A DNA stretch of 51,747 nt from Parabacteroides acidifaciens (GTDB taxonomy: Bacteria; Bacteroidota; Bacteroidia; Bacteroidales; Tannerellaceae), in NCBI RefSeq assembly GCF_003363715.1, contig NZ_QREV01000035.1:1-51747 (forward strand), written 5' to 3'. Each line of letters opens with the position of its first letter. The first letter of the stretch is position 1. Made by a program: the position numbers and the translations under genes. The notes under the pieces were generated by a model that did not search any database, was not told the origin of the DNA, and worked only from the letters and a program-made list of their open reading frames with translations. This document shows positions 1 to 51,747 of this stretch, piece by piece.

Positions 1-12
1 TTGAGAAAAGGA

Positions 13-42
13 TTGCAGGTTTAAAAAGTATGCGTAAATTTG
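13..42 (+). promoter_or_regulatory. Bacteroidetes-type promoter, copy 1
   Basis: TTGC at 13-16 is followed by 18 nt and TAAATTTG at 35-42, which fits the Bacteroidetes -7 consensus TAnnTTTG. The same arrangement with identical spacing occurs at 5118-5147 and 28372-28401. It reads rightward, where no plus-strand gene follows, so if active in this orientation its transcript has no evident coding target. Confidence 0.65.
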
Positions 43-68
43 TGACGAATTTAAACGTACGTTTTTTT
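43..68 (+). other. Inversion half-site with core AAACGTACGT
   Basis: The stretch matches the right inverted repeat of the complete switch at 5148-5173, with the core AAACGTACGT at 53-62. The opposing half-site is not in the window. It is assigned by homology to the complete switch and is not an independently visible inverted pair. Confidence 0.6.
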
Positions 69-402
69 TCGTCATTTCGCTTTTGCCTCCTATCTTTTTT
101 ATTCCCAATCAGTTACAAGTCAAAAACAGGTCGTTTTTACCCCTAAAAAACGGGCTTTTTCGTGTTTGCTCGTCTTAGTTCATATATTTCTTATTTATAA
201 TCACTTACACCCCTTTCATTTAAGTAGTGCTCGAAGTGTAAATTTGTTGTTTTTGAAGGAATAGCGCGAGAAAGGGGGTAAAAAGGGGCAAAAACTTCTT
301 ACAAGTTTACCCGAAATGAGCGATATCGGCACTTACAATGAGGGAAAAGTGGCGTCTTTGCTGGCATAGGATAAGGGATAATCGAGGTCACATAAACTAA
401 CG

Positions 403-434
403 AAGCCCCGGAGATGTAAGTATCTCCAGGGCTT
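403..434. terminator. Hairpin downstream of the 626-4891 gene
   Basis: AAGCCC-C-GGAGAT (403-415) pairs with ATCTCC-A-GGGCTT (422-434) around a 6-nt loop, with one central mismatch. It lies beyond the stop codon of the minus-strand surface-protein gene and could end its transcript. There is no clear U-tract in either direction, so the terminator role is inferred from position and stem strength. Confidence 0.5.
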
Positions 435-460
435 GTTTGTGTCTGCTTTCCACCTTCACA

Positions 461-508
461 GGCGTACTTGTAGAATGAACTTTATTTCATACTTTAGTAT
501 TATTAATC
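461..508 (+). other. Leader-like vestige without a gene
   Basis: This stretch resembles the 5' leader of the 28509 gene (about 28447-28497). A GCGTAC motif is followed by a purine-rich step, TGAACTT, then CTTTAGTATT and an ATTAA tract, in the same order. In the 28509 leader an ATG follows within a few bases; here no start codon or reading frame follows. It may be the remains of a deleted plus-strand family member. Chance similarity in AT-rich DNA is possible. Confidence 0.35.
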
Positions 509-545
509 CGACCCCTTGTTCCCCTTCGCAGGTTAATTGATGTTG

Positions 546-573
546 GTAGAGACGGACGGATGCCCGTCTCTAC
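546..573. repeat. Interspersed palindrome of the GAGACGG type
   Basis: GTAGAGACGG (546-555) and CCGTCTCTAC (564-573) are perfect 10-bp inverted arms around an 8-nt loop. A related palindrome with the same GAGACGG arm lies at 38304-38324 before murD. It lies 53 bases past the stop codon of the minus-strand surface-protein gene, so it may also act as a transcription-end hairpin. Confidence 0.65.
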
Positions 574-625
574 AACCTCGCGCGGTCGACTTTAGAATTA
601 TTTGATTATAAATTGTAATGTTAAG

Positions 626-3600
626 TTACTTTACAATAGCCTTTACAGCTTCTTCACCTTCGATCGATACGACAACTACACCAGCCGGAGCTGCGATTGT
701 TGCATTGTCGGAGTTGATAACTGCATTGGCAACTACCTGGCCTAAGATGTTAGTGATAACAACCTTCTTACCGGCAGCACCTGCGATTTCTACAGCGCCG
801 GCCTTAGCCATTACTCTGACTGTAGCGGCTTCGATGCTTTCGTTGGATGTTGCGCCACCTTCTGTTGTTGTCAGGCTGAATACTTCACCGTCTGTTACGT
901 TGTCAGGTGTCAGGCCGTAACCTGCAACTGAATTATGTTCACCCGTGATGTAGTTGACAACCGGACAGTTGTTGTAGATCTTAACCCAAGCACCATTCCA
1001 GGAACCGATAGCTGAATTTCCATCCAGGTTAGACTCGATCAGGAAGTTGTCTGTGTCACCTTCATTAGCATCTTCGATCAGACGGAAGGAGAACGACCAG
1101 TTGTTGTGCTTACCTGTTGTGTATTCTCTGCGATCTGTGTTTGCAGGATCAAACAGCTTACCCGGGATCAGTTTGCCTTGTTCGTTCTTCAGGTCTGCCA
1201 ATGTCTTGCCATTGGTCGGGATGTAGAAGAATTCTCCGGCCTTAACGGTACCTTCACCTAAGAATGCGTTGATCTTAGCTGCGTTTTCAGGAGTGATCAC
1301 CATGTGTACACCTTCAATGAATCCGAGACGTACGGCATAACCTTTGTATGTGTACATATCCGGATGGTTGTAAGCGTGAGAGCCTTTCGTTACGCTGTCG
1401 GCCAGGTTAACCAGGAAGCGACCTGCTGTGTAACCGTTGTAGAATACTACGTGGGTTGCGTCTTCCTTCTGGTCGATAGCATCTTCTACTGATTCGAAGT
1501 AGCCATGTGTATTTGTGTTACACCATACGCCGTCGCTAACTGTGTCTTTCTCGATTGCCAACATATATTGCGGCATGCGGGCAGCCATTGCGCGGAGCGG
1601 TTCTACGATGAATACCTTAGACTCGTCGCTTGCGTTCATTTTTTCCTGAGCCAGGCCTAAGTAGCTGAAGCCGTCGATTACGTTGGAAGCAGGTGCTCCT
1701 GTTTCGTTGGTCTTGTCTTCAAACAATTTCTGGTCAACGTTTCCTACCGTACGGAAGAAGTTAACGTTTGCTTCAGGGATCGAGCGATACAACGGACGAT
1801 CGTTTTCTTTCAGTGCGAATGCGGAAACCCGATCGTTCGGATTGTTGTTCAATGTATTGTATTCGACATAACCGTTTGCATCCACTACACTGGCACGACG
1901 GTAGCCATAATACCAGTCTTCACAACAGTTGTTGATACGCGTGTCGATCAGTGCATAGCAAGTAGCGTCGCCGTCAACCTGGTCGTTCTTCAGATAGAAA
2001 GAAGACAGAATAGCGAGGCCGTTTGCACGGATGTCCTTGATACCTCTCGCGATATAGTAACCGTTAGCAGCTTCGGCTGTATTCATAGCTACATAAGTCG
2101 TGTCGTTGTCAATCAGGTTGACATCTTTTACTTTCAGTACATAGCGCTGACGTACCAATTGAGGCAATACTACTCCGCTGTTTGCATCGAGTACACCGGC
2201 ACCGTAACCGAATTCATTCAATGTCATCTTAGTGCCATTGTAAGCATAAACAGTGTCTAATTCGTAGTAAGAATTGTCACCAGTCGTTACTTTCAACAGT
2301 TCGTTAGACTGTACATTCAGATACTTGTCACCATTGTTATGGTTGTAGCGTAATGCATAGTTCGTGTAAGGCAGAACTTCCGGTTCGATATAGCCATAAC
2401 CGTGGTATCTGCTTGTCAGAGCGGTCTTGTCTTCAACCGGTTTGATTTCGTAGTTGTCAGTCAGAAGTAACCGGCCACTCGGTATCATTCTTTCAGTTGT
2501 CATATAGTTTCCGAAGTAGTCGCCATACGTGTTATCGATGATAAAGTAGCGTCCGTCTTCTTCATACAGCTGACCTGTAAAGAGATCATTGCATGGCGCT
2601 CCGAATTCGCGGTTGTGGATTGTAACCAGGTCGCCGCAGTCGCTACCATACTTTTCAACAACCCACATGGTTGCCGGCATCTGTTTGTAGTCCTGAGCAT
2701 CCAGTTCTTCAACATCGTACATCAACATACCGTAGAAGTTATCAACGAGGTATCTTCCTGCATTCACTCCGTCTTTAGCCTTGATCGTGTACAGACCCGG
2801 ATTCAGGGTTGCACGTTTCAGGTGTGTGAATTTATTGTTGAATGCCATACGACATTTCAGAGGTCTTGCATCTGCAGCGTCAGCGATAGCAGCTGTCAGG
2901 CAGTTGCCGGAATTGCTAAGGTCTTCGAGTTTCAATACGATTTCAGTACCGTTGTTTGTCCAGGAGTTACTTGCCTGTGAAGCGTTAGCCTGAACATCCG
3001 AACCGTAAGCAAAATGAGTAGCTACCCAAGATTCTGCCCAAGATTTCTTAGCCGTATAGTCTGCTACGCTCTTTTCAGAAGCGTTCAGCGGTTCGATCAC
3101 CAAGCTGTCCAAAGTAGGATAGTAGGTGAAGTTATAGAAGAAACGGGCACGAAGCGGAGCTGGTGAGCTTGCATTGTAGGTTTCATGTTTCAACTTCAGG
3201 TTCGCGTTCATCGGAGAAACCGAATTACCCTGCCAGAAAGCGGTATCGACCATCAGGTAAGTACCTTTCTGATCATTCATGTATTGCAGTTTCATGAAGT
3301 GATTTCTGCAGTTGAGCAGGTATTGAGTCTGTGCATTTGCTACGTTATAGGTATTTAACCGGGCTTCTGCATCAGCTAATGCTTTTTCGCAATTATTATA
3401 TCTTTCCAATGCGGCTTTATAAGCATTTTGAGCATTGATCAGATTTTCGTTTGCAGTAGCGAGAAGGCCTTTAAATAATTTGAGGTTGTTGTAGACTATT
3501 TTATAATTATTATAATAGGTCTCTTTTTCCCCGTCAAACGCAGCCAAAGCCATGCTTACTTTTTGCCTATCTCGCCCAGTTAAAACTGACATAGCTGCAC

Positions 3601-4891
3601 TACCTGTAGTTATAGCCGCTTCAATTTTTGCAATGGAGTCTGTTTCGCGATGGAATATATCTTTCTGTGTTAAATAATTATTATTACGTTGCAGGTCTCT
3701 GTTATCAATAGATTCGGCAGTTGCAACAATCATCATGGCTACATCATAGGCAGCATCAAATCCATTTTGCAGAGTGGCTAATTCTCCTTCGTTATATTGA
3801 ATGGTGCTCTCTACTATGTTTTTAAATGCTTGTGCATTAGTCAAATCTGCTTCAGCTCCAGAACTGTTTTCTCCACCATAAAGAGTCCGTTCTGCATCTT
3901 CCAAATCGAGTCTTGCAAAATTAGCAGCCATCAAAGCGCTCTCATATTCATCTGGGTTTGTTGTCCCGCCTAATTGGCTAACCGATGCCCGATAGAAGTC
4001 GAGGATGGCAGTGTAGTCATCTTCTGCTTGGTAAGCCATGTCTGCATCCATAACACCACCTGTGTTCGGAGTGATTTCAACGGCATCGTCCAGACCTTGT
4101 TTACCTTCGAAGAACAGGAATTTAGCCCATTTCTTATCTACGGATGGCTTGTGATAGTCTATCATCGAATTGAAGGCATAAGAGTCCAACGTGATAGGAG
4201 CAGCTTCGACCGGTTGGATCTTTAAGGCATGGATCGCTTCCGAGTTGTTGATCATCTCGTTTTTCGAACCTTTGCGTGAGTACACGTAACCGTCATAGCT
4301 ACGGCTCATTGTGATCACAGAGTCTTTTGTGAAATAGGCATAAGGTGCCACTTCTCCGAAGTCACTGCTGTTCTGAGAGTCGGTGTTATACCATTCCCAG
4401 TTTTCAACACAGCTTTTAACCATCCAGCTCGGATCTCCCAAGGCTTGGTTTTGATAGTTAGTCGAAGCGGCAAATGCAGGATCGAATGTCAATTCTACGT
4501 TTGTCTCTTTGTTGATGAATTTCCATTTGCCACCACCGACAGTATTATCTTCATCATAGACCAACTTCCACAAAGAAGGATTCAACGGCGCATTTTCAGC
4601 CGGGACCAAACGCAAGTAAAGCTTACCTGTCATCATGTCGCGATACTGAACCAATACTTCTTGCTTGCTGGGGTTGGGTCTGTCAGCCTGCATGTAACGT
4701 GGGTTGTAGTGAGTTGATGTTCTCAACTGGTACCATTTGTCAGATTGAATCTGATTCACGGTCTTAGTTGGAAAAGCAGCTCTTACATCAGCTCTACGAA
4801 ACTCATAAGGTCTTTCAGGAACCGCAGCGTTCGTAGCTACTGAACCGGCTACCAGGGCGGTAGCCATCAGAGTAGAAAACAATTTGTTCAT
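626..4891 (-). CDS. Large secreted DUF6383-type surface protein, phase-variable candidate
   Basis: The protein has 1421 residues. Residues 1-23 form a signal peptide (start MNKLFSTLMATALVAG, cleavage after TNAA). The body is a long beta-rich repeat region with no catalytic motif I recognise. The last 70 or so residues contain KKVVITNILGQVVANAVI and end GEEAVKAIVK, a DUF6383-type domain that resembles C-terminal sorting domains. It is a paralog of the 28509-31670 protein: both contain an F-TYYPT-DSL-I segment and a later MPA--W-V-K...NREF segment. Residues about 297-517 are a predicted helical, coiled-coil-like insertion absent from the paralog and encoded by visibly AT-richer DNA. The start matches the paralog's ATGAAC context. 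The upstream promoter lies in an invertible segment and currently points away, so expression should be OFF here. S-layer or surface-glycoprotein function is inferred from family and size. Confidence 0.85.
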   Translation of the reverse strand: MNKLFSTLMATALVAGSVATNAAVPERPYEFRRADVRAAFPTKTVNQIQSDKWYQLRTSTHYNPRYMQADRPNPSKQEVLVQYRDMMTGKLYLRLVPAENAPLNPSLWKLVYDEDNTVGGGKWKFINKETNVELTFDPAFAASTNYQNQALGDPSWMVKSCVENWEWYNTDSQNSSDFGEVAPYAYFTKDSVITMSRSYDGYVYSRKGSKNEMINNSEAIHALKIQPVEAAPITLDSYAFNSMIDYHKPSVDKKWAKFLFFEGKQGLDDAVEITPNTGGVMDADMAYQAEDDYTAILDFYRASVSQLGGTTNPDEYESALMAANFARLDLEDAERTLYGGENSSGAEADLTNAQAFKNIVESTIQYNEGELATLQNGFDAAYDVAMMIVATAESIDNRDLQRNNNYLTQKDIFHRETDSIAKIEAAITTGSAAMSVLTGRDRQKVSMALAAFDGEKETYYNNYKIVYNNLKLFKGLLATANENLINAQNAYKAALERYNNCEKALADAEARLNTYNVANAQTQYLLNCRNHFMKLQYMNDQKGTYLMVDTAFWQGNSVSPMNANLKLKHETYNASSPAPLRARFFYNFTYYPTLDSLVIEPLNASEKSVADYTAKKSWAESWVATHFAYGSDVQANASQASNSWTNNGTEIVLKLEDLSNSGNCLTAAIADAADARPLKCRMAFNNKFTHLKRATLNPGLYTIKAKDGVNAGRYLVDNFYGMLMYDVEELDAQDYKQMPATMWVVEKYGSDCGDLVTIHNREFGAPCNDLFTGQLYEEDGRYFIIDNTYGDYFGNYMTTERMIPSGRLLLTDNYEIKPVEDKTALTSRYHGYGYIEPEVLPYTNYALRYNHNNGDKYLNVQSNELLKVTTGDNSYYELDTVYAYNGTKMTLNEFGYGAGVLDANSGVVLPQLVRQRYVLKVKDVNLIDNDTTYVAMNTAEAANGYYIARGIKDIRANGLAILSSFYLKNDQVDGDATCYALIDTRINNCCEDWYYGYRRASVVDANGYVEYNTLNNNPNDRVSAFALKENDRPLYRSIPEANVNFFRTVGNVDQKLFEDKTNETGAPASNVIDGFSYLGLAQEKMNASDESKVFIVEPLRAMAARMPQYMLAIEKDTVSDGVWCNTNTHGYFESVEDAIDQKEDATHVVFYNGYTAGRFLVNLADSVTKGSHAYNHPDMYTYKGYAVRLGFIEGVHMVITPENAAKINAFLGEGTVKAGEFFYIPTNGKTLADLKNEQGKLIPGKLFDPANTDRREYTTGKHNNWSFSFRLIEDANEGDTDNFLIESNLDGNSAIGSWNGAWVKIYNNCPVVNYITGEHNSVAGYGLTPDNVTDGEVFSLTTTEGGATSNESIEAATVRVMAKAGAVEIAGAAGKKVVITNILGQVVANAVINSDNATIAAPAGVVVVSIEGEEAVKAIVK

Positions 4892-4990
4892 AATCCAATT
4901 AATTTAATTAATAAAAAAATATTTGAGCATCTATAAATTCTCTATCTTATGTACGCACGTATCTGGATGTTGAAATTCTGTAATTTGACT

Positions 4991-5173
4991 ACAAATACGT
5001 ACGTTTATTTTAGTCATTTTTTGAGGGTTCGTCCGGCTAAACGGGTTTTTTGTACTTGGTAAGCTATCTGATTGATAAGAAAGAATATAGAAAAAGAAAA
5101 ATTCTTTGGCAAAAGGGTTGCCGGTTTAAAAAGTATGCTTATTTTTGTGACGAAAATAAACGTACGTTTTTTT
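4991..5173. other. Invertible promoter segment bounded by 26-bp inverted repeats
   Basis: The left repeat at 4991-5016, read as reverse complement, matches the right repeat at 5148-5173 at 23 of 26 positions. It includes a perfect 15-bp core, AAAATAAACGTACGT. The 131 bp between them contain a promoter reading rightward, away from the 4891 start codon. The core AAACGTACGT fits ARACGTWCGT, the motif I recall for Mpi-controlled promoters of Bacteroides fragilis. Inversion would bring the promoter about 127 bp upstream of the ATG. Inverted repeats and promoter are seen directly; recombinase type and phase variation are inferred. Confidence 0.8.
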
Positions 5174-5390
5174 CGTCATTTCCTTTTGGATATCCTATCT
5201 GATTTATTACCAATAAGTTATAAGTTGATTTGTGGCTGTTTTTATCTTTGAAAAACAGGCGTTTTCTGAATTTTTGCAATTACTCATATATTTCTTATCT
5301 ATAGTTATTTACCTCGTTGTGTTGAAGTAATACTGCAAGTGAAAAAGTGCGGTTTTTGGAGAAAAGTGGGTAAATTAGGGTGGAAATGAG
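5105..5390 (+). repeat. Copy 2 of the direct repeat shared with the left window edge
   Basis: This corresponds to 1-290 in the same orientation, spanning the promoter, the half-site and a flank of about 200 bp beyond it. The two copies lie about 5.1 kb apart and bracket the 626-4891 gene, so homologous recombination between them would delete that gene. Divergence is clear, so such deletion may be rare. Confidence 0.7.
5118..5147 (+). promoter_or_regulatory. Promoter inside the invertible segment, OFF orientation
   Basis: TTGC at 5118-5121, 18 nt, then TATTTTTG at 5140-5147 give a good Bacteroidetes promoter. Upstream, about 5063-5100, an AT-rich block containing GATAAGAAAGAATATAG is nearly identical to 28317-28355 before the second surface-protein gene, so it is probably an activating or regulatory element. 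It reads toward the 3' end of the GH92 gene, away from the surface-protein gene. Confidence 0.7.
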
Positions 5391-5510
5391 GGGCGGGTAG
5401 TGCTGAATTATGGATTTTGGGTTATGATTTATGATTAAACTGCTGTTTTGGCTTTTAACTTCCATTTTTAATTTTCAATTAATTTCTCTGGCTTTCGTAT
5501 TTACAGAATG

Positions 5511-5573
5511 CAAATGAGCGCGGAATAACGCAGACTATTTTTTCTATTATCTGCGTTATTTCGCGCTCGTTTG
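5511..5573. terminator. Long hairpin between the promoter switch and the GH92 gene
   Basis: GAGCGCGGAATAACGCAGA (5516-5534) pairs with TCTGCGTTATTTCGCGCTC (5550-5568) at 18 of 19 positions plus one G-U. CAAA and TTTG extend the stem after one mismatch. It lies 39 bases beyond the GH92 stop codon and could end that transcript. It would also block read-through from the switch promoter in its present orientation. There is no strong U-tract. Confidence 0.6.
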
Positions 5574-5611
5574 TGTCATCAGCGTCCGGTAAATACGGAC
5601 TTAGCTGTTGA

Positions 5612-7819
5612 TTATTTTGCCGGCTGGTCGGTCATCGTGAATACCAGATTGCCGCCGTCCATGATGTCTTTGTGGCTGATGGTCAGGCCGGTTACCGGTT
5701 TGCCGTTGAGCTCGACGGATTTTACGTATTTATTGGCTTTCGACAGGCTTTTGGCTTCAACAGTGAAAGTCTTATTTCCGGGGAGTGAAAGCGAAACCTT
5801 TTCTATCTGTGGTGCGCCCAGCACATATTCGCCGCTGATCGGGTTGACAGGATAGAAGCCCATGGCCGAGAAAATATACCATGCAGACATCTGGCCGCAG
5901 TCGTCATTGCCGCACAGCCCGTCCGGTTTGGCGAGATAGAAACGGTCGAATATTTCACGGATTACCTGCTGCGTTTTCTCCGGGTGACCGGCGTAACTGT
6001 AGAGGTAAGCGACGTGGTGGCTCGGTTCGTTGCCGTGCGCATATTGTCCGATCAGGCCCGTAACATCCGATACGAAGCCGGTGTTTTCAGCCGTACTTTC
6101 CAGGAAGAACAGGGAATCCAACTTCGTCACAAAGGCTTCGTTTCCGCCCATGAGGTCGATCAAGCCTTGTACGTCGTGCTGTACGTGCCAGGTGTATTGC
6201 CAGGAATTGCCTTCCGTAAAGTCGCCACCCGATGAGCTGGCGTGTGACAACAGGAAGGAGTTGAACGGCGTGCGCCAGTTTCCTTTGGAGTCTTTTCCCC
6301 GCATCAGCTTGAGTTCCGGGTCGAACAGGTTCTTATAGAATCCGGCACGTTTGGAGAAGTGCTCGTAATCTTCCGTCTTGCCTAATGCTTTTGCCATCTG
6401 GGCGACACAATAATCGTCATAAGCGCATTCCAATGTCTTGGAAACGGATTCGGTATCGATGATATCGAACGGGAAGTAACCGTATTTCTCGAACGTTTCC
6501 CAATCGGAGTTGTAATGGCTCACGGTCGCACTGGCTTTGACCGCCTCATAAGCCTTTTCTGCGTCAAATCCTTTGAAGCCCTTCAGGTAAGCGTCTACAA
6601 TCACCGGAATGGCGTGGTTGCCGATCATGCAGAAATTCTCTTTTCCCCACAAAGCCCAGATAGGCAGGAAGCCCTGTATCTGTTGGTGGTCCAGCATTGT
6701 CTGGATCATGGCGTCGACTTTATCCGGGTTCAGGATCGTGTACAGCGGATGGGCGGCGCGATAGGTGTCCCAAAGCGAGAACGTTGAATAATATTCGCCG
6801 GTCAGGGAGGTGTGGACATTGTCGTCGATGCCCCGGTAGCGTCCGTCGGTGTCGGCAATGTTGTTCGGCTGCATCATCAGGTGATACATGGAAGTGTAGA
6901 AGCTGGTCTTTTCGTCTGTCGTTCCTGTAACTTGTGCACGGGCGAGGAGTGCTTGCCACTGGTCGTGCGTTGCCTGGCGGACAGCCTCGAAGTCCCATGC
7001 CGGGTTTTCTTTTTGCATGGAGGCAAGCGCACCGTCGATGCCGACGCTCGACATGGCAATTTTTACCTGCACGGCTTCACCCGGTTTCGTGTCGAATTCG
7101 AGTACCAGGCGTTTGGCCTTTTCCCCTTTCTCTGCGGGAAGTTCTTCTTTGACCGTGTAAGGATGGTCGAATTTGATGACATAGAAATAATGGCGTGTCA
7201 CCCAGGCGCGCGTCTGGTTGTGGCCGGTGATCGTCTGGTTGTCCGGCATCTCGATGTCGGCTTCCAGGACATGTGTTTTGAGGCTTTCCACACTGCCGAC
7301 CATGCCGCGTTGCAGGTCGAGGAGCAGGCGGGCAGGACCTTCGTTCTTGAATGTATAGCGGTGGAGAGCCGTGTGGGCGGTTGCCGTCATTTCTGCATCC
7401 ACACCGTAGTCCGACAAGGTGACGGCATAGTAACCCGGCGCAGCTTTCTGTGTGGATTTGTCGTATTCGCTTTTATACGTATTATTCTTTATATCGCCGC
7501 TGAAGGGGAAAAGCAGGATGTCTCCGAGGTCCGGGCAACCCGTTCCGTTGAGGTGCGTCTGGGCAAACCCTTCGATAAAGTTGTCGTCGTAGTTATATCC
7601 CGAACAATACCTCCACGAACCGACGCCGGATTCCGGGCTGGCTTGTATCAGGCCGAACGGGGCACAGGCGCCGGGAAACGTATGGCCGTTATCCGCATTT
7701 CCGATAAAAGGATTGACATACTGGCAATAATCTTCTTCGATATTGTCTTTACTTTGCGGTGCAGGGGCGCACGCGCTGACTATCCCTAACAGGGACAGCC
7801 CGATCAAAAGGTCCTTCAT
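5612..7819 (-). CDS. GH92 family alpha-mannosidase, lipoprotein
   Basis: A 735-residue glycoside hydrolase of family 92, which cleaves alpha-linked mannose with calcium and inversion of configuration. The N-terminus carries a lipoprotein signal ending VSAC with Cys17, so it should be anchored in the outer membrane or periplasm. Family landmarks are NPFIGNADNGHTFPGACAPFG near residue 35 (shown here as its conserved block), TEGNSWQYTW with Glu536 as probable general acid, and GNDDCGQMSAWY with Asp639/640 in the probable catalytic-base region. Length is normal. It follows a 69-residue membrane protein by 31 bp on the same strand and is divergent from the sigma/SusCD genes. This suggests a role in trimming mannose-containing glycans for the same uptake system. 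Linkage specificity cannot be read from sequence. Confidence 0.93.
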   Translation of the reverse strand: MKDLLIGLSLLGIVSACAPAPQSKDNIEEDYCQYVNPFIGNADNGHTFPGACAPFGLIQASPESGVGSWRYCSGYNYDDNFIEGFAQTHLNGTGCPDLGDILLFPFSGDIKNNTYKSEYDKSTQKAAPGYYAVTLSDYGVDAEMTATAHTALHRYTFKNEGPARLLLDLQRGMVGSVESLKTHVLEADIEMPDNQTITGHNQTRAWVTRHYFYVIKFDHPYTVKEELPAEKGEKAKRLVLEFDTKPGEAVQVKIAMSSVGIDGALASMQKENPAWDFEAVRQATHDQWQALLARAQVTGTTDEKTSFYTSMYHLMMQPNNIADTDGRYRGIDDNVHTSLTGEYYSTFSLWDTYRAAHPLYTILNPDKVDAMIQTMLDHQQIQGFLPIWALWGKENFCMIGNHAIPVIVDAYLKGFKGFDAEKAYEAVKASATVSHYNSDWETFEKYGYFPFDIIDTESVSKTLECAYDDYCVAQMAKALGKTEDYEHFSKRAGFYKNLFDPELKLMRGKDSKGNWRTPFNSFLLSHASSSGGDFTEGNSWQYTWHVQHDVQGLIDLMGGNEAFVTKLDSLFFLESTAENTGFVSDVTGLIGQYAHGNEPSHHVAYLYSYAGHPEKTQQVIREIFDRFYLAKPDGLCGNDDCGQMSAWYIFSAMGFYPVNPISGEYVLGAPQIEKVSLSLPGNKTFTVEAKSLSKANKYVKSVELNGKPVTGLTISHKDIMDGGNLVFTMTDQPAK

Positions 7820-7850
7820 GAATTAGAATATTATAATTATTATTGTATTG

Positions 7851-8060
7851 TTATTCCTTTTTCCCGTCTTTCATCTTTTCCCGTATCTTCAAGCGTTTGA
7901 TCTGCAAGAAACGCAAAAAACCGATCACAAGAACAGTCACTCCGATTACACAGAAATATTGTACATAATCAGGGTCTGCCTTTTTCCCGGGCCAACCGAT
8001 CACGCTCATCACGATCAGGTATATTAACAGGACTGCTGTTGTGATATTTATTTTCTTCAT
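7851..8060 (-). CDS. Small two-helix membrane protein
   Basis: A 69-residue protein with two hydrophobic segments, about residues 7-23 (TAVLLIYLIVMSVIGW) and 34-51 (QYFCVIGVTVLVIGFLRF), then a strongly basic tail rich in Lys and Arg. No catalytic motif and no recognised family. It begins the minus-strand unit with the GH92 gene, 31 bp apart, and has a TAAGTTTG -7 box just upstream. Role unknown; the shared promoter suggests co-expression with the mannosidase. Confidence 0.75.
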   Translation of the reverse strand: MKKINITTAVLLIYLIVMSVIGWPGKKADPDYVQYFCVIGVTVLVIGFLRFLQIKRLKIREKMKDGKKE

Positions 8061-8084
8061 CGACTCTTCTTGTATTTAAACATG

Positions 8085-8092
8085 CAAACTTA
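8085..8092 (-). promoter_or_regulatory. -7 box for the membrane protein/GH92 unit
   Basis: On the minus strand this reads TAAGTTTG, matching TAnnTTTG, 25 bases upstream of the 8060 start codon. No good -33 element is visible. It lies 11 bases from the -7 box of the divergent sigma gene, so the two promoters overlap and could not easily be occupied together. Confidence 0.5.
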
Positions 8093-8103
8093 AAGAAAAA
8101 AAT

Positions 8104-8111
8104 TATCTTTG
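8104..8111 (+). promoter_or_regulatory. -7 box for the ECF sigma gene
   Basis: TATCTTTG is an exact match to TAnnTTTG, 64 bases before the 8176 start codon. The -33 region is weak. It is divergent from the box at 8085-8092. Confidence 0.6.
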
Positions 8112-8175
8112 CCGGCCAGAAAGCGCGAAAAGTCAGATTTATGCATATCTTTATCCGCGAATTTAGGATACAATT

Positions 8176-8745
8176 ATGAAAGGCGAATCCGAGATACACT
8201 CTTTTAATCAGTTATATTCTGACTATAAAAGTCGTTTTGTCCGTTTTGCCAATACATATGTCGGCGACAGTATGATTGCGGAAGATATAGCGATCGAAAG
8301 TCTGATGTATTATTGGGAGAACAGGGGGAATCTTGCGCCCGAATCGAACGTGCCGGCTTATATCCTGACTGTAATCAAGCATAAATGTTTAAACTACCTT
8401 CAGCGTTTGCGTACGCAGGAAGATATAGTTGAGTATTTGAAGGATTGTGATACGTGGGAACTGAACTTGCGTATCGCCACCCTGGAAGCCTGCAATCCCG
8501 AGAAATTGTTTTCCGACGAAGTGATCAGTTTGGTCACTAAAGCCTTAGAAACATTGCCGGAACAGACGCGTGACATCTTTATCCGCAGTCGCTACAACAA
8601 CCAAAGCCATAAGGAGATCGCAGATGCCCTGGGCGTCTCGACAAAAACGGTGGAGTATCATGTCACCAAAGCCCTAAAAGTCATGCGTGTAGCCTTAAAG
8701 GATTACTTCCCTTTACTGGCATTCTTTCCCCGTTTCTTCTGCTGA
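8176..8745 (+). CDS. ECF-type RNA polymerase sigma factor (sigma-70 family)
   Basis: A 189-residue extracytoplasmic-function sigma factor. Region 2 lies at about residues 10-75 (SDYKSRFVRFANTYVGDS, then YYWENR). Region 4 lies at about 115-175, with the helix-turn-helix segment SHKEIADALGVSTKTVEYHV. Bacteroidetes sigma factors of this kind work with a FecR anti-sigma factor and an STN-containing SusC, and both follow directly here. It is expected to direct transcription of the SusCD operon, and possibly the GH92 unit, when the cognate glycan reaches the outer membrane. The ATG is 64 bases after a good -7 box. Confidence 0.93.
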   Translation: MKGESEIHSFNQLYSDYKSRFVRFANTYVGDSMIAEDIAIESLMYYWENRGNLAPESNVPAYILTVIKHKCLNYLQRLRTQEDIVEYLKDCDTWELNLRIATLEACNPEKLFSDEVISLVTKALETLPEQTRDIFIRSRYNNQSHKEIADALGVSTKTVEYHVTKALKVMRVALKDYFPLLAFFPRFFC

Positions 8746-8851
8746 GATTTGCTCCCGGCAAATCACCTGTTACAACTTAATTAAAAAAAAGTTTCATTTC
8801 AGGTTAGGGATGTTTTCCGCTTATTTGCTTTATAAGTAGAAACGGAAAAAG

Positions 8852-9793
8852 ATGGAAAAAGAAACATTATATAAATTCTTTGACGGAAAAGCATCTCGCG
8901 AAGAGAAGGACGCTATTCGCGCTTGGCTGGAAGCCTCTCCTGAAAACGAAAAAGAGCTTTTCAGGGAACGTGAGTTCTTTGACGCGATGATACTGTCGGG
9001 AAGCGGCAAGGAGGCGGACAAGGGCAAGAAGGCGCGTCCTTTCTATATGATCGCCATGCTCGAACTGATGAAAATCGCTGCCGTATTTGCGATTACGATT
9101 GCTTGCGGAACTTATTACTATACATCGGAAATCCAAAAGATCGGGCAGACGATGAATACGATCACCGTCCCTTCCGGCCAGCGTGTGAACCTGACTCTTC
9201 CGGACGGAACGAATGTCTGGCTGAACGCCCGCTCGGAACTGCGCTATCCGGCTGTCTTTACCGGTGACAGACGGGAAATAATCCTGGACGGGGAAGGCTA
9301 TTTTGAGGTTACTCATAATGTGGAAAAGCCTTTTATCGTACAGACGAGCAAGTGTAATGTGGAAGTGCTGGGAACGAAGTTCAACGTGGAGGCGTACAGT
9401 GATTCGGAAGATTTTTGCACTTCGCTGATGGAAGGCTCTGTAAGGGTTTCCAGCACGAAGAACCCGTCGATGAACCTTGTCCTGACTCCCAACCACCAAG
9501 CCTCTTTGGTCGACGGACAGTTGCAGGCGAAGTTGATATCCGATTTTGACCTTTTCCGCTGGAAAGAAGGGTTGATCTGCTTTAAGAATATGGACTTCAA
9601 GCAATTGATGGCACGCTTTGAGAAATGCTACGGCATACGTATTATTATAGAAAACCAGCAGGTGGGCGATTATGTCTGTAGCGGTAAGTTCCGTATATCG
9701 GATGGGATAGATAATGCGTTGCGCATCCTGCAGAGAGACGCGAAATATACATTCGAGCGGAATAAAGACGAATCAGTTGTCTATATAAAATAA
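8852..9793 (+). CDS. FecR family anti-sigma factor
   Basis: A 313-residue inner-membrane anti-sigma factor. Residues 1-65 are a charged cytoplasmic domain expected to hold the sigma factor. One transmembrane helix lies at about 68-88 (LMKIAAVFAITIACGTYYYT). The periplasmic FecR domain contains TVPSGQRVNLTLPDGTNVWL and DGEGYFEVTHN. A C-terminal DUF4974-type segment starts near FKNMDFKQLMARFEKCYGI and would contact the STN domain of SusC. The order sigma, anti-sigma, SusC, SusD is the standard cell-surface signalling arrangement. Codon use resembles its neighbours. Confidence 0.93.
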   Translation: MEKETLYKFFDGKASREEKDAIRAWLEASPENEKELFREREFFDAMILSGSGKEADKGKKARPFYMIAMLELMKIAAVFAITIACGTYYYTSEIQKIGQTMNTITVPSGQRVNLTLPDGTNVWLNARSELRYPAVFTGDRREIILDGEGYFEVTHNVEKPFIVQTSKCNVEVLGTKFNVEAYSDSEDFCTSLMEGSVRVSSTKNPSMNLVLTPNHQASLVDGQLQAKLISDFDLFRWKEGLICFKNMDFKQLMARFEKCYGIRIIIENQQVGDYVCSGKFRISDGIDNALRILQRDAKYTFERNKDESVVYIK

Positions 9794-9844
9794 GTAATAT
9801 AACGTAATGTTTAATCTTAAAATGTAATGCCTATGGTTAGAGAG

Positions 9845-9900
9845 AAAGGTTAACCTTTAAGCAAAAAAATGCCGACAAGCGTCCCCACACTTATCGGCAT
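9845..9900 (+). promoter_or_regulatory. Palindrome and hairpin in the susC leader
   Basis: AAAGGTTAACCTTT at 9845-9858 is a perfect 14-bp palindrome. Ten bases on, ATGCCGACAAGCGT and ACACTTATCGGCAT (9869-9900) form a stem of about 14 bp with two mismatches and a CCCC loop. Both lie between the anti-sigma gene and susC. They could be an operator plus a processing or attenuation hairpin; neither function is shown by the sequence. Confidence 0.5.
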
Positions 9901-9949
9901 AGACTTAACACAATTAATTAACTGTATTAATAAACTTGATTTCAAAGAT

Positions 9950-12900
9950 ATGAATAAAAAATCTTTGTCGATGTCTGATTTAGTAAAAAGGCCTCGATGT
10001 AAACAATTTTTTAGAATCATGAGAATAACCACATTGTTATTATTCGTGTTCATTTTCTGCATGCACGCGGAAAATTCCAATTCCCAGAACGTGAACGTCA
10101 CAATTAAAAGAAGTAACACGGAACTGGAGAATGTGTTGAACGACATTGAAAAACAAACTGATTTTTTGTTTGTTTACAACAATTTTGTAAACGTCAACAG
10201 GAAAGTGTCTGTTAACTTGAAAAAAGCCTCTTTGGAGGAAGTCTTGGCAAACCTGTTCGAAGGAACAGATGTGAAGTATTCCATCGACGGCTCCTACATC
10301 CTGCTTTCCGCAGGTGGAACAACGACTGCCATTCCCTTGTCGGCCCAGCAGGGCAAAACAATCACCGGAGTTATTGTGGATGACAACGGTGAACCGGTTA
10401 TCGGCGCCAATGTTGTCGAAAAGGGTTCGAGGTCGATCGGTACGGTAACCGATGTGGACGGTAAATTCTCTTTGGCACTGAGCAATCCTTCCGCTACGCT
10501 GGTTGTGTCTTACATCGGCTATTTGACGAAGGAAGTGCCCGTTGGCAACCAGTCTGCGCTGCGGATTACGTTGGCGGAAGATACCCAGAATCTGGAAGAA
10601 GTAGTGGTAATCGGTTACGGTACGGTAAAGAAGAGCGACTTGACCGGTTCTGTCGGCTCCATCCAGGTAGACAAGGTGCAAGGTCTTGCCATCAAATCTG
10701 TAGACCAGATGTTGCAGGGACGTACTTCCGGTCTGTATATGGTACAAAACTCCGGTATGCCGGGTGCCAGCTCTACGGTTCGTATTCGTGGTGGTAACTC
10801 TATTTCCGGAGGTAACGAACCGCTGTATATCATCGACGGTATGCCGGTTTACCCGAGTGCGGATAACAGCCAGACGGCGTTGAGCCCGTTGAACTCGATC
10901 CCGACGTCGGACATCGAGTCGATCGAAGTTTTGAAGGATGCCTCTTCAACGGCTATCTACGGTTCCCGCGGTGCCAACGGTGTTATCATTGTGACGACCA
11001 AGAAGGGTAAAAGCGGAAAGACTTCCGTTGCTTTTGATGCTTATTGGGGCATTCAGAATATTTATAAGAAATATGATTTGCTGGATGCCCGTTCATTCGA
11101 GAAACTGGCGAATGCTTCCTTGGTAAACTCCGGCGGTGCAGCCGTTTATGACGAAAGCGCACCTCCCGCAACTACGGACTGGCAGGGATTGACGTCTAAC
11201 GACAATGCGCTGACCCAGAATTACCAGGTGAGTATTTCCGGCGGAAACGACAAGACTTCATTCCTGACCTCTTTCAACTATTTCAACCAGGAAGGTGTCG
11301 TCAAGGCGACAGAGATGGAGAAATATGCTTTCCGTGCCAATATCGACCACAAGATATCTTCTACGATTAATTTCGGATTGAACCTGACCATGACGAAGGT
11401 TGACAATAACCGGGTCGGGAACTCAATTCTTACGTCCCGTCTGACTACGCCGCCGAACCTGCCCGTGTACGACGAAAACGGCAACTATACGTTCAGCGAT
11501 GCCAATGGCGTGATCATGTTCGATAACCCGGTTGGCGTATTGAATGAAAAGGTGGACTGGCATACTTCTTTCCGTTCATTGGATAATGCTTTTGTCGAAT
11601 GGACGATCCTTAAAGGGTTGAAGTTTAAATCTTCATTCGGTATCGACATCGAATATGCAACAAATAAAAGCTACAATCCCCGCTCTGTCTATTCCGGTAG
11701 CCAGAGAAGCGGTGAAGCCAAGAAATCGTCTGCCAATACCTATACATGGATTAATGAAAACATCCTGACTTATACGAATACATGGGGAATGCATTCTTTT
11801 ACAGGAATGGTTGGTTATACGCAGCAGTCTTCTACGTATGACGGCTTCAACGCCGGTTCATACGGTTTCCTGAATGACAACTTGCAAATGAACAACCTGG
11901 GATCTGGTACGACTTACACGGCTCCGGGTTCGGATGTGAGGAAATGGGCCTTGAATTCTTATCTGGCACGTGTCAACTATACGTTGAACAATAAGTATTT
12001 GCTGACTGCCTCTATTCGTGCCGACGGTTCTTCCCGCTTTGGTAAGGACAACCGTTGGGGATATTTCCCTTCTGCCGCTTTGGCTTGGAGAGCTTCCGAA
12101 GAATCGTTCATCAAAGACTTGAATATCTTTAGTAATTTGAAACCGAGAATCAGTTTCGGTATTACGGGTAACCAGGACGGTATCGGTACTTATCCTGCTT
12201 ATGCATTGCTGGGTTCGACCGGTTATGTAAGCGATGGCGATAAAGTGACCGGTTATTATCCTTCACAGGTTGCCAATACGAACTTGAAGTGGGAAACGAC
12301 AGCCCAGTTTGACGCAGGTATCGATTTCGGCTTTTTCAATAATCGCCTGACAGTCGTTCTTGACGGTTATATCAAGAAGACGCACGACTTGCTGCTGAAT
12401 GTTAAGATACCGGGATCTTCCGGCTTCTCTTCCGGACTGAAGAATATCGGTGAAGTGAAAAATAAAGGTTTTGAATTGGCGATCAATGCGACGCCGGTAG
12501 AAGGCGATTTCACTTGGAATACAAGTTTGAACCTGACATACAACAAGAATAAAGTATTGGATCTGGGTGATGTCTCTTTCATTTACCCGAGCCAGCCGGG
12601 ACAGGACGAGACCGGTACGCATCTCGGACGTATCATACAGGTCGGACAGCCGTTGGGAACATTCTACGGATATGTTTATGACGGACTTTTCAGCACGACG
12701 GACGATATCAAATCTTCCGCCCAGCCGACAGCCCAGCCGGGAGATATCCGGTTTAAGGACATCAGCGGACCGGACGGCGTTCCCGACGGACAGATCAATG
12801 ACCTCGACCGTACCATTATCGGTTGTGCACAGCCTAAAGTGTTCGGAGGTTTCAATAATACCTTCTCTTATAAGAATTTCGATTTGAATGTAAATACGAT

Positions 12901-13330
12901 TTTCTCTTTAGGAAATGATGTGTATAACGGTACGAGAGTGATGATGGAAAACATGCAAGGCTCGAGCAATATGTTTGCATCGGTTGTGAACCACTGGACC
13001 GAGTCGAACCAGAATGCGGCTTTCCCGCGCCCGCTCCGTTCAAAAGCCGTGATGCGCGTGTCTGACCAGTATGTGGAAAACGGTTCTTACTTCCGTTTCC
13101 AGAATATCACGCTGGGCTATAATGTGCCTACCGATTTCTTAAGCTTCACGAAATATGTCTCTGCTTTGCGTGTTTACGCTTCTTTGCAGAACTTCTTTAC
13201 GATTACGAGCTATTCGGGCGATAATCCGGAAGTGAGTAAATACGGTCAGGATAACCTGGGCGCCGGATATGATGCTTTCTCCTATCCGTTTGCGAAATCA
13301 GTGTTGTTTGGTTTGAATGTTAAATTCTAA
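9950..13330 (+). CDS. SusC/RagA family TonB-dependent outer-membrane transporter with STN domain
   Basis: A 1126-residue protein counted from ATG 9950. An in-frame ATG exists at 9869, but it sits in the leader hairpin and adds residues atypical for the family. Order of parts: a basic N-terminus and signal segment ending CMHAENSNSQ; an STN signalling domain (VNVTIKRSNTELENVLNDIE onward); a carboxypeptidase-regulatory-like domain beginning TITGVIVDDNGEPVIGANVV; the TonB plug with YGTVKKSDLTGSVGS and VRIRGGNSISGGNEPLYIID; and a beta-barrel ending SVLFGLNVKF. It imports oligosaccharides captured by SusD, driven by TonB. The STN domain links transport to the FecR/sigma pair upstream. It lies 16 bp before susD. 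Confidence 0.95.
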   Translation: MNKKSLSMSDLVKRPRCKQFFRIMRITTLLLFVFIFCMHAENSNSQNVNVTIKRSNTELENVLNDIEKQTDFLFVYNNFVNVNRKVSVNLKKASLEEVLANLFEGTDVKYSIDGSYILLSAGGTTTAIPLSAQQGKTITGVIVDDNGEPVIGANVVEKGSRSIGTVTDVDGKFSLALSNPSATLVVSYIGYLTKEVPVGNQSALRITLAEDTQNLEEVVVIGYGTVKKSDLTGSVGSIQVDKVQGLAIKSVDQMLQGRTSGLYMVQNSGMPGASSTVRIRGGNSISGGNEPLYIIDGMPVYPSADNSQTALSPLNSIPTSDIESIEVLKDASSTAIYGSRGANGVIIVTTKKGKSGKTSVAFDAYWGIQNIYKKYDLLDARSFEKLANASLVNSGGAAVYDESAPPATTDWQGLTSNDNALTQNYQVSISGGNDKTSFLTSFNYFNQEGVVKATEMEKYAFRANIDHKISSTINFGLNLTMTKVDNNRVGNSILTSRLTTPPNLPVYDENGNYTFSDANGVIMFDNPVGVLNEKVDWHTSFRSLDNAFVEWTILKGLKFKSSFGIDIEYATNKSYNPRSVYSGSQRSGEAKKSSANTYTWINENILTYTNTWGMHSFTGMVGYTQQSSTYDGFNAGSYGFLNDNLQMNNLGSGTTYTAPGSDVRKWALNSYLARVNYTLNNKYLLTASIRADGSSRFGKDNRWGYFPSAALAWRASEESFIKDLNIFSNLKPRISFGITGNQDGIGTYPAYALLGSTGYVSDGDKVTGYYPSQVANTNLKWETTAQFDAGIDFGFFNNRLTVVLDGYIKKTHDLLLNVKIPGSSGFSSGLKNIGEVKNKGFELAINATPVEGDFTWNTSLNLTYNKNKVLDLGDVSFIYPSQPGQDETGTHLGRIIQVGQPLGTFYGYVYDGLFSTTDDIKSSAQPTAQPGDIRFKDISGPDGVPDGQINDLDRTIIGCAQPKVFGGFNNTFSYKNFDLNVNTIFSLGNDVYNGTRVMMENMQGSSNMFASVVNHWTESNQNAAFPRPLRSKAVMRVSDQYVENGSYFRFQNITLGYNVPTDFLSFTKYVSALRVYASLQNFFTITSYSGDNPEVSKYGQDNLGAGYDAFSYPFAKSVLFGLNVKF

Positions 13331-13346
13331 TTGAGTCTAAGTAGTT

Positions 13347-14828
13347 ATGAAAAAGATAGCATTTATAATATTGAGTTCAATCATGATGGGCTCTTGTACG
13401 GACATGGACTTGATACCGGAGTCTAATTTGAGTCCTGAAAACTTCTTTAAATCGGAAGAAGATGCAGCGGCGGCTGTTTATGGCACCTACGCTACCTTTG
13501 CCGGAAATGATATTTATAACCAGTTCTGGGAAGTATTGCAAAGCCAAGGTACGGATGACAGCGAATGGGGAGGTGGACGTACGACGAATAACCTCGATAA
13601 GAATGCCTTGGATAAATTTGAGTTCGATGGAAACACGAACTTAGTCTATTCGGTTTGGGTCAGACATTATGTGGCTGTCAACCACGCTAACTTTGCGATC
13701 GAAAACATCTCGAAGATGGGAGACGGCCTGATTAAGCCGGAAGCAAAAAGCCGTCTGATAGGCGAAGCGAAGTTCTTGCGCGCGTTGGCCTATTTTAACC
13801 TGGTCCGTACGTATGGCGGAGTTCCTTTGGTATTGAAGGAAACGACATCGCTGGACGGGTTGGAAGTGCCTCGTAATTCGTTGGATGAGTGTTACGCACA
13901 GATCATAACGGATTTGCAGGATGCAAAAGCCGCTTTGCCGGTAGTCACGCAGATCCCGACCGGTTATCTGGGACGCGCCACGAAAGGTTCGGCTTCCGCT
14001 CTGTTGGCTAAGGTCTATTTGACTCGTGAAGACTATCAGAATGTTGTGAAAGAAACGGCGGAAACGATGCAGATGGGTTATAAGTTGTGGGAGAATTATG
14101 CCGACAACTTCGACCTGGAAAAGGAAAACGGGCAAGAGTCTGTTTTTGAAATCCAGTATAAACGGAATACTCCGGGCGTGCTTGGCAGTAACTTCAATGG
14201 CTATTACCGTCCTCCTTTCGTGAATATAAACGGTTGGACCGGATATGGTGACGATCCGGTGACACGTAATCATTACGAATGTTATGAGGAAGGCGATTTG
14301 CGCCGTGACGTAAATGTCCGCCTGTACACGTTGGAAGAATATCCGAACATGTCTACCAACTATGAGTTCCCTTGCTACGTGAATAAATTCCTGGATTTGT
14401 CGCCGCAGGCAATCCGGTCACAGGGGAGCGAAAACAATTATCCGGTGTTGCGTTACTCGGATGTTTACCTGATGCGTGCGGAAGCGTTGAATGCACTTAA
14501 TCCTTCTGATGCGGAGGCTTATGAGAACCTGAATATAATACGTCGTCGTGCTTTCGGCAAGGACATGAACACGGCTTCCGATATCGACATCAAACCCGGA
14601 TTAAGCAAAGAGGCTTTCCTGGATGTGATCCTGTTGGAACGTCGCCGCGAGTTCGCGTTTGAAGGGCAACGCCGTTTCGACTTGCTGCGTACGCATAAGT
14701 TGAAGGAGGCGATGATGGCTCAGAACCCGACTATCGCTTCAGTCATAGAGGACAAACATTATTTGTTGCCGATACCTGTGACTGAAATGGATGCAAATAA
14801 ACTGTTGGAACAAAATCCTGGATGGTAA
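13347..14828 (+). CDS. SusD/RagB family nutrient-binding lipoprotein
   Basis: A 493-residue outer-membrane lipoprotein. The signal ends MMGSC with Cys17. The fold is alpha-helical SusD type, with family segments FLRALAYFNLVRTYGGVPL and YLMRAEALNAL, and a C-terminal LLPIPVTEMDANKLLEQNPG typical of the family. It caps the SusC barrel and binds the glycan before import. Glycan specificity cannot be read off. It sits between susC and a FAD-dependent oxidoreductase gene that starts 6 bp after its stop codon. Confidence 0.95.
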   Translation: MKKIAFIILSSIMMGSCTDMDLIPESNLSPENFFKSEEDAAAAVYGTYATFAGNDIYNQFWEVLQSQGTDDSEWGGGRTTNNLDKNALDKFEFDGNTNLVYSVWVRHYVAVNHANFAIENISKMGDGLIKPEAKSRLIGEAKFLRALAYFNLVRTYGGVPLVLKETTSLDGLEVPRNSLDECYAQIITDLQDAKAALPVVTQIPTGYLGRATKGSASALLAKVYLTREDYQNVVKETAETMQMGYKLWENYADNFDLEKENGQESVFEIQYKRNTPGVLGSNFNGYYRPPFVNINGWTGYGDDPVTRNHYECYEEGDLRRDVNVRLYTLEEYPNMSTNYEFPCYVNKFLDLSPQAIRSQGSENNYPVLRYSDVYLMRAEALNALNPSDAEAYENLNIIRRRAFGKDMNTASDIDIKPGLSKEAFLDVILLERRREFAFEGQRRFDLLRTHKLKEAMMAQNPTIASVIEDKHYLLPIPVTEMDANKLLEQNPGW

Positions 14829-14834
14829 TAGCGT

Positions 14835-16214
14835 ATGAAAAGAAGAAATTTTATAAGAAACATTAGTTCTTTAGGCTTGGCATCTGTGGCGATGGGGAAA
14901 CCCTTCGCCGCAGAGAGTCCCAAAACGGACGCTTCGCCGGGTAAAGCCAAAATACCGGTGTATGACGGTTGGGACGTGATTGTTGTGGGAGGTGGACCTT
15001 CGGGATGTGCTGCGGCTACGGCTGCGGCACGCGAAGGTGCCAAAACACTGCTGATAGAAGGAACCGGCGCTTTGGGCGGAATGGGAACATCCGGACTGCT
15101 GAATGCTTGGTGCCCTTTCACAGACGGTGAGAAGATTATTTATAAAGGACTTGCGGAACGGGTTTTCAAGGAATCCAAGAAGGGCGTCCCGCATGTCCAT
15201 TATGATGATTGGGTTCCCATCAACGGCGAGTATCTGAAGGTTGTGTATGATGACCTGGTTACTTCTGCCGGCGTCACCGTTCTCTTTTTCTCTACGATGG
15301 CGGCTGTCGAGATGAAGCAAAAAGGTGTCGTGGAGGCGATAACCGTTGCCAACAAGGCCGGCCTGTCGACTTATAAAGCAAAGGTCTTTATCGATTGCAC
15401 GGGCGACGGCGACCTGGCTGCCTGGGCAGGCGCAAACTTTGTGATGGGCGATGGCGAAGGATCCGTACAGGAAGGAACTTTGTGTTTTACGGTGGCGAAT
15501 GTCGATCCGTATGAATACTCATTGATCGGGACTGTGCATAGCAATCAAAAGAACAGTCCGGTTCATTCGATGGTAGGCAATCCGAACTATCCGTTAGTGA
15601 AGGACCGGCATATGAATGACAAAGTGATAGGCCCCGGATTCCTGGGCTTTAACGCCGGCCATGTCACGGTCGACAGCACGGACCCTGCTTCTTTGACCGA
15701 TGCCATGATGAAAGGGCGCAAACTGGTACATCAACTGCATAAAGGGTTGGTGGAGTTCACTCCGAAGCCGTTCGGAGCCTCTTTCCTGGCGGGAACATCC
15801 AGCCTCATGGGAATACGGGAAAGCCGACGGATCAAATGCGATTACACCTTTACACTGGAAGATTGGTTGGCCCGTCGCGAATTTGAAGACGGCATCGGAC
15901 GTAACTGCTATTATATCGATGTCCACAAAGAGGGCGCAACGAAATATCCCCGCTATAAAAAGGGAGAGTCGCACGGGATTCCGTTCAGTTGTCTGCTGCC
16001 TGCCGACTTGAAGAATGTGATGGTTGCAGGACGCTGTATCTCGACAGACCCTTATGCTCACGGCAGTCTGCGCGTGATGCCTCCTTCCCTGGTAACTGGC
16101 GAGGCAGTCGGCGTTGCGGCAGGACAGATTTGCAAGTCCAAATCTCCCGATGTCCATCAGGTGGATATCCAACAATTACGGAAACGTTTACGGGAAGAAG
16201 GTCAGTTGATCTGA
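14835..16214 (+). CDS. Exported FAD-dependent oxidoreductase
   Basis: A 459-residue protein. The N-terminus has a twin-arginine-like signal (RRNFIRNISSLGLASVAMG), which would send a folded, cofactor-bearing protein to the periplasm. The dinucleotide-binding motif VIVVGGGPSGCAAATAA starts near residue 50, followed by an acidic strand end (LLIEG) and GGMGTSG. Near the C-terminus NVMVAGRCISTDPYAHGSLR is typical of the PF12831-like FAD-dependent oxidoreductase family. The reaction is unknown. The 6-bp gap to susD suggests co-transcription, so it probably acts on a substrate or by-product of that uptake system. Such an oxidoreductase is less usual in a SusCD operon than a glycosidase. Confidence 0.88.
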   Translation: MKRRNFIRNISSLGLASVAMGKPFAAESPKTDASPGKAKIPVYDGWDVIVVGGGPSGCAAATAAAREGAKTLLIEGTGALGGMGTSGLLNAWCPFTDGEKIIYKGLAERVFKESKKGVPHVHYDDWVPINGEYLKVVYDDLVTSAGVTVLFFSTMAAVEMKQKGVVEAITVANKAGLSTYKAKVFIDCTGDGDLAAWAGANFVMGDGEGSVQEGTLCFTVANVDPYEYSLIGTVHSNQKNSPVHSMVGNPNYPLVKDRHMNDKVIGPGFLGFNAGHVTVDSTDPASLTDAMMKGRKLVHQLHKGLVEFTPKPFGASFLAGTSSLMGIRESRRIKCDYTFTLEDWLARREFEDGIGRNCYYIDVHKEGATKYPRYKKGESHGIPFSCLLPADLKNVMVAGRCISTDPYAHGSLRVMPPSLVTGEAVGVAAGQICKSKSPDVHQVDIQQLRKRLREEGQLI

Positions 16215-16246
16215 ATCTCTTACTTCTGCTTCAGCTTTAGGGAATA

Positions 16247-16314
16247 GGCATCGGGCCGGAAACGGATGGGCATCGGATGGAAAACGGATGGGCATCGGTT
16301 TCCCGGCCGATGCC
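16247..16314. repeat. Palindromic repeat with GGATGGGCATC units, convergent terminator candidate
   Basis: GGCATCGGGCCGGAAAC (16247-16263) and GTTTCCCGGCCGATGCC (16298-16314) form inverted arms matching at 15 of 17 positions. The interior holds two near-identical copies of GGAAACGGATGGGCATCGG. It lies between two converging genes and may end both transcripts. Nearly the same sequence occurs inside the ftsW reading frame (40879-40928). Confidence 0.7.
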
Positions 16315-16321
16315 TGTCCGT

Positions 16322-18085
16322 TTATGGAAGGATAACCTTGTAATGCTTCTGGAAGTGGGGCGTCTCGATTTGTAAGATATAGATTCCCGGTTTATTGGAA
16401 ACCGGAACGGACGCTGAACCTTCCCGTATCTTTTTATATAAGAGGCAACTTCCACTTATATCGGTGAGTTTGATATATCCCGGCTCCGGTATGTTTTGCA
16501 GGTAAAGCTGTCTGTCTTTTATAAGGTAATGGATATTGCCTGTTTTTAGGTTTGTAAGCCCGGTGCTTTGTTTATCCGGTGCGGGCTCGGCATTGTATGG
16601 GGCTAAAGGGGCGTTTGTCCGTATCATATTGGCTGTTTTGGCGGACAGATCGGACGATACGTTTATATGGGTTTCGGATGAGGCCTTGACGAAGAAGGCG
16701 GAGAATGGCAGTAAAGCATAGTCGCCGTTGAGGGGATAAGCCGTGTAGCCGGAACTGCTGTACACATAAACATATCCGTCCAGCGCCTCATTCTTCTCGA
16801 TTTGTGATAAGGGGAGCGGGGCCGGTAAAGGATTGCCACATAAATACCAGCCGTAGTTCTCCCGGTTCCAGGCGGTCATGCCGGTAGCCAAAGGGATGCT
16901 TAACGTGCCGGTGTTGGCAAAATCTTCGGGAATATCGCCGGGGCGGGAGGAGAACGACAGTGTCTTGTTCGTCGCTTGGCTGTCTAATGCGATCAGATAG
17001 CCTCTGTTCTTTTCAAATATGGGAATGTCATCGGAACGAACCGGAACGACTTCCCAGTTCCCGTTTGGGCGATTGGCCGATGCGCGTTTATCTCCGTTGT
17101 AACACTGGACATACAGGAAGTTCCCTCCGGCATTCGGAGTGCCGTCTTTCTGATTAAAGCGGGAATCTATGCCGGAAGGATAAACATCGAAAGGGAAAGA
17201 TATAAAATACCATTTCCCTGTTTCCTCGAAAGTCTTATGAACGGTTATGCAGTCGGAGATTGCGATTGCTCCTCCCGACTGGATGGAAGCTTCGGCTTCA
17301 AACAGTTCCAAATGATTCGCCATAAATTTTGTTCCCGGGTTGATTTGCAGATTGCCGGAACTGATCGCGGCAGCATTACAATAGGTGTCGGCAGTGATAG
17401 AGACATTTCCCTTTATCAGTGCGCTGCGGTGTCGGAGCGGGGGAAGATGCGACCAGCGGATCGTGTCGTTCCAGTTACCGGTGCCGGTAAAAAGCGAGTG
17501 GGTTGGGATGGTGCCGGATGCAAAGGCGTATTGCAGGCAATAGTAACCATTAGGATCAGTACCGGTAGCAGAAAAGAAATCTATTTTTAACGGAGTGTTT
17601 GGGATGATAAGTGCATTATATGGACATGCGATGTTACTATCAGTGATTTTTGCAATAACCTGTACGGATGTGTCCTTTTCGGTATAGATACGCATGCTTA
17701 GGTTGTTGCCTCTATTCAGATAGTTCCCTCCGTAAAAGATTTCAGCTGTTACATCCGAATAAAGAGTCGGGGTGTATTTTTCAAACCTGACGGCACTTCC
17801 TAAAGGCATTCTTAATCCCATTTTTCCTCCCAGTTTGTCAATGTTGACGGAAGATACGTCGAGAATCTGAGTTCCTCCTTTTGCTGAATATCCCCAATTA
17901 TCCCATTCCGAATCCCCGAATGTCTGTAGCCTGAATGTGTCGGATACAAGCGTATTGTCGCTGCTGTTTACAAAACTTTCCCATGAAGATGGATCGGAAA
18001 CTTGCGCTTGAAGTGAATAACCGGTACCGAAGAATAGAATCTTAACAAGTGCGCATTGAACAAAGTGCATGACTTTCTTTTTCAT
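16322..18085 (-). CDS. Secreted protein with sorting-type C-terminal domain
   Basis: A 587-residue protein. It has an N-terminal signal peptide ending GYSLQAQ. The middle is beta-rich with a segment on sheet-like repeats (KGNVSITADTYCNAAAISSG) resembling autotransporter-like or T9SS cargo beta-helices. The last 75 residues (LYLQNIPEPGYIKLTDISGS to YKVILP) resemble the type A C-terminal sorting domain of Bacteroidetes secretion system 9 cargo. I do not recognise an enzymatic domain. Whether this genome has the secretion machinery is not visible here. It converges on the FAD oxidoreductase and diverges from hflX; a TATATTTG -7 box lies upstream. Confidence 0.75.
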   Translation of the reverse strand: MKKKVMHFVQCALVKILFFGTGYSLQAQVSDPSSWESFVNSSDNTLVSDTFRLQTFGDSEWDNWGYSAKGGTQILDVSSVNIDKLGGKMGLRMPLGSAVRFEKYTPTLYSDVTAEIFYGGNYLNRGNNLSMRIYTEKDTSVQVIAKITDSNIACPYNALIIPNTPLKIDFFSATGTDPNGYYCLQYAFASGTIPTHSLFTGTGNWNDTIRWSHLPPLRHRSALIKGNVSITADTYCNAAAISSGNLQINPGTKFMANHLELFEAEASIQSGGAIAISDCITVHKTFEETGKWYFISFPFDVYPSGIDSRFNQKDGTPNAGGNFLYVQCYNGDKRASANRPNGNWEVVPVRSDDIPIFEKNRGYLIALDSQATNKTLSFSSRPGDIPEDFANTGTLSIPLATGMTAWNRENYGWYLCGNPLPAPLPLSQIEKNEALDGYVYVYSSSGYTAYPLNGDYALLPFSAFFVKASSETHINVSSDLSAKTANMIRTNAPLAPYNAEPAPDKQSTGLTNLKTGNIHYLIKDRQLYLQNIPEPGYIKLTDISGSCLLYKKIREGSASVPVSNKPGIYILQIETPHFQKHYKVILP

Positions 18086-18118
18086 AGTTAATACTATTTT
18101 GGATTGTTATTATGGTTG

Positions 18119-18126
18119 CAAATATA
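18119..18126 (-). promoter_or_regulatory. -7 box for the 16322-18085 gene
   Basis: On the minus strand this reads TATATTTG, matching TAnnTTTG, 33 bases before the 18085 start codon. No convincing -33 element is visible. Confidence 0.5.
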
Positions 18127-18145
18127 CATAAATAATTGAATTTAC

Positions 18146-18153
18146 TATCTTTG
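18146..18153 (+). promoter_or_regulatory. -7 box directly before hflX
   Basis: TATCTTTG is an exact consensus match that ends only four bases before the hflX ATG. A transcript from it would begin at or next to the start codon, implying a leaderless or nearly leaderless message. The ATG itself is well supported by conservation of the N-terminus. Confidence 0.6.
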
Positions 18154-18157
18154 CCGC

Positions 18158-19369
18158 ATGAAAGAATTTATTATATCTGAAGCACAGACAGAAAAGGCCG
18201 TTCTTGTGGGGCTGATTACCCCCGAACAGAACGAACAGAAAGTAAGAGAATACCTGGATGAATTGGCTTTTCTGGCCGATACCGCAGGCGTCGAGGCTGT
18301 GAAACGCTTTTATCAGAAACTGGATTATCCGAACTCCGTTACTTTTGTCGGTTCCGGCAAGTTGCAGGAGATTAAAGAATATGTGGTGGAAAATGAGATC
18401 GGGTTGGTGATATTCGATGACGAACTTTCCGCCAAGCAATTGCGCAACATCGAGAAAGAGCTGCAGGTGAAGATACTGGACCGTACGAACCTGATCTTGG
18501 ATATCTTTGCCAGTCGCGCGCAGACCGCCCACGCCAAGACACAGGTGGAATTGGCACAGTATAAATATATGCTGCCGCGCCTGACCCGTCTGTGGACGCA
18601 CCTGGAACGTCAGCGAGGCGGTGTCGGTATGCGCGGACCGGGTGAGACGCAGTTGGAGACGGATAAACGTATTATCCTGGATAAGATATCCAAGTTGAAG
18701 CGTGACCTGGTTGAAATAGACAAGCAGAAGAGCGTGCAGCGGAAGAACCGCGGCAAGATGGTTCGTGTCGCCCTGGTCGGATATACCAACGTCGGGAAGT
18801 CCACTTTGATGAATCAGCTCAGCAAAAGCGAGGTGTTTGCCGAAAACAAACTGTTTGCGACATTAGACACGACTGTACGCAAAGTGATTGTCGACAACCT
18901 GCCTTTCCTGCTGTCCGATACTGTCGGCTTTATCCGTAAGTTGCCGACCGAGCTGGTCGAATCCTTCAAGTCGACTCTGGATGAGGTGCGTGAGGCCGAT
19001 TTGCTGGTCCATGTCGTTGATATTTCCCATCCGACATTCGAGGAACAGATCGAAGTGGTGAACCGTACGCTGTCAGAGATCGACAAGACGGAGAAGCCGA
19101 TGATTATGGTGTTCAACAAGATCGACGCTTTCACTTTCGTACCGAAGGAGGAAGACGACCTGACACCGCGTACGCGCGAGAATATCGACTTGGATGAATT
19201 GAAACGTACGTGGATGAACAAGATGCAGGACAACTGTATCTTTATCTCGGCCAAGGAGCGGACCAATATCGATGCCCTTAAAACCTTGTTGTACGAACGG
19301 GTGAAGCAAATTCATATTACCCGTTTCCCTTATAACGATTTCCTGTTCCAACAATATGACGAAGAATGA
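18158..19369 (+). CDS. hflX: GTPase HflX, ribosome-associated
   Basis: A 403-residue GTPase. The N-terminal HflX domain covers about residues 1-195, with the family signature RGGVGMRGPGETQLETDKR. The G domain has the P-loop GYTNVGKS at 208-215, DTVGF as G3 and NKID as G4. HflX binds the 50S subunit and splits or rescues stalled ribosomes under stress. Its stop codon overlaps the start of the DUF4954 gene by four bases (ATGA), so the two are probably translated together. Confidence 0.95.
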   Translation: MKEFIISEAQTEKAVLVGLITPEQNEQKVREYLDELAFLADTAGVEAVKRFYQKLDYPNSVTFVGSGKLQEIKEYVVENEIGLVIFDDELSAKQLRNIEKELQVKILDRTNLILDIFASRAQTAHAKTQVELAQYKYMLPRLTRLWTHLERQRGGVGMRGPGETQLETDKRIILDKISKLKRDLVEIDKQKSVQRKNRGKMVRVALVGYTNVGKSTLMNQLSKSEVFAENKLFATLDTTVRKVIVDNLPFLLSDTVGFIRKLPTELVESFKSTLDEVREADLLVHVVDISHPTFEEQIEVVNRTLSEIDKTEKPMIMVFNKIDAFTFVPKEEDDLTPRTRENIDLDELKRTWMNKMQDNCIFISAKERTNIDALKTLLYERVKQIHITRFPYNDFLFQQYDEE

Positions 19370-21363
19370 TTGATACTGAAGATTTGAGGAAACTGCGACC
19401 GCAGGAAATTGCAGCATTGGAGGCAAACGGCTGTAGTGCAGAAAGCTGGGATAACATATGGGTTGTTAGTGCTTTCAGAGGCGAATATGTGGTTAATGTT
19501 CGCTTTTCCGGGCTTATCGTATTAGGTCTTTTCAAGAAAGAGTTTACGTTTCCGGGCGGGGTGAAGAAGCATAGCGGTATTCGAAATGCAACTTTGCATA
19601 ATTGTCAGGTAGGGAATAATACGTTGATAGAGGATGTGCATAATTATATAGCCAATTACGTTATCGGCGATGAATGTATTATTCAAAATGTAAACGTAAT
19701 GATTGTTGAAGGAGAAGCCTCTTTTGGGAATAATGTTTTGGTCTCTGTCTTGAATGAGACAGGAGGACGTGAAGTTCCTATTTATGGAGGTTTGTCTGCT
19801 TCGTTGGCTTATCTGATCGCATTATACCGGCATCGTCCTGAATTGATAGACAGGTTGCAGTCGTTAATTGCGAAATATGCTGAAGATGTGTCTTTGGAAT
19901 ATGGTATTGTTGGTGATTATGTGAAAATCACCAATGTGGGGACACTTCGGAGCGTATGGATTGGTGATTATGCGACGGTTGAAAACTGTACCCGGCTTGC
20001 TAATGGTACGATACGGAGTAACGAAAAGGCTCCGACTTATATTGGCGACAGTGTGATTGCCGAAGACTTTATCATCTCTTCCGGCGCTGTTGTTGCCGAT
20101 GCGGCCAAGATCATCCGTTGCTTTATCGGGCAGGCTTGTCATGTGACGCATAACTTCTCGGCTCACGATTCCCTTCTGTTCAGTAATTGCACCTTCGAGA
20201 ACGGGGAGGCCTGCGCTATCTTTGCCGGGCCGTTTACGGTTTCGATGCATAAGAGCAGTCTGCTGATTGCCGGGATGTATTCGTTCCTGAATGCCGGTAG
20301 CGGTTCGAACCAGAGTAACCATATGTATAAGTTGGGTCCGATCCATCAGGGAATCGTGGAGCGCGGCTCTAAAACAACCAGCGATTCTTATATCCTGTGG
20401 CCGGCGCGTGTCGGCGCTTTCTCTCTTGTGATGGGACGCCATCATCATCATAGCGACACGTCGGATATGCCGTTCTCCTATCTGATAGAGAAGGATGATG
20501 AAACCTATCTGGTGCCAGGTGTGAACCTGCGCAGTGTCGGGACGATCCGTGATGCGCAGAAATGGCCGAAGCGTGATAAGCGTACAGACCCGGAACGCCT
20601 GGATATGATCAACTACAACCTGCTTAGTCCGTACACGATCTATAAGATGATGAAGGCTGTCGGAATCCTGAAGAACCTCCAGGAGCTGGTGGGCGAAACA
20701 TCCGAGGTCTATTATTACCAGAACACCCGTATCAAAGGCTCTTCTTTGCGGACTGCCCTTGAACTCTACGGAATGGCTATCAATAAGTTCTTGGGCAATT
20801 CGCTGATTAAACGCTTGGAAGGGACGCTATTCCGCTCTATGGATGAGGTCTGGGCGCAATTGAAACCGACCTCTGCGGAAGGCCGGGGCGAATGGCTGGA
20901 CCTTTCCGGATTGATCCTTCCGAGGGAAGAGTTGGATAAGTTGATCCAAAAGATCGAGAATGGAGACATTCATTCGCTTGATGAGATCGAACGATTCTTC
21001 GCAACGATGCACAGCCGTTACTATGATATGGAGTGGACATGGGCATACGATAAACTTGAAGAATATTACGGCATCAGCCTCTCGTCCATATCAGCAGAGC
21101 AAATCATCGAGCTTGTCCGCCGCTGGCAGGACTCTGTGATCGGGTTGGACAACCTGCTTTACAAAGATGCAAAGAAAGAATTTTCCCTGACATCCATGAC
21201 CGGCTTTGGCGTAGACGGCTCGGACAAAGAAAAACAGGAAGACTTCGAAGGCGTACGCGGCGCATTCGAAAGCAACCCGTTTGTAACAGCCGTCAAAGAA
21301 CATATCATTGCCAAACGTGCTTTGGGGGATGAATTGATTGATAGAATAACTCCGTTGATGTAA
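19366..21363 (+). CDS. DUF4954 family protein with beta-helix repeats
   Basis: A 665-residue cytoplasmic protein; no signal peptide. The first 400 residues contain many hexapeptide-like turns (for example GNNTLIEDVHNYIANYVIGD and IGDSVIAEDFIISSGAVVAD), pointing to a left-handed beta-helix as in acyl- or nucleotidyl-transferases. Residues 359-362 are four consecutive His after GR, a possible metal or active site. The last 200 residues are helical and charged. I assign it to DUF4954, found in Bacteroidales, with no known function. The four-base overlap with hflX implies translational coupling. Confidence 0.8.
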   Translation: MIDTEDLRKLRPQEIAALEANGCSAESWDNIWVVSAFRGEYVVNVRFSGLIVLGLFKKEFTFPGGVKKHSGIRNATLHNCQVGNNTLIEDVHNYIANYVIGDECIIQNVNVMIVEGEASFGNNVLVSVLNETGGREVPIYGGLSASLAYLIALYRHRPELIDRLQSLIAKYAEDVSLEYGIVGDYVKITNVGTLRSVWIGDYATVENCTRLANGTIRSNEKAPTYIGDSVIAEDFIISSGAVVADAAKIIRCFIGQACHVTHNFSAHDSLLFSNCTFENGEACAIFAGPFTVSMHKSSLLIAGMYSFLNAGSGSNQSNHMYKLGPIHQGIVERGSKTTSDSYILWPARVGAFSLVMGRHHHHSDTSDMPFSYLIEKDDETYLVPGVNLRSVGTIRDAQKWPKRDKRTDPERLDMINYNLLSPYTIYKMMKAVGILKNLQELVGETSEVYYYQNTRIKGSSLRTALELYGMAINKFLGNSLIKRLEGTLFRSMDEVWAQLKPTSAEGRGEWLDLSGLILPREELDKLIQKIENGDIHSLDEIERFFATMHSRYYDMEWTWAYDKLEEYYGISLSSISAEQIIELVRRWQDSVIGLDNLLYKDAKKEFSLTSMTGFGVDGSDKEKQEDFEGVRGAFESNPFVTAVKEHIIAKRALGDELIDRITPLM

Positions 21364-21374
21364 TATCTTTGAAG

Positions 21375-22271
21375 TTATTTATTTCTCGGATGATGTTCCA
21401 GTATCTCTTTCCGGAGGAATTGGCGGTCGATATGCGTGTATATTTCGGTGGTGGTGATCTTTTCGTGCCCCAGCATTTCCTGGATCGCGAGCAGATTGGC
21501 GCCGCCTTCCAACAGATGGGTTGCGAATGAGTGGCGGAACGTATGCGGGCTTACATTCTTCTTGATCCCGGCCAGTTCCGTCTGCTGCTTGATGATATGG
21601 AAAACCATAATTCGCGACAAGCCCGTACCCCGACGGCTCAGGAACAGGATATCTTCAAATCCTTTCTTTACGGGAACATGGTTACGGTCATACAGGTAGT
21701 TCTTAATTTCCTTTATCGCGACTTTCGAGATCGGAACCAAGCGTTGTTTGCTCCCTTTCCCTTCCACCTTGATAAATCCTTCATCGAAATAAACGTCTGT
21801 GAAACGCAGCGTTATCAGTTCCGATACGCGCAGGCCGCAACTGTACAGCACTTCGAGCATCGCCCGGTTCCGTTGCCCTTCCGGTAGCGTTAGGTCGATC
21901 GTGTCGAGGATGCTGTTTATCTCGTTGACAGTTAGGACTTCGGGCAGCTTCAGCCCGATCTTGGGCGATTCTAACAATTCGGTCGGATCGATTGTTATAT
22001 AATCGTCGAGGAACAGGAACCGGTAGAATGATTTGATACCCGAAATGATCCTTGCCTGCGAGCGTGGATGGATGCCGATGTCACGGAGCCGGGCGACGAA
22101 CTGTTGCAGGTCGTCATAGGTGACCTCTTCATACTTCTTACCTTCACTTTCGACGAAGTTTGTCAGTTTGTCGAGGTCTGTCAGGTAAGCGTCGATTGAG
22201 TTGGGCGAAAGTGCTTTCTCCAGACGGAGATAAGTCTTGTATCGTTCTATTTTGTCATTCTCTTGATGCAT
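21375..22271 (-). CDS. xerD: Tyrosine recombinase XerD
   Basis: A 298-residue tyrosine recombinase with the usual two domains: an N-terminal SAM-like core-binding domain (to about residue 90) and the catalytic domain. Catalytic residues are seen in CGLRVSEL, SPHTFRHSFATHLL, GHEKITTTEIYTH. With a XerC-type partner it resolves chromosome dimers at dif; size and sequence favour this over an integrase or promoter invertase. It converges with the DUF4954 gene and is divergent from aroQ, a neighbourhood seen in other Bacteroidales. Confidence 0.9.
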   Translation of the reverse strand: MHQENDKIERYKTYLRLEKALSPNSIDAYLTDLDKLTNFVESEGKKYEEVTYDDLQQFVARLRDIGIHPRSQARIISGIKSFYRFLFLDDYITIDPTELLESPKIGLKLPEVLTVNEINSILDTIDLTLPEGQRNRAMLEVLYSCGLRVSELITLRFTDVYFDEGFIKVEGKGSKQRLVPISKVAIKEIKNYLYDRNHVPVKKGFEDILFLSRRGTGLSRIMVFHIIKQQTELAGIKKNVSPHTFRHSFATHLLEGGANLLAIQEMLGHEKITTTEIYTHIDRQFLRKEILEHHPRNK

Positions 22272-22288
22272 GATTCATAATTCTTTAC

Positions 22289-22296
22289 TATCTTTG
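22289..22296 (+). promoter_or_regulatory. -7 box for the aroQ-pyk operon
   Basis: TATCTTTG matches the Bacteroidetes consensus and lies 53 bases before the aroQ ATG, in the divergent gap to xerD. It probably drives aroQ, pyk and the closely spaced genes up to 26481. Confidence 0.6.
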
Positions 22297-22349
22297 CCGG
22301 ATATTTTCTGCCCGTACAAGGTAGTGCAAAGGTAATAAATTACAGCAAA

Positions 22350-22766
22350 ATGAAGAAGATTCAGATCATCAACGGCCCTAATCTTAATCTGTTAGGCAAG
22401 CGCGAACCGACAGTCTACGGAAATGCTTCCTTTGAAGGTTATCTGAGTGAATTACGTGCTAAGTATCCGCAATGTGAAATTGCTTACTTCCAGAGCAATG
22501 TGGAAGGCGAGATGATAAACAAAATCCATGAGGTCGGCTTCGATTACGACGGGATTATTATGAATGCAGGCGCTTATACGCATACTTCCATCGCGCTGCA
22601 CGATGCTATAAAAGCTGTAACGACCCCGGTTGTGGAGGTGCATATCTCAAACGTACATGCCCGCGAATCCTTCCGTCATGTCTCCATGATTTCAGCAGCC
22701 TGCAAGGGCGTGATCTTAGGATTCGGACTGGATTCATACCGGTTGGCTCTCGAATCGTTCCTGTAA
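22350..22766 (+). CDS. aroQ: Type II 3-dehydroquinate dehydratase
   Basis: A 138-residue enzyme of the shikimate pathway converting 3-dehydroquinate to 3-dehydroshikimate. Family motifs are NGPNLNLLGKREPTVYG at the start (with the catalytic Tyr), NAGAYTHTSIALHDAI, and EVHISNVHARESFRHVS (with the catalytic His). Length is typical of the small dodecameric type II enzymes. It begins a plus-strand operon with pyk 43 bp downstream. Confidence 0.96.
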   Translation: MKKIQIINGPNLNLLGKREPTVYGNASFEGYLSELRAKYPQCEIAYFQSNVEGEMINKIHEVGFDYDGIIMNAGAYTHTSIALHDAIKAVTTPVVEVHISNVHARESFRHVSMISAACKGVILGFGLDSYRLALESFL

Positions 22767-22809
22767 TAGTGATTAATAGGTAAAAATAATAGGTAAATAT
22801 TTAGGTTAT

Positions 22810-24264
22810 ATGTTAAAGCATACGAAGATTGTTGCTACCATTTCCGACCAGCGTTGTGAGGTCGAATTTATCGACTCGTTGTATAAGGCGGGAATGAATG
22901 TTGTGCGCCTCAATACGGCTCACATGGCGGAAGAAGGATTGACTAAAGTGGTGACTAATGCCCGGGCGGTGTCCGGTCGCATCGGTATCCTGATGGATAC
23001 GAAAGGGCCGGAAGTGCGTACTACGATTTCGCAGGCCCCGATTCCTTTTACAACCGGAGAGCTGGTGAAGATTATGGGGAATCCGGATATGGAAACTTCG
23101 CATGATTGTATTTGTGTCTCTTACCGGAATTTCGTGAACGACTTGGCTGTCGGCAGTGACATCCTGATCGATGACGGAGACCTGGAACTGAAAGTGACGG
23201 AAAAGAAAGACGACTATCTGGTTTGCGAAGTACAAAACGACGCCACCTTAGGAAGCCGTAAAAGTGTGAACGTGCCGGGCGTACGTATCAATCTCCCTTC
23301 CCTGACGGAGAAAGACCGCAAGAATATCCTTTGGGCCATTGATAACGACCTGGATTTTATCGCCCACTCCTTTGTCCGTAACCGGCAGGATGTACTGGAT
23401 ATCCAGCGTATCCTGGACGAGCACAACAGCCCGATCAAGATTATCGCCAAGATCGAGAACCAGGAAGGTGTCGACAATATAGACGAGATTCTGGAAGTCG
23501 CTTACGGTATCATGATCGCCCGCGGTGACTTAGGTATCGAGGTGCCGGCCGAAAAGATTCCGGGTATCCAGCGTGTTCTGATCCGTAAATGCGTGGAAAT
23601 GAAAAAGCCGGTTATCGTGGCTACCCAGATGCTTCACTCTATGATCAATAACCCGCGTCCTACCCGTGCGGAGGTGACGGATATCGCCAATGCAATCTAT
23701 TACCGTACGGATGCCTTGATGCTGAGCGGTGAAACGGCTTACGGCAAATATCCTCTCGAAGCGGTCCAGACGATGACGAAGGTGGCTCGTGAGGCCGAAA
23801 AGACAAAGTTGGCTGCCAATGATATCCGTGTTCCTATCGAAGGAAACGACTTGGATGTCACCTCTTTCCTGGCAAAGCAGGCGGTTAAGTCTTCCACTAA
23901 ATTGCATGTGAAAGCGATTATTACCGATAGTTATACCGGACGTACAGCCCGCTACCTGGCAGCATTCCGCGGAACATCTACCGTATTTGCCATTTGCTAC
24001 AACCCTCGTGTGATGCGTATGTTGTCTCTCTCTTATGGCGTATGGGCCGTTTATCAGCCTTACAATGACAGCCGCCGCGGTTATTTCTTCCAGGCGTTGA
24101 ACGAGATGATCAAGAGCGGACGTATCACACGCAACAACATGGTGGCCTACCTGAGTGGTAGCTTCGGTGAGGGAGGTGGAACAAGCTTCCTTGAAATCAA
24201 CAACGTAGGAAAGGTGTTGGATGCCGGAAACAACTATCAGTTGCCGACGTTTAAGGAAGTATGA
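22810..24264 (+). CDS. pyk: Pyruvate kinase
   Basis: A 484-residue glycolytic enzyme making pyruvate and ATP from phosphoenolpyruvate and ADP. The N-terminus HTKIVATISDQRCEVEFI is the family start. KIIAKIENQEG holds the catalytic Lys, and MIARGDLGIEVP is the signature with the metal-binding residue. A B domain and a C-terminal domain are both complete. The stop codon overlaps the next gene by four bases (ATGA). Confidence 0.96.
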   Translation: MLKHTKIVATISDQRCEVEFIDSLYKAGMNVVRLNTAHMAEEGLTKVVTNARAVSGRIGILMDTKGPEVRTTISQAPIPFTTGELVKIMGNPDMETSHDCICVSYRNFVNDLAVGSDILIDDGDLELKVTEKKDDYLVCEVQNDATLGSRKSVNVPGVRINLPSLTEKDRKNILWAIDNDLDFIAHSFVRNRQDVLDIQRILDEHNSPIKIIAKIENQEGVDNIDEILEVAYGIMIARGDLGIEVPAEKIPGIQRVLIRKCVEMKKPVIVATQMLHSMINNPRPTRAEVTDIANAIYYRTDALMLSGETAYGKYPLEAVQTMTKVAREAEKTKLAANDIRVPIEGNDLDVTSFLAKQAVKSSTKLHVKAIITDSYTGRTARYLAAFRGTSTVFAICYNPRVMRMLSLSYGVWAVYQPYNDSRRGYFFQALNEMIKSGRITRNNMVAYLSGSFGEGGGTSFLEINNVGKVLDAGNNYQLPTFKEV

Positions 24265-24884
24265 CTTTAGACGAATATATCCTTTCTCATAGTGACGAAG
24301 AAGGTGCACTGCTCGCGGCTCTGGACCGCGATGCGAATGTGAACCTGCTTCGTCCGCGTATGTTGTCGGGGCATTTGCAGGGGCGGATTCTGAAGATGTT
24401 TTGCCGGATGCTTCGTCCCCGCCGTGTGCTCGAGATCGGGACCTATACGGGTTATGCTACCCTTTGTATGGCGGAAGGGGTGGAAGAGGATGCTTTGATC
24501 CACACGCTCGAGATCAACGACGAGATGGAAGATTTCATTATGAAGTACCTGACGCAGTCGCCCCACCGGGATAAGATAAAAGTCCATTTCGGCGATGCCC
24601 TCGAAATCATTCCGACGTTGGATGAGACATTCGATCTTGTCTTTATCGATGCCGACAAACGGTTGTATTCGGACTATTTCGACCTTGTGTTTCCGAAGGT
24701 GCGCCCCGGTGGACTGATCCTTGCCGACAATACGTTGTGGGACGGCCATGTGATAGAAGATCATCCGAAGGATAAACAAACACTGGGTATTCTTAGTTTT
24801 AATGATAAAATCAAAGAAGACCCGCGTATTGAAAAAGTTATCTTACCTTTGCGTGACGGCCTTACTATGATCTGGAAAAAATAA
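24261..24884 (+). CDS. Class I SAM-dependent O-methyltransferase
   Basis: A 207-residue methyltransferase of the catechol-O-methyltransferase-like group. The S-adenosylmethionine motif VLEIGTYTGYATLCMAEG starts near residue 55. DLVFIDADKRLYSDY and LILADNTLWDGHV carry the usual metal-binding acids. The substrate may be a small phenol or, as in the TrmR subgroup, a tRNA wobble uridine; sequence alone does not decide. The start overlaps the pyk stop by four bases, and rbfA follows after 14 bp. Confidence 0.85.
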   Translation: MTLDEYILSHSDEEGALLAALDRDANVNLLRPRMLSGHLQGRILKMFCRMLRPRRVLEIGTYTGYATLCMAEGVEEDALIHTLEINDEMEDFIMKYLTQSPHRDKIKVHFGDALEIIPTLDETFDLVFIDADKRLYSDYFDLVFPKVRPGGLILADNTLWDGHVIEDHPKDKQTLGILSFNDKIKEDPRIEKVILPLRDGLTMIWKK

Positions 24885-24898
24885 AGCAGTAAGAAATT

Positions 24899-25234
24899 AT
24901 GGAAAGTACAAGATTAAGTAAAATAGAACGCCTCCTGCAAAAGGAGTTGAGTGATATCTTTCAGAAACAGACACAGGCCATGCATGGTGTTCTGATTTCG
25001 GTGAGTGTGGTACGTGTCAGCCCGGACCTGAGTGTCGCACGTGCCTATCTGAGCATCTTCCCGTCTGAAAAGTCGAAGGAATTGCTCGAGAATATCCGGA
25101 CAAATACGAAGGCGATCCGTTTCGACCTGGGACAGCGCATCCGTCAGCAAGTCCGTAAGATTCCCGAACTGACATTCTTTATCGATGACTCATTAGATTA
25201 TATCGAGAATATTGATAATCTGTTGAAAAAGTAA
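24899..25234 (+). CDS. rbfA: Ribosome-binding factor A
   Basis: A 111-residue KH-fold protein that binds late 30S precursors during maturation of the 16S rRNA 5' end. The start RLSKIERLLQKELSDIFQ and the SPDLSVARAYLSIFPS segment are typical. Length is normal. It lies between the O-methyltransferase and permease genes in the aroQ-pyk operon. Confidence 0.94.
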   Translation: MESTRLSKIERLLQKELSDIFQKQTQAMHGVLISVSVVRVSPDLSVARAYLSIFPSEKSKELLENIRTNTKAIRFDLGQRIRQQVRKIPELTFFIDDSLDYIENIDNLLKK

Positions 25235-25245
25235 AAGCTACCGCG

Positions 25246-26481
25246 TTGAACTTCCCGTTTTATATAGCCCGGCGTTACCTTTTTTCGAAGAAATCCCACA
25301 ATGCCATTAATATCATTTCGATGGTGTCCGTTTGTGGGGTTGTCGTTGCGACGATCGCTTTGGTATGCGCGCTGTCTGTATTGAACGGGTTTGTCAGCCT
25401 GGTTTCCTCCATGCTCAGCAACTTCGATCCGGAATTGAAGATACTGCCTGCGCATGGAAAAGTGTTCGATCCGACCTTGCCGGCTGTCCAGGAAGTGAAG
25501 AAGCTGCCCGGAGTCGCCTTGTTTTGCGAAGTCCTCCAGGATAATGCGCTCGTTCGCTACCGGGACCGCCAGATTGTGACGACGGTCAAAGGTGTGGACG
25601 ATACGTTTGCGAAGCTGACGCGGATCGACAGTATCCTGATCGATAGCCGCGACGGTAAGTTTGTTCTTGCTGATGAAGTAGCGAATTTTGCCAGTCTCGG
25701 TGTCGGAACCGCCACACTCTTAGGTGTCCGTGCCAACTACTCCGACCCGTTAGAAATCTATGTTCCGAAAAGAGATGAGAAGGTGAATCTTGCCAATCCG
25801 GCGTCCTCCTTTAATCTGGATTATGCCTTTATCGGCAGTGTTTATGCCACCAACCAGCAGATGTATGACGAAAACTTCATGTTGCTGCCCCTCCCGCTGG
25901 TCCGTTCCCTGTTCCATTATGAAAAAGAGGTCTCCGCTATCGAGTTGGCCCTGGCTCCCGGTGCGGATGTAAATTCGGTCAAGAGCCAAATAAAATCGCT
26001 CCTGGGCGAAAATTTTTGGGTCAAGGACCGTTACGAGCAGCAGGAAGCCTCTTTCAAGATGATGCAAGGGGAGAAGTGGATGATCTTCCTGATCCTTTGT
26101 TTTATCCTGATCCTTGCCCTGTTTAATGTGATCGGTTCCCTGTCCATGTTGATGATAGAGAAGAAAGAGGATGTCCGGACGTTGCGCAATATGGGTGCCG
26201 ACGATCGTCTGATCCGCCGTATCTTCCTTTTTGAGGGTTGGATGATTTCGGGGCTCGGTGCACTGATCGGCGTTATTATCGGCCTGACACTTTGCTTGTT
26301 GCAACAAGAGTTAGGAATTATCAAGTTAGGCCAGGCCGCCGGCTCTTTCATTATTGATGCCTATCCTGTCCGGGTTGAAGCTGGCGACGTTATCCTTGTC
26401 TTTATCACTGTCCTGACCATCGGCTTCCTTGCCGCCTGGTATCCTGTCCACTATTTAGGAAAGAAATGGCTGGATAAATAA
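25246..26481 (+). CDS. LolC/LolE-like ABC transporter permease (FtsX family)
   Basis: A 411-residue inner-membrane protein. The start at TTG 25246 gives MNFPFYIARRYLFSKKS, the usual beginning of this family in Bacteroidetes, and no in-frame ATG fits. One helix lies at about residues 22-48 (ISMVSVCGVVVATIALV), followed by a large periplasmic domain. Three helices lie at about 280-400, with FtsX-type sequence (IGSLSMLMIEKKEDVRTLRNMGA). Proteins of this type release lipoproteins to the outer-membrane carrier. The ATPase partner is not in the window. Confidence 0.85.
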   Translation: MNFPFYIARRYLFSKKSHNAINIISMVSVCGVVVATIALVCALSVLNGFVSLVSSMLSNFDPELKILPAHGKVFDPTLPAVQEVKKLPGVALFCEVLQDNALVRYRDRQIVTTVKGVDDTFAKLTRIDSILIDSRDGKFVLADEVANFASLGVGTATLLGVRANYSDPLEIYVPKRDEKVNLANPASSFNLDYAFIGSVYATNQQMYDENFMLLPLPLVRSLFHYEKEVSAIELALAPGADVNSVKSQIKSLLGENFWVKDRYEQQEASFKMMQGEKWMIFLILCFILILALFNVIGSLSMLMIEKKEDVRTLRNMGADDRLIRRIFLFEGWMISGLGALIGVIIGLTLCLLQQELGIIKLGQAAGSFIIDAYPVRVEAGDVILVFITVLTIGFLAAWYPVHYLGKKWLDK

Positions 26482-26521
26482 AAGATTGGTCGAATGGATA
26501 AGCTTAAAGAGTAACTGATTA

Positions 26522-27472
26522 TTATAAAGAAGAAATTTCGTCTTTGGTCAGTCCGGTGCTATTGGCGATGGAATCGATATCCATGCCCATGCGTTTCAGG
26601 TTTGCAGCTACTTGACGTATGCCTTTTGCTTTTCCTTCCGCTTTTCCTTCTGCAAGACCTTCTGCTTTTCCTTCTATTCTGCCTTCCAGCTTGGCGGTGT
26701 CGATCGCGTCGTTTTGGATTATAATGTCATCTATATGCCGGTCGTAGACAAGGCGTTCCCCAGGCGACATAGAGTAGTATTTCAACTTTTCGCGGGCTTC
26801 CCGAAGGCCGGGGGTAGTCGTGTCGGGACGGATCGTGCCGTCTTTCAGGTACTTGATCCATTCGTCCAAAGGAGTGAGGGCCGCTTTATCGAACTCGTTT
26901 ACACGGACCAGGATGTATTCGGGGAACACTTCGGCGGGGAGGCGCGAGACGATCACATTGCGTTCACGCGTATTAACACGCAGATGGTCACCGGTATGCA
27001 CGCCAATGAAATGGTTCTGCCCGTGATAGATATAATCGTCACCAACACCGATGTCGAAATAAAGAATGCTGATGGAATAAACTTTTTTGATTTCCTGGTA
27101 GCCCTCGCCAAGGGAGATATGTTCGGTGATGGCTTTGGCAACGCCGTAGAGGATACGTTCCAGATAATGGATTTCGCGTGTGTTCTGGATTTCGACGATG
27201 ATAATCTCGCCTTTGCTGTTGAGCGCCTTGATGTCGACGCGGTTGAACTTGTCGTTCGCACTCTCCTGATTACCTTCGCTTTCGAGGATTTCTTCGATCT
27301 TGATTTCTTCTCTTAACATGACAGTCAGGAAACCTTCGAGCACATCGAAATTGGCCTTCTGGCGCAACAGACGTTTGATGGCCCAATCGAACCGGATATA
27401 CCGGTCTTGCAATTCTTTTTTTTCCTGCTCTTCCATGCTCTTAAGATCTGATTCGTTCTTTTTCATAGTCAA
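26522..27472 (-). CDS. Rpn-family PD-(D/E)XK nuclease
   Basis: A 316-residue protein of the recombination-promoting nuclease/putative transposase family. After the start, RFDWAIKRLLRQKANFDVLE is the family entry. The PD-(D/E)XK core is visible as FNRVDIKALNSKGEIIIVEIQN (Asp, then Glu-x-Gln). Family members cut DNA in vitro and are often present in many copies. The C-terminal part has five EGKA-like units encoded by a 12-bp tandem repeat (26628-26687). It converges with the permease gene. The promoter at 27498-27527 is good. The adjoining structured repeat at 27614-27915 raises the question of a link. Confidence 0.85.
   Translation of the reverse strand: MTMKKNESDLKSMEEQEKKELQDRYIRFDWAIKRLLRQKANFDVLEGFLTVMLREEIKIEEILESEGNQESANDKFNRVDIKALNSKGEIIIVEIQNTREIHYLERILYGVAKAITEHISLGEGYQEIKKVYSISILYFDIGVGDDYIYHGQNHFIGVHTGDHLRVNTRERNVIVSRLPAEVFPEYILVRVNEFDKAALTPLDEWIKYLKDGTIRPDTTTPGLREAREKLKYYSMSPGERLVYDRHIDDIIIQNDAIDTAKLEGRIEGKAEGLAEGKAEGKAKGIRQVAANLKRMGMDIDSIANSTGLTKDEISSL
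26628..26687 (-). repeat. 12-bp tandem repeat in the Rpn-family gene
   Basis: Five 12-bp units follow one another, with two exact and one near copy of GCTTTTCCTTCT, one GCAAGACCTTCT and one ATTCTGCCTTCC. On the coding strand they encode EGRI-EGKA-EGLA-EGKA-EGKA. Units are in frame, so copy-number changes would alter only the length of a charged linker. Confidence 0.85.
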
Positions 27473-27497
27473 TGTTTTTTAGTTATTACTTAATGCA

Positions 27498-27527
27498 CAA
27501 ATGTACACATTATAAATGAATAGGCAA
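27498..27527 (-). promoter_or_regulatory. Promoter of the Rpn-family gene
   Basis: On the minus strand TTG (27525-27527) is followed after 19 nt by TACATTTG (27498-27505), matching TAnnTTTG. It lies 25 bases before the 27472 start codon. Confidence 0.6.
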
Positions 27528-27613
27528 CGGATTGGGAAGAAAGTTTCACTTCTTGCCAGAACTGAACTATCCATCAAAACTTTCAATTTTCAACTCTTAA
27601 CTTTCAACTATCC

Positions 27614-27915
27614 GGGGGGGGCTTATTGTATAAAACGCATTTTTCGGGCTCGAAAGGCATTCGAAACAAAACAAATGTTAATCCACTTTTCGGCCGCCGA
27701 AAAGGGGCTGATCCCTCTTTTCCGGGAGTTTTTTGCCGGAAAGTCAACCTTTATTTCATTTATCCGGTACTTTATCGCCATGAAGACGGTCACCGTACCC
27801 TATGAAGACGGTCGCCATTCCAATGAAGACGGTCGCGAGGGCGATGAAGACGGTCGTCGTGGCGACAAGCTCTCGAAATTTTTCTTGCATATTTGAGACG
27901 CAGTCCGTCTTTGTT
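27614..27915 (+). repeat. Structured non-coding repeat element, copy A
   Basis: It begins with a G run and CTTATTGTATAAAACG, then AAATGTTAATCCACTTTT, a hairpin TTTTCGGC-C-GCCGAAAA and GGGGCT. It then carries four direct units starting ATGAAGACGGTC at 27780, 27802, 27823 and 27844 (period 21-22 bp), and ends near CATATTTGAGACGCAGTCCGT. The start and end blocks are shared with copy B at 51444-51747. It fits no named element I know. Confidence 0.75.
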
Positions 27916-28371
27916 TTGCTACAGGCGATTCTCCGGGAGTTAAGCTTTATCACTTTGCCGGTGTTTCCGGTTTCAGGTAATCAAATTGCACGTTTTTTCA
28001 GACAGCCTGCGCACCTCGCTCCATCTCTTGTCAGTAAAGAGGGATAAAACCATGAAAAGAGTCAATCCAAAATCGATCAAGATTTCGGACGAAATAGAAA
28101 AAACGGCAGGGAAGGGGGTTCTTGTATATTCTTCCGGTTTTATTCGGAGCTATAAACAACTATTTGTAAATTAAAATCTATTATTAATGTACGCGTGTAC
28201 ATAAATACAATGCGTCTTTATAAGAACCAGTGCGAAACCGGGAGATGTTATCGCTTGATATCTTGCCCTTCGCTTTCTTGGTTCGTGTTGGAAAGAGGCG
28301 TTTTCGTACGAAGTAGGCTATCTTGTTGATAAGAAAGAATATAGAAAAGGAAAAAATATTAAGGAAAAGGA

Positions 28372-28401
28372 TTGCCGATTTAAAAGTTATGCGTATTTTT
28401 G
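28372..28401 (+). promoter_or_regulatory. Promoter of the DUF6383 gene, fixed forward orientation
   Basis: TTGC (28372-28375), 18 nt and TATTTTTG (28394-28401) match the invertible promoter at 5118-5147 in spacing and surrounding sequence. The AT-rich upstream block at 28317-28355 is also shared. The expected half-site after the -7 box is degenerate (GGTACGCATT in place of AAACGTACGT), and no matching left repeat is visible, so this copy appears locked ON. Confidence 0.75.
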
Positions 28402-28508
28402 CCAAAAGAATTTGGTACGCATTAGTGATTGATTATAAAGTATTGGAAGCGTACATATTATTGGATTGAACTTATTACACTTTAGTATTAATATTAAATT
28501 ATTTGATT

Positions 28509-31500
28509 ATGAACAAAAAGTTTTCTACTCTTGTAGCTGGTGCTGCGCTCTTACTTGGTGCGGTGTCGGCTAATGCGCAAGTAGGGTTTGATGGCGACAT
28601 TAAGCTGAAGGAAGGACAGAGCGAGAATCTCTACCAAATTCAGATTAAAGGTGGCTACCTTACAATTAATGAAACAGGGAAGTTGGATACTGTAAATACA
28701 GTAACTTCTAAAAATTTAGCAAGAACATTGTGGTGTGTTACTGTTGGCAAGGAAGTACAGGGACAGCAACCTAAGTTTGACTTTTTGAATAAAGGAGCTC
28801 AAGCTTATTTGGATGTAACTATGGACGGACTTGCTGGTGCAGCTTATGCTCCTGAAGTTTCTTATCCTGCTGCCGATACAGCTGCTGTTGGTGGTGAAAT
28901 TGGTGGTTGGGCTTATTCTTCTGTTTATAAGAATGGTATTGAATTAAACAAGCCTCTTTTCTCTTATTTTACTCCGGACTCTGTTGTGGGTCTTGTAATT
29001 GATGGCAGTGTTGTCAAATTGAAAAAAACAAGTGCAGATAAGATTGCTACAGTTTTCACAGACTCTGTATCGTTGGTTAAGGCTGATGCTATCGAGTTGA
29101 ATGCAGAAGAAATTAATACTGTTTTAGGCTCTCAGAAAGCTACTGACGGTGTTGATTTGACTTTTACTCCTGACGTAAAAGGTACAGATCTTAAGAATCC
29201 GTTTAAAGTGGGTAAATTCTTAGCAGTTCAGGCTACTACTGATGGATCTACTGCTGATGGTCATTTTGTAAATGTTTTGAGCAAGGACTCTTCTTATTTG
29301 TATGTAGATACTTCTTATACAAATGTTATTGGTGCTGCAAAATTCCTGGCTTATAAATGGTCTGATTTGAGATATGCTACTATTGGTAAATCTGCTCAGG
29401 ATTCTATTAAAGACAATGCACTTGCATCACAATTTAAGTTCTTGTTTACTTACTATCCTACAAACGACAGTTTGGAAATCCAAGTAAAGGATGTGATGTT
29501 TGAAGATGCAACTGGTGTTTTCGTTGATACTCCGACTGATTCTGTATATGTTTCTTTGCAGGAATTAGTTAAGGATCAGACTCGTATTTTGACAGTTGAC
29601 TCTGTTGCTCAGAATACAAGAATTGGTTTTGGTTATAAGGGTTGTGGTACTATTACAAGCGATAAGACTTCTAAGGATAATGGTTTGTATGTTATCTATA
29701 ACGCTAAAGGTCAGGTATTAGCTTCTCCTATCCACAAAAATGGTTCTGCTTATGAATGGGTAACTCTTGATGAACAAGATCCTGAACATATGCCGGCTTA
29801 TCAGTGGTTGGTACAAAAGACTCAGAATTCTGAAACGTTGAAAGCTACTTCTCCGCTTAAGATTACAAACCGTGAGTTTAAACACAATACAACTGTTCAG
29901 TTACGTTCAAAAGATGATAAGATTACTGCAGATGCATTTAGCTTTACTGGCGTTAGTGTTGCTGCTGGTTCTGTAGTCAGATTCGAACAGATCACAGACT
30001 CTACAATCTTGAAAGATTCTTATCTGGGATATAGAAAGTTCGATAAAGATAGCTTGAAGGTTGCTAAATATAAATTCAACTATTTGCATCCGTATGCTCA
30101 GGATAAGTGGATTAAGAGAGGTGAAGGTAAAGACTCTGTTTTGTATGCTACAGATGGTTATACTGCATTTACTATCTCTGAAGGTACACAGGTTAACTAT
30201 GGTGAAAATCCTGCAAATGTTGATGGTTTGAAGGGTATTGCTAAATTGTACAGAAATCAGTATTTGATTTCTTTGAATGCTGATACTGTAGGTGTTGGTG
30301 CTGAAAATAAGATCGTTTTAGGTCAAGTTGTTTTGGATAGTGTATATTTCAAAGAAAATAACCACTATGATAGCAACCACTATTATGCAATTGTAGAGGC
30401 ATCTGCTAATGCAATCGCTTCAAATAAGTTTGGTGTCGCTGATGATGGTATGACTGCAAACTTGAAATCTCAGCCGCTGGCTGAAACAAGAACTTCTGCA
30501 TTTGCAATCAAAGTTGATGATGTTCCTTTGTATCGTCGTTTCAACAATGTAGCTTTGAATGAAAGTGCAACTGATGGCGCTGATACATTGCGTTTCATGG
30601 AAACAATTCGTAAAGAATACTTGATGGATGAAAACAACCGTGAAGGTGGTTTGATGGATAAGAATGTTAACTATCTGGGTATCTGGACTGCTGATAAGGC
30701 AACAGGTCTTGGATTCCATGTTGATACTGCTTGGGTTACACGTGGTTTAGGTTATATCAAACCGCAGTACTTGATCTCTGTAGATCGTACAGTCGTTCCT
30801 GCTAAGGGTGGTTATATCTGTGAAGAAACAACTGGACATATCACTGCTGATGGTACACCGACAGACAACGCTGAAGAATGCTACCACTCTAAACCGGGTG
30901 TTGCTGGCTTCGTTCATGCTAAGTTCTTAGTAAGCTTTGCTGACTCTGCAGCTGCACATGGATTTGATAAACCTTATACAGATATTAAGAATGGTTACAC
31001 TCGTGTTGGTTTTGTGAAAGCTATTCAGTCTGGTGATAAACTCTTTATCTTGGTTAATGGTTTTGAAAACATGAAACCGGAAGATCTGGATACTGCTACA
31101 GTAGCTAAAGCTTATACGGACGCTAAGATTTATAACACTTATGTTAAATCTTTGAAGAATGATAATCATAAGAACTATACTTGGTCATTCCGTTATGTAA
31201 CTCCTGAAACTGCTGCTAATGTTGTAAAAGAAGGTCCGGAAAATTCATTCTTAATTGAATCTGCTTCTTACGAACCGGTAGCAGCAAACAACAGAGATAT
31301 CGCTCCTGAAAAAGCAGCTTGGATTAAGATGCAGAATGGTTGCATTGTCTTGACAGACAAATCTTCTACATTCTCTAATGCTAAGACTGGTGGTGACGGT
31401 GCATTGGTGTTCAATGTTGAAAACAAAGAAAACGATGATCTGGCAACAGACAACGAAGCAATCGCTACATCTGAAGTAACAGTTATTGCTCAGAACGGTG

Positions 31501-31670
31501 CTGTAAGAATTGCTAACGCTGAAGGCAAGAAAGTTGTTATCACTAACATCTTAGGCCAGACAATTGCTAACACAGTAATCACTTCAAGCGACGCTGTAAT
31601 CGCTGCTCCTGCCGGTGTAGTTGTTGTAGCTGTTGAAGGCGAAGAAGCTGTAAAAGCTATCGTTAAATAA
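28509..31670 (+). CDS. Large secreted DUF6383-type surface protein, constitutive candidate
   Basis: A 1053-residue paralog of the 626-4891 product. The ATG at 28509 (two codons inside a longer TTG-initiated frame) gives MNKKFSTLVAGAALLLGA, a signal peptide ending SANAQ and matching the paralog's start. The body is beta-rich. The C-terminus holds KKVVITNILGQTIANTVI and ends GEEAVKAIVK. It lacks the coiled-coil insertion of the paralog. Codon choice differs sharply from neighbouring genes, favouring GCT, GGT, GTT, TCT and AAC, as expected of a very highly expressed gene; foreign origin is a less likely alternative given the paralog. A locked-ON promoter lies 107 bp upstream and strong hairpins follow. 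Best guess: a major S-layer-type or surface glycoprotein. Confidence 0.85.
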   Translation: MNKKFSTLVAGAALLLGAVSANAQVGFDGDIKLKEGQSENLYQIQIKGGYLTINETGKLDTVNTVTSKNLARTLWCVTVGKEVQGQQPKFDFLNKGAQAYLDVTMDGLAGAAYAPEVSYPAADTAAVGGEIGGWAYSSVYKNGIELNKPLFSYFTPDSVVGLVIDGSVVKLKKTSADKIATVFTDSVSLVKADAIELNAEEINTVLGSQKATDGVDLTFTPDVKGTDLKNPFKVGKFLAVQATTDGSTADGHFVNVLSKDSSYLYVDTSYTNVIGAAKFLAYKWSDLRYATIGKSAQDSIKDNALASQFKFLFTYYPTNDSLEIQVKDVMFEDATGVFVDTPTDSVYVSLQELVKDQTRILTVDSVAQNTRIGFGYKGCGTITSDKTSKDNGLYVIYNAKGQVLASPIHKNGSAYEWVTLDEQDPEHMPAYQWLVQKTQNSETLKATSPLKITNREFKHNTTVQLRSKDDKITADAFSFTGVSVAAGSVVRFEQITDSTILKDSYLGYRKFDKDSLKVAKYKFNYLHPYAQDKWIKRGEGKDSVLYATDGYTAFTISEGTQVNYGENPANVDGLKGIAKLYRNQYLISLNADTVGVGAENKIVLGQVVLDSVYFKENNHYDSNHYYAIVEASANAIASNKFGVADDGMTANLKSQPLAETRTSAFAIKVDDVPLYRRFNNVALNESATDGADTLRFMETIRKEYLMDENNREGGLMDKNVNYLGIWTADKATGLGFHVDTAWVTRGLGYIKPQYLISVDRTVVPAKGGYICEETTGHITADGTPTDNAEECYHSKPGVAGFVHAKFLVSFADSAAAHGFDKPYTDIKNGYTRVGFVKAIQSGDKLFILVNGFENMKPEDLDTATVAKAYTDAKIYNTYVKSLKNDNHKNYTWSFRYVTPETAANVVKEGPENSFLIESASYEPVAANNRDIAPEKAAWIKMQNGCIVLTDKSSTFSNAKTGGDGALVFNVENKENDDLATDNEAIATSEVTVIAQNGAVRIANAEGKKVVITNILGQTIANTVITSSDAVIAAPAGVVVVAVEGEEAVKAIVK

Positions 31671-31708
31671 TAATTGATGCATTTATTAATTAAATAAATC
31701 AATCTGCT

Positions 31709-31780
31709 CCTCCTTTCGTGAGAAAGGAGGGCGGAAAAACAAATAGGCCTTTCCGGTAGAAATATCGGAGAGGCTTTTTG
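31709..31780 (+). terminator. Two hairpins ending the DUF6383 transcript
   Basis: CCTCCTTTC (31709-31717) pairs with GAAAGGAGG (31722-31730) around a GTGA loop. The second stem, GCCTTTCCG (31747-31755) with CGGAGAGGC (31766-31774), has one G-U pair and is followed directly by TTTTTG. The second has the form of an intrinsic terminator; the first may protect the 3' end of the message. Confidence 0.8.
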
Positions 31781-31961
31781 TGCTTATATGTGAACGGGTA
31801 AAAGGGGGTATGAGGTGGACTTTAACCTTCGGAGAGTGCGATATTTGAAAACGATCCCGTATAATCCCCCAAATATGCGATTCTGACGGACTTTAGGCTG
31901 CCAAAATGTAAGCATTTTTCCGACCTGTTGAAAACTTTTTTTTACTTTTCTCTTATATTTC

Positions 31962-31993
31962 TTGGCGGTTAAATTAGGAAATGTGTATTTTTA
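31962..31993 (+). promoter_or_regulatory. Probable promoter of the dcw cluster
   Basis: TTGG (31962-31965) is followed after 20 nt by TATTTTTA (31986-31993), one base off the TAnnTTTG consensus. It lies 84 bases before the rsmH ATG chosen here. Confidence 0.45.
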
Positions 31994-32077
31994 CCATCCG
32001 ATAGGGTGATGTATGTGCAAATCAATCAACTACGGGCCCTTATTTTAAGGAAAAGTTTAACACAGAGTAGCGAAGGA

Positions 32078-32995
32078 ATGGAAGAAAAAGAAGTCTGTTA
32101 TCATGTGCCGGTAATGCTTCGTGAAAGTTTGGAAGGAATGGACATTCAGCCCTCCGGGACGTATGTCGATGTGACCTTCGGAGGGGGAGGACACTCCCGC
32201 GAGATATTGAACCGGCTGGATAACGAAGGAGAACTGTATGGATTTGATCAGGACGCCGATGCTGAAAACAATATTCCGGCCGATCCCCGTTTTGTCTTTA
32301 TCCGTAGTAATTTCCGATATTTATACAACTTTATGCGCTACCACGATGTAGTGGGTGAAGTCGATGGACTGTTGGCGGACTTAGGTGTCTCTTCTCATCA
32401 TTTCGATGACAAGGAACGCGGGTTCTCTTTCCGTTTTGACGGTGCGTTGGATATGCGGATGAATACCCGTGCGGGACAGACTGCGGCGGATATCGTCAAT
32501 ACATATACGGAAGAACAGTTGGCAGACCTGTTCTATCTTTACGGCGAATTGAAGGTGTCGCGTAAGTTAGCCTCCGTGCTGGTACGCAGCCGGGAGACGA
32601 AGAAGATAGAAACGATCGGCGACTTTTTAGAAGTGATAAAGCCCTTTACGGGAAAAGATAAAGAGAAGAAGTTCCTGGCTCAGGTCTTTCAGGCGCTCCG
32701 TATCGAGGTCAACGACGAGATGCGTGCTTTGAAGGAGATGTTGCAACAGACGCTGCAGGTGTTGAAGCCCGGCGGGCGGTTGGTGGTGATCACCTACCAT
32801 TCCCTGGAAGACCGCCTGGTGAAGAACTTTCTGAAGACAGGGAACTTTGAGGGTAAGACGGAACAAGATTTCTTTGGAAATATCAAATCGCCCTTCCGTT
32901 TGGTGAATAACAAGGTGATTGTGCCTTCGGACGAGGAGATCGAACGTAATCCCCGTTCCCGGAGTGCGAAGTTGCGGATCGCTGAAAAATTGTAG
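32078..32995 (+). CDS. rsmH: 16S rRNA (cytosine-1402-N4)-methyltransferase
   Basis: A 305-residue methyltransferase (also mraW). The ATG at 32078 gives MEEKEVCYHVPVMLRESLEG, the normal start; an upstream in-frame ATG at 32006 adds 24 residues without family similarity. Motifs: YVDVTFGGGGHSREIL for S-adenosylmethionine, and DLGVSSHHFDDKERGFSF. It methylates C1402 of 16S rRNA in the decoding centre and is the first dcw gene here. Confidence 0.95.
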   Translation: MEEKEVCYHVPVMLRESLEGMDIQPSGTYVDVTFGGGGHSREILNRLDNEGELYGFDQDADAENNIPADPRFVFIRSNFRYLYNFMRYHDVVGEVDGLLADLGVSSHHFDDKERGFSFRFDGALDMRMNTRAGQTAADIVNTYTEEQLADLFYLYGELKVSRKLASVLVRSRETKKIETIGDFLEVIKPFTGKDKEKKFLAQVFQALRIEVNDEMRALKEMLQQTLQVLKPGGRLVVITYHSLEDRLVKNFLKTGNFEGKTEQDFFGNIKSPFRLVNNKVIVPSDEEIERNPRSRSAKLRIAEKL

Positions 32996-33010
32996 TTAAT
33001 ATATAGGGTT

Positions 33011-33355
33011 ATGGACGCAGGGAAGAAGAAAAAGAAGAAGGAGAGCCGTTTCTCCTTTTTGTACATACTGGGCGGTGGAATCCTGAAGGAGGATTTCATT
33101 GTTAAGCATACGCGTATGATTGTGCTTATCGTCATCCTGGTGTTCTTCTTTATTGGTAACCGGTACACCTGTATGCAGAAACTGCGCGAGATCGACCGTC
33201 TGCAACAGCAATTGCGCGATGTCCGTTTTGAAGCACTGTCCATATCCTCGGAACTGACAGGCAACAGCCGGCAGTCGCAGATCGAACTATTGATTGAAGA
33301 ACAAGGTATAGAACTGGAAACGGCGAAGAATCCGCCGTACGAATTGTATAAGTAA
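33011..33355 (+). CDS. ftsL: FtsL-like cell-division protein
   Basis: A 114-residue bitopic membrane protein. The N-terminus is very basic (GKKKKKKE). One transmembrane helix lies at about residues 37-51 (MIVLIVILVFFFIGN), followed by a periplasmic leucine-zipper-like coiled coil (LREIDRLQQQLRDVRFEAL). This fits the FtsL-like family of Bacteroidetes. It would bridge early and late divisome proteins. It lies between rsmH (15 bp) and ftsI (2 bp). Confidence 0.82.
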   Translation: MDAGKKKKKKESRFSFLYILGGGILKEDFIVKHTRMIVLIVILVFFFIGNRYTCMQKLREIDRLQQQLRDVRFEALSISSELTGNSRQSQIELLIEEQGIELETAKNPPYELYK

Positions 33356-33357
33356 AG

Positions 33358-35553
33358 ATGGCTGAAGAGATCGAACCAAATGAACTTGCCCCGAAGAGTA
33401 ACCGGATTCTATTCTGTTACTTTTTCATCGTGTTTCTGCTCGGCGGGGTGGCAATCGCCATTCTGGCGCGGGCTTTCGACACGGCTTTCGTAGAAAGGGA
33501 TACCTGGCTGAAGGTGGCCGAGAGCCAGAAACGTCCGAACCGCCTGATCTATCCCAGCCGTGGGAATATCTATTCTTCCGATGGCAAGCTGATGGCAACC
33601 AGCGTGCCCTGTTTCTATATGTATGTCGATTTCAATGCCGATTGCTATTCCCATCCGACCCCTAAATGGAATAGCCTGGACACGCTCCTGAAGAGCAAGA
33701 ATAACGGGATCGATTCGCTCTCGGTCTATCTCTCCCGTAAGTTGAAGAACCGGACGCCTGCCGGATATAAAGCTTATTTGTTGAGCGGTTTGAAGAAGAA
33801 GAGCCGACAGTTCCCTGTTTATGAGAAAAAGATATCCTATTCGGATCTGAAAGAAATACAGAAATACCCGTTCTTCCGTTTAGGACGGTTCAAGAGCGGT
33901 TTCTATACGCGCGAAATGGTGGAACGACAGAAACCGTTCGGCTCATTGGCATCCCGTACGATCGGCGATACCTTCCGCGATATCGATCCGAAGACAGGGC
34001 TTACGAAAGGCAAGAACGGTTTGGAGTTGCAATACGACACTCTGTTGCATGGCGAAGCTGGTCTGAACTCCGTGCGCCGTGTGGGAGGCGGATGGACAAA
34101 CGTCGTGGAAATCGATCCGGTGGAAGGAATGGATATCCGTACGACAATCGATATAAATATCCAGGATATAGCCGAGAAGTCTTTACTCGATATGCTGAAG
34201 AAGATCGATGCCGCATCCGGTACGGCTGTCGTTATGGAAGTGGCGACAGGCGAGGTGAAAGCTATTACCAATATGGGACGTATCCGCGAAGGAGTTTATG
34301 GTGAAGATACGAACCACGCTGTTGCGGACGAGACGGAACCCGGCTCGACGTTCAAGGTCGCTTCCATCATGGTTGCCCTCGAAGACGGTGTTTGCCAGCC
34401 CGGCGATACGGTGGATGTCGGCAACGGTATTTATATGTATAAAGGCGCCCGTATGACAGACCATAATAACAATAAAGGCGGTTATGGGCGTATCTCGGTA
34501 GAACAGGCGATCTGGAATTCCTCCAATATCGGAGTCGCCAAGACCATCCTGAAAGGATACGAAAAGAATCCGACCAAGTATGTGGAAGGGCTTTACCGCC
34601 TCGGCTTGAATGAAGACTTGCGTTTGGAAATCCCCGGAGCCGGCCGTGCCAAAATACGCCGCCCTGATGATACGGTCCGCTACTGGTCGAAGACGGCGCT
34701 CCCCTGGATGTCGTTCGGTTATGAAACGCAGATACCGCCGATCTATACGTTGGCTTTCTATAATGCCATTGCCAACAACGGGAAAATGATCCGTCCGATT
34801 TTTACTAAAGAGATCATGCATAACGGCAAGACCGTGCAGAGTTTCTCGACCGAAGTGATACGGGAGTCGATTTGCTCGGAACGCACGCTGAATATTATAA
34901 AAGATATGCTGTTAGGCGTCGTGGAGAAAGGGACGGGTAAAGCAGTCCGTTCCGATTTCGTCCGGATAGCCGGAAAGACCGGTACGGCGCAGATTGCGTC
35001 GGGCGGTGTCTATCGCCAGGCTGGCCACCAGGTCGCTTTCTGCGGTTATTTCCCTGCCGATGCTCCGAAATATTCCTGTATTGTCGTGATCCGCCAGCCG
35101 CGTATCGGTTATCCTTCGGGAGGAACGATGTCCGGTGGTGTGGTAAAAGCGATAGCGGAAAAAGTATATGCCAGCCATATGTCTTTCGATATCCGCGATA
35201 TGGAACGCGATTCGCTGGCTGTTACGATGCCGCGCCCGAAGGCAGGCGACCGGGTTGCCTTGGACGAAGTGTTGGACAAACTGGACATCGATATGAATAC
35301 GGATGAAGCTGCCTCCCGATGGGTGACGGCTTCCATCGACGACAGCTTGCAGGTTGTCAAACTGAAAGATATACCTGTCCGGGAAGGACTTGTGCCGAAC
35401 GTGGTCGGCATGGGTGCCAAAGATGCCGTCTACCTGCTCGAAAGTGCCGGGTTGCGGGCTTCCCTGAATGGGCTGGGGCGCGTTGCTTCCCAATCCGTAT
35501 CACCGGGCGCCAAGGTATCGAAAGGACAAACAGTCTCATTAACGTTAAAATAG
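33358..35553 (+). CDS. ftsI: Division-specific peptidoglycan transpeptidase (PBP3/FtsI) with PASTA domain
   Basis: A 731-residue class B penicillin-binding protein. One transmembrane anchor lies near residues 18-38 (LFCYFFIVFLLGGVAIAIL). The catalytic motifs are S330-T-F-K333, S388-S-N390 and K540-T-G542. A single C-terminal PASTA domain (about residues 675-731, starting GLVPNVVGMGAKDAVYLLE) is present, as is common in Bacteroidetes FtsI. It cross-links septal peptidoglycan together with FtsW, encoded downstream. Confidence 0.95.
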   Translation: MAEEIEPNELAPKSNRILFCYFFIVFLLGGVAIAILARAFDTAFVERDTWLKVAESQKRPNRLIYPSRGNIYSSDGKLMATSVPCFYMYVDFNADCYSHPTPKWNSLDTLLKSKNNGIDSLSVYLSRKLKNRTPAGYKAYLLSGLKKKSRQFPVYEKKISYSDLKEIQKYPFFRLGRFKSGFYTREMVERQKPFGSLASRTIGDTFRDIDPKTGLTKGKNGLELQYDTLLHGEAGLNSVRRVGGGWTNVVEIDPVEGMDIRTTIDINIQDIAEKSLLDMLKKIDAASGTAVVMEVATGEVKAITNMGRIREGVYGEDTNHAVADETEPGSTFKVASIMVALEDGVCQPGDTVDVGNGIYMYKGARMTDHNNNKGGYGRISVEQAIWNSSNIGVAKTILKGYEKNPTKYVEGLYRLGLNEDLRLEIPGAGRAKIRRPDDTVRYWSKTALPWMSFGYETQIPPIYTLAFYNAIANNGKMIRPIFTKEIMHNGKTVQSFSTEVIRESICSERTLNIIKDMLLGVVEKGTGKAVRSDFVRIAGKTGTAQIASGGVYRQAGHQVAFCGYFPADAPKYSCIVVIRQPRIGYPSGGTMSGGVVKAIAEKVYASHMSFDIRDMERDSLAVTMPRPKAGDRVALDEVLDKLDIDMNTDEAASRWVTASIDDSLQVVKLKDIPVREGLVPNVVGMGAKDAVYLLESAGLRASLNGLGRVASQSVSPGAKVSKGQTVSLTLK

Positions 35554-35556
35554 ACT

Positions 35557-37032
35557 ATGGAACTAAAAGAACTCATTCGTCCGTTGGAAGTACTTGAGAT
35601 CGTCGGAGACGCAAGTGTCGAGATCGCAGGTATCCAGTCTGATTCCCGTAAAGTGGAAAAAGGCTTTTTGTTTGTGGCCGTACGCGGTGTCTCTGTCGAT
35701 GGTCATGCCTATATCGAGGGGGCGGCCGGGAAAGGAGCTGCCGCAATAATCTGCGAGGAAATTCCTTCGGATGAAAACATACATACATTCGGAAACAATC
35801 CTGTTTTTATTCGGGTGAAAGATTCGGCGGAGGCATTGGGTAAGGTGTTGTCTGCCTGGTACGAGAATCCTTCGGACAACCTGATCCTGGTCGGTGTGAC
35901 CGGAACAAACGGGAAGACGACGATCGCAACTCTCCTGTACGAGATGTTCCGCAAGATGGGGCATAAAGTAGGCTTGCTTTCGACAGTATGCAACTATATC
36001 GATGGCGAAGCGATTCCGACCGACCATACGACGCCCGATCCTGTAACCCTCCACAGCCTGATGGCGCGGATGGTGGAGGCCGGTTGCGAGTATGCCTTTA
36101 TGGAAGTCAGCTCCCATTCGATCGACCAGAAACGTATCAGCGGTCTGTCGTTCGACGGTGGTATCTTTACCAACCTGACACGCGACCATCTGGACTATCA
36201 TAAAACAGTCGAGAATTATCTGAAAGCAAAAAAGAAGTTCTTCGACGACCTGCCCGCATCGGCTTTTGCCCTTACGAATGCGGATGATAAATCCGGCTTG
36301 GTGATGTTGCAGAATACGGCGGCAAAGAAGTTGACCTATTCGCTCCGCATGCTCGCCGATTTTAAGGGAAAGATATTGGAATCCCATTTTGAAGGGACCG
36401 AGATGTTGATTAACGGCCGCGAGGTGATGACCCGCTTCGTAGGACGTTTTAATGCCTATAATCTGCTGGCCGTATATGGTGCGGCCGTTTCGTTAGGGAA
36501 AGACCCGGAAGAAGTGCTGGTCGTATTGAGCGATCTGCATTCCGTCTCCGGACGCTTCCAGACGATACAGTCTCCGGCAGGATATACGGCGATTGTGGAT
36601 TATGCCCACACGCCCGACGCGTTGGTGAATGTGCTGAATAGTATCCATGAAGTCCTGGACGGCAGTGGCCGGGTAATCACCGTGGTCGGTTGCGGCGGAA
36701 ACCGCGATAAAGGCAAACGTCCTATCATGGCGAAAGAAGCATCCCGCTTGAGCGACCAGCTGATCCTGACATCCGACAATCCCCGTTTTGAGGAGCCGGA
36801 CGAGATCATCCGGGATATGGTTGCCGGACTGAACGCTGCCGATATGGAGCATACGCTCTGCATCACGGACCGTACACAGGCCATCAAGACCGCTACCATG
36901 CTGGCAAAGAAAGGCGATGTAATCCTCGTAGCCGGCAAAGGTCATGAGGATTACCAGGAGATAAAAGGCGTTAAGCACCATTTTGATGACCGTGAGAAGC
37001 TACGGGAAATATTTGCAACACAACAACAATAA
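35557..37032 (+). CDS. murE: UDP-MurNAc-tripeptide synthetase MurE
   Basis: A 491-residue Mur ligase that adds the third residue to UDP-MurNAc-L-Ala-D-Glu. The P-loop [10 protein letters not shown] is at 113-122. DNPR at 407-410 is the motif that selects meso-diaminopimelate over lysine, so the cell wall should be the DAP type. Three Mur domains are complete. It starts 3 bp after ftsI. murF is not in this cluster, as is usual in Bacteroidales. Confidence 0.96.
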
Positions 37033-37037
37033 AAGAC

Positions 37038-38297
37038 ATGCTGTACTATCTGTTTAATTATTTGGATCAACTCGATTTCCCGGGTGCCGGTATGTTCAAG
37101 TACGTATCATTCCGTTCCGGGTTAGCATTGATCCTGTCTTTATTCATTTCGACGACTATCGGACGCCGTATCATCGACAAGCTGCAACTGTTGCAGATAG
37201 GCGAGACAGTGCGTAACCTCGGCCTCGAAGGGCAGATGAGCAAGAAAGGGACACCGACAATGGGAGGTATCATCATTATCATTGCCATCGTGGTGCCGAC
37301 ATTGCTCTGTGCGAAGTTGACGAATATATACGTGATCCTGATGTTAGTGACAACTATCTGGTTAGGTGCATTAGGGTTTGCCGACGACTATATCAAGGTG
37401 TTCCGGAAGAACAAGGAAGGCATGCACGGCAAATTCAAGGTGATCGGACAGGTCGGCTTGGGACTTATCGTCGGCTTGGTTCTCTTTATGAGCCCGGATG
37501 TCGTGATCAAGGAGAATATGGAAGTGCGGCATGACAATGTGATCGAGGAAGTACGCTATCATACAGTGGAGAAGAAGTCTACCAAGACGACGATCCCTTT
37601 TGTGAAGAATAATAATTTCGACTATGCGCAGTTGGTGAACTGGGCCGGTCAATACAAGGAAGAGGCAGCCTGGCTGGTCTTCGTCATAATGGTTATCTTT
37701 GTCGTGACAGCCGTGTCTAACGGGGCGAACCTCACGGACGGACTGGACGGACTGGCGGCGGGAAGTTCCGCCATTATCGGGGTCGCGCTCGGGATTCTGG
37801 CGTATATGTCGTCGCACTTCGAGTTTGCTTCTTTCCTGAATATCATGTTTATTCCCGGGGCGGAAGAGTTGGTGGTGTTTGCGGCGGCCTTTATCGGGGC
37901 GACGGTCGGATTCCTGTGGTACAACTCTTATCCGGCACAGGTGTTTATGGGAGATACGGGCAGTCTGATGTTGGGCGGCGTCATCGCCGTGTTTGCGATT
38001 ATTATCCGGAAGGAATTGCTGATACCGATTCTTTGCGGCATCTTCCTGGTCGAGAACTTGTCAGTCATTATGCAGACGGCTTATTTCAAATATACGAAAA
38101 AGAAATATGGCGAAGGGCGGCGTATCTTCAAGATGGCGCCCCTCCACCACCATTTCCAGAAAGCCGGTAATGCGGGCATACAGGCGATGATACAGAAACC
38201 CTTTAACGTCGTTCCCGAATCGAAGATCGTGGTGCGTTTCTGGTTGATCGGTATCATCCTGGCGGTGATTACGATTGTAACATTAAAAATGCGATAA
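37038..38297 (+). CDS. mraY: Phospho-MurNAc-pentapeptide transferase MraY
   Basis: A 419-residue polytopic membrane enzyme that joins phospho-MurNAc-pentapeptide to undecaprenyl phosphate, making lipid I. Family motifs are [21 protein letters not shown] (with catalytic Asp), [16 protein letters not shown], and [12 protein letters not shown] near the end. A loop of about 60 residues after NKEG is longer than in E. coli, as in other Bacteroidetes. It starts 5 bp after murE. Confidence 0.96.
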
Positions 38298-38303
38298 ACG
38301 GTA

Positions 38304-38324
38304 GAGACGGATGGCATCCGTCTC
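38304..38324. repeat. Palindromic repeat in the mraY-murD spacer
   Basis: GAGACGGATG (38304-38313) and CATCCGTCTC (38315-38324) are perfect 10-bp arms around one base. It belongs to the same family as 546-573. It lies 16 bases before the murD start codon and could fold over the translation start region or simply be a neutral insertion. Confidence 0.75.
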
Positions 38325-38340
38325 CTTGAAACAAATAAAA

Positions 38341-39675
38341 ATGAGCAGAATAGTAATATTAGGAGGAGGCGAAAGCGGCGCAGGTGCCGCCGTGTTAGCG
38401 AAGGCGAAAGGATTCGAAGTGTTCCTTTCCGATTTCTCGTCTATCAAACCTAAGTATAAGGATATGCTGGACGCCCACGGGATTTGTTGGGAAGAGAATC
38501 AGCATACCGAAGCCGACATCCTGAATGCCGACGAAATCATCAAGAGCCCCGGGATTCCCGACAAGGCTCCCATTATAAAGAAACTGAAGGAGAAAGGTAC
38601 GCCTATCATCTCCGAAATAGAATTTGCCGGACGCTATACCGATTCGAAGATGATCTGTATCACCGGAAGCAACGGCAAGACGACGACAACCATGCTGACT
38701 TACCATATCCTCCGCCAGGCGGGTGTCGACGTCGGTCTGGCAGGTAACGTCGGCAACAGCCTCGCCCTTCAGGTGGCTGAAGACCCGCACGCCGTCTATG
38801 TGATCGAACTGAGTAGCTTCCAGCTCGACAACATGTACGACTTCAAGGCGGACATCGCCATCCTTCTGAATATAACGCCAGACCATCTGGACCGCTATAA
38901 TTACGAGATGCAGAACTATGTGGATGCCAAATTCCGCATTATCCGGAACCAGACGGCAGCAGATGCTTTCATATTCTGGAACGACGATCCTATCATTGCC
39001 CGCGAAATCGCCAAACGGCACCCCGAGGCAACTCTTTACCCGTTCGCCGAGACTCATGAAGCCGGCGTAAAGGGCTATACGGAAAATAAAAAGATAGTAA
39101 TTGAAACCTCAAACGGAACGTTTACAATGGAAGAAGATTCATTAGCATTATCGGGAAAGCATAATCTGTATAATTCCTTAGCTTCGGGTATCGCCTCCAA
39201 AGTGGTGGATATCCATGACGAGAATATACGGGCTTCGCTGAGTGACTTTACCGGGGTGGAACATCGTCTCGAGAAAGTGGCGCGTGTACGTGGAGTCGAT
39301 TATATCAACGACTCGAAAGCTACGAATGTGAACTCCTGCTGGTATGCCCTGCAGAGTATGACTACTCCGCTTGTGCTGATACTCGGCGGAACGGATAAGG
39401 GAAACGACTATTCCGAAATTGAAGAGTTGGTGAAGCAAAAGGTGCACGCCCTGATTTTCCTCGGTGTGGACAATGCCAAGCTGCACGGCTTCTTCGACGG
39501 CAAAGTGCCGGTGATCGAAGATGCCCGTTCAATGGAAGAAGCTGTATCGAAAGCATATAAACTGGCTGAAAAGGGAGACACTGTCCTGCTGTCGCCCTGC
39601 TGCGCCAGCTTCGACCTCTTCAAAAGCTATGAGGATCGGGGTGACCAGTTCAAGGCCTGTGTACGGAATCTGTAA
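38341..39675 (+). CDS. murD: UDP-MurNAc-L-alanine:D-glutamate ligase MurD
   Basis: A 444-residue Mur ligase adding D-glutamate to UDP-MurNAc-L-alanine. The ATG at 38341 gives MSRIVILGGGESGAGAAVLA, the normal start; the in-frame ATG at 38311 is inside the palindromic repeat and adds ten residues with no family match. The P-loop ITGSNGKTTTTML and the SPCCASFDLFKSYEDRGDQF C-terminal signature are present. It follows mraY by 43 bp and precedes ftsW by 13 bp. Confidence 0.95.
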   Translation: MSRIVILGGGESGAGAAVLAKAKGFEVFLSDFSSIKPKYKDMLDAHGICWEENQHTEADILNADEIIKSPGIPDKAPIIKKLKEKGTPIISEIEFAGRYTDSKMICITGSNGKTTTTMLTYHILRQAGVDVGLAGNVGNSLALQVAEDPHAVYVIELSSFQLDNMYDFKADIAILLNITPDHLDRYNYEMQNYVDAKFRIIRNQTAADAFIFWNDDPIIAREIAKRHPEATLYPFAETHEAGVKGYTENKKIVIETSNGTFTMEEDSLALSGKHNLYNSLASGIASKVVDIHDENIRASLSDFTGVEHRLEKVARVRGVDYINDSKATNVNSCWYALQSMTTPLVLILGGTDKGNDYSEIEELVKQKVHALIFLGVDNAKLHGFFDGKVPVIEDARSMEEAVSKAYKLAEKGDTVLLSPCCASFDLFKSYEDRGDQFKACVRNL

Positions 39676-39688
39676 AAACAAATAAACA

Positions 39689-41092
39689 ATGGATCTGGCA
39701 AGTAAACTATTCAAGGGAGACCGGGTGATATGGGTGATCTTCATGTTCCTGTGTCTGATCTCGGCAATCGAGGTCTTTAGTGCGACGAGTACGCTCGCCT
39801 ACAAGAGTGTGACGCATTGGGACCCGATCGTGCGGCATGGTTCGTTCATGTTGGGAGGTTTCGTGCTCGTTTTGCTGATGCACAATGTGCCTTGCCGGTT
39901 TTATGCTTTGCTTGCCGGTGGTGCATTCCTTTCGGTTGTATTGCTGCTATTGTTGTTTGTGCCGGGGTTAGCTGTGGTGATAAACGGGGAACCCCGTTGG
40001 TTGAATTTGTTCGGCTTCACGTTCCAGCCGTCGGAGATTGCGAAAATCACCCTGATCGGATATACGGCTTTTGTCATGAGTAAACAGAACTGGTTCACGG
40101 ACAAGCAGATGTTCTGGTGGATAGAAGGAGGGACGCTTGTTATCTGTGGCTTGATCTTCACGACCAACGGTTCGACGGCTATCCTGCTTTTCTGTATCAT
40201 TCAGATGATGGCTTTTTTCGGCCAGATATCGTTTGCCCGTCTGGCAAAGTTCTGGGGAATCCTGATCGCTGCGGGGGCATTGATGGTGGGCTTGCTGTTT
40301 GTGACGCCGGAGAGTGTGATGAAATATATGCCGGATCGCGTCCATACCTGGAAAGCGCGTATCGAGCGGTTCACCGATCCGACTCCGCCCGTGCAGTTCG
40401 AGCCGGGAAAGGCTGTCAACATCGATGGCGACGACTACCAGGTTGTTCACGGCAAGATTGCCATTGCCAGTGGCGGCATCTGGGGCAAGTTCCCTGGACA
40501 CGGACAGCAGCGCGACTTCCTGCCGCAGGCTTATTCGGACTTTATCTATGCTATTATCATTGAAGAGATGGGGATTGCCGGAGGAATCTTCGTCCTTTTC
40601 CTCTATATAGCCCTGCTTGTCAGGGTCGGGATGATCGCCCGCAGATGTGATAAACTGTTCCCGAAATTCCTGGTTTTGGGCTGCGGGCTGCTTCTTGGTG
40701 TACAAGCCCTGACGAATATGGCGGTGGCGGTGGACTTGATACCGGTCACCGGTCAGCCGTTGCCGCTGATCAGTCGCGGAGGTACGTCGACCGTGATCAG
40801 TTGTGCCTATATCGGCATCATTCTTAGTGTAAGCCGCTTCGGCGCCAATATGGGAAATGAGGACGATACGGACGCACTGGCATCGGATGAAAATTCCATG
40901 GGCATCGAACCGGAAACGGATGGGCATCCGTCGGAAAATGGGTCGGCACCCGTTGAAAACGGGACGGGAGCCACAGAAAATGGGACAGGAGCCACAGAAA
41001 ACGGGACGGGAGCGGATTCCAACCCCCTCGAAGCCATTGCCGAACTGAAAGAAGAAACAAGAACGGAAACAACAACAGAAACTAAAATATGA
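39689..41092 (+). CDS. ftsW: Septal peptidoglycan glycosyltransferase FtsW with repetitive tail
   Basis: A 467-residue SEDS-family membrane glycosyltransferase acting with FtsI at the septum. About ten helices; family motifs include FQPSEIAK and the C-terminal PVTGQPLPLISRGGTS segment. From about residue 390 the cytoplasmic tail is unusual: SMGIEPETDGHPSENG, then four 7-residue units (ENGSAPV, ENGTGAT, ENGTGAT, ENGTGAD at 416-443). DNA under the tail matches an intergenic repeat at 16247-16298. Its stop codon overlaps the murG start by four bases. Confidence 0.93.
   Translation: MDLASKLFKGDRVIWVIFMFLCLISAIEVFSATSTLAYKSVTHWDPIVRHGSFMLGGFVLVLLMHNVPCRFYALLAGGAFLSVVLLLLLFVPGLAVVINGEPRWLNLFGFTFQPSEIAKITLIGYTAFVMSKQNWFTDKQMFWWIEGGTLVICGLIFTTNGSTAILLFCIIQMMAFFGQISFARLAKFWGILIAAGALMVGLLFVTPESVMKYMPDRVHTWKARIERFTDPTPPVQFEPGKAVNIDGDDYQVVHGKIAIASGGIWGKFPGHGQQRDFLPQAYSDFIYAIIIEEMGIAGGIFVLFLYIALLVRVGMIARRCDKLFPKFLVLGCGLLLGVQALTNMAVAVDLIPVTGQPLPLISRGGTSTVISCAYIGIILSVSRFGANMGNEDDTDALASDENSMGIEPETDGHPSENGSAPVENGTGATENGTGATENGTGADSNPLEAIAELKEETRTETTTETKI
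40879..40928. repeat. Intergenic-type repeat inside ftsW
   Basis: Segments 40901-40928 match 16247-16273 at about 26 of 28 positions (both contain CCGGAAACGGATGGGCATC). Segment 40879-40907 matches 16269-16297 at about 24 of 29. The order of the two segments is swapped relative to the intergenic copy. It is read in frame as part of the FtsW tail. Confidence 0.75.
40934..41017 (+). repeat. 21-bp tandem repeat in ftsW
   Basis: Four consecutive 21-bp units start GAAAAYGGG at 40934, 40955, 40976 and 40997. Units 2 to 4 are nearly identical. The unit length is a multiple of three, so copy number can change without breaking the frame. Confidence 0.85.
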
Positions 41093-42195
41093 AACAGTAC
41101 CGAATCATCATAAGCGGCGGTGGGACCGGAGGACATATCTTCCCGGCTATCTCGATCGCCAATACCTTCAGGAGACGTTTCCCGGAGGCGGAAATACTGT
41201 TTGTGGGAGCTGAAGACCGGATGGAGATGGAGAAAGTCCCGGCCGCCGGTTACCGCATCGTAGGGTTGCCGGTGAGCGGCTTCGACCGTGCCCGGTTGAT
41301 GAACAATATCCGCGTTGTCGGCCGCTTGGTCAAAAGCCTCCGGCTTGCCAAAAAGACGATACGCGAGTTCAAACCCGATATCGCCGTCGGTGTAGGCGGT
41401 TATGCCAGCGGGCCGACCTTATGGATGGCGGCTTCCTTAGGGATTCCTACCCTGATACAGGAGCAAAACTCCTATGCCGGTGTTACGAATAAACTGCTGG
41501 CCAAGAAAGCCAGCAAAATATGTGTGGCCTACGATGGCATGGAAAAGTTCTTCCCGGCCGACCGTATTGTCGTGACTGGTAATCCGGTTCGCCGCGATCT
41601 GGAAGAGGCGCAGGGGAAACGCGAGGAGGCCCTTGAGTTCTTCAAGCTTTCGCCGGAGAAGAAGACGATCTTAGTGGTCGGCGGAAGCCTGGGCGCCCGG
41701 ACGATTAACCGCAGCATACAGGGCGACCTGGACAAGCTCTTTGCCGCCGAAGGCGAAGTGCAGGTGATTTGGCAGACGGGGCGTTATTATCAGGAAGAGG
41801 CCCTGAAGCATCTGAAAGCCTACCGGGGCATGCGCATCTGGTGTTCGGATTTCATCACCCGTATGGATTATGCCTATTCGGCAGCCGACTTGATTATCTC
41901 CCGTGCGGGAGCCAGCTCGATCTCCGAACTTTGCCTCTTGCGGAAGCCGGTAATCCTGGTTCCTTCCCCCAATGTCGCGGAAGACCATCAGACGAAGAAT
42001 GCCCTGGCTCTGGTCGAGAAAGATGCCGCCATCATGATCGCCGACAAGGATGCCGAGGCACAACTGGTGTCGAAAGCCCTCGAAGTCGTCCACGACGAAG
42101 AGCGTCTCCGCACCCTGAGCCGCAACATCGCGACGCTGGCCCATCACCAGAGTGCCGAACATATTGTAGATGAAATTGTAAAGATCATCTCGTAA
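41089..42195 (+). CDS. murG: UDP-GlcNAc transferase MurG
   Basis: A 368-residue GT28 glycosyltransferase making lipid II from lipid I at the inner face of the membrane. Motifs: SGGGTGGHIFPAISIA near the start, GYASGPTLWMAASLGIPTLI, QEQNSYAG and VVGGSLGARTINRS. It begins with an ATGA overlap with ftsW and lies 41 bp before murC, which has its own promoter-like box. Confidence 0.96.
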   Translation: MKQYRIIISGGGTGGHIFPAISIANTFRRRFPEAEILFVGAEDRMEMEKVPAAGYRIVGLPVSGFDRARLMNNIRVVGRLVKSLRLAKKTIREFKPDIAVGVGGYASGPTLWMAASLGIPTLIQEQNSYAGVTNKLLAKKASKICVAYDGMEKFFPADRIVVTGNPVRRDLEEAQGKREEALEFFKLSPEKKTILVVGGSLGARTINRSIQGDLDKLFAAEGEVQVIWQTGRYYQEEALKHLKAYRGMRIWCSDFITRMDYAYSAADLIISRAGASSISELCLLRKPVILVPSPNVAEDHQTKNALALVEKDAAIMIADKDAEAQLVSKALEVVHDEERLRTLSRNIATLAHHQSAEHIVDEIVKIIS

Positions 42196-42207
42196 ATATT
42201 ATCTTTG
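42176..42207 (+). promoter_or_regulatory. Internal promoter before murC
   Basis: TTG (42176-42178), 21 nt and TATCTTTG (42200-42207) give a good Bacteroidetes promoter spanning the end of murG. It lies 29 bases before the murC ATG. It suggests that murC-ftsQ-ftsA-ftsZ can be transcribed independently of the upstream genes. Confidence 0.6.
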
Positions 42208-42236
42208 TAACAACGAATAGTAAAGAATAAGTAAAT

Positions 42237-43655
42237 ATGGATATAAACAATATAACGGCTGTCTATTTCGTCGGTGCCGGCGGTATCGGGATGAGTGCCC
42301 TGATCCGTTACTTTCTTTCGAAAGGGAAGAAGGTGGCCGGTTACGACAAGACCCCTTCCGGTTTGACGGAACAGTTGAACTATGAAGGAGCCGTCATTCA
42401 TTATGAGGATAATGTTGACCTGATCCCCGATGACTTTACCGATCCGGCAAAGACATTGGTGGTCTATACGCCTGCCGTTCCCGAGGCCCATTCGGAGCTT
42501 TGTTATTTCCGGGGGAACGGTTTCGAGGTGATGAAACGTGCCCGCGTGTTGGGCGAGATCACCAACTGCAACCGCGGACTCTGTGTTGCCGGTACGCATG
42601 GCAAGACGACGACCTCGTCGATGATAGCCCACCTGTTGAAACAGTCGCACGTCGACTGTAACGCTTTCTTAGGCGGTATCCTGAAGAACTATGACAGTAA
42701 CCTGATGCTCTCAGCAAAGAGCGACCTGACCGTGATCGAGGCAGACGAGTTCGACCGCTCCTTTCACTGGCTCAAACCCTATATGGCCGTTATCACCGCC
42801 GCCGATCCCGATCACCTGGACATCTACGGAACTCCGGAGGCCTATCGTGAAAGCTTCGAGCACTTCACTTCGCTGATCCGTCCTGACGGCTGCCTGATCA
42901 TGAAGCAAGGCATCAACGTCACGCCCCGCCTGCAGGAAGGAGTGAAACTCTATACCTACACCGGTGAATTGTCAATTGTCAATTGTCAATTGTCAATTAG
43001 TAAGGTTCCCGATTTCTACGCCGAGAATGTCCGTATCGGCAACGGAGAGATCTTCTTCGACTTTGTCGGTCCCGATGTCCGCATCCCGGATATCCAGTTG
43101 GGCGTCCCTGTAAAAGTAAATATCGAGAACGGTGTGGCCGCTATCGCCCTTGCATGGCTGAACGGTGCGACACCGGAGGAAATCAAACACGGCATGGCAA
43201 CCTTTGCCGGTCCGCGCCGCCGCTTCGACTTCCATCTCAAGAAAGATAACATCGTCCTGATCGACGATTATGCACATCATCCCGCCGAGCTGAAGGCAAG
43301 TATCCTTTCCGTAAAGGAACTGTATGCCGGACGCAAGGTGACCGGTATCTTCCAGCCGCACCTCTACACCCGTACGCGCGACTTTGCCGCCGACTTTGCC
43401 GCCAGCCTGTCGCTCCTGGATGAACTGATCCTGCTGGATATTTATCCCGCACGCGAGGAACCGATACCGGGTGTCACTTCGCAGATCATCTTCGATGCCG
43501 TGACAATCCCCGGCAAGCGGTTGATCCGGAAAGAGGAACTCCTGGATGTCGTCTCTGCCGAAGCAGGCAGGCTCGACGTAGTCCTGATGCTTGGCGCCGG
43601 CAATATAGAATTGCTGGTAGAACCTGTAAAACAAATATTGGATAAAAAAGAATAA
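42237..43655 (+). CDS. murC: UDP-MurNAc:L-alanine ligase MurC with tandem-repeat insertion
   Basis: A 472-residue Mur ligase, first of the peptide-adding enzymes. The nucleotide site FVGAGGIGMSALI is at the start, and the ATP loop is AGTHGKTTTSSMIAHLL. HHPAELKASI and FQPHLYTRTRDF mark the C-terminal domain. Residues about 244-255 (ELSIVNCQLSIS) are encoded by a 7-bp tandem repeat and replace what is normally a short loop. The remainder of the protein is intact, so this should be a tolerated insertion in a surface loop. Confidence 0.95.
   Translation: MDINNITAVYFVGAGGIGMSALIRYFLSKGKKVAGYDKTPSGLTEQLNYEGAVIHYEDNVDLIPDDFTDPAKTLVVYTPAVPEAHSELCYFRGNGFEVMKRARVLGEITNCNRGLCVAGTHGKTTTSSMIAHLLKQSHVDCNAFLGGILKNYDSNLMLSAKSDLTVIEADEFDRSFHWLKPYMAVITAADPDHLDIYGTPEAYRESFEHFTSLIRPDGCLIMKQGINVTPRLQEGVKLYTYTGELSIVNCQLSISKVPDFYAENVRIGNGEIFFDFVGPDVRIPDIQLGVPVKVNIENGVAAIALAWLNGATPEEIKHGMATFAGPRRRFDFHLKKDNIVLIDDYAHHPAELKASILSVKELYAGRKVTGIFQPHLYTRTRDFAADFAASLSLLDELILLDIYPAREEPIPGVTSQIIFDAVTIPGKRLIRKEELLDVVSAEAGRLDVVLMLGAGNIELLVEPVKQILDKKE
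42967..42998 (+). repeat. AATTGTC heptamer repeat inside murC
   Basis: Four complete AATTGTC units plus AATT lie within the murC reading frame. Seven is not a multiple of three, so gain or loss of one unit would shift the frame of an essential gene; a change of three units would not. A similar AATTCAT heptamer array lies at 47235-47260. Confidence 0.9.
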
Positions 43656-43658
43656 AGA

Positions 43659-44387
43659 GTGGTCCGTATCGTATCCATAATAGTTGCAATACTGTTGTTC
43701 TGTTACATCGTATTTGTCTCCTTCTTCTTCCGGGAAAGCAGGCAGAAAGACTTGTGCCGGGACTTGCAGGTGGTAGTCGTGGACAGCCTCGACAAACATT
43801 TTGTGAGCGAGAGCGACCTGGTCTCCCTCCTCAAGAATGCCGATCTGAACCCGATAAAAAAGCCGATGAACGAGATCAACACAGACCGGATTGAAAATGA
43901 ACTGCTGAAGAACGAGATGATCGCCCGCGTGGAAGCCTACAAGACTCCTTCGGGCATGATTAAATTGGAAGTGGAGCAAAAAATACCTATCTTGCGTGTG
44001 ATAAGTCCGAGAGGCAATTACTATGTGGATAATTTGGGTAGCACGATGCCTGTCAGCCGCCGCTATGTGGCGCACGTTCCCGTTGTAAGCGGATACGTGG
44101 AAAAAGAGTTAGCGGTAACCGACTTATACAAATTTGCATTATTTTTGCAGGAGAATGATTTCTGGAATAATCAGATAGAACAGATATACGTTCATCCGGA
44201 TAATGAGGTGGAACTGGTCCCCCGGGTCGGTAACCACCGTATCGTGCTGGGCTCCCTGGCCGGTTATGAAGAGAAGCTGGATAACCTCCGGCTCTTCTAC
44301 GAAAAGGCGATCCCCAAGGTGGGATGGGAGAAGTACGGCATTATAAATTTAAAATATAAGGATCAGATTGTTTGTACTAAAAGATAG
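43659..44387 (+). CDS. ftsQ: Cell-division protein FtsQ
   Basis: A 242-residue bitopic membrane protein. One helix lies at residues 4-22 (IVSIIVAILLFCYIVFVSF). A POTRA-type domain follows, with VVVDSLDKHFVSESDLVSLL, then the beta domain (GNYYVDNLGSTMPVSRRYV). It links early and late division proteins. The start is GTG at 43659, three bases after the murC stop codon; no in-frame ATG precedes the membrane helix. FtsQ is usually poorly conserved, so position supports the call. Confidence 0.88.
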   Translation: MVRIVSIIVAILLFCYIVFVSFFFRESRQKDLCRDLQVVVVDSLDKHFVSESDLVSLLKNADLNPIKKPMNEINTDRIENELLKNEMIARVEAYKTPSGMIKLEVEQKIPILRVISPRGNYYVDNLGSTMPVSRRYVAHVPVVSGYVEKELAVTDLYKFALFLQENDFWNNQIEQIYVHPDNEVELVPRVGNHRIVLGSLAGYEEKLDNLRLFYEKAIPKVGWEKYGIINLKYKDQIVCTKR

Positions 44388-44392
44388 AGAAT

Positions 44393-45856
44393 ATGGCATA
44401 CACAGACTTTATAGCAGCCATCGACCTTGGCTCTTCTCACATGGTCGGTATGGTAGGTGCGAAAGGCCCTTCGGGGGCTCTTTCCATAATAGCCTACGAA
44501 GTAGAGAATTCCGAGACCTGTATTCGAAGAGGATGTGTATATAATATAAAAGATGCAGCCGGTAAGATCGTGCGCTTGATCCGCAAATTGGAGAACAAGT
44601 TGGGCGGTTCCCGTATCGGCAAGGTCTATATCGGGGTGGGAGGCCAGTCGCTTCGCACCATCAGCCATGCCGTGTCGAGAGTGATCGGCGACGGTACGGT
44701 GACCGAAGAAATCCTGCAGGAAGTGGATAAGGAGTGTCGCCAGTATCATCCCGATATGCTGGATGTGCTGGAAGTCGCACCGCCCGCCTACTTCCTCGAC
44801 AACCAGCCGGAAGCCCATCCCGTGGGAATGGGTTGCTCCCGGATAGATGCACGCTATAAGCTGATCGTCGGACGTCCGTCGCTTCGCCATGCCGTCACGA
44901 CCAATATGACGGAACAGATCAAGCTCGATGTGGCAGGCACAATCGTCTCGCCATTAGCCTTGGCCGATCTGATCCTGACGGAACAGGAGAAAGATAAAGG
45001 ATGTGCGCTGGTCGATTTCGGTGCAGGCGTAACCTCTGTCACGATATATAAAGATGGAAGCCTGGCAGGTCTCTATGTAATTCCGTTGGGCAGCCAGTTG
45101 ATCACTCGCGACCTGATGTCGTTGGGCATACCTGAAAAGGAAGCCGAACGGGTGAAACGCACCTACGGCAATGCCATCTGGGAGAAAGACAACGAACAGC
45201 AAGTGGTCTCTGTCGACTTGGCGGACGGACAACATGCCGGCGAGGTTAAGCTCTCCGATATCAATATGGTCGTGGAAGCCCGTAGCCGCGAGATCATCGA
45301 AAACATATACGCCCGTCTGGAAGATGCCGGAGTGGTCAAGACACCGGGTTACAGTGTTGTGATTGCCGGTAATGGCGCCGCGCTGAAGAATATGCGCGAA
45401 GCCCTCAGCGAACGCTTCAGGATGGATGTCCGTTATGCATCTGTCCGGAAAGACCTGATTGCCGACGGCGAGATGATTGCCAACAACCCCGAATACACGA
45501 CCGCAGTCGCTCTCTTGCTGAAAGGCCGGGAGAACTGTGCTGCTTATGTTCCCGAAACAGAAAAGAAGAGGGAGGAACCGGTTTCTAAACCGATCCAGAC
45601 AGCTCCAGAGACAGTTGCTGCGGACTTTATTACGGAAGAGGAAAAGAAGGAAACAACGGAACAGCGCAGTGACGGAACGAGCGAGTCCGATAAGAAATCG
45701 GATCGAGGATCTGATAAAGGATCATCAAAGACGAATAAGAATACCTCTAATAAAAAGCCCGAAGAGGAAGGCCCGAGTTTATTTGGAAAATGGTTTTCCA
45801 AAAAGATAGACGATATGAGTATCAAGATCAATGAGGCATTGAAAGAAGAGAAGTAA
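44393..45856 (+). CDS. ftsA: Cell-division protein FtsA
   Basis: A 487-residue actin-like ATPase that anchors FtsZ to the membrane. Phosphate-binding motif IAAIDLGSSHMVGMVG is at the start, with SHS2 insert and second phosphate region GCALVDFGAGVTSVTIY. From about residue 385 a charged low-complexity linker (rich in Lys, Glu, Ser) leads to a C-terminal amphipathic helix, SLFGKWFSKKIDDMSIKINE, the membrane-targeting sequence. The linker is longer than in E. coli, as in other Bacteroidetes. Confidence 0.95.
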   Translation: MAYTDFIAAIDLGSSHMVGMVGAKGPSGALSIIAYEVENSETCIRRGCVYNIKDAAGKIVRLIRKLENKLGGSRIGKVYIGVGGQSLRTISHAVSRVIGDGTVTEEILQEVDKECRQYHPDMLDVLEVAPPAYFLDNQPEAHPVGMGCSRIDARYKLIVGRPSLRHAVTTNMTEQIKLDVAGTIVSPLALADLILTEQEKDKGCALVDFGAGVTSVTIYKDGSLAGLYVIPLGSQLITRDLMSLGIPEKEAERVKRTYGNAIWEKDNEQQVVSVDLADGQHAGEVKLSDINMVVEARSREIIENIYARLEDAGVVKTPGYSVVIAGNGAALKNMREALSERFRMDVRYASVRKDLIADGEMIANNPEYTTAVALLLKGRENCAAYVPETEKKREEPVSKPIQTAPETVAADFITEEEKKETTEQRSDGTSESDKKSDRGSDKGSSKTNKNTSNKKPEEEGPSLFGKWFSKKIDDMSIKINEALKEEK

Positions 45857-45882
45857 TCGGTAACAAATAAAGACAGACGACA

Positions 45883-47232
45883 ATGGACGATAAGACATAC
45901 GATTTTGATTTGGCAAAAGCGCCTCAGACGATCATCAAAGCGATAGGCGTCGGTGGCGGTGGTGGTAATGCTGTCAGCAACATGTACAAGGAAGGCATAC
46001 ATGATGTCTCTTTCGTGTTGTGTAATACCGATAATCAGGCTTTGCAGAAGTCCGATGTGCCCGATAAGTTGCTGATCGGAAAGAATACGACTCGTGGTCT
46101 CGGATCGGGAAATGTCCCCGAAAGAGGCGAGGAAGCGGCTCTCGAAAGCGAAGATGAGATCCGCGAGATGCTGGACGACGGTACTCGTATGGCCTTTGTC
46201 ACTGCCGGAATGGGCGGTGGTACAGGTACGGGAGCAGGGCCGATCGTAGCCAAGATATCGAAAGAGATGGGCATCCTGACTGTCGGTATCGTTACGATTC
46301 CTTTCCTGTTTGAAGGCCGTCAGAAGATTGTGAAAGCTGTCAAAGGCGTGCGGAAGATGGCGCAGAATGTGGACTCGCTGTTGGTGATCAACAACGAACG
46401 CCTGCGCGATTTGTATTCCGAAGAACGTATGAGCGTCCCGCAAGCCAACCGGAAAGCCGATGAAACACTGACGATCGCCGCTAAAAGCATCGCCGAGATT
46501 ATTACGACTAATCTGGAGCAGAACGTCGACTTTGCCGATGTCGACACGACGATGCGCAACAGCGGTGTAGCCCTGATCAGTATCGGGTTCGGTGAAGGCG
46601 AAGGTCGCCTGCAACGGGCTATCGATGAGGCTTTGCACAGTACGCTGGTCAACGATATAGACAATATTTTCAATGCCAAACGAGTTGCCTTCGTGATCTA
46701 CTACAGCCACGAAGATGCGCTCCGCATAGATGAGATGGATGATATCCACAACTTCATGGCACGTTTCAAGACAGACTATGAAGTGAAGTGGGGGCACGGC
46801 TATGACGATAGCTTAGGGGCCAAGATTAAGATCACGATCCTGGTAACTGGTTTCGGTCTGGAAGACGTCCTGTCCAAACAGCAACAGACACTCGATACCG
46901 AAGAAGATCTTCTTGCCGCCGCCCAAAAAGCCGAAGAGCTTAAGAAGAAAAAGGAAGAGGAAGACCAGTTGATCAATCGCTATTACCGCGATTATATCAA
47001 CTTCCGCCCGAAAGCGGAAATCGTGATCCTCTCGACCGACGAGCTGGACGATGACAACCTGATCGCCCTTCTGGAAGAGACTCCGACCTACAAGCGGAAT
47101 GCAAAAGAAATCCTGCAAGTACGCCGGAAAGACGACGGAGCGGCCCGCCCGCAGGGAACTGCGTTCCAGTCTTCATCCGCCAATCAAGGCAAGAAGCCGA
47201 AGGCAGGCGGTACAGTAATCAGTTTCCGATAA
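45883..47232 (+). CDS. ftsZ: Cell-division GTPase FtsZ
   Basis: A 449-residue tubulin homologue that forms the division ring. IGVGGGGGNAVSNM is the first nucleotide motif and GGGTGTGAGPIVAKISK is the tubulin signature loop. A linker of about 110 residues containing a Lys/Glu-rich coiled stretch (KAEELKKKKEEEDQLINRYY) leads to a basic C-terminal tail KPKAGGTVISFR. It starts 26 bp after ftsA. Confidence 0.97.
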   Translation: MDDKTYDFDLAKAPQTIIKAIGVGGGGGNAVSNMYKEGIHDVSFVLCNTDNQALQKSDVPDKLLIGKNTTRGLGSGNVPERGEEAALESEDEIREMLDDGTRMAFVTAGMGGGTGTGAGPIVAKISKEMGILTVGIVTIPFLFEGRQKIVKAVKGVRKMAQNVDSLLVINNERLRDLYSEERMSVPQANRKADETLTIAAKSIAEIITTNLEQNVDFADVDTTMRNSGVALISIGFGEGEGRLQRAIDEALHSTLVNDIDNIFNAKRVAFVIYYSHEDALRIDEMDDIHNFMARFKTDYEVKWGHGYDDSLGAKIKITILVTGFGLEDVLSKQQQTLDTEEDLLAAAQKAEELKKKKEEEDQLINRYYRDYINFRPKAEIVILSTDELDDDNLIALLEETPTYKRNAKEILQVRRKDDGAARPQGTAFQSSSANQGKKPKAGGTVISFR

Positions 47233-47234
47233 AT

Positions 47235-47260
47235 AATTCATAATTCATAACTCATAATTC
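47235..47260. repeat. AATTCAT heptamer repeat between ftsZ and yqeY
   Basis: Two exact AATTCAT units, one AACTCAT and a partial AATTC follow the ftsZ stop codon. Same unit length and AATT start as the array in murC. No stem of note is formed. Confidence 0.8.
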
Positions 47261-47267
47261 TAAATAG

Positions 47268-47720
47268 ATGGATTTGTTTGAAAGAGTCAGCGAAGACATT
47301 AAAAACGCAATGAAGGCGAAAGACAAAGTAGCCCTTGAAACACTGAGAAACGTCAAGAAGTTCTTTCTCGAAGCAAAGACTGCTCCGGGAGCCAACGATA
47401 CATTGAGCGATGCCGACGCATTGAAGATCATGCAGAAGCTCGTGAAACAAGGCAAGGATTCCGCCACTATCTACGTGCAGCAGGGACGCCAGGACCTGGC
47501 CGATGCCGAATTGGCACAGGTAGCCGTAATCGAAAAGTATCTGCCGGAACAGATGTCCGCCGAACAACTGGAAGCCGAGATAAAAGCAATCATCGCACAG
47601 GTTGGCGCCGCCGGTCCGAAAGATATGGGCAAGGTAATGGGCGTTGCCTCCAAAGCATTGGCCGGAAAAGCCGAAGGCCGCATGATCTCGGAGGTCGTTA
47701 AGAAATTATTGAATCAATAG
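47268..47720 (+). CDS. GatB/YqeY domain protein
   Basis: A 150-residue cytoplasmic protein of the YqeY family, related to the C-terminal tRNA-binding domain of GatB. Typical segments are FERVSEDIKNAMKAKDKVAL, ETLRNVKKFFLEAK and MGKVMGVASKALAGKAEGR. The family is linked to amidotransferase or tRNA functions, but exact role is unclear. Position at the end of dcw matches other Bacteroidales. Confidence 0.92.
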   Translation: MDLFERVSEDIKNAMKAKDKVALETLRNVKKFFLEAKTAPGANDTLSDADALKIMQKLVKQGKDSATIYVQQGRQDLADAELAQVAVIEKYLPEQMSAEQLEAEIKAIIAQVGAAGPKDMGKVMGVASKALAGKAEGRMISEVVKKLLNQ

Positions 47721-47721
47721 T

Positions 47722-47752
47722 AATAGGGGGTGTCAAAAGCCCCCTCTATTAG
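47722..47752 (+). terminator. Hairpin ending the dcw/yqeY transcript
   Basis: AATAGGGGG (47722-47730) pairs with CCCCCTCTATT (47740-47750) with a small bulge, 2 bases past the yqeY stop codon. The U-tract is interrupted (TAGCTTCTCTT), so termination may depend on other factors. Confidence 0.55.
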
Positions 47753-47802
47753 CTTCTCTTATCTATACCACCAAATGTTTATTATTCAATTCTCTTTATA
47801 CC

Positions 47803-49215
47803 ATGATTACTTTTATTTGTTGCCTTATCGCGCTGATCGTAGGCTATTTCGTTTACGGTAAATTCATTGAACGTATTTTCGGTATCGATGCCAAGCGGCA
47901 GACACCTGCTTATACCCATCAGGACGGGGTGGATTACATTCCGATGCCCACCTGGAAGGTTTTTATGATCCAGTTTCTGAATATCGCCGGACTGGGCCCG
48001 ATCTTCGGGGCCATCATGGGAGCGAAGTTCGGAACGGCTTCTTTCCTGTGGATCGTGTTAGGAAGTATCTTTGCCGGTTCGGTGCATGATTACCTGTCCG
48101 GTATGTTGTCCCTGCGTAATAACGGGGAGAGTCTGCCGGAGATTATCGGACGCTATTTGGGAGCGAACTTCAAGCAGTTTATGCGTGCCTTCACGGTGCT
48201 TCTGATGATATTGGTCGGTTCCGTATTTGTTGCCGGACCTGCCGGGCTGCTGGCAAAGCTGACGCCGGAGCATCTGGATGCTACTTTCTGGATTATTATC
48301 GTATTCCTCTATTATATCCTGGCGACGCTGTTGCCTGTCGATAAGATTATCGGCAAGGTCTATCCGTTGTTTGCAGGTGCTCTGCTGTTTATGGCGATCG
48401 GTATCCTGATCATGCTGTTTGTCCATCATCCGCCGTTGCCCGAGATTACGGACGGAATGCCGAATACCTATCCCGGCCATCTGCCTATCTTCCCGATCAT
48501 GTTCGTGAGTATCGCCTGCGGGGCTATCTCCGGTTTCCATGCGACACAAAGCCCGTTGATGGCGCGTTGTATCAAGAATGAGAAATACGGCCGGCCGATC
48601 TTCTTCGGTTCCATGATTACGGAAGGTATTGTTGCCCTGATCTGGGCGGCTGCCGCTACTTACTTCTATCATAATAACGGGATGGGCGAGAACAATGCAG
48701 CCGTTGTGGTTGACAGCATAACAAAAGAATGGCTCGGTACCGTAGGCGGTATATTGGCCGTGTTAGGTGTGATTGCCGCGCCGATTACTTCCGGTGATAC
48801 AGCCTTTCGTTCGGCGCGCCTGATCGTGGCGGACTTCCTGCACCTCGAACAACGCAGCATCGCCAAGCGCCTGATGATCTGTATTCCTCTTTTCCTGGTG
48901 GCTATCGGCCTTTTGCTTTATAGCCAAAAAGACAAGGACGGTTTCGATATGATCTGGCGTTATTTCGCCTGGAGTAACCAGACGTTGGCCGTGTTCACCT
49001 TGTGGGCTTTGACGGTCTATCTGGTAACGGCAAAGAAACTGTATATCGTGACTCTGATCCCGGCTCTGTTTATGACAGCCGTCTGTTCAACCTATATTTT
49101 TGTCGCCCCCGAAGGCTTGGGTATGGAAACCGGCCTGTCGCAGATTATCGGCGTTGCCATCACGGTTGTCGTCTTTGCTTTCTTCTTGGTTTGGAAAAAG
49201 AAAAGCTGTAAATGA
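47803..49215 (+). CDS. CstA-family carbon-starvation transporter
   Basis: A 470-residue polytopic membrane protein with about 12 hydrophobic segments. PMPTWKVFMIQFLNIAGLGP, GAIMGAKFGTASFLWIVLGS and GSVHDYLSGMLSLRNNGESL are characteristic of the CstA family. E. coli CstA (about 700 residues) imports peptides and pyruvate; this shorter form is the one usual in Bacteroidetes. Substrate is not decided by sequence. A 108-bp gap with a hairpin separates it from the next gene. Confidence 0.92.
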   Translation: MITFICCLIALIVGYFVYGKFIERIFGIDAKRQTPAYTHQDGVDYIPMPTWKVFMIQFLNIAGLGPIFGAIMGAKFGTASFLWIVLGSIFAGSVHDYLSGMLSLRNNGESLPEIIGRYLGANFKQFMRAFTVLLMILVGSVFVAGPAGLLAKLTPEHLDATFWIIIVFLYYILATLLPVDKIIGKVYPLFAGALLFMAIGILIMLFVHHPPLPEITDGMPNTYPGHLPIFPIMFVSIACGAISGFHATQSPLMARCIKNEKYGRPIFFGSMITEGIVALIWAAAATYFYHNNGMGENNAAVVVDSITKEWLGTVGGILAVLGVIAAPITSGDTAFRSARLIVADFLHLEQRSIAKRLMICIPLFLVAIGLLLYSQKDKDGFDMIWRYFAWSNQTLAVFTLWALTVYLVTAKKLYIVTLIPALFMTAVCSTYIFVAPEGLGMETGLSQIIGVAITVVVFAFFLVWKKKSCK

Positions 49216-49269
49216 TCATTTGCTCTTTTCCCAGAAATTGAAGGAAAAAGGTCAGAACTATAAAGCCCG

Positions 49270-49323
49270 GGCGGACTTATCCTTTTATCTTTATCCGCAG
49301 AAATCATTAAAAGGATAACCGCC
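49270..49323 (+). promoter_or_regulatory. Inverted repeat and -7 box directly before the 49324 gene
   Basis: GGCGG-AC-TTATCCTTTT (49270-49286) and AAAAGGATAACCGCC (49309-49323) are inverted arms with one 2-nt bulge. The right arm ends at the base before the ATG. The loop holds TATCTTTA (49286-49293 region), close to the -7 consensus. It may be an operator around the promoter, or, if transcribed from upstream, a hairpin that hides the translation start. Confidence 0.55.
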
Positions 49324-51435
49324 ATGAAAAAACTGATCAATTTACTGAGCCTTTTTTGCCTGTCTGCCCTGCTTCCGTTGTCGGCTGTAGGGGAACCTAT
49401 TGACCGTGAAGCTGTGGTGAAGCGGCACAAGGTGTTTACGACAGGCACTCTGCTGAAGAGTCCGGCACAAGTGGGTAACGGCAAATTTGCTTTCGGAATG
49501 GATATCACCGGCTTGCAGACATTTGCCCCTTTTAATACCCTCTCCGATTGGGGGTGGCACAGTTACCCACTGCCCGAAGGGACGAAGGTGGAGGATTACC
49601 GCCCCGTCGTTGTCGAAACGCACGGCAAAAAGATCGCCTACGAACTCCGTGATCCCAACCAGCCTGCATTGTCGGAATGGCTGACGCAGAATCCACACCG
49701 CATAAACTTAGGACGGATCGCCTTTCGCCTGCTGCGCGAGGACGGGAAAGAAGCCCGTGAACTGGACATAAAAGCCGCCCGGCAGGAGACCGATCTTTGG
49801 ACCGGTGTGGTCTGCAGTCGCTTTGAACTGAATCGGAAAGAGGTGAAAGTACGTACCGTCTGCCACCCGGAGAAAGACATGATCGGGGTCACTGTCGAAT
49901 CGGAACTGCTTAAAGACGGATCGGTCAGCATCTACCTGGATTTCCCCTATGCGGATAAGCGCCAGTTCCCTCATTTCATGGGACGTTACGATACGATCTC
50001 CGGTCATACCTCCTCGTATGAAAAGTTGGCGTCTAACTCCGTACGTATCAGCCGGACAATGGATGATACCCGCTATTATACCCAGCTTGACTGGACCGGG
50101 CAGGCCGTCTTTAGCCGTGAATCGGCAGATGCGCATAAATTCGTCCTTCAACCCCAAAACACCAACACGATTTCTTTCACCTGCTGCTTCTCGCCTGAGC
50201 CGGTGGACAAGGTGACGGAACCCGTCGCCTCGATCGAACAGAAGAGCGCTGCCAGCTGGGAAAAATACTGGCGTTCGGGAGCTGCCATCGACTTGTCGGG
50301 CAGTAAAGACCCTCGCTGGCTGGAACTGGAACGCCGCGTCGTCCTCTCGCAATACCTGATGCGTGTGAACGAAAGCGGCCTCTATCCTCCCCAGGAATCC
50401 GGCCTGGTGAATAACGGCTGGTACGGCCGCTTCCACTTCGAGATGATCTGGTGGCATGGCGTGCACTATGGCCTGTGGAACCGGATGGAATGTTTCGACC
50501 GCTATCTGAACGTCTATAAGGACTTTATGCCGCAAGCCCTCGAACGTGCCAAGAGTGAAGGACGTTCCGGAGCGCGCTGGCCGAAGTGCACCGCTAACTT
50601 CAACCGCGAATGGCCCGGTAGCGCCCATGCCTATCTGATCTGGCACGAGCCCCATCCGATCTACTTCGCCGAGATGCAATACCGCCAGAATCCTACGCCT
50701 GAAACATTGGCGAAGTGGAAAGAAATCGTCTTGAACACGGCCGATTATATGGCGGACTACCTCTTCTACGACAAGAAAACGAAACAATACGTCCTTGGTC
50801 CTCCCGTCGTTGTCGTATCCGAGAATACAGACCCGTTGCAGACTATCAACCCTATTTTCGAACTGGGCTATTTCCGTTACGGCCTGCGTACGGCACTGGA
50901 ATGGGCGGACCGCTTGGGACTGCCGGAAAAGAAGACGAGGAAATGGAAGGAGGTCCTTTCGAAGATGGCTCCCCTTCCGGTTGCTGATGGTGTCTACACG
51001 ACCTACGAAGGCATCCCCGATATGTGGACGAAATATACCTACGAACACCCCGCCCTGACCGGCGTATATGGTATGTTGCCCGGTGACGGTGTAGATCAGG
51101 CGACTTTCAAGCGTACGCTTGAAAAAGTCACGAAGGAATGGCAGTTCGACCGCATCTGGGGCTGGGACTTCCCGATGTTGGCAATGGCAGCCGCCCGCAC
51201 AGGCCAGCCGAAGTTGGCTATCGATATGCTGATGCACCCCTCTGCCGGCTTTCAGTTCGACGAACACGGCTTGGCGACAGGTGGCCCGTTCCCTTATTTC
51301 CCCTCCAACGGCGCACTGCTGACAGCCATTGCCATGATGTGTGGCGGTTGGGACGGTTCGTCAGGCGATGCCCCCGGTTTCCCGAAAGACGGAAGCTGGA
51401 CGGTCCGGTATGAAGGGTTTGTCCCGATGCAATAG
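49324..51435 (+). CDS. Secreted glycoside-hydrolase-like (alpha/alpha)6-barrel protein
   Basis: A 703-residue protein with a cleavable signal peptide (LLSLFCLSALLPLSAVG). The N-terminal half is a beta-sandwich-like region (VGNGKFAFGMDITGLQTFAP, then SDWGWHSYPLP). The C-terminal half resembles the six-hairpin barrel of GH65/GH95-type enzymes: FHFEMIWWHGVHYGLWNRM, GARWPKCTANFNREWPG, NPIFELGYFRYGLRTALEWA and YFPSNGALLTAIAMMCGGW. Glu and Asp residues in these blocks could be catalytic, but I cannot name the family or substrate. Expected to be periplasmic or extracellular. It may be expressed alone, as the CstA gene has a different function. Confidence 0.75.
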   Translation: MKKLINLLSLFCLSALLPLSAVGEPIDREAVVKRHKVFTTGTLLKSPAQVGNGKFAFGMDITGLQTFAPFNTLSDWGWHSYPLPEGTKVEDYRPVVVETHGKKIAYELRDPNQPALSEWLTQNPHRINLGRIAFRLLREDGKEARELDIKAARQETDLWTGVVCSRFELNRKEVKVRTVCHPEKDMIGVTVESELLKDGSVSIYLDFPYADKRQFPHFMGRYDTISGHTSSYEKLASNSVRISRTMDDTRYYTQLDWTGQAVFSRESADAHKFVLQPQNTNTISFTCCFSPEPVDKVTEPVASIEQKSAASWEKYWRSGAAIDLSGSKDPRWLELERRVVLSQYLMRVNESGLYPPQESGLVNNGWYGRFHFEMIWWHGVHYGLWNRMECFDRYLNVYKDFMPQALERAKSEGRSGARWPKCTANFNREWPGSAHAYLIWHEPHPIYFAEMQYRQNPTPETLAKWKEIVLNTADYMADYLFYDKKTKQYVLGPPVVVVSENTDPLQTINPIFELGYFRYGLRTALEWADRLGLPEKKTRKWKEVLSKMAPLPVADGVYTTYEGIPDMWTKYTYEHPALTGVYGMLPGDGVDQATFKRTLEKVTKEWQFDRIWGWDFPMLAMAAARTGQPKLAIDMLMHPSAGFQFDEHGLATGGPFPYFPSNGALLTAIAMMCGGWDGSSGDAPGFPKDGSWTVRYEGFVPMQ

Positions 51436-51443
51436 TCGTTCAA

Positions 51444-51747
51444 GGGGGGGCTTATTGTATAAAACGGATTTTTCACCTTCGGAAGAGGTCCGAAATTAAA
51501 TAAATGTTAATCCACTTTTTAGCCGCCAAAAAGGGGCTTTTGCCGCTTTTTTGAGCGTTTTCCGCCATTACGACCGTCCTCTTTGCCATCACGACCGTGC
51601 TAATAGGTAGTGCACTCGGCAGCTCGCGAAGATTAGGACGGTCACAATGGCAATTTGGACGGTCGTAATTGGAAAGAGGACCGTCTTTAGGGCAAAAAAG
51701 CACCTGAATTTCCTTGGGATATTTGGGACGCCGTCCGTTTTATTTTC
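51444..51747. repeat. Structured non-coding repeat element, copy B (runs off the window)
   Basis: Begins 8 bases after the stop codon of the preceding gene with a G run and CTTATTGTATAAAACG, then AAATGTTAATCCACTTTT and GGGGCT as in copy A, and ends with GATATTTGGGACGCCGTCCGT. Its middle differs from copy A: CCATTACGACCGTCC (51565-51579) pairs with 51657-51672, TTGCCAT (51583-51589) with 51647-51653, and GACCGT (51593-51598) with 51638-51643, giving an extended hairpin. GAC[GC]GTC motifs again recur every 21 bp. No gene in the remaining bases. Confidence 0.75.

Follow-up and report, generated by a model that had tools for sequence, protein, structure and literature searches.

Two open reading frames, a minus-strand gene for a predicted DUF6383 surface protein and a GH92 gene (5612-7819), flank a short promoter-bearing segment in the window analysed here, which is the whole 51,747-nucleotide contig C74 of the Parabacteroides acidifaciens genome (G000; 5.10 Mb in 144 contigs); other G and C codes denote the genomes and contigs compared. 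The segment is enclosed by two inverted-repeat arms, and a homologous promoter and second DUF6383 gene lie further along the window (Table 1).

Table 1 Positions of the switch, the two DUF6383 genes and related features in the window
Feature	Position	Strand	Remarks
Lone related site beside the contig edge	43-74	+	promoter end reads rightward
DUF6383 gene, predicted surface protein, presumably under the switch	626-4891	-	1421 aa; Pfam PF19910, 101.6 bits (cut-off 23.7)
Gene-proximal arm, putative recombination site	4986-5016	+	TGAC-N7-ACGTACGT-N8-GTCA; central dinucleotide TA
Putative invertible segment between the arms	5017-5147	+	holds the conserved TATCTGATTGATAAGAAAG at 5065-5083
Promoter	5118-5147	+	TTGC-N18-TATTTTTG; directed away from the 626-4891 gene (OFF)
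Gene-distal arm	5148-5178	-	plan TGAC-N7/8-ACGTACGT-N7/8-GTCA; central dinucleotide TA
Homologous promoter without flanking repeats ("locked ON" paralogue)	28319-28401	+	faces its gene
Second DUF6383 gene, behind the locked-ON promoter	28503-31670	+	102.1 bits; start used in the analysis, 28509

A promoter between inverted repeats faces away from a DUF6383 gene

The arms are 31 nt each, complementary at 27/31 positions and separated by 131 nt. When the region 4700-5700 is shuffled 60 times under a first-order Markov model, no 31-nt inverted repeat lying within 300 nt exceeds 22 matches. A preliminary description of this DNA had placed 26-bp repeats at 4991-5016 and 5148-5173 with 23/26 matches, and we find that this match is correct as a core, with the full arms extending to 31 bp. 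Each arm contains the core AAACGTACGT and is partly palindromic in itself. The promoter has the Bacteroidota form, with a -33 element and a -7 box TAnnTTTG, and is directed away from the 626-4891 gene as had been proposed; from 4600 to 5700 the minus strand carries no TAnnTTTG. By arithmetic, a flip about the arm centres would bring the end of the -7 box to ~5017, ~120 nt 5' of the start codon. The interval from the switch to the GH92 gene holds a strong hairpin (5511-5534/5550-5573; 24 nt, 92%), possibly a terminator that would also halt OFF-state transcripts.

The attached gene indeed encodes the DUF6383-type protein described earlier, with the domain at the C-terminus, which ends in the conserved ...EEAVKAIVK; the T9SS tail model TIGR04183 (C-terminal sorting domain) scores 17.6 bits, below the cut-off of 23 (other score, 15.2). 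A published table (PMC9722745) gives DUF6383 a putative role as T9SS targeting domain, and the C-termini of Tannerella S-layer proteins are stated elsewhere to resemble those of the putative B. distasonis S-layer glycoproteins (PMC4030854). The product is likely an exported, S-layer-like glycoprotein. The genome holds 28 DUF6383 matches, 21 of them strong (≥97 bits), and the gene studied here is one of these 21 paralogues, at least 11 of which have a switch of their own.

Related segments and a long site motif across the genome

Homologous promoter segments precede 12 DUF6383 genes in the studied genome. Repeat arms flank 11 of these, and all 11 are OFF, i.e., directed away from their own gene; one arm is cut by a contig end at C93:107 and two pairs on C80 are degenerate. 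The twelfth is the armless segment of the window, which faces its own gene. As for the remaining nine strong DUF6383 genes, six are too near a contig end to call (C60:98, C105, C118:160, C80:158, C7 and C8), C112 and C115 have unrelated upstream regions, and C72 is not callable; a spurious match inside a gene (G000:C80:27973) was excluded. The genes at G000:C112:106120 and G000:C115:20583 are 85% identical and have in common a quite different upstream region without a switch, and upstream regions like theirs are seen by eye in G040 and G052. Contigs C60, C67, C105 and C118 begin or end exactly at the site core, as is expected indistinguishably from repeats and from mixed orientations. The single site at the left edge of the window probably belongs, as distal arm, to a neighbouring switch that is OFF for a gene to its left and is broken by the contig end.

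The preliminary description also matched the core to ARACGTWCGT as the Mpi motif of B. fragilis: the core is present in both arms, the attribution to Mpi is putative, and the string is not found in the literature searched. As a detector the bare 10-mer proved unspecific and was rejected, with 83 places genome-wide (42+41) versus 61 (31+30) for a reversed control. The long site TGAC-N6-10-ACGTACGT-N6-10-GTCA is specific, with 20 occurrences in the studied genome and none for its reversed control; it is present in 5 of 123 family genomes, where the reversed control gives zero except for one genome with one.

A further site pair (C64:13975-14006, with a second arm near 14162) is located before a SusC-type operon (L040), one arm carrying a core mismatch, with a promoter-like TATCTTTG between the arms directed away from the operon; this looks like another OFF-oriented switch. 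We rejected the reading of C64:13987 as a lone perfect site left as a deletion scar, as the second arm (one core mismatch) is found 175 bp further, and also rejected the pairs at G043:1334522, G046:1494629 and G045:498376 as orthologues of this pair, since only 40-42 nt at the site align.

Central dinucleotides are matched within switches and differ between them

Across the genomes compared, 96 homologous segments are found in 14 genomes, 85 of which contain TTG[CTA]-N18-TAnnTTTG and 84 of which have both arm cores at ≥8/10; the 12 dropped by this threshold are nine armless segments that face their gene, the cut C93:107 and two degenerate pairs. Comparing the central NN of ACG-NN-CGT in the left arm with that of the reverse-complemented right arm, we find that they are automatically scored as equal in 82/84 segments, against a mean of 43.9 and a maximum of 59 in 20,000 within-genome permutations. 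Both automatic mismatches (G035:2999916 and G040:1707934) are by eye AT/AT and TT/TT, the script having chosen the wrong 12-mer, and the dinucleotides of the two degenerate pairs outside this count (G040:1596430 and G069:3356318) also agree by eye. Seven further segments from G053 and G058 include five with both arms, and here the dinucleotide is equal by eye in 5/5. Strand-neutral classes are AT (32), TA (24), TT/AA (21), GT/AC (4) and TC/GA (1), with three classes in the studied genome and a maximum of four in G069. Agreement is about equally frequent at the remaining core positions (74-83/84), aided by the core-picking procedure, and what is special to the dinucleotide is only that it varies between switches yet stays matched within each.

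Serine recombinase sites with mismatched 2-bp overlaps are reported to give trace recombinants at most (PMC11607074), and matched pairs are therefore expected. Switches of different dinucleotide classes within one genome would then be kept apart. In the literature searched, which took in few subscription papers, we found no publication describing classes of this kind in Bacteroidota.

Inversion between species and a census of orientations

Loci G043:3205542 and G046:2845302 have collinear flanks around a 207-bp block between sites that is reversed. With the cuts placed at the site centres, the flank on the gene side matches at 104/104 positions and the far-side flank at 183/230; the segment itself is identical at 161/184 positions when reversed, and only four bases can be aligned unreversed. 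The G043 copy is OFF and the G046 copy ON at this orthologous locus, and the proteins encoded by the two genes are 61% identical. Inversion is thus seen across species at one orthologous locus, and we infer from the sequences that the switch may likewise flip in the studied strain.

A census based on gene and promoter positions finds 4 of 81 arm-flanked DUF6383 switches ON in nine genomes (95% interval 1.4-12%), with OFF/ON counts of 11/0 (G000), 9/0 (G035), 18/0 (G040), 8/0 (G043), 3/1 (G045), 7/1 (G046), 17/1 (G069), 2/0 (G052) and 2/1 (G057), G052 and G057 being sampled in part. The census leaves out one G045 segment 2.2 kb from its gene and includes one G069 segment whose recognised open frame is short and lies 3.7 kb away; 18 DUF6383 genes in six of the census genomes are without a recognised segment. 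Single segments from G042, G044, G050, G064 and G067 are all five OFF, and the one G037 gene fetched is ON, its arms lying outside the assessment. Each of the nine census genomes also has one recognised armless segment, which faces its gene in 9/9 cases. The OFF bias may stem from the equilibrium of the enzyme, from selection during culture or from assemblers reporting the majority form. We do not claim mutual exclusion of ON switches, as 4/81 ON predicts zero or one per genome under independence too. B. fragilis is known to have an invertible promoter that is biased to OFF and operated by a tyrosine recombinase (PMC4747536).

An Mpi-family invertase is the candidate enzyme

The studied genome encodes five Resolvase-domain proteins, four small and one of 674 aa, and the four small ones were scanned with the NCBIfam model NF009949 ("master DNA invertase Mpi family"). 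The intact ORF at C35:35440-36060 scores 321.9 bits (cut-off 272), and the other three (C5, C134 and C123) score 92.8-187.1 bits, below the cut-off. The serine invertase anticipated in the preliminary description is therefore present, away from the switch in the sense only of a different contig, and was picked as the cognate enzyme among the four by family score only.

Within the 38 genomes of the genus, to which the invertase search was restricted (the long-site search took in the 123 family genomes), 35 have a relative of the candidate (E ≤0.001), and the five genomes with the long site are exactly the five of the 38 with an Mpi ≥91% identical. This co-occurrence lends weak support, because the five species are near relatives. 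In G053, four of six segments keep both arms (by eye), and the best Mpi relatives are either full-length at 30% identity or split at 43-47% (C427:3151-3426 on the plus and 3671-3979 on the minus strand), a split that reflects either an artefact of assembly or an intragenic inversion; these armed segments, with only a 30% or split Mpi, argue against a simple Mpi/site rule. One arm-flanked segment is found in G058, whose Mpi relative is 57% identical.

Taken as a whole, the locus is best explained as an Mpi-type phase-variation switch, OFF in this assembly, that controls the DUF6383 surface protein, to which we assign a probability of roughly 0.9. This agrees with the preliminary description: arms, promoter direction and an invertase candidate are all found, and orthologous segments of two other species have opposite orientations. 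Anatomy, family, orientation, invertase candidate and inversion between species at one locus are all read from DNA. The Mpi-family invertase would bind the two inverted sites, a presumed enzyme-site match, cut at the central TA of ACG-TA-CGT and flip the ~160-bp promoter segment. As assembled, the promoter would fire away from the gene, leaving the surface protein silent, and after inversion the gene would be transcribed with a ~120-nt leader.

That the switch is real and is worked by a different recombinase, either one of the three additional small serine enzymes in the genome (C5, C134, C123) or a tyrosine enzyme as at P. distasonis capsule loci, seems to us unlikely. Capsule switches are reported in P. 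distasonis (PMC12118408) and called tyrosine-type (PMC8400631), but the site shares nothing obvious with the capsule-switch inverted repeat of that species, none of the six ORFs scanned in the window (from the interval 626-13330, plus 28503-31670) encodes a recombinase, the matched central dinucleotides fit a serine recombinase, and the three small serine enzymes fall below the Mpi cut-off. We consider a relic switch, fixed in the OFF state in the studied strain, quite improbable. The 11/11 OFF orientation of its armed segments and the degenerate cores of the two C80 pairs would fit such a relic; however, the arm cores at 4986 and 5148 and the invertase ORF are intact, G046 and G043 have one orthologous switch in the ON and the OFF state, respectively, and four contigs (C60, C67, C105 and C118) end at a site core, although mixed orientations and plain repeats both give such ends. 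A chance repeat or terminator-like palindrome that is no recombination site, to which the palindromic character within each arm might point, is scarcely credible given the identical architecture before many paralogues, the cross-species inversion and the dinucleotide matching.

A locus behind an armless promoter keeps its neighbours and not its coding sequence

The neighbours of the 28509 gene are 77-98% identical, with their order kept, in G043, G045, G046 and G052, whereas the DUF6383 protein at this locked locus is only 40-49% identical across these genomes. At the DNA level, G046 and G043 align as far as the opening 25 nt of the gene, and the alignment picks up again within its 3' part. 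The locked protein is common to G045 and G046 (86%), and its closest relatives in the studied genome and in G043 are encoded at switchable loci, C60:98 (76-77%) and G043:3222374 (77-81%), so that one coding sequence has occupied both locus types in different species. C60 is collinear with G043 locus X downstream, and the end of C118 upstream; C73 and C102 were rejected as the far side of locus X because the C118 end aligns there. Locus X in the studied genome is thus C118/C60, with the segment itself unassembled and no orientation call. The changing locked coding sequence may come from exchange within the genome or from acquisition from outside.

A palindrome like ATGTACGCGTGTACAT is observed at 28187-28202, upstream of the locked promoter, and at 4949-4964, and similar copies are seen by eye close to many DUF6383 switches in other species. 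Within the window alone its occurrence does not exceed chance expectation; it is a possible operator.

Three patterns go beyond the literature found and appear new: the matched dinucleotides, the 4/81 ON switches beside one armless copy, and the armless locus that keeps its neighbours and not its coding sequence. We tentatively entertain a picture, conceivable though rather speculative, in which one invertase serves many switches insulated by two-letter addresses, and a permanently ON locus exchanges coding sequence with the switchable loci. If true, surface variation would operate in two layers, promoter flipping and cassette swapping.

Relation to known systems

The switch itself is of a known type, that of the Dgp glycoproteins of P. 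distasonis and the Mpi switches of B. fragilis. Fletcher et al. (2007, PNAS) are said to have described the phase-variable glycoprotein (Dgp) family of Parabacteroides (Bacteroides) distasonis, and Coyne (2003) reportedly described the Mpi-controlled promoter switches of Bacteroides fragilis. Like the Dgp family, the genes studied here encode large surface proteins of the same genus in multiple copies (21 strong DUF6383 genes), with 11 arm-flanked segments; unlike it, they belong to a different species than P. distasonis, and the identity of DUF6383 proteins with Dgp is putative. DgpA and DgpC are presumed S-layer glycoproteins, C-terminally related to Tannerella S-layer proteins, according to PMC2943079, PMC8400631 and PMC4030854.

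The B. fragilis Mpi acts on 13 regions, seven of them polysaccharide promoters, according to PMC5903667 and PMC4747536. An Mpi-family serine invertase and many dispersed promoters are features of both systems, but the targets identified in this analysis are individual genes for surface proteins, plus one SusC-type operon, rather than capsule operons; several dinucleotide classes coexist per genome in the set analysed here. Tyrosine-recombinase capsule and S-layer switches of P. distasonis and B. thetaiotaomicron, as described in PMC12118408 and PMC8400631, similarly use invertible promoters for surface structures. They differ in their inverted repeat, an adjacent integrase gene and a longer segment (314-345 bp in P. 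distasonis); an integrase gene is absent beside the switch studied here, where the flanking ORFs are DUF6383 and GH92.

The switch adds another species to a known surface-changing strategy of gut Bacteroidales. The comparison also yields two ideas open to direct testing: that the central dinucleotide serves as a natural address preventing cross-recombination among the switches of one invertase, and that a genus-wide surface-protein family is nearly all silent in sequenced cultures, save for one fixed-promoter copy. In G035, which is presumably P. distasonis, all nine arm-flanked DUF6383 switches are OFF and one armless segment faces its gene, and the core is mostly ACG-AT-CGT, versus mostly ACG-TA-CGT in the clade of the studied genome.
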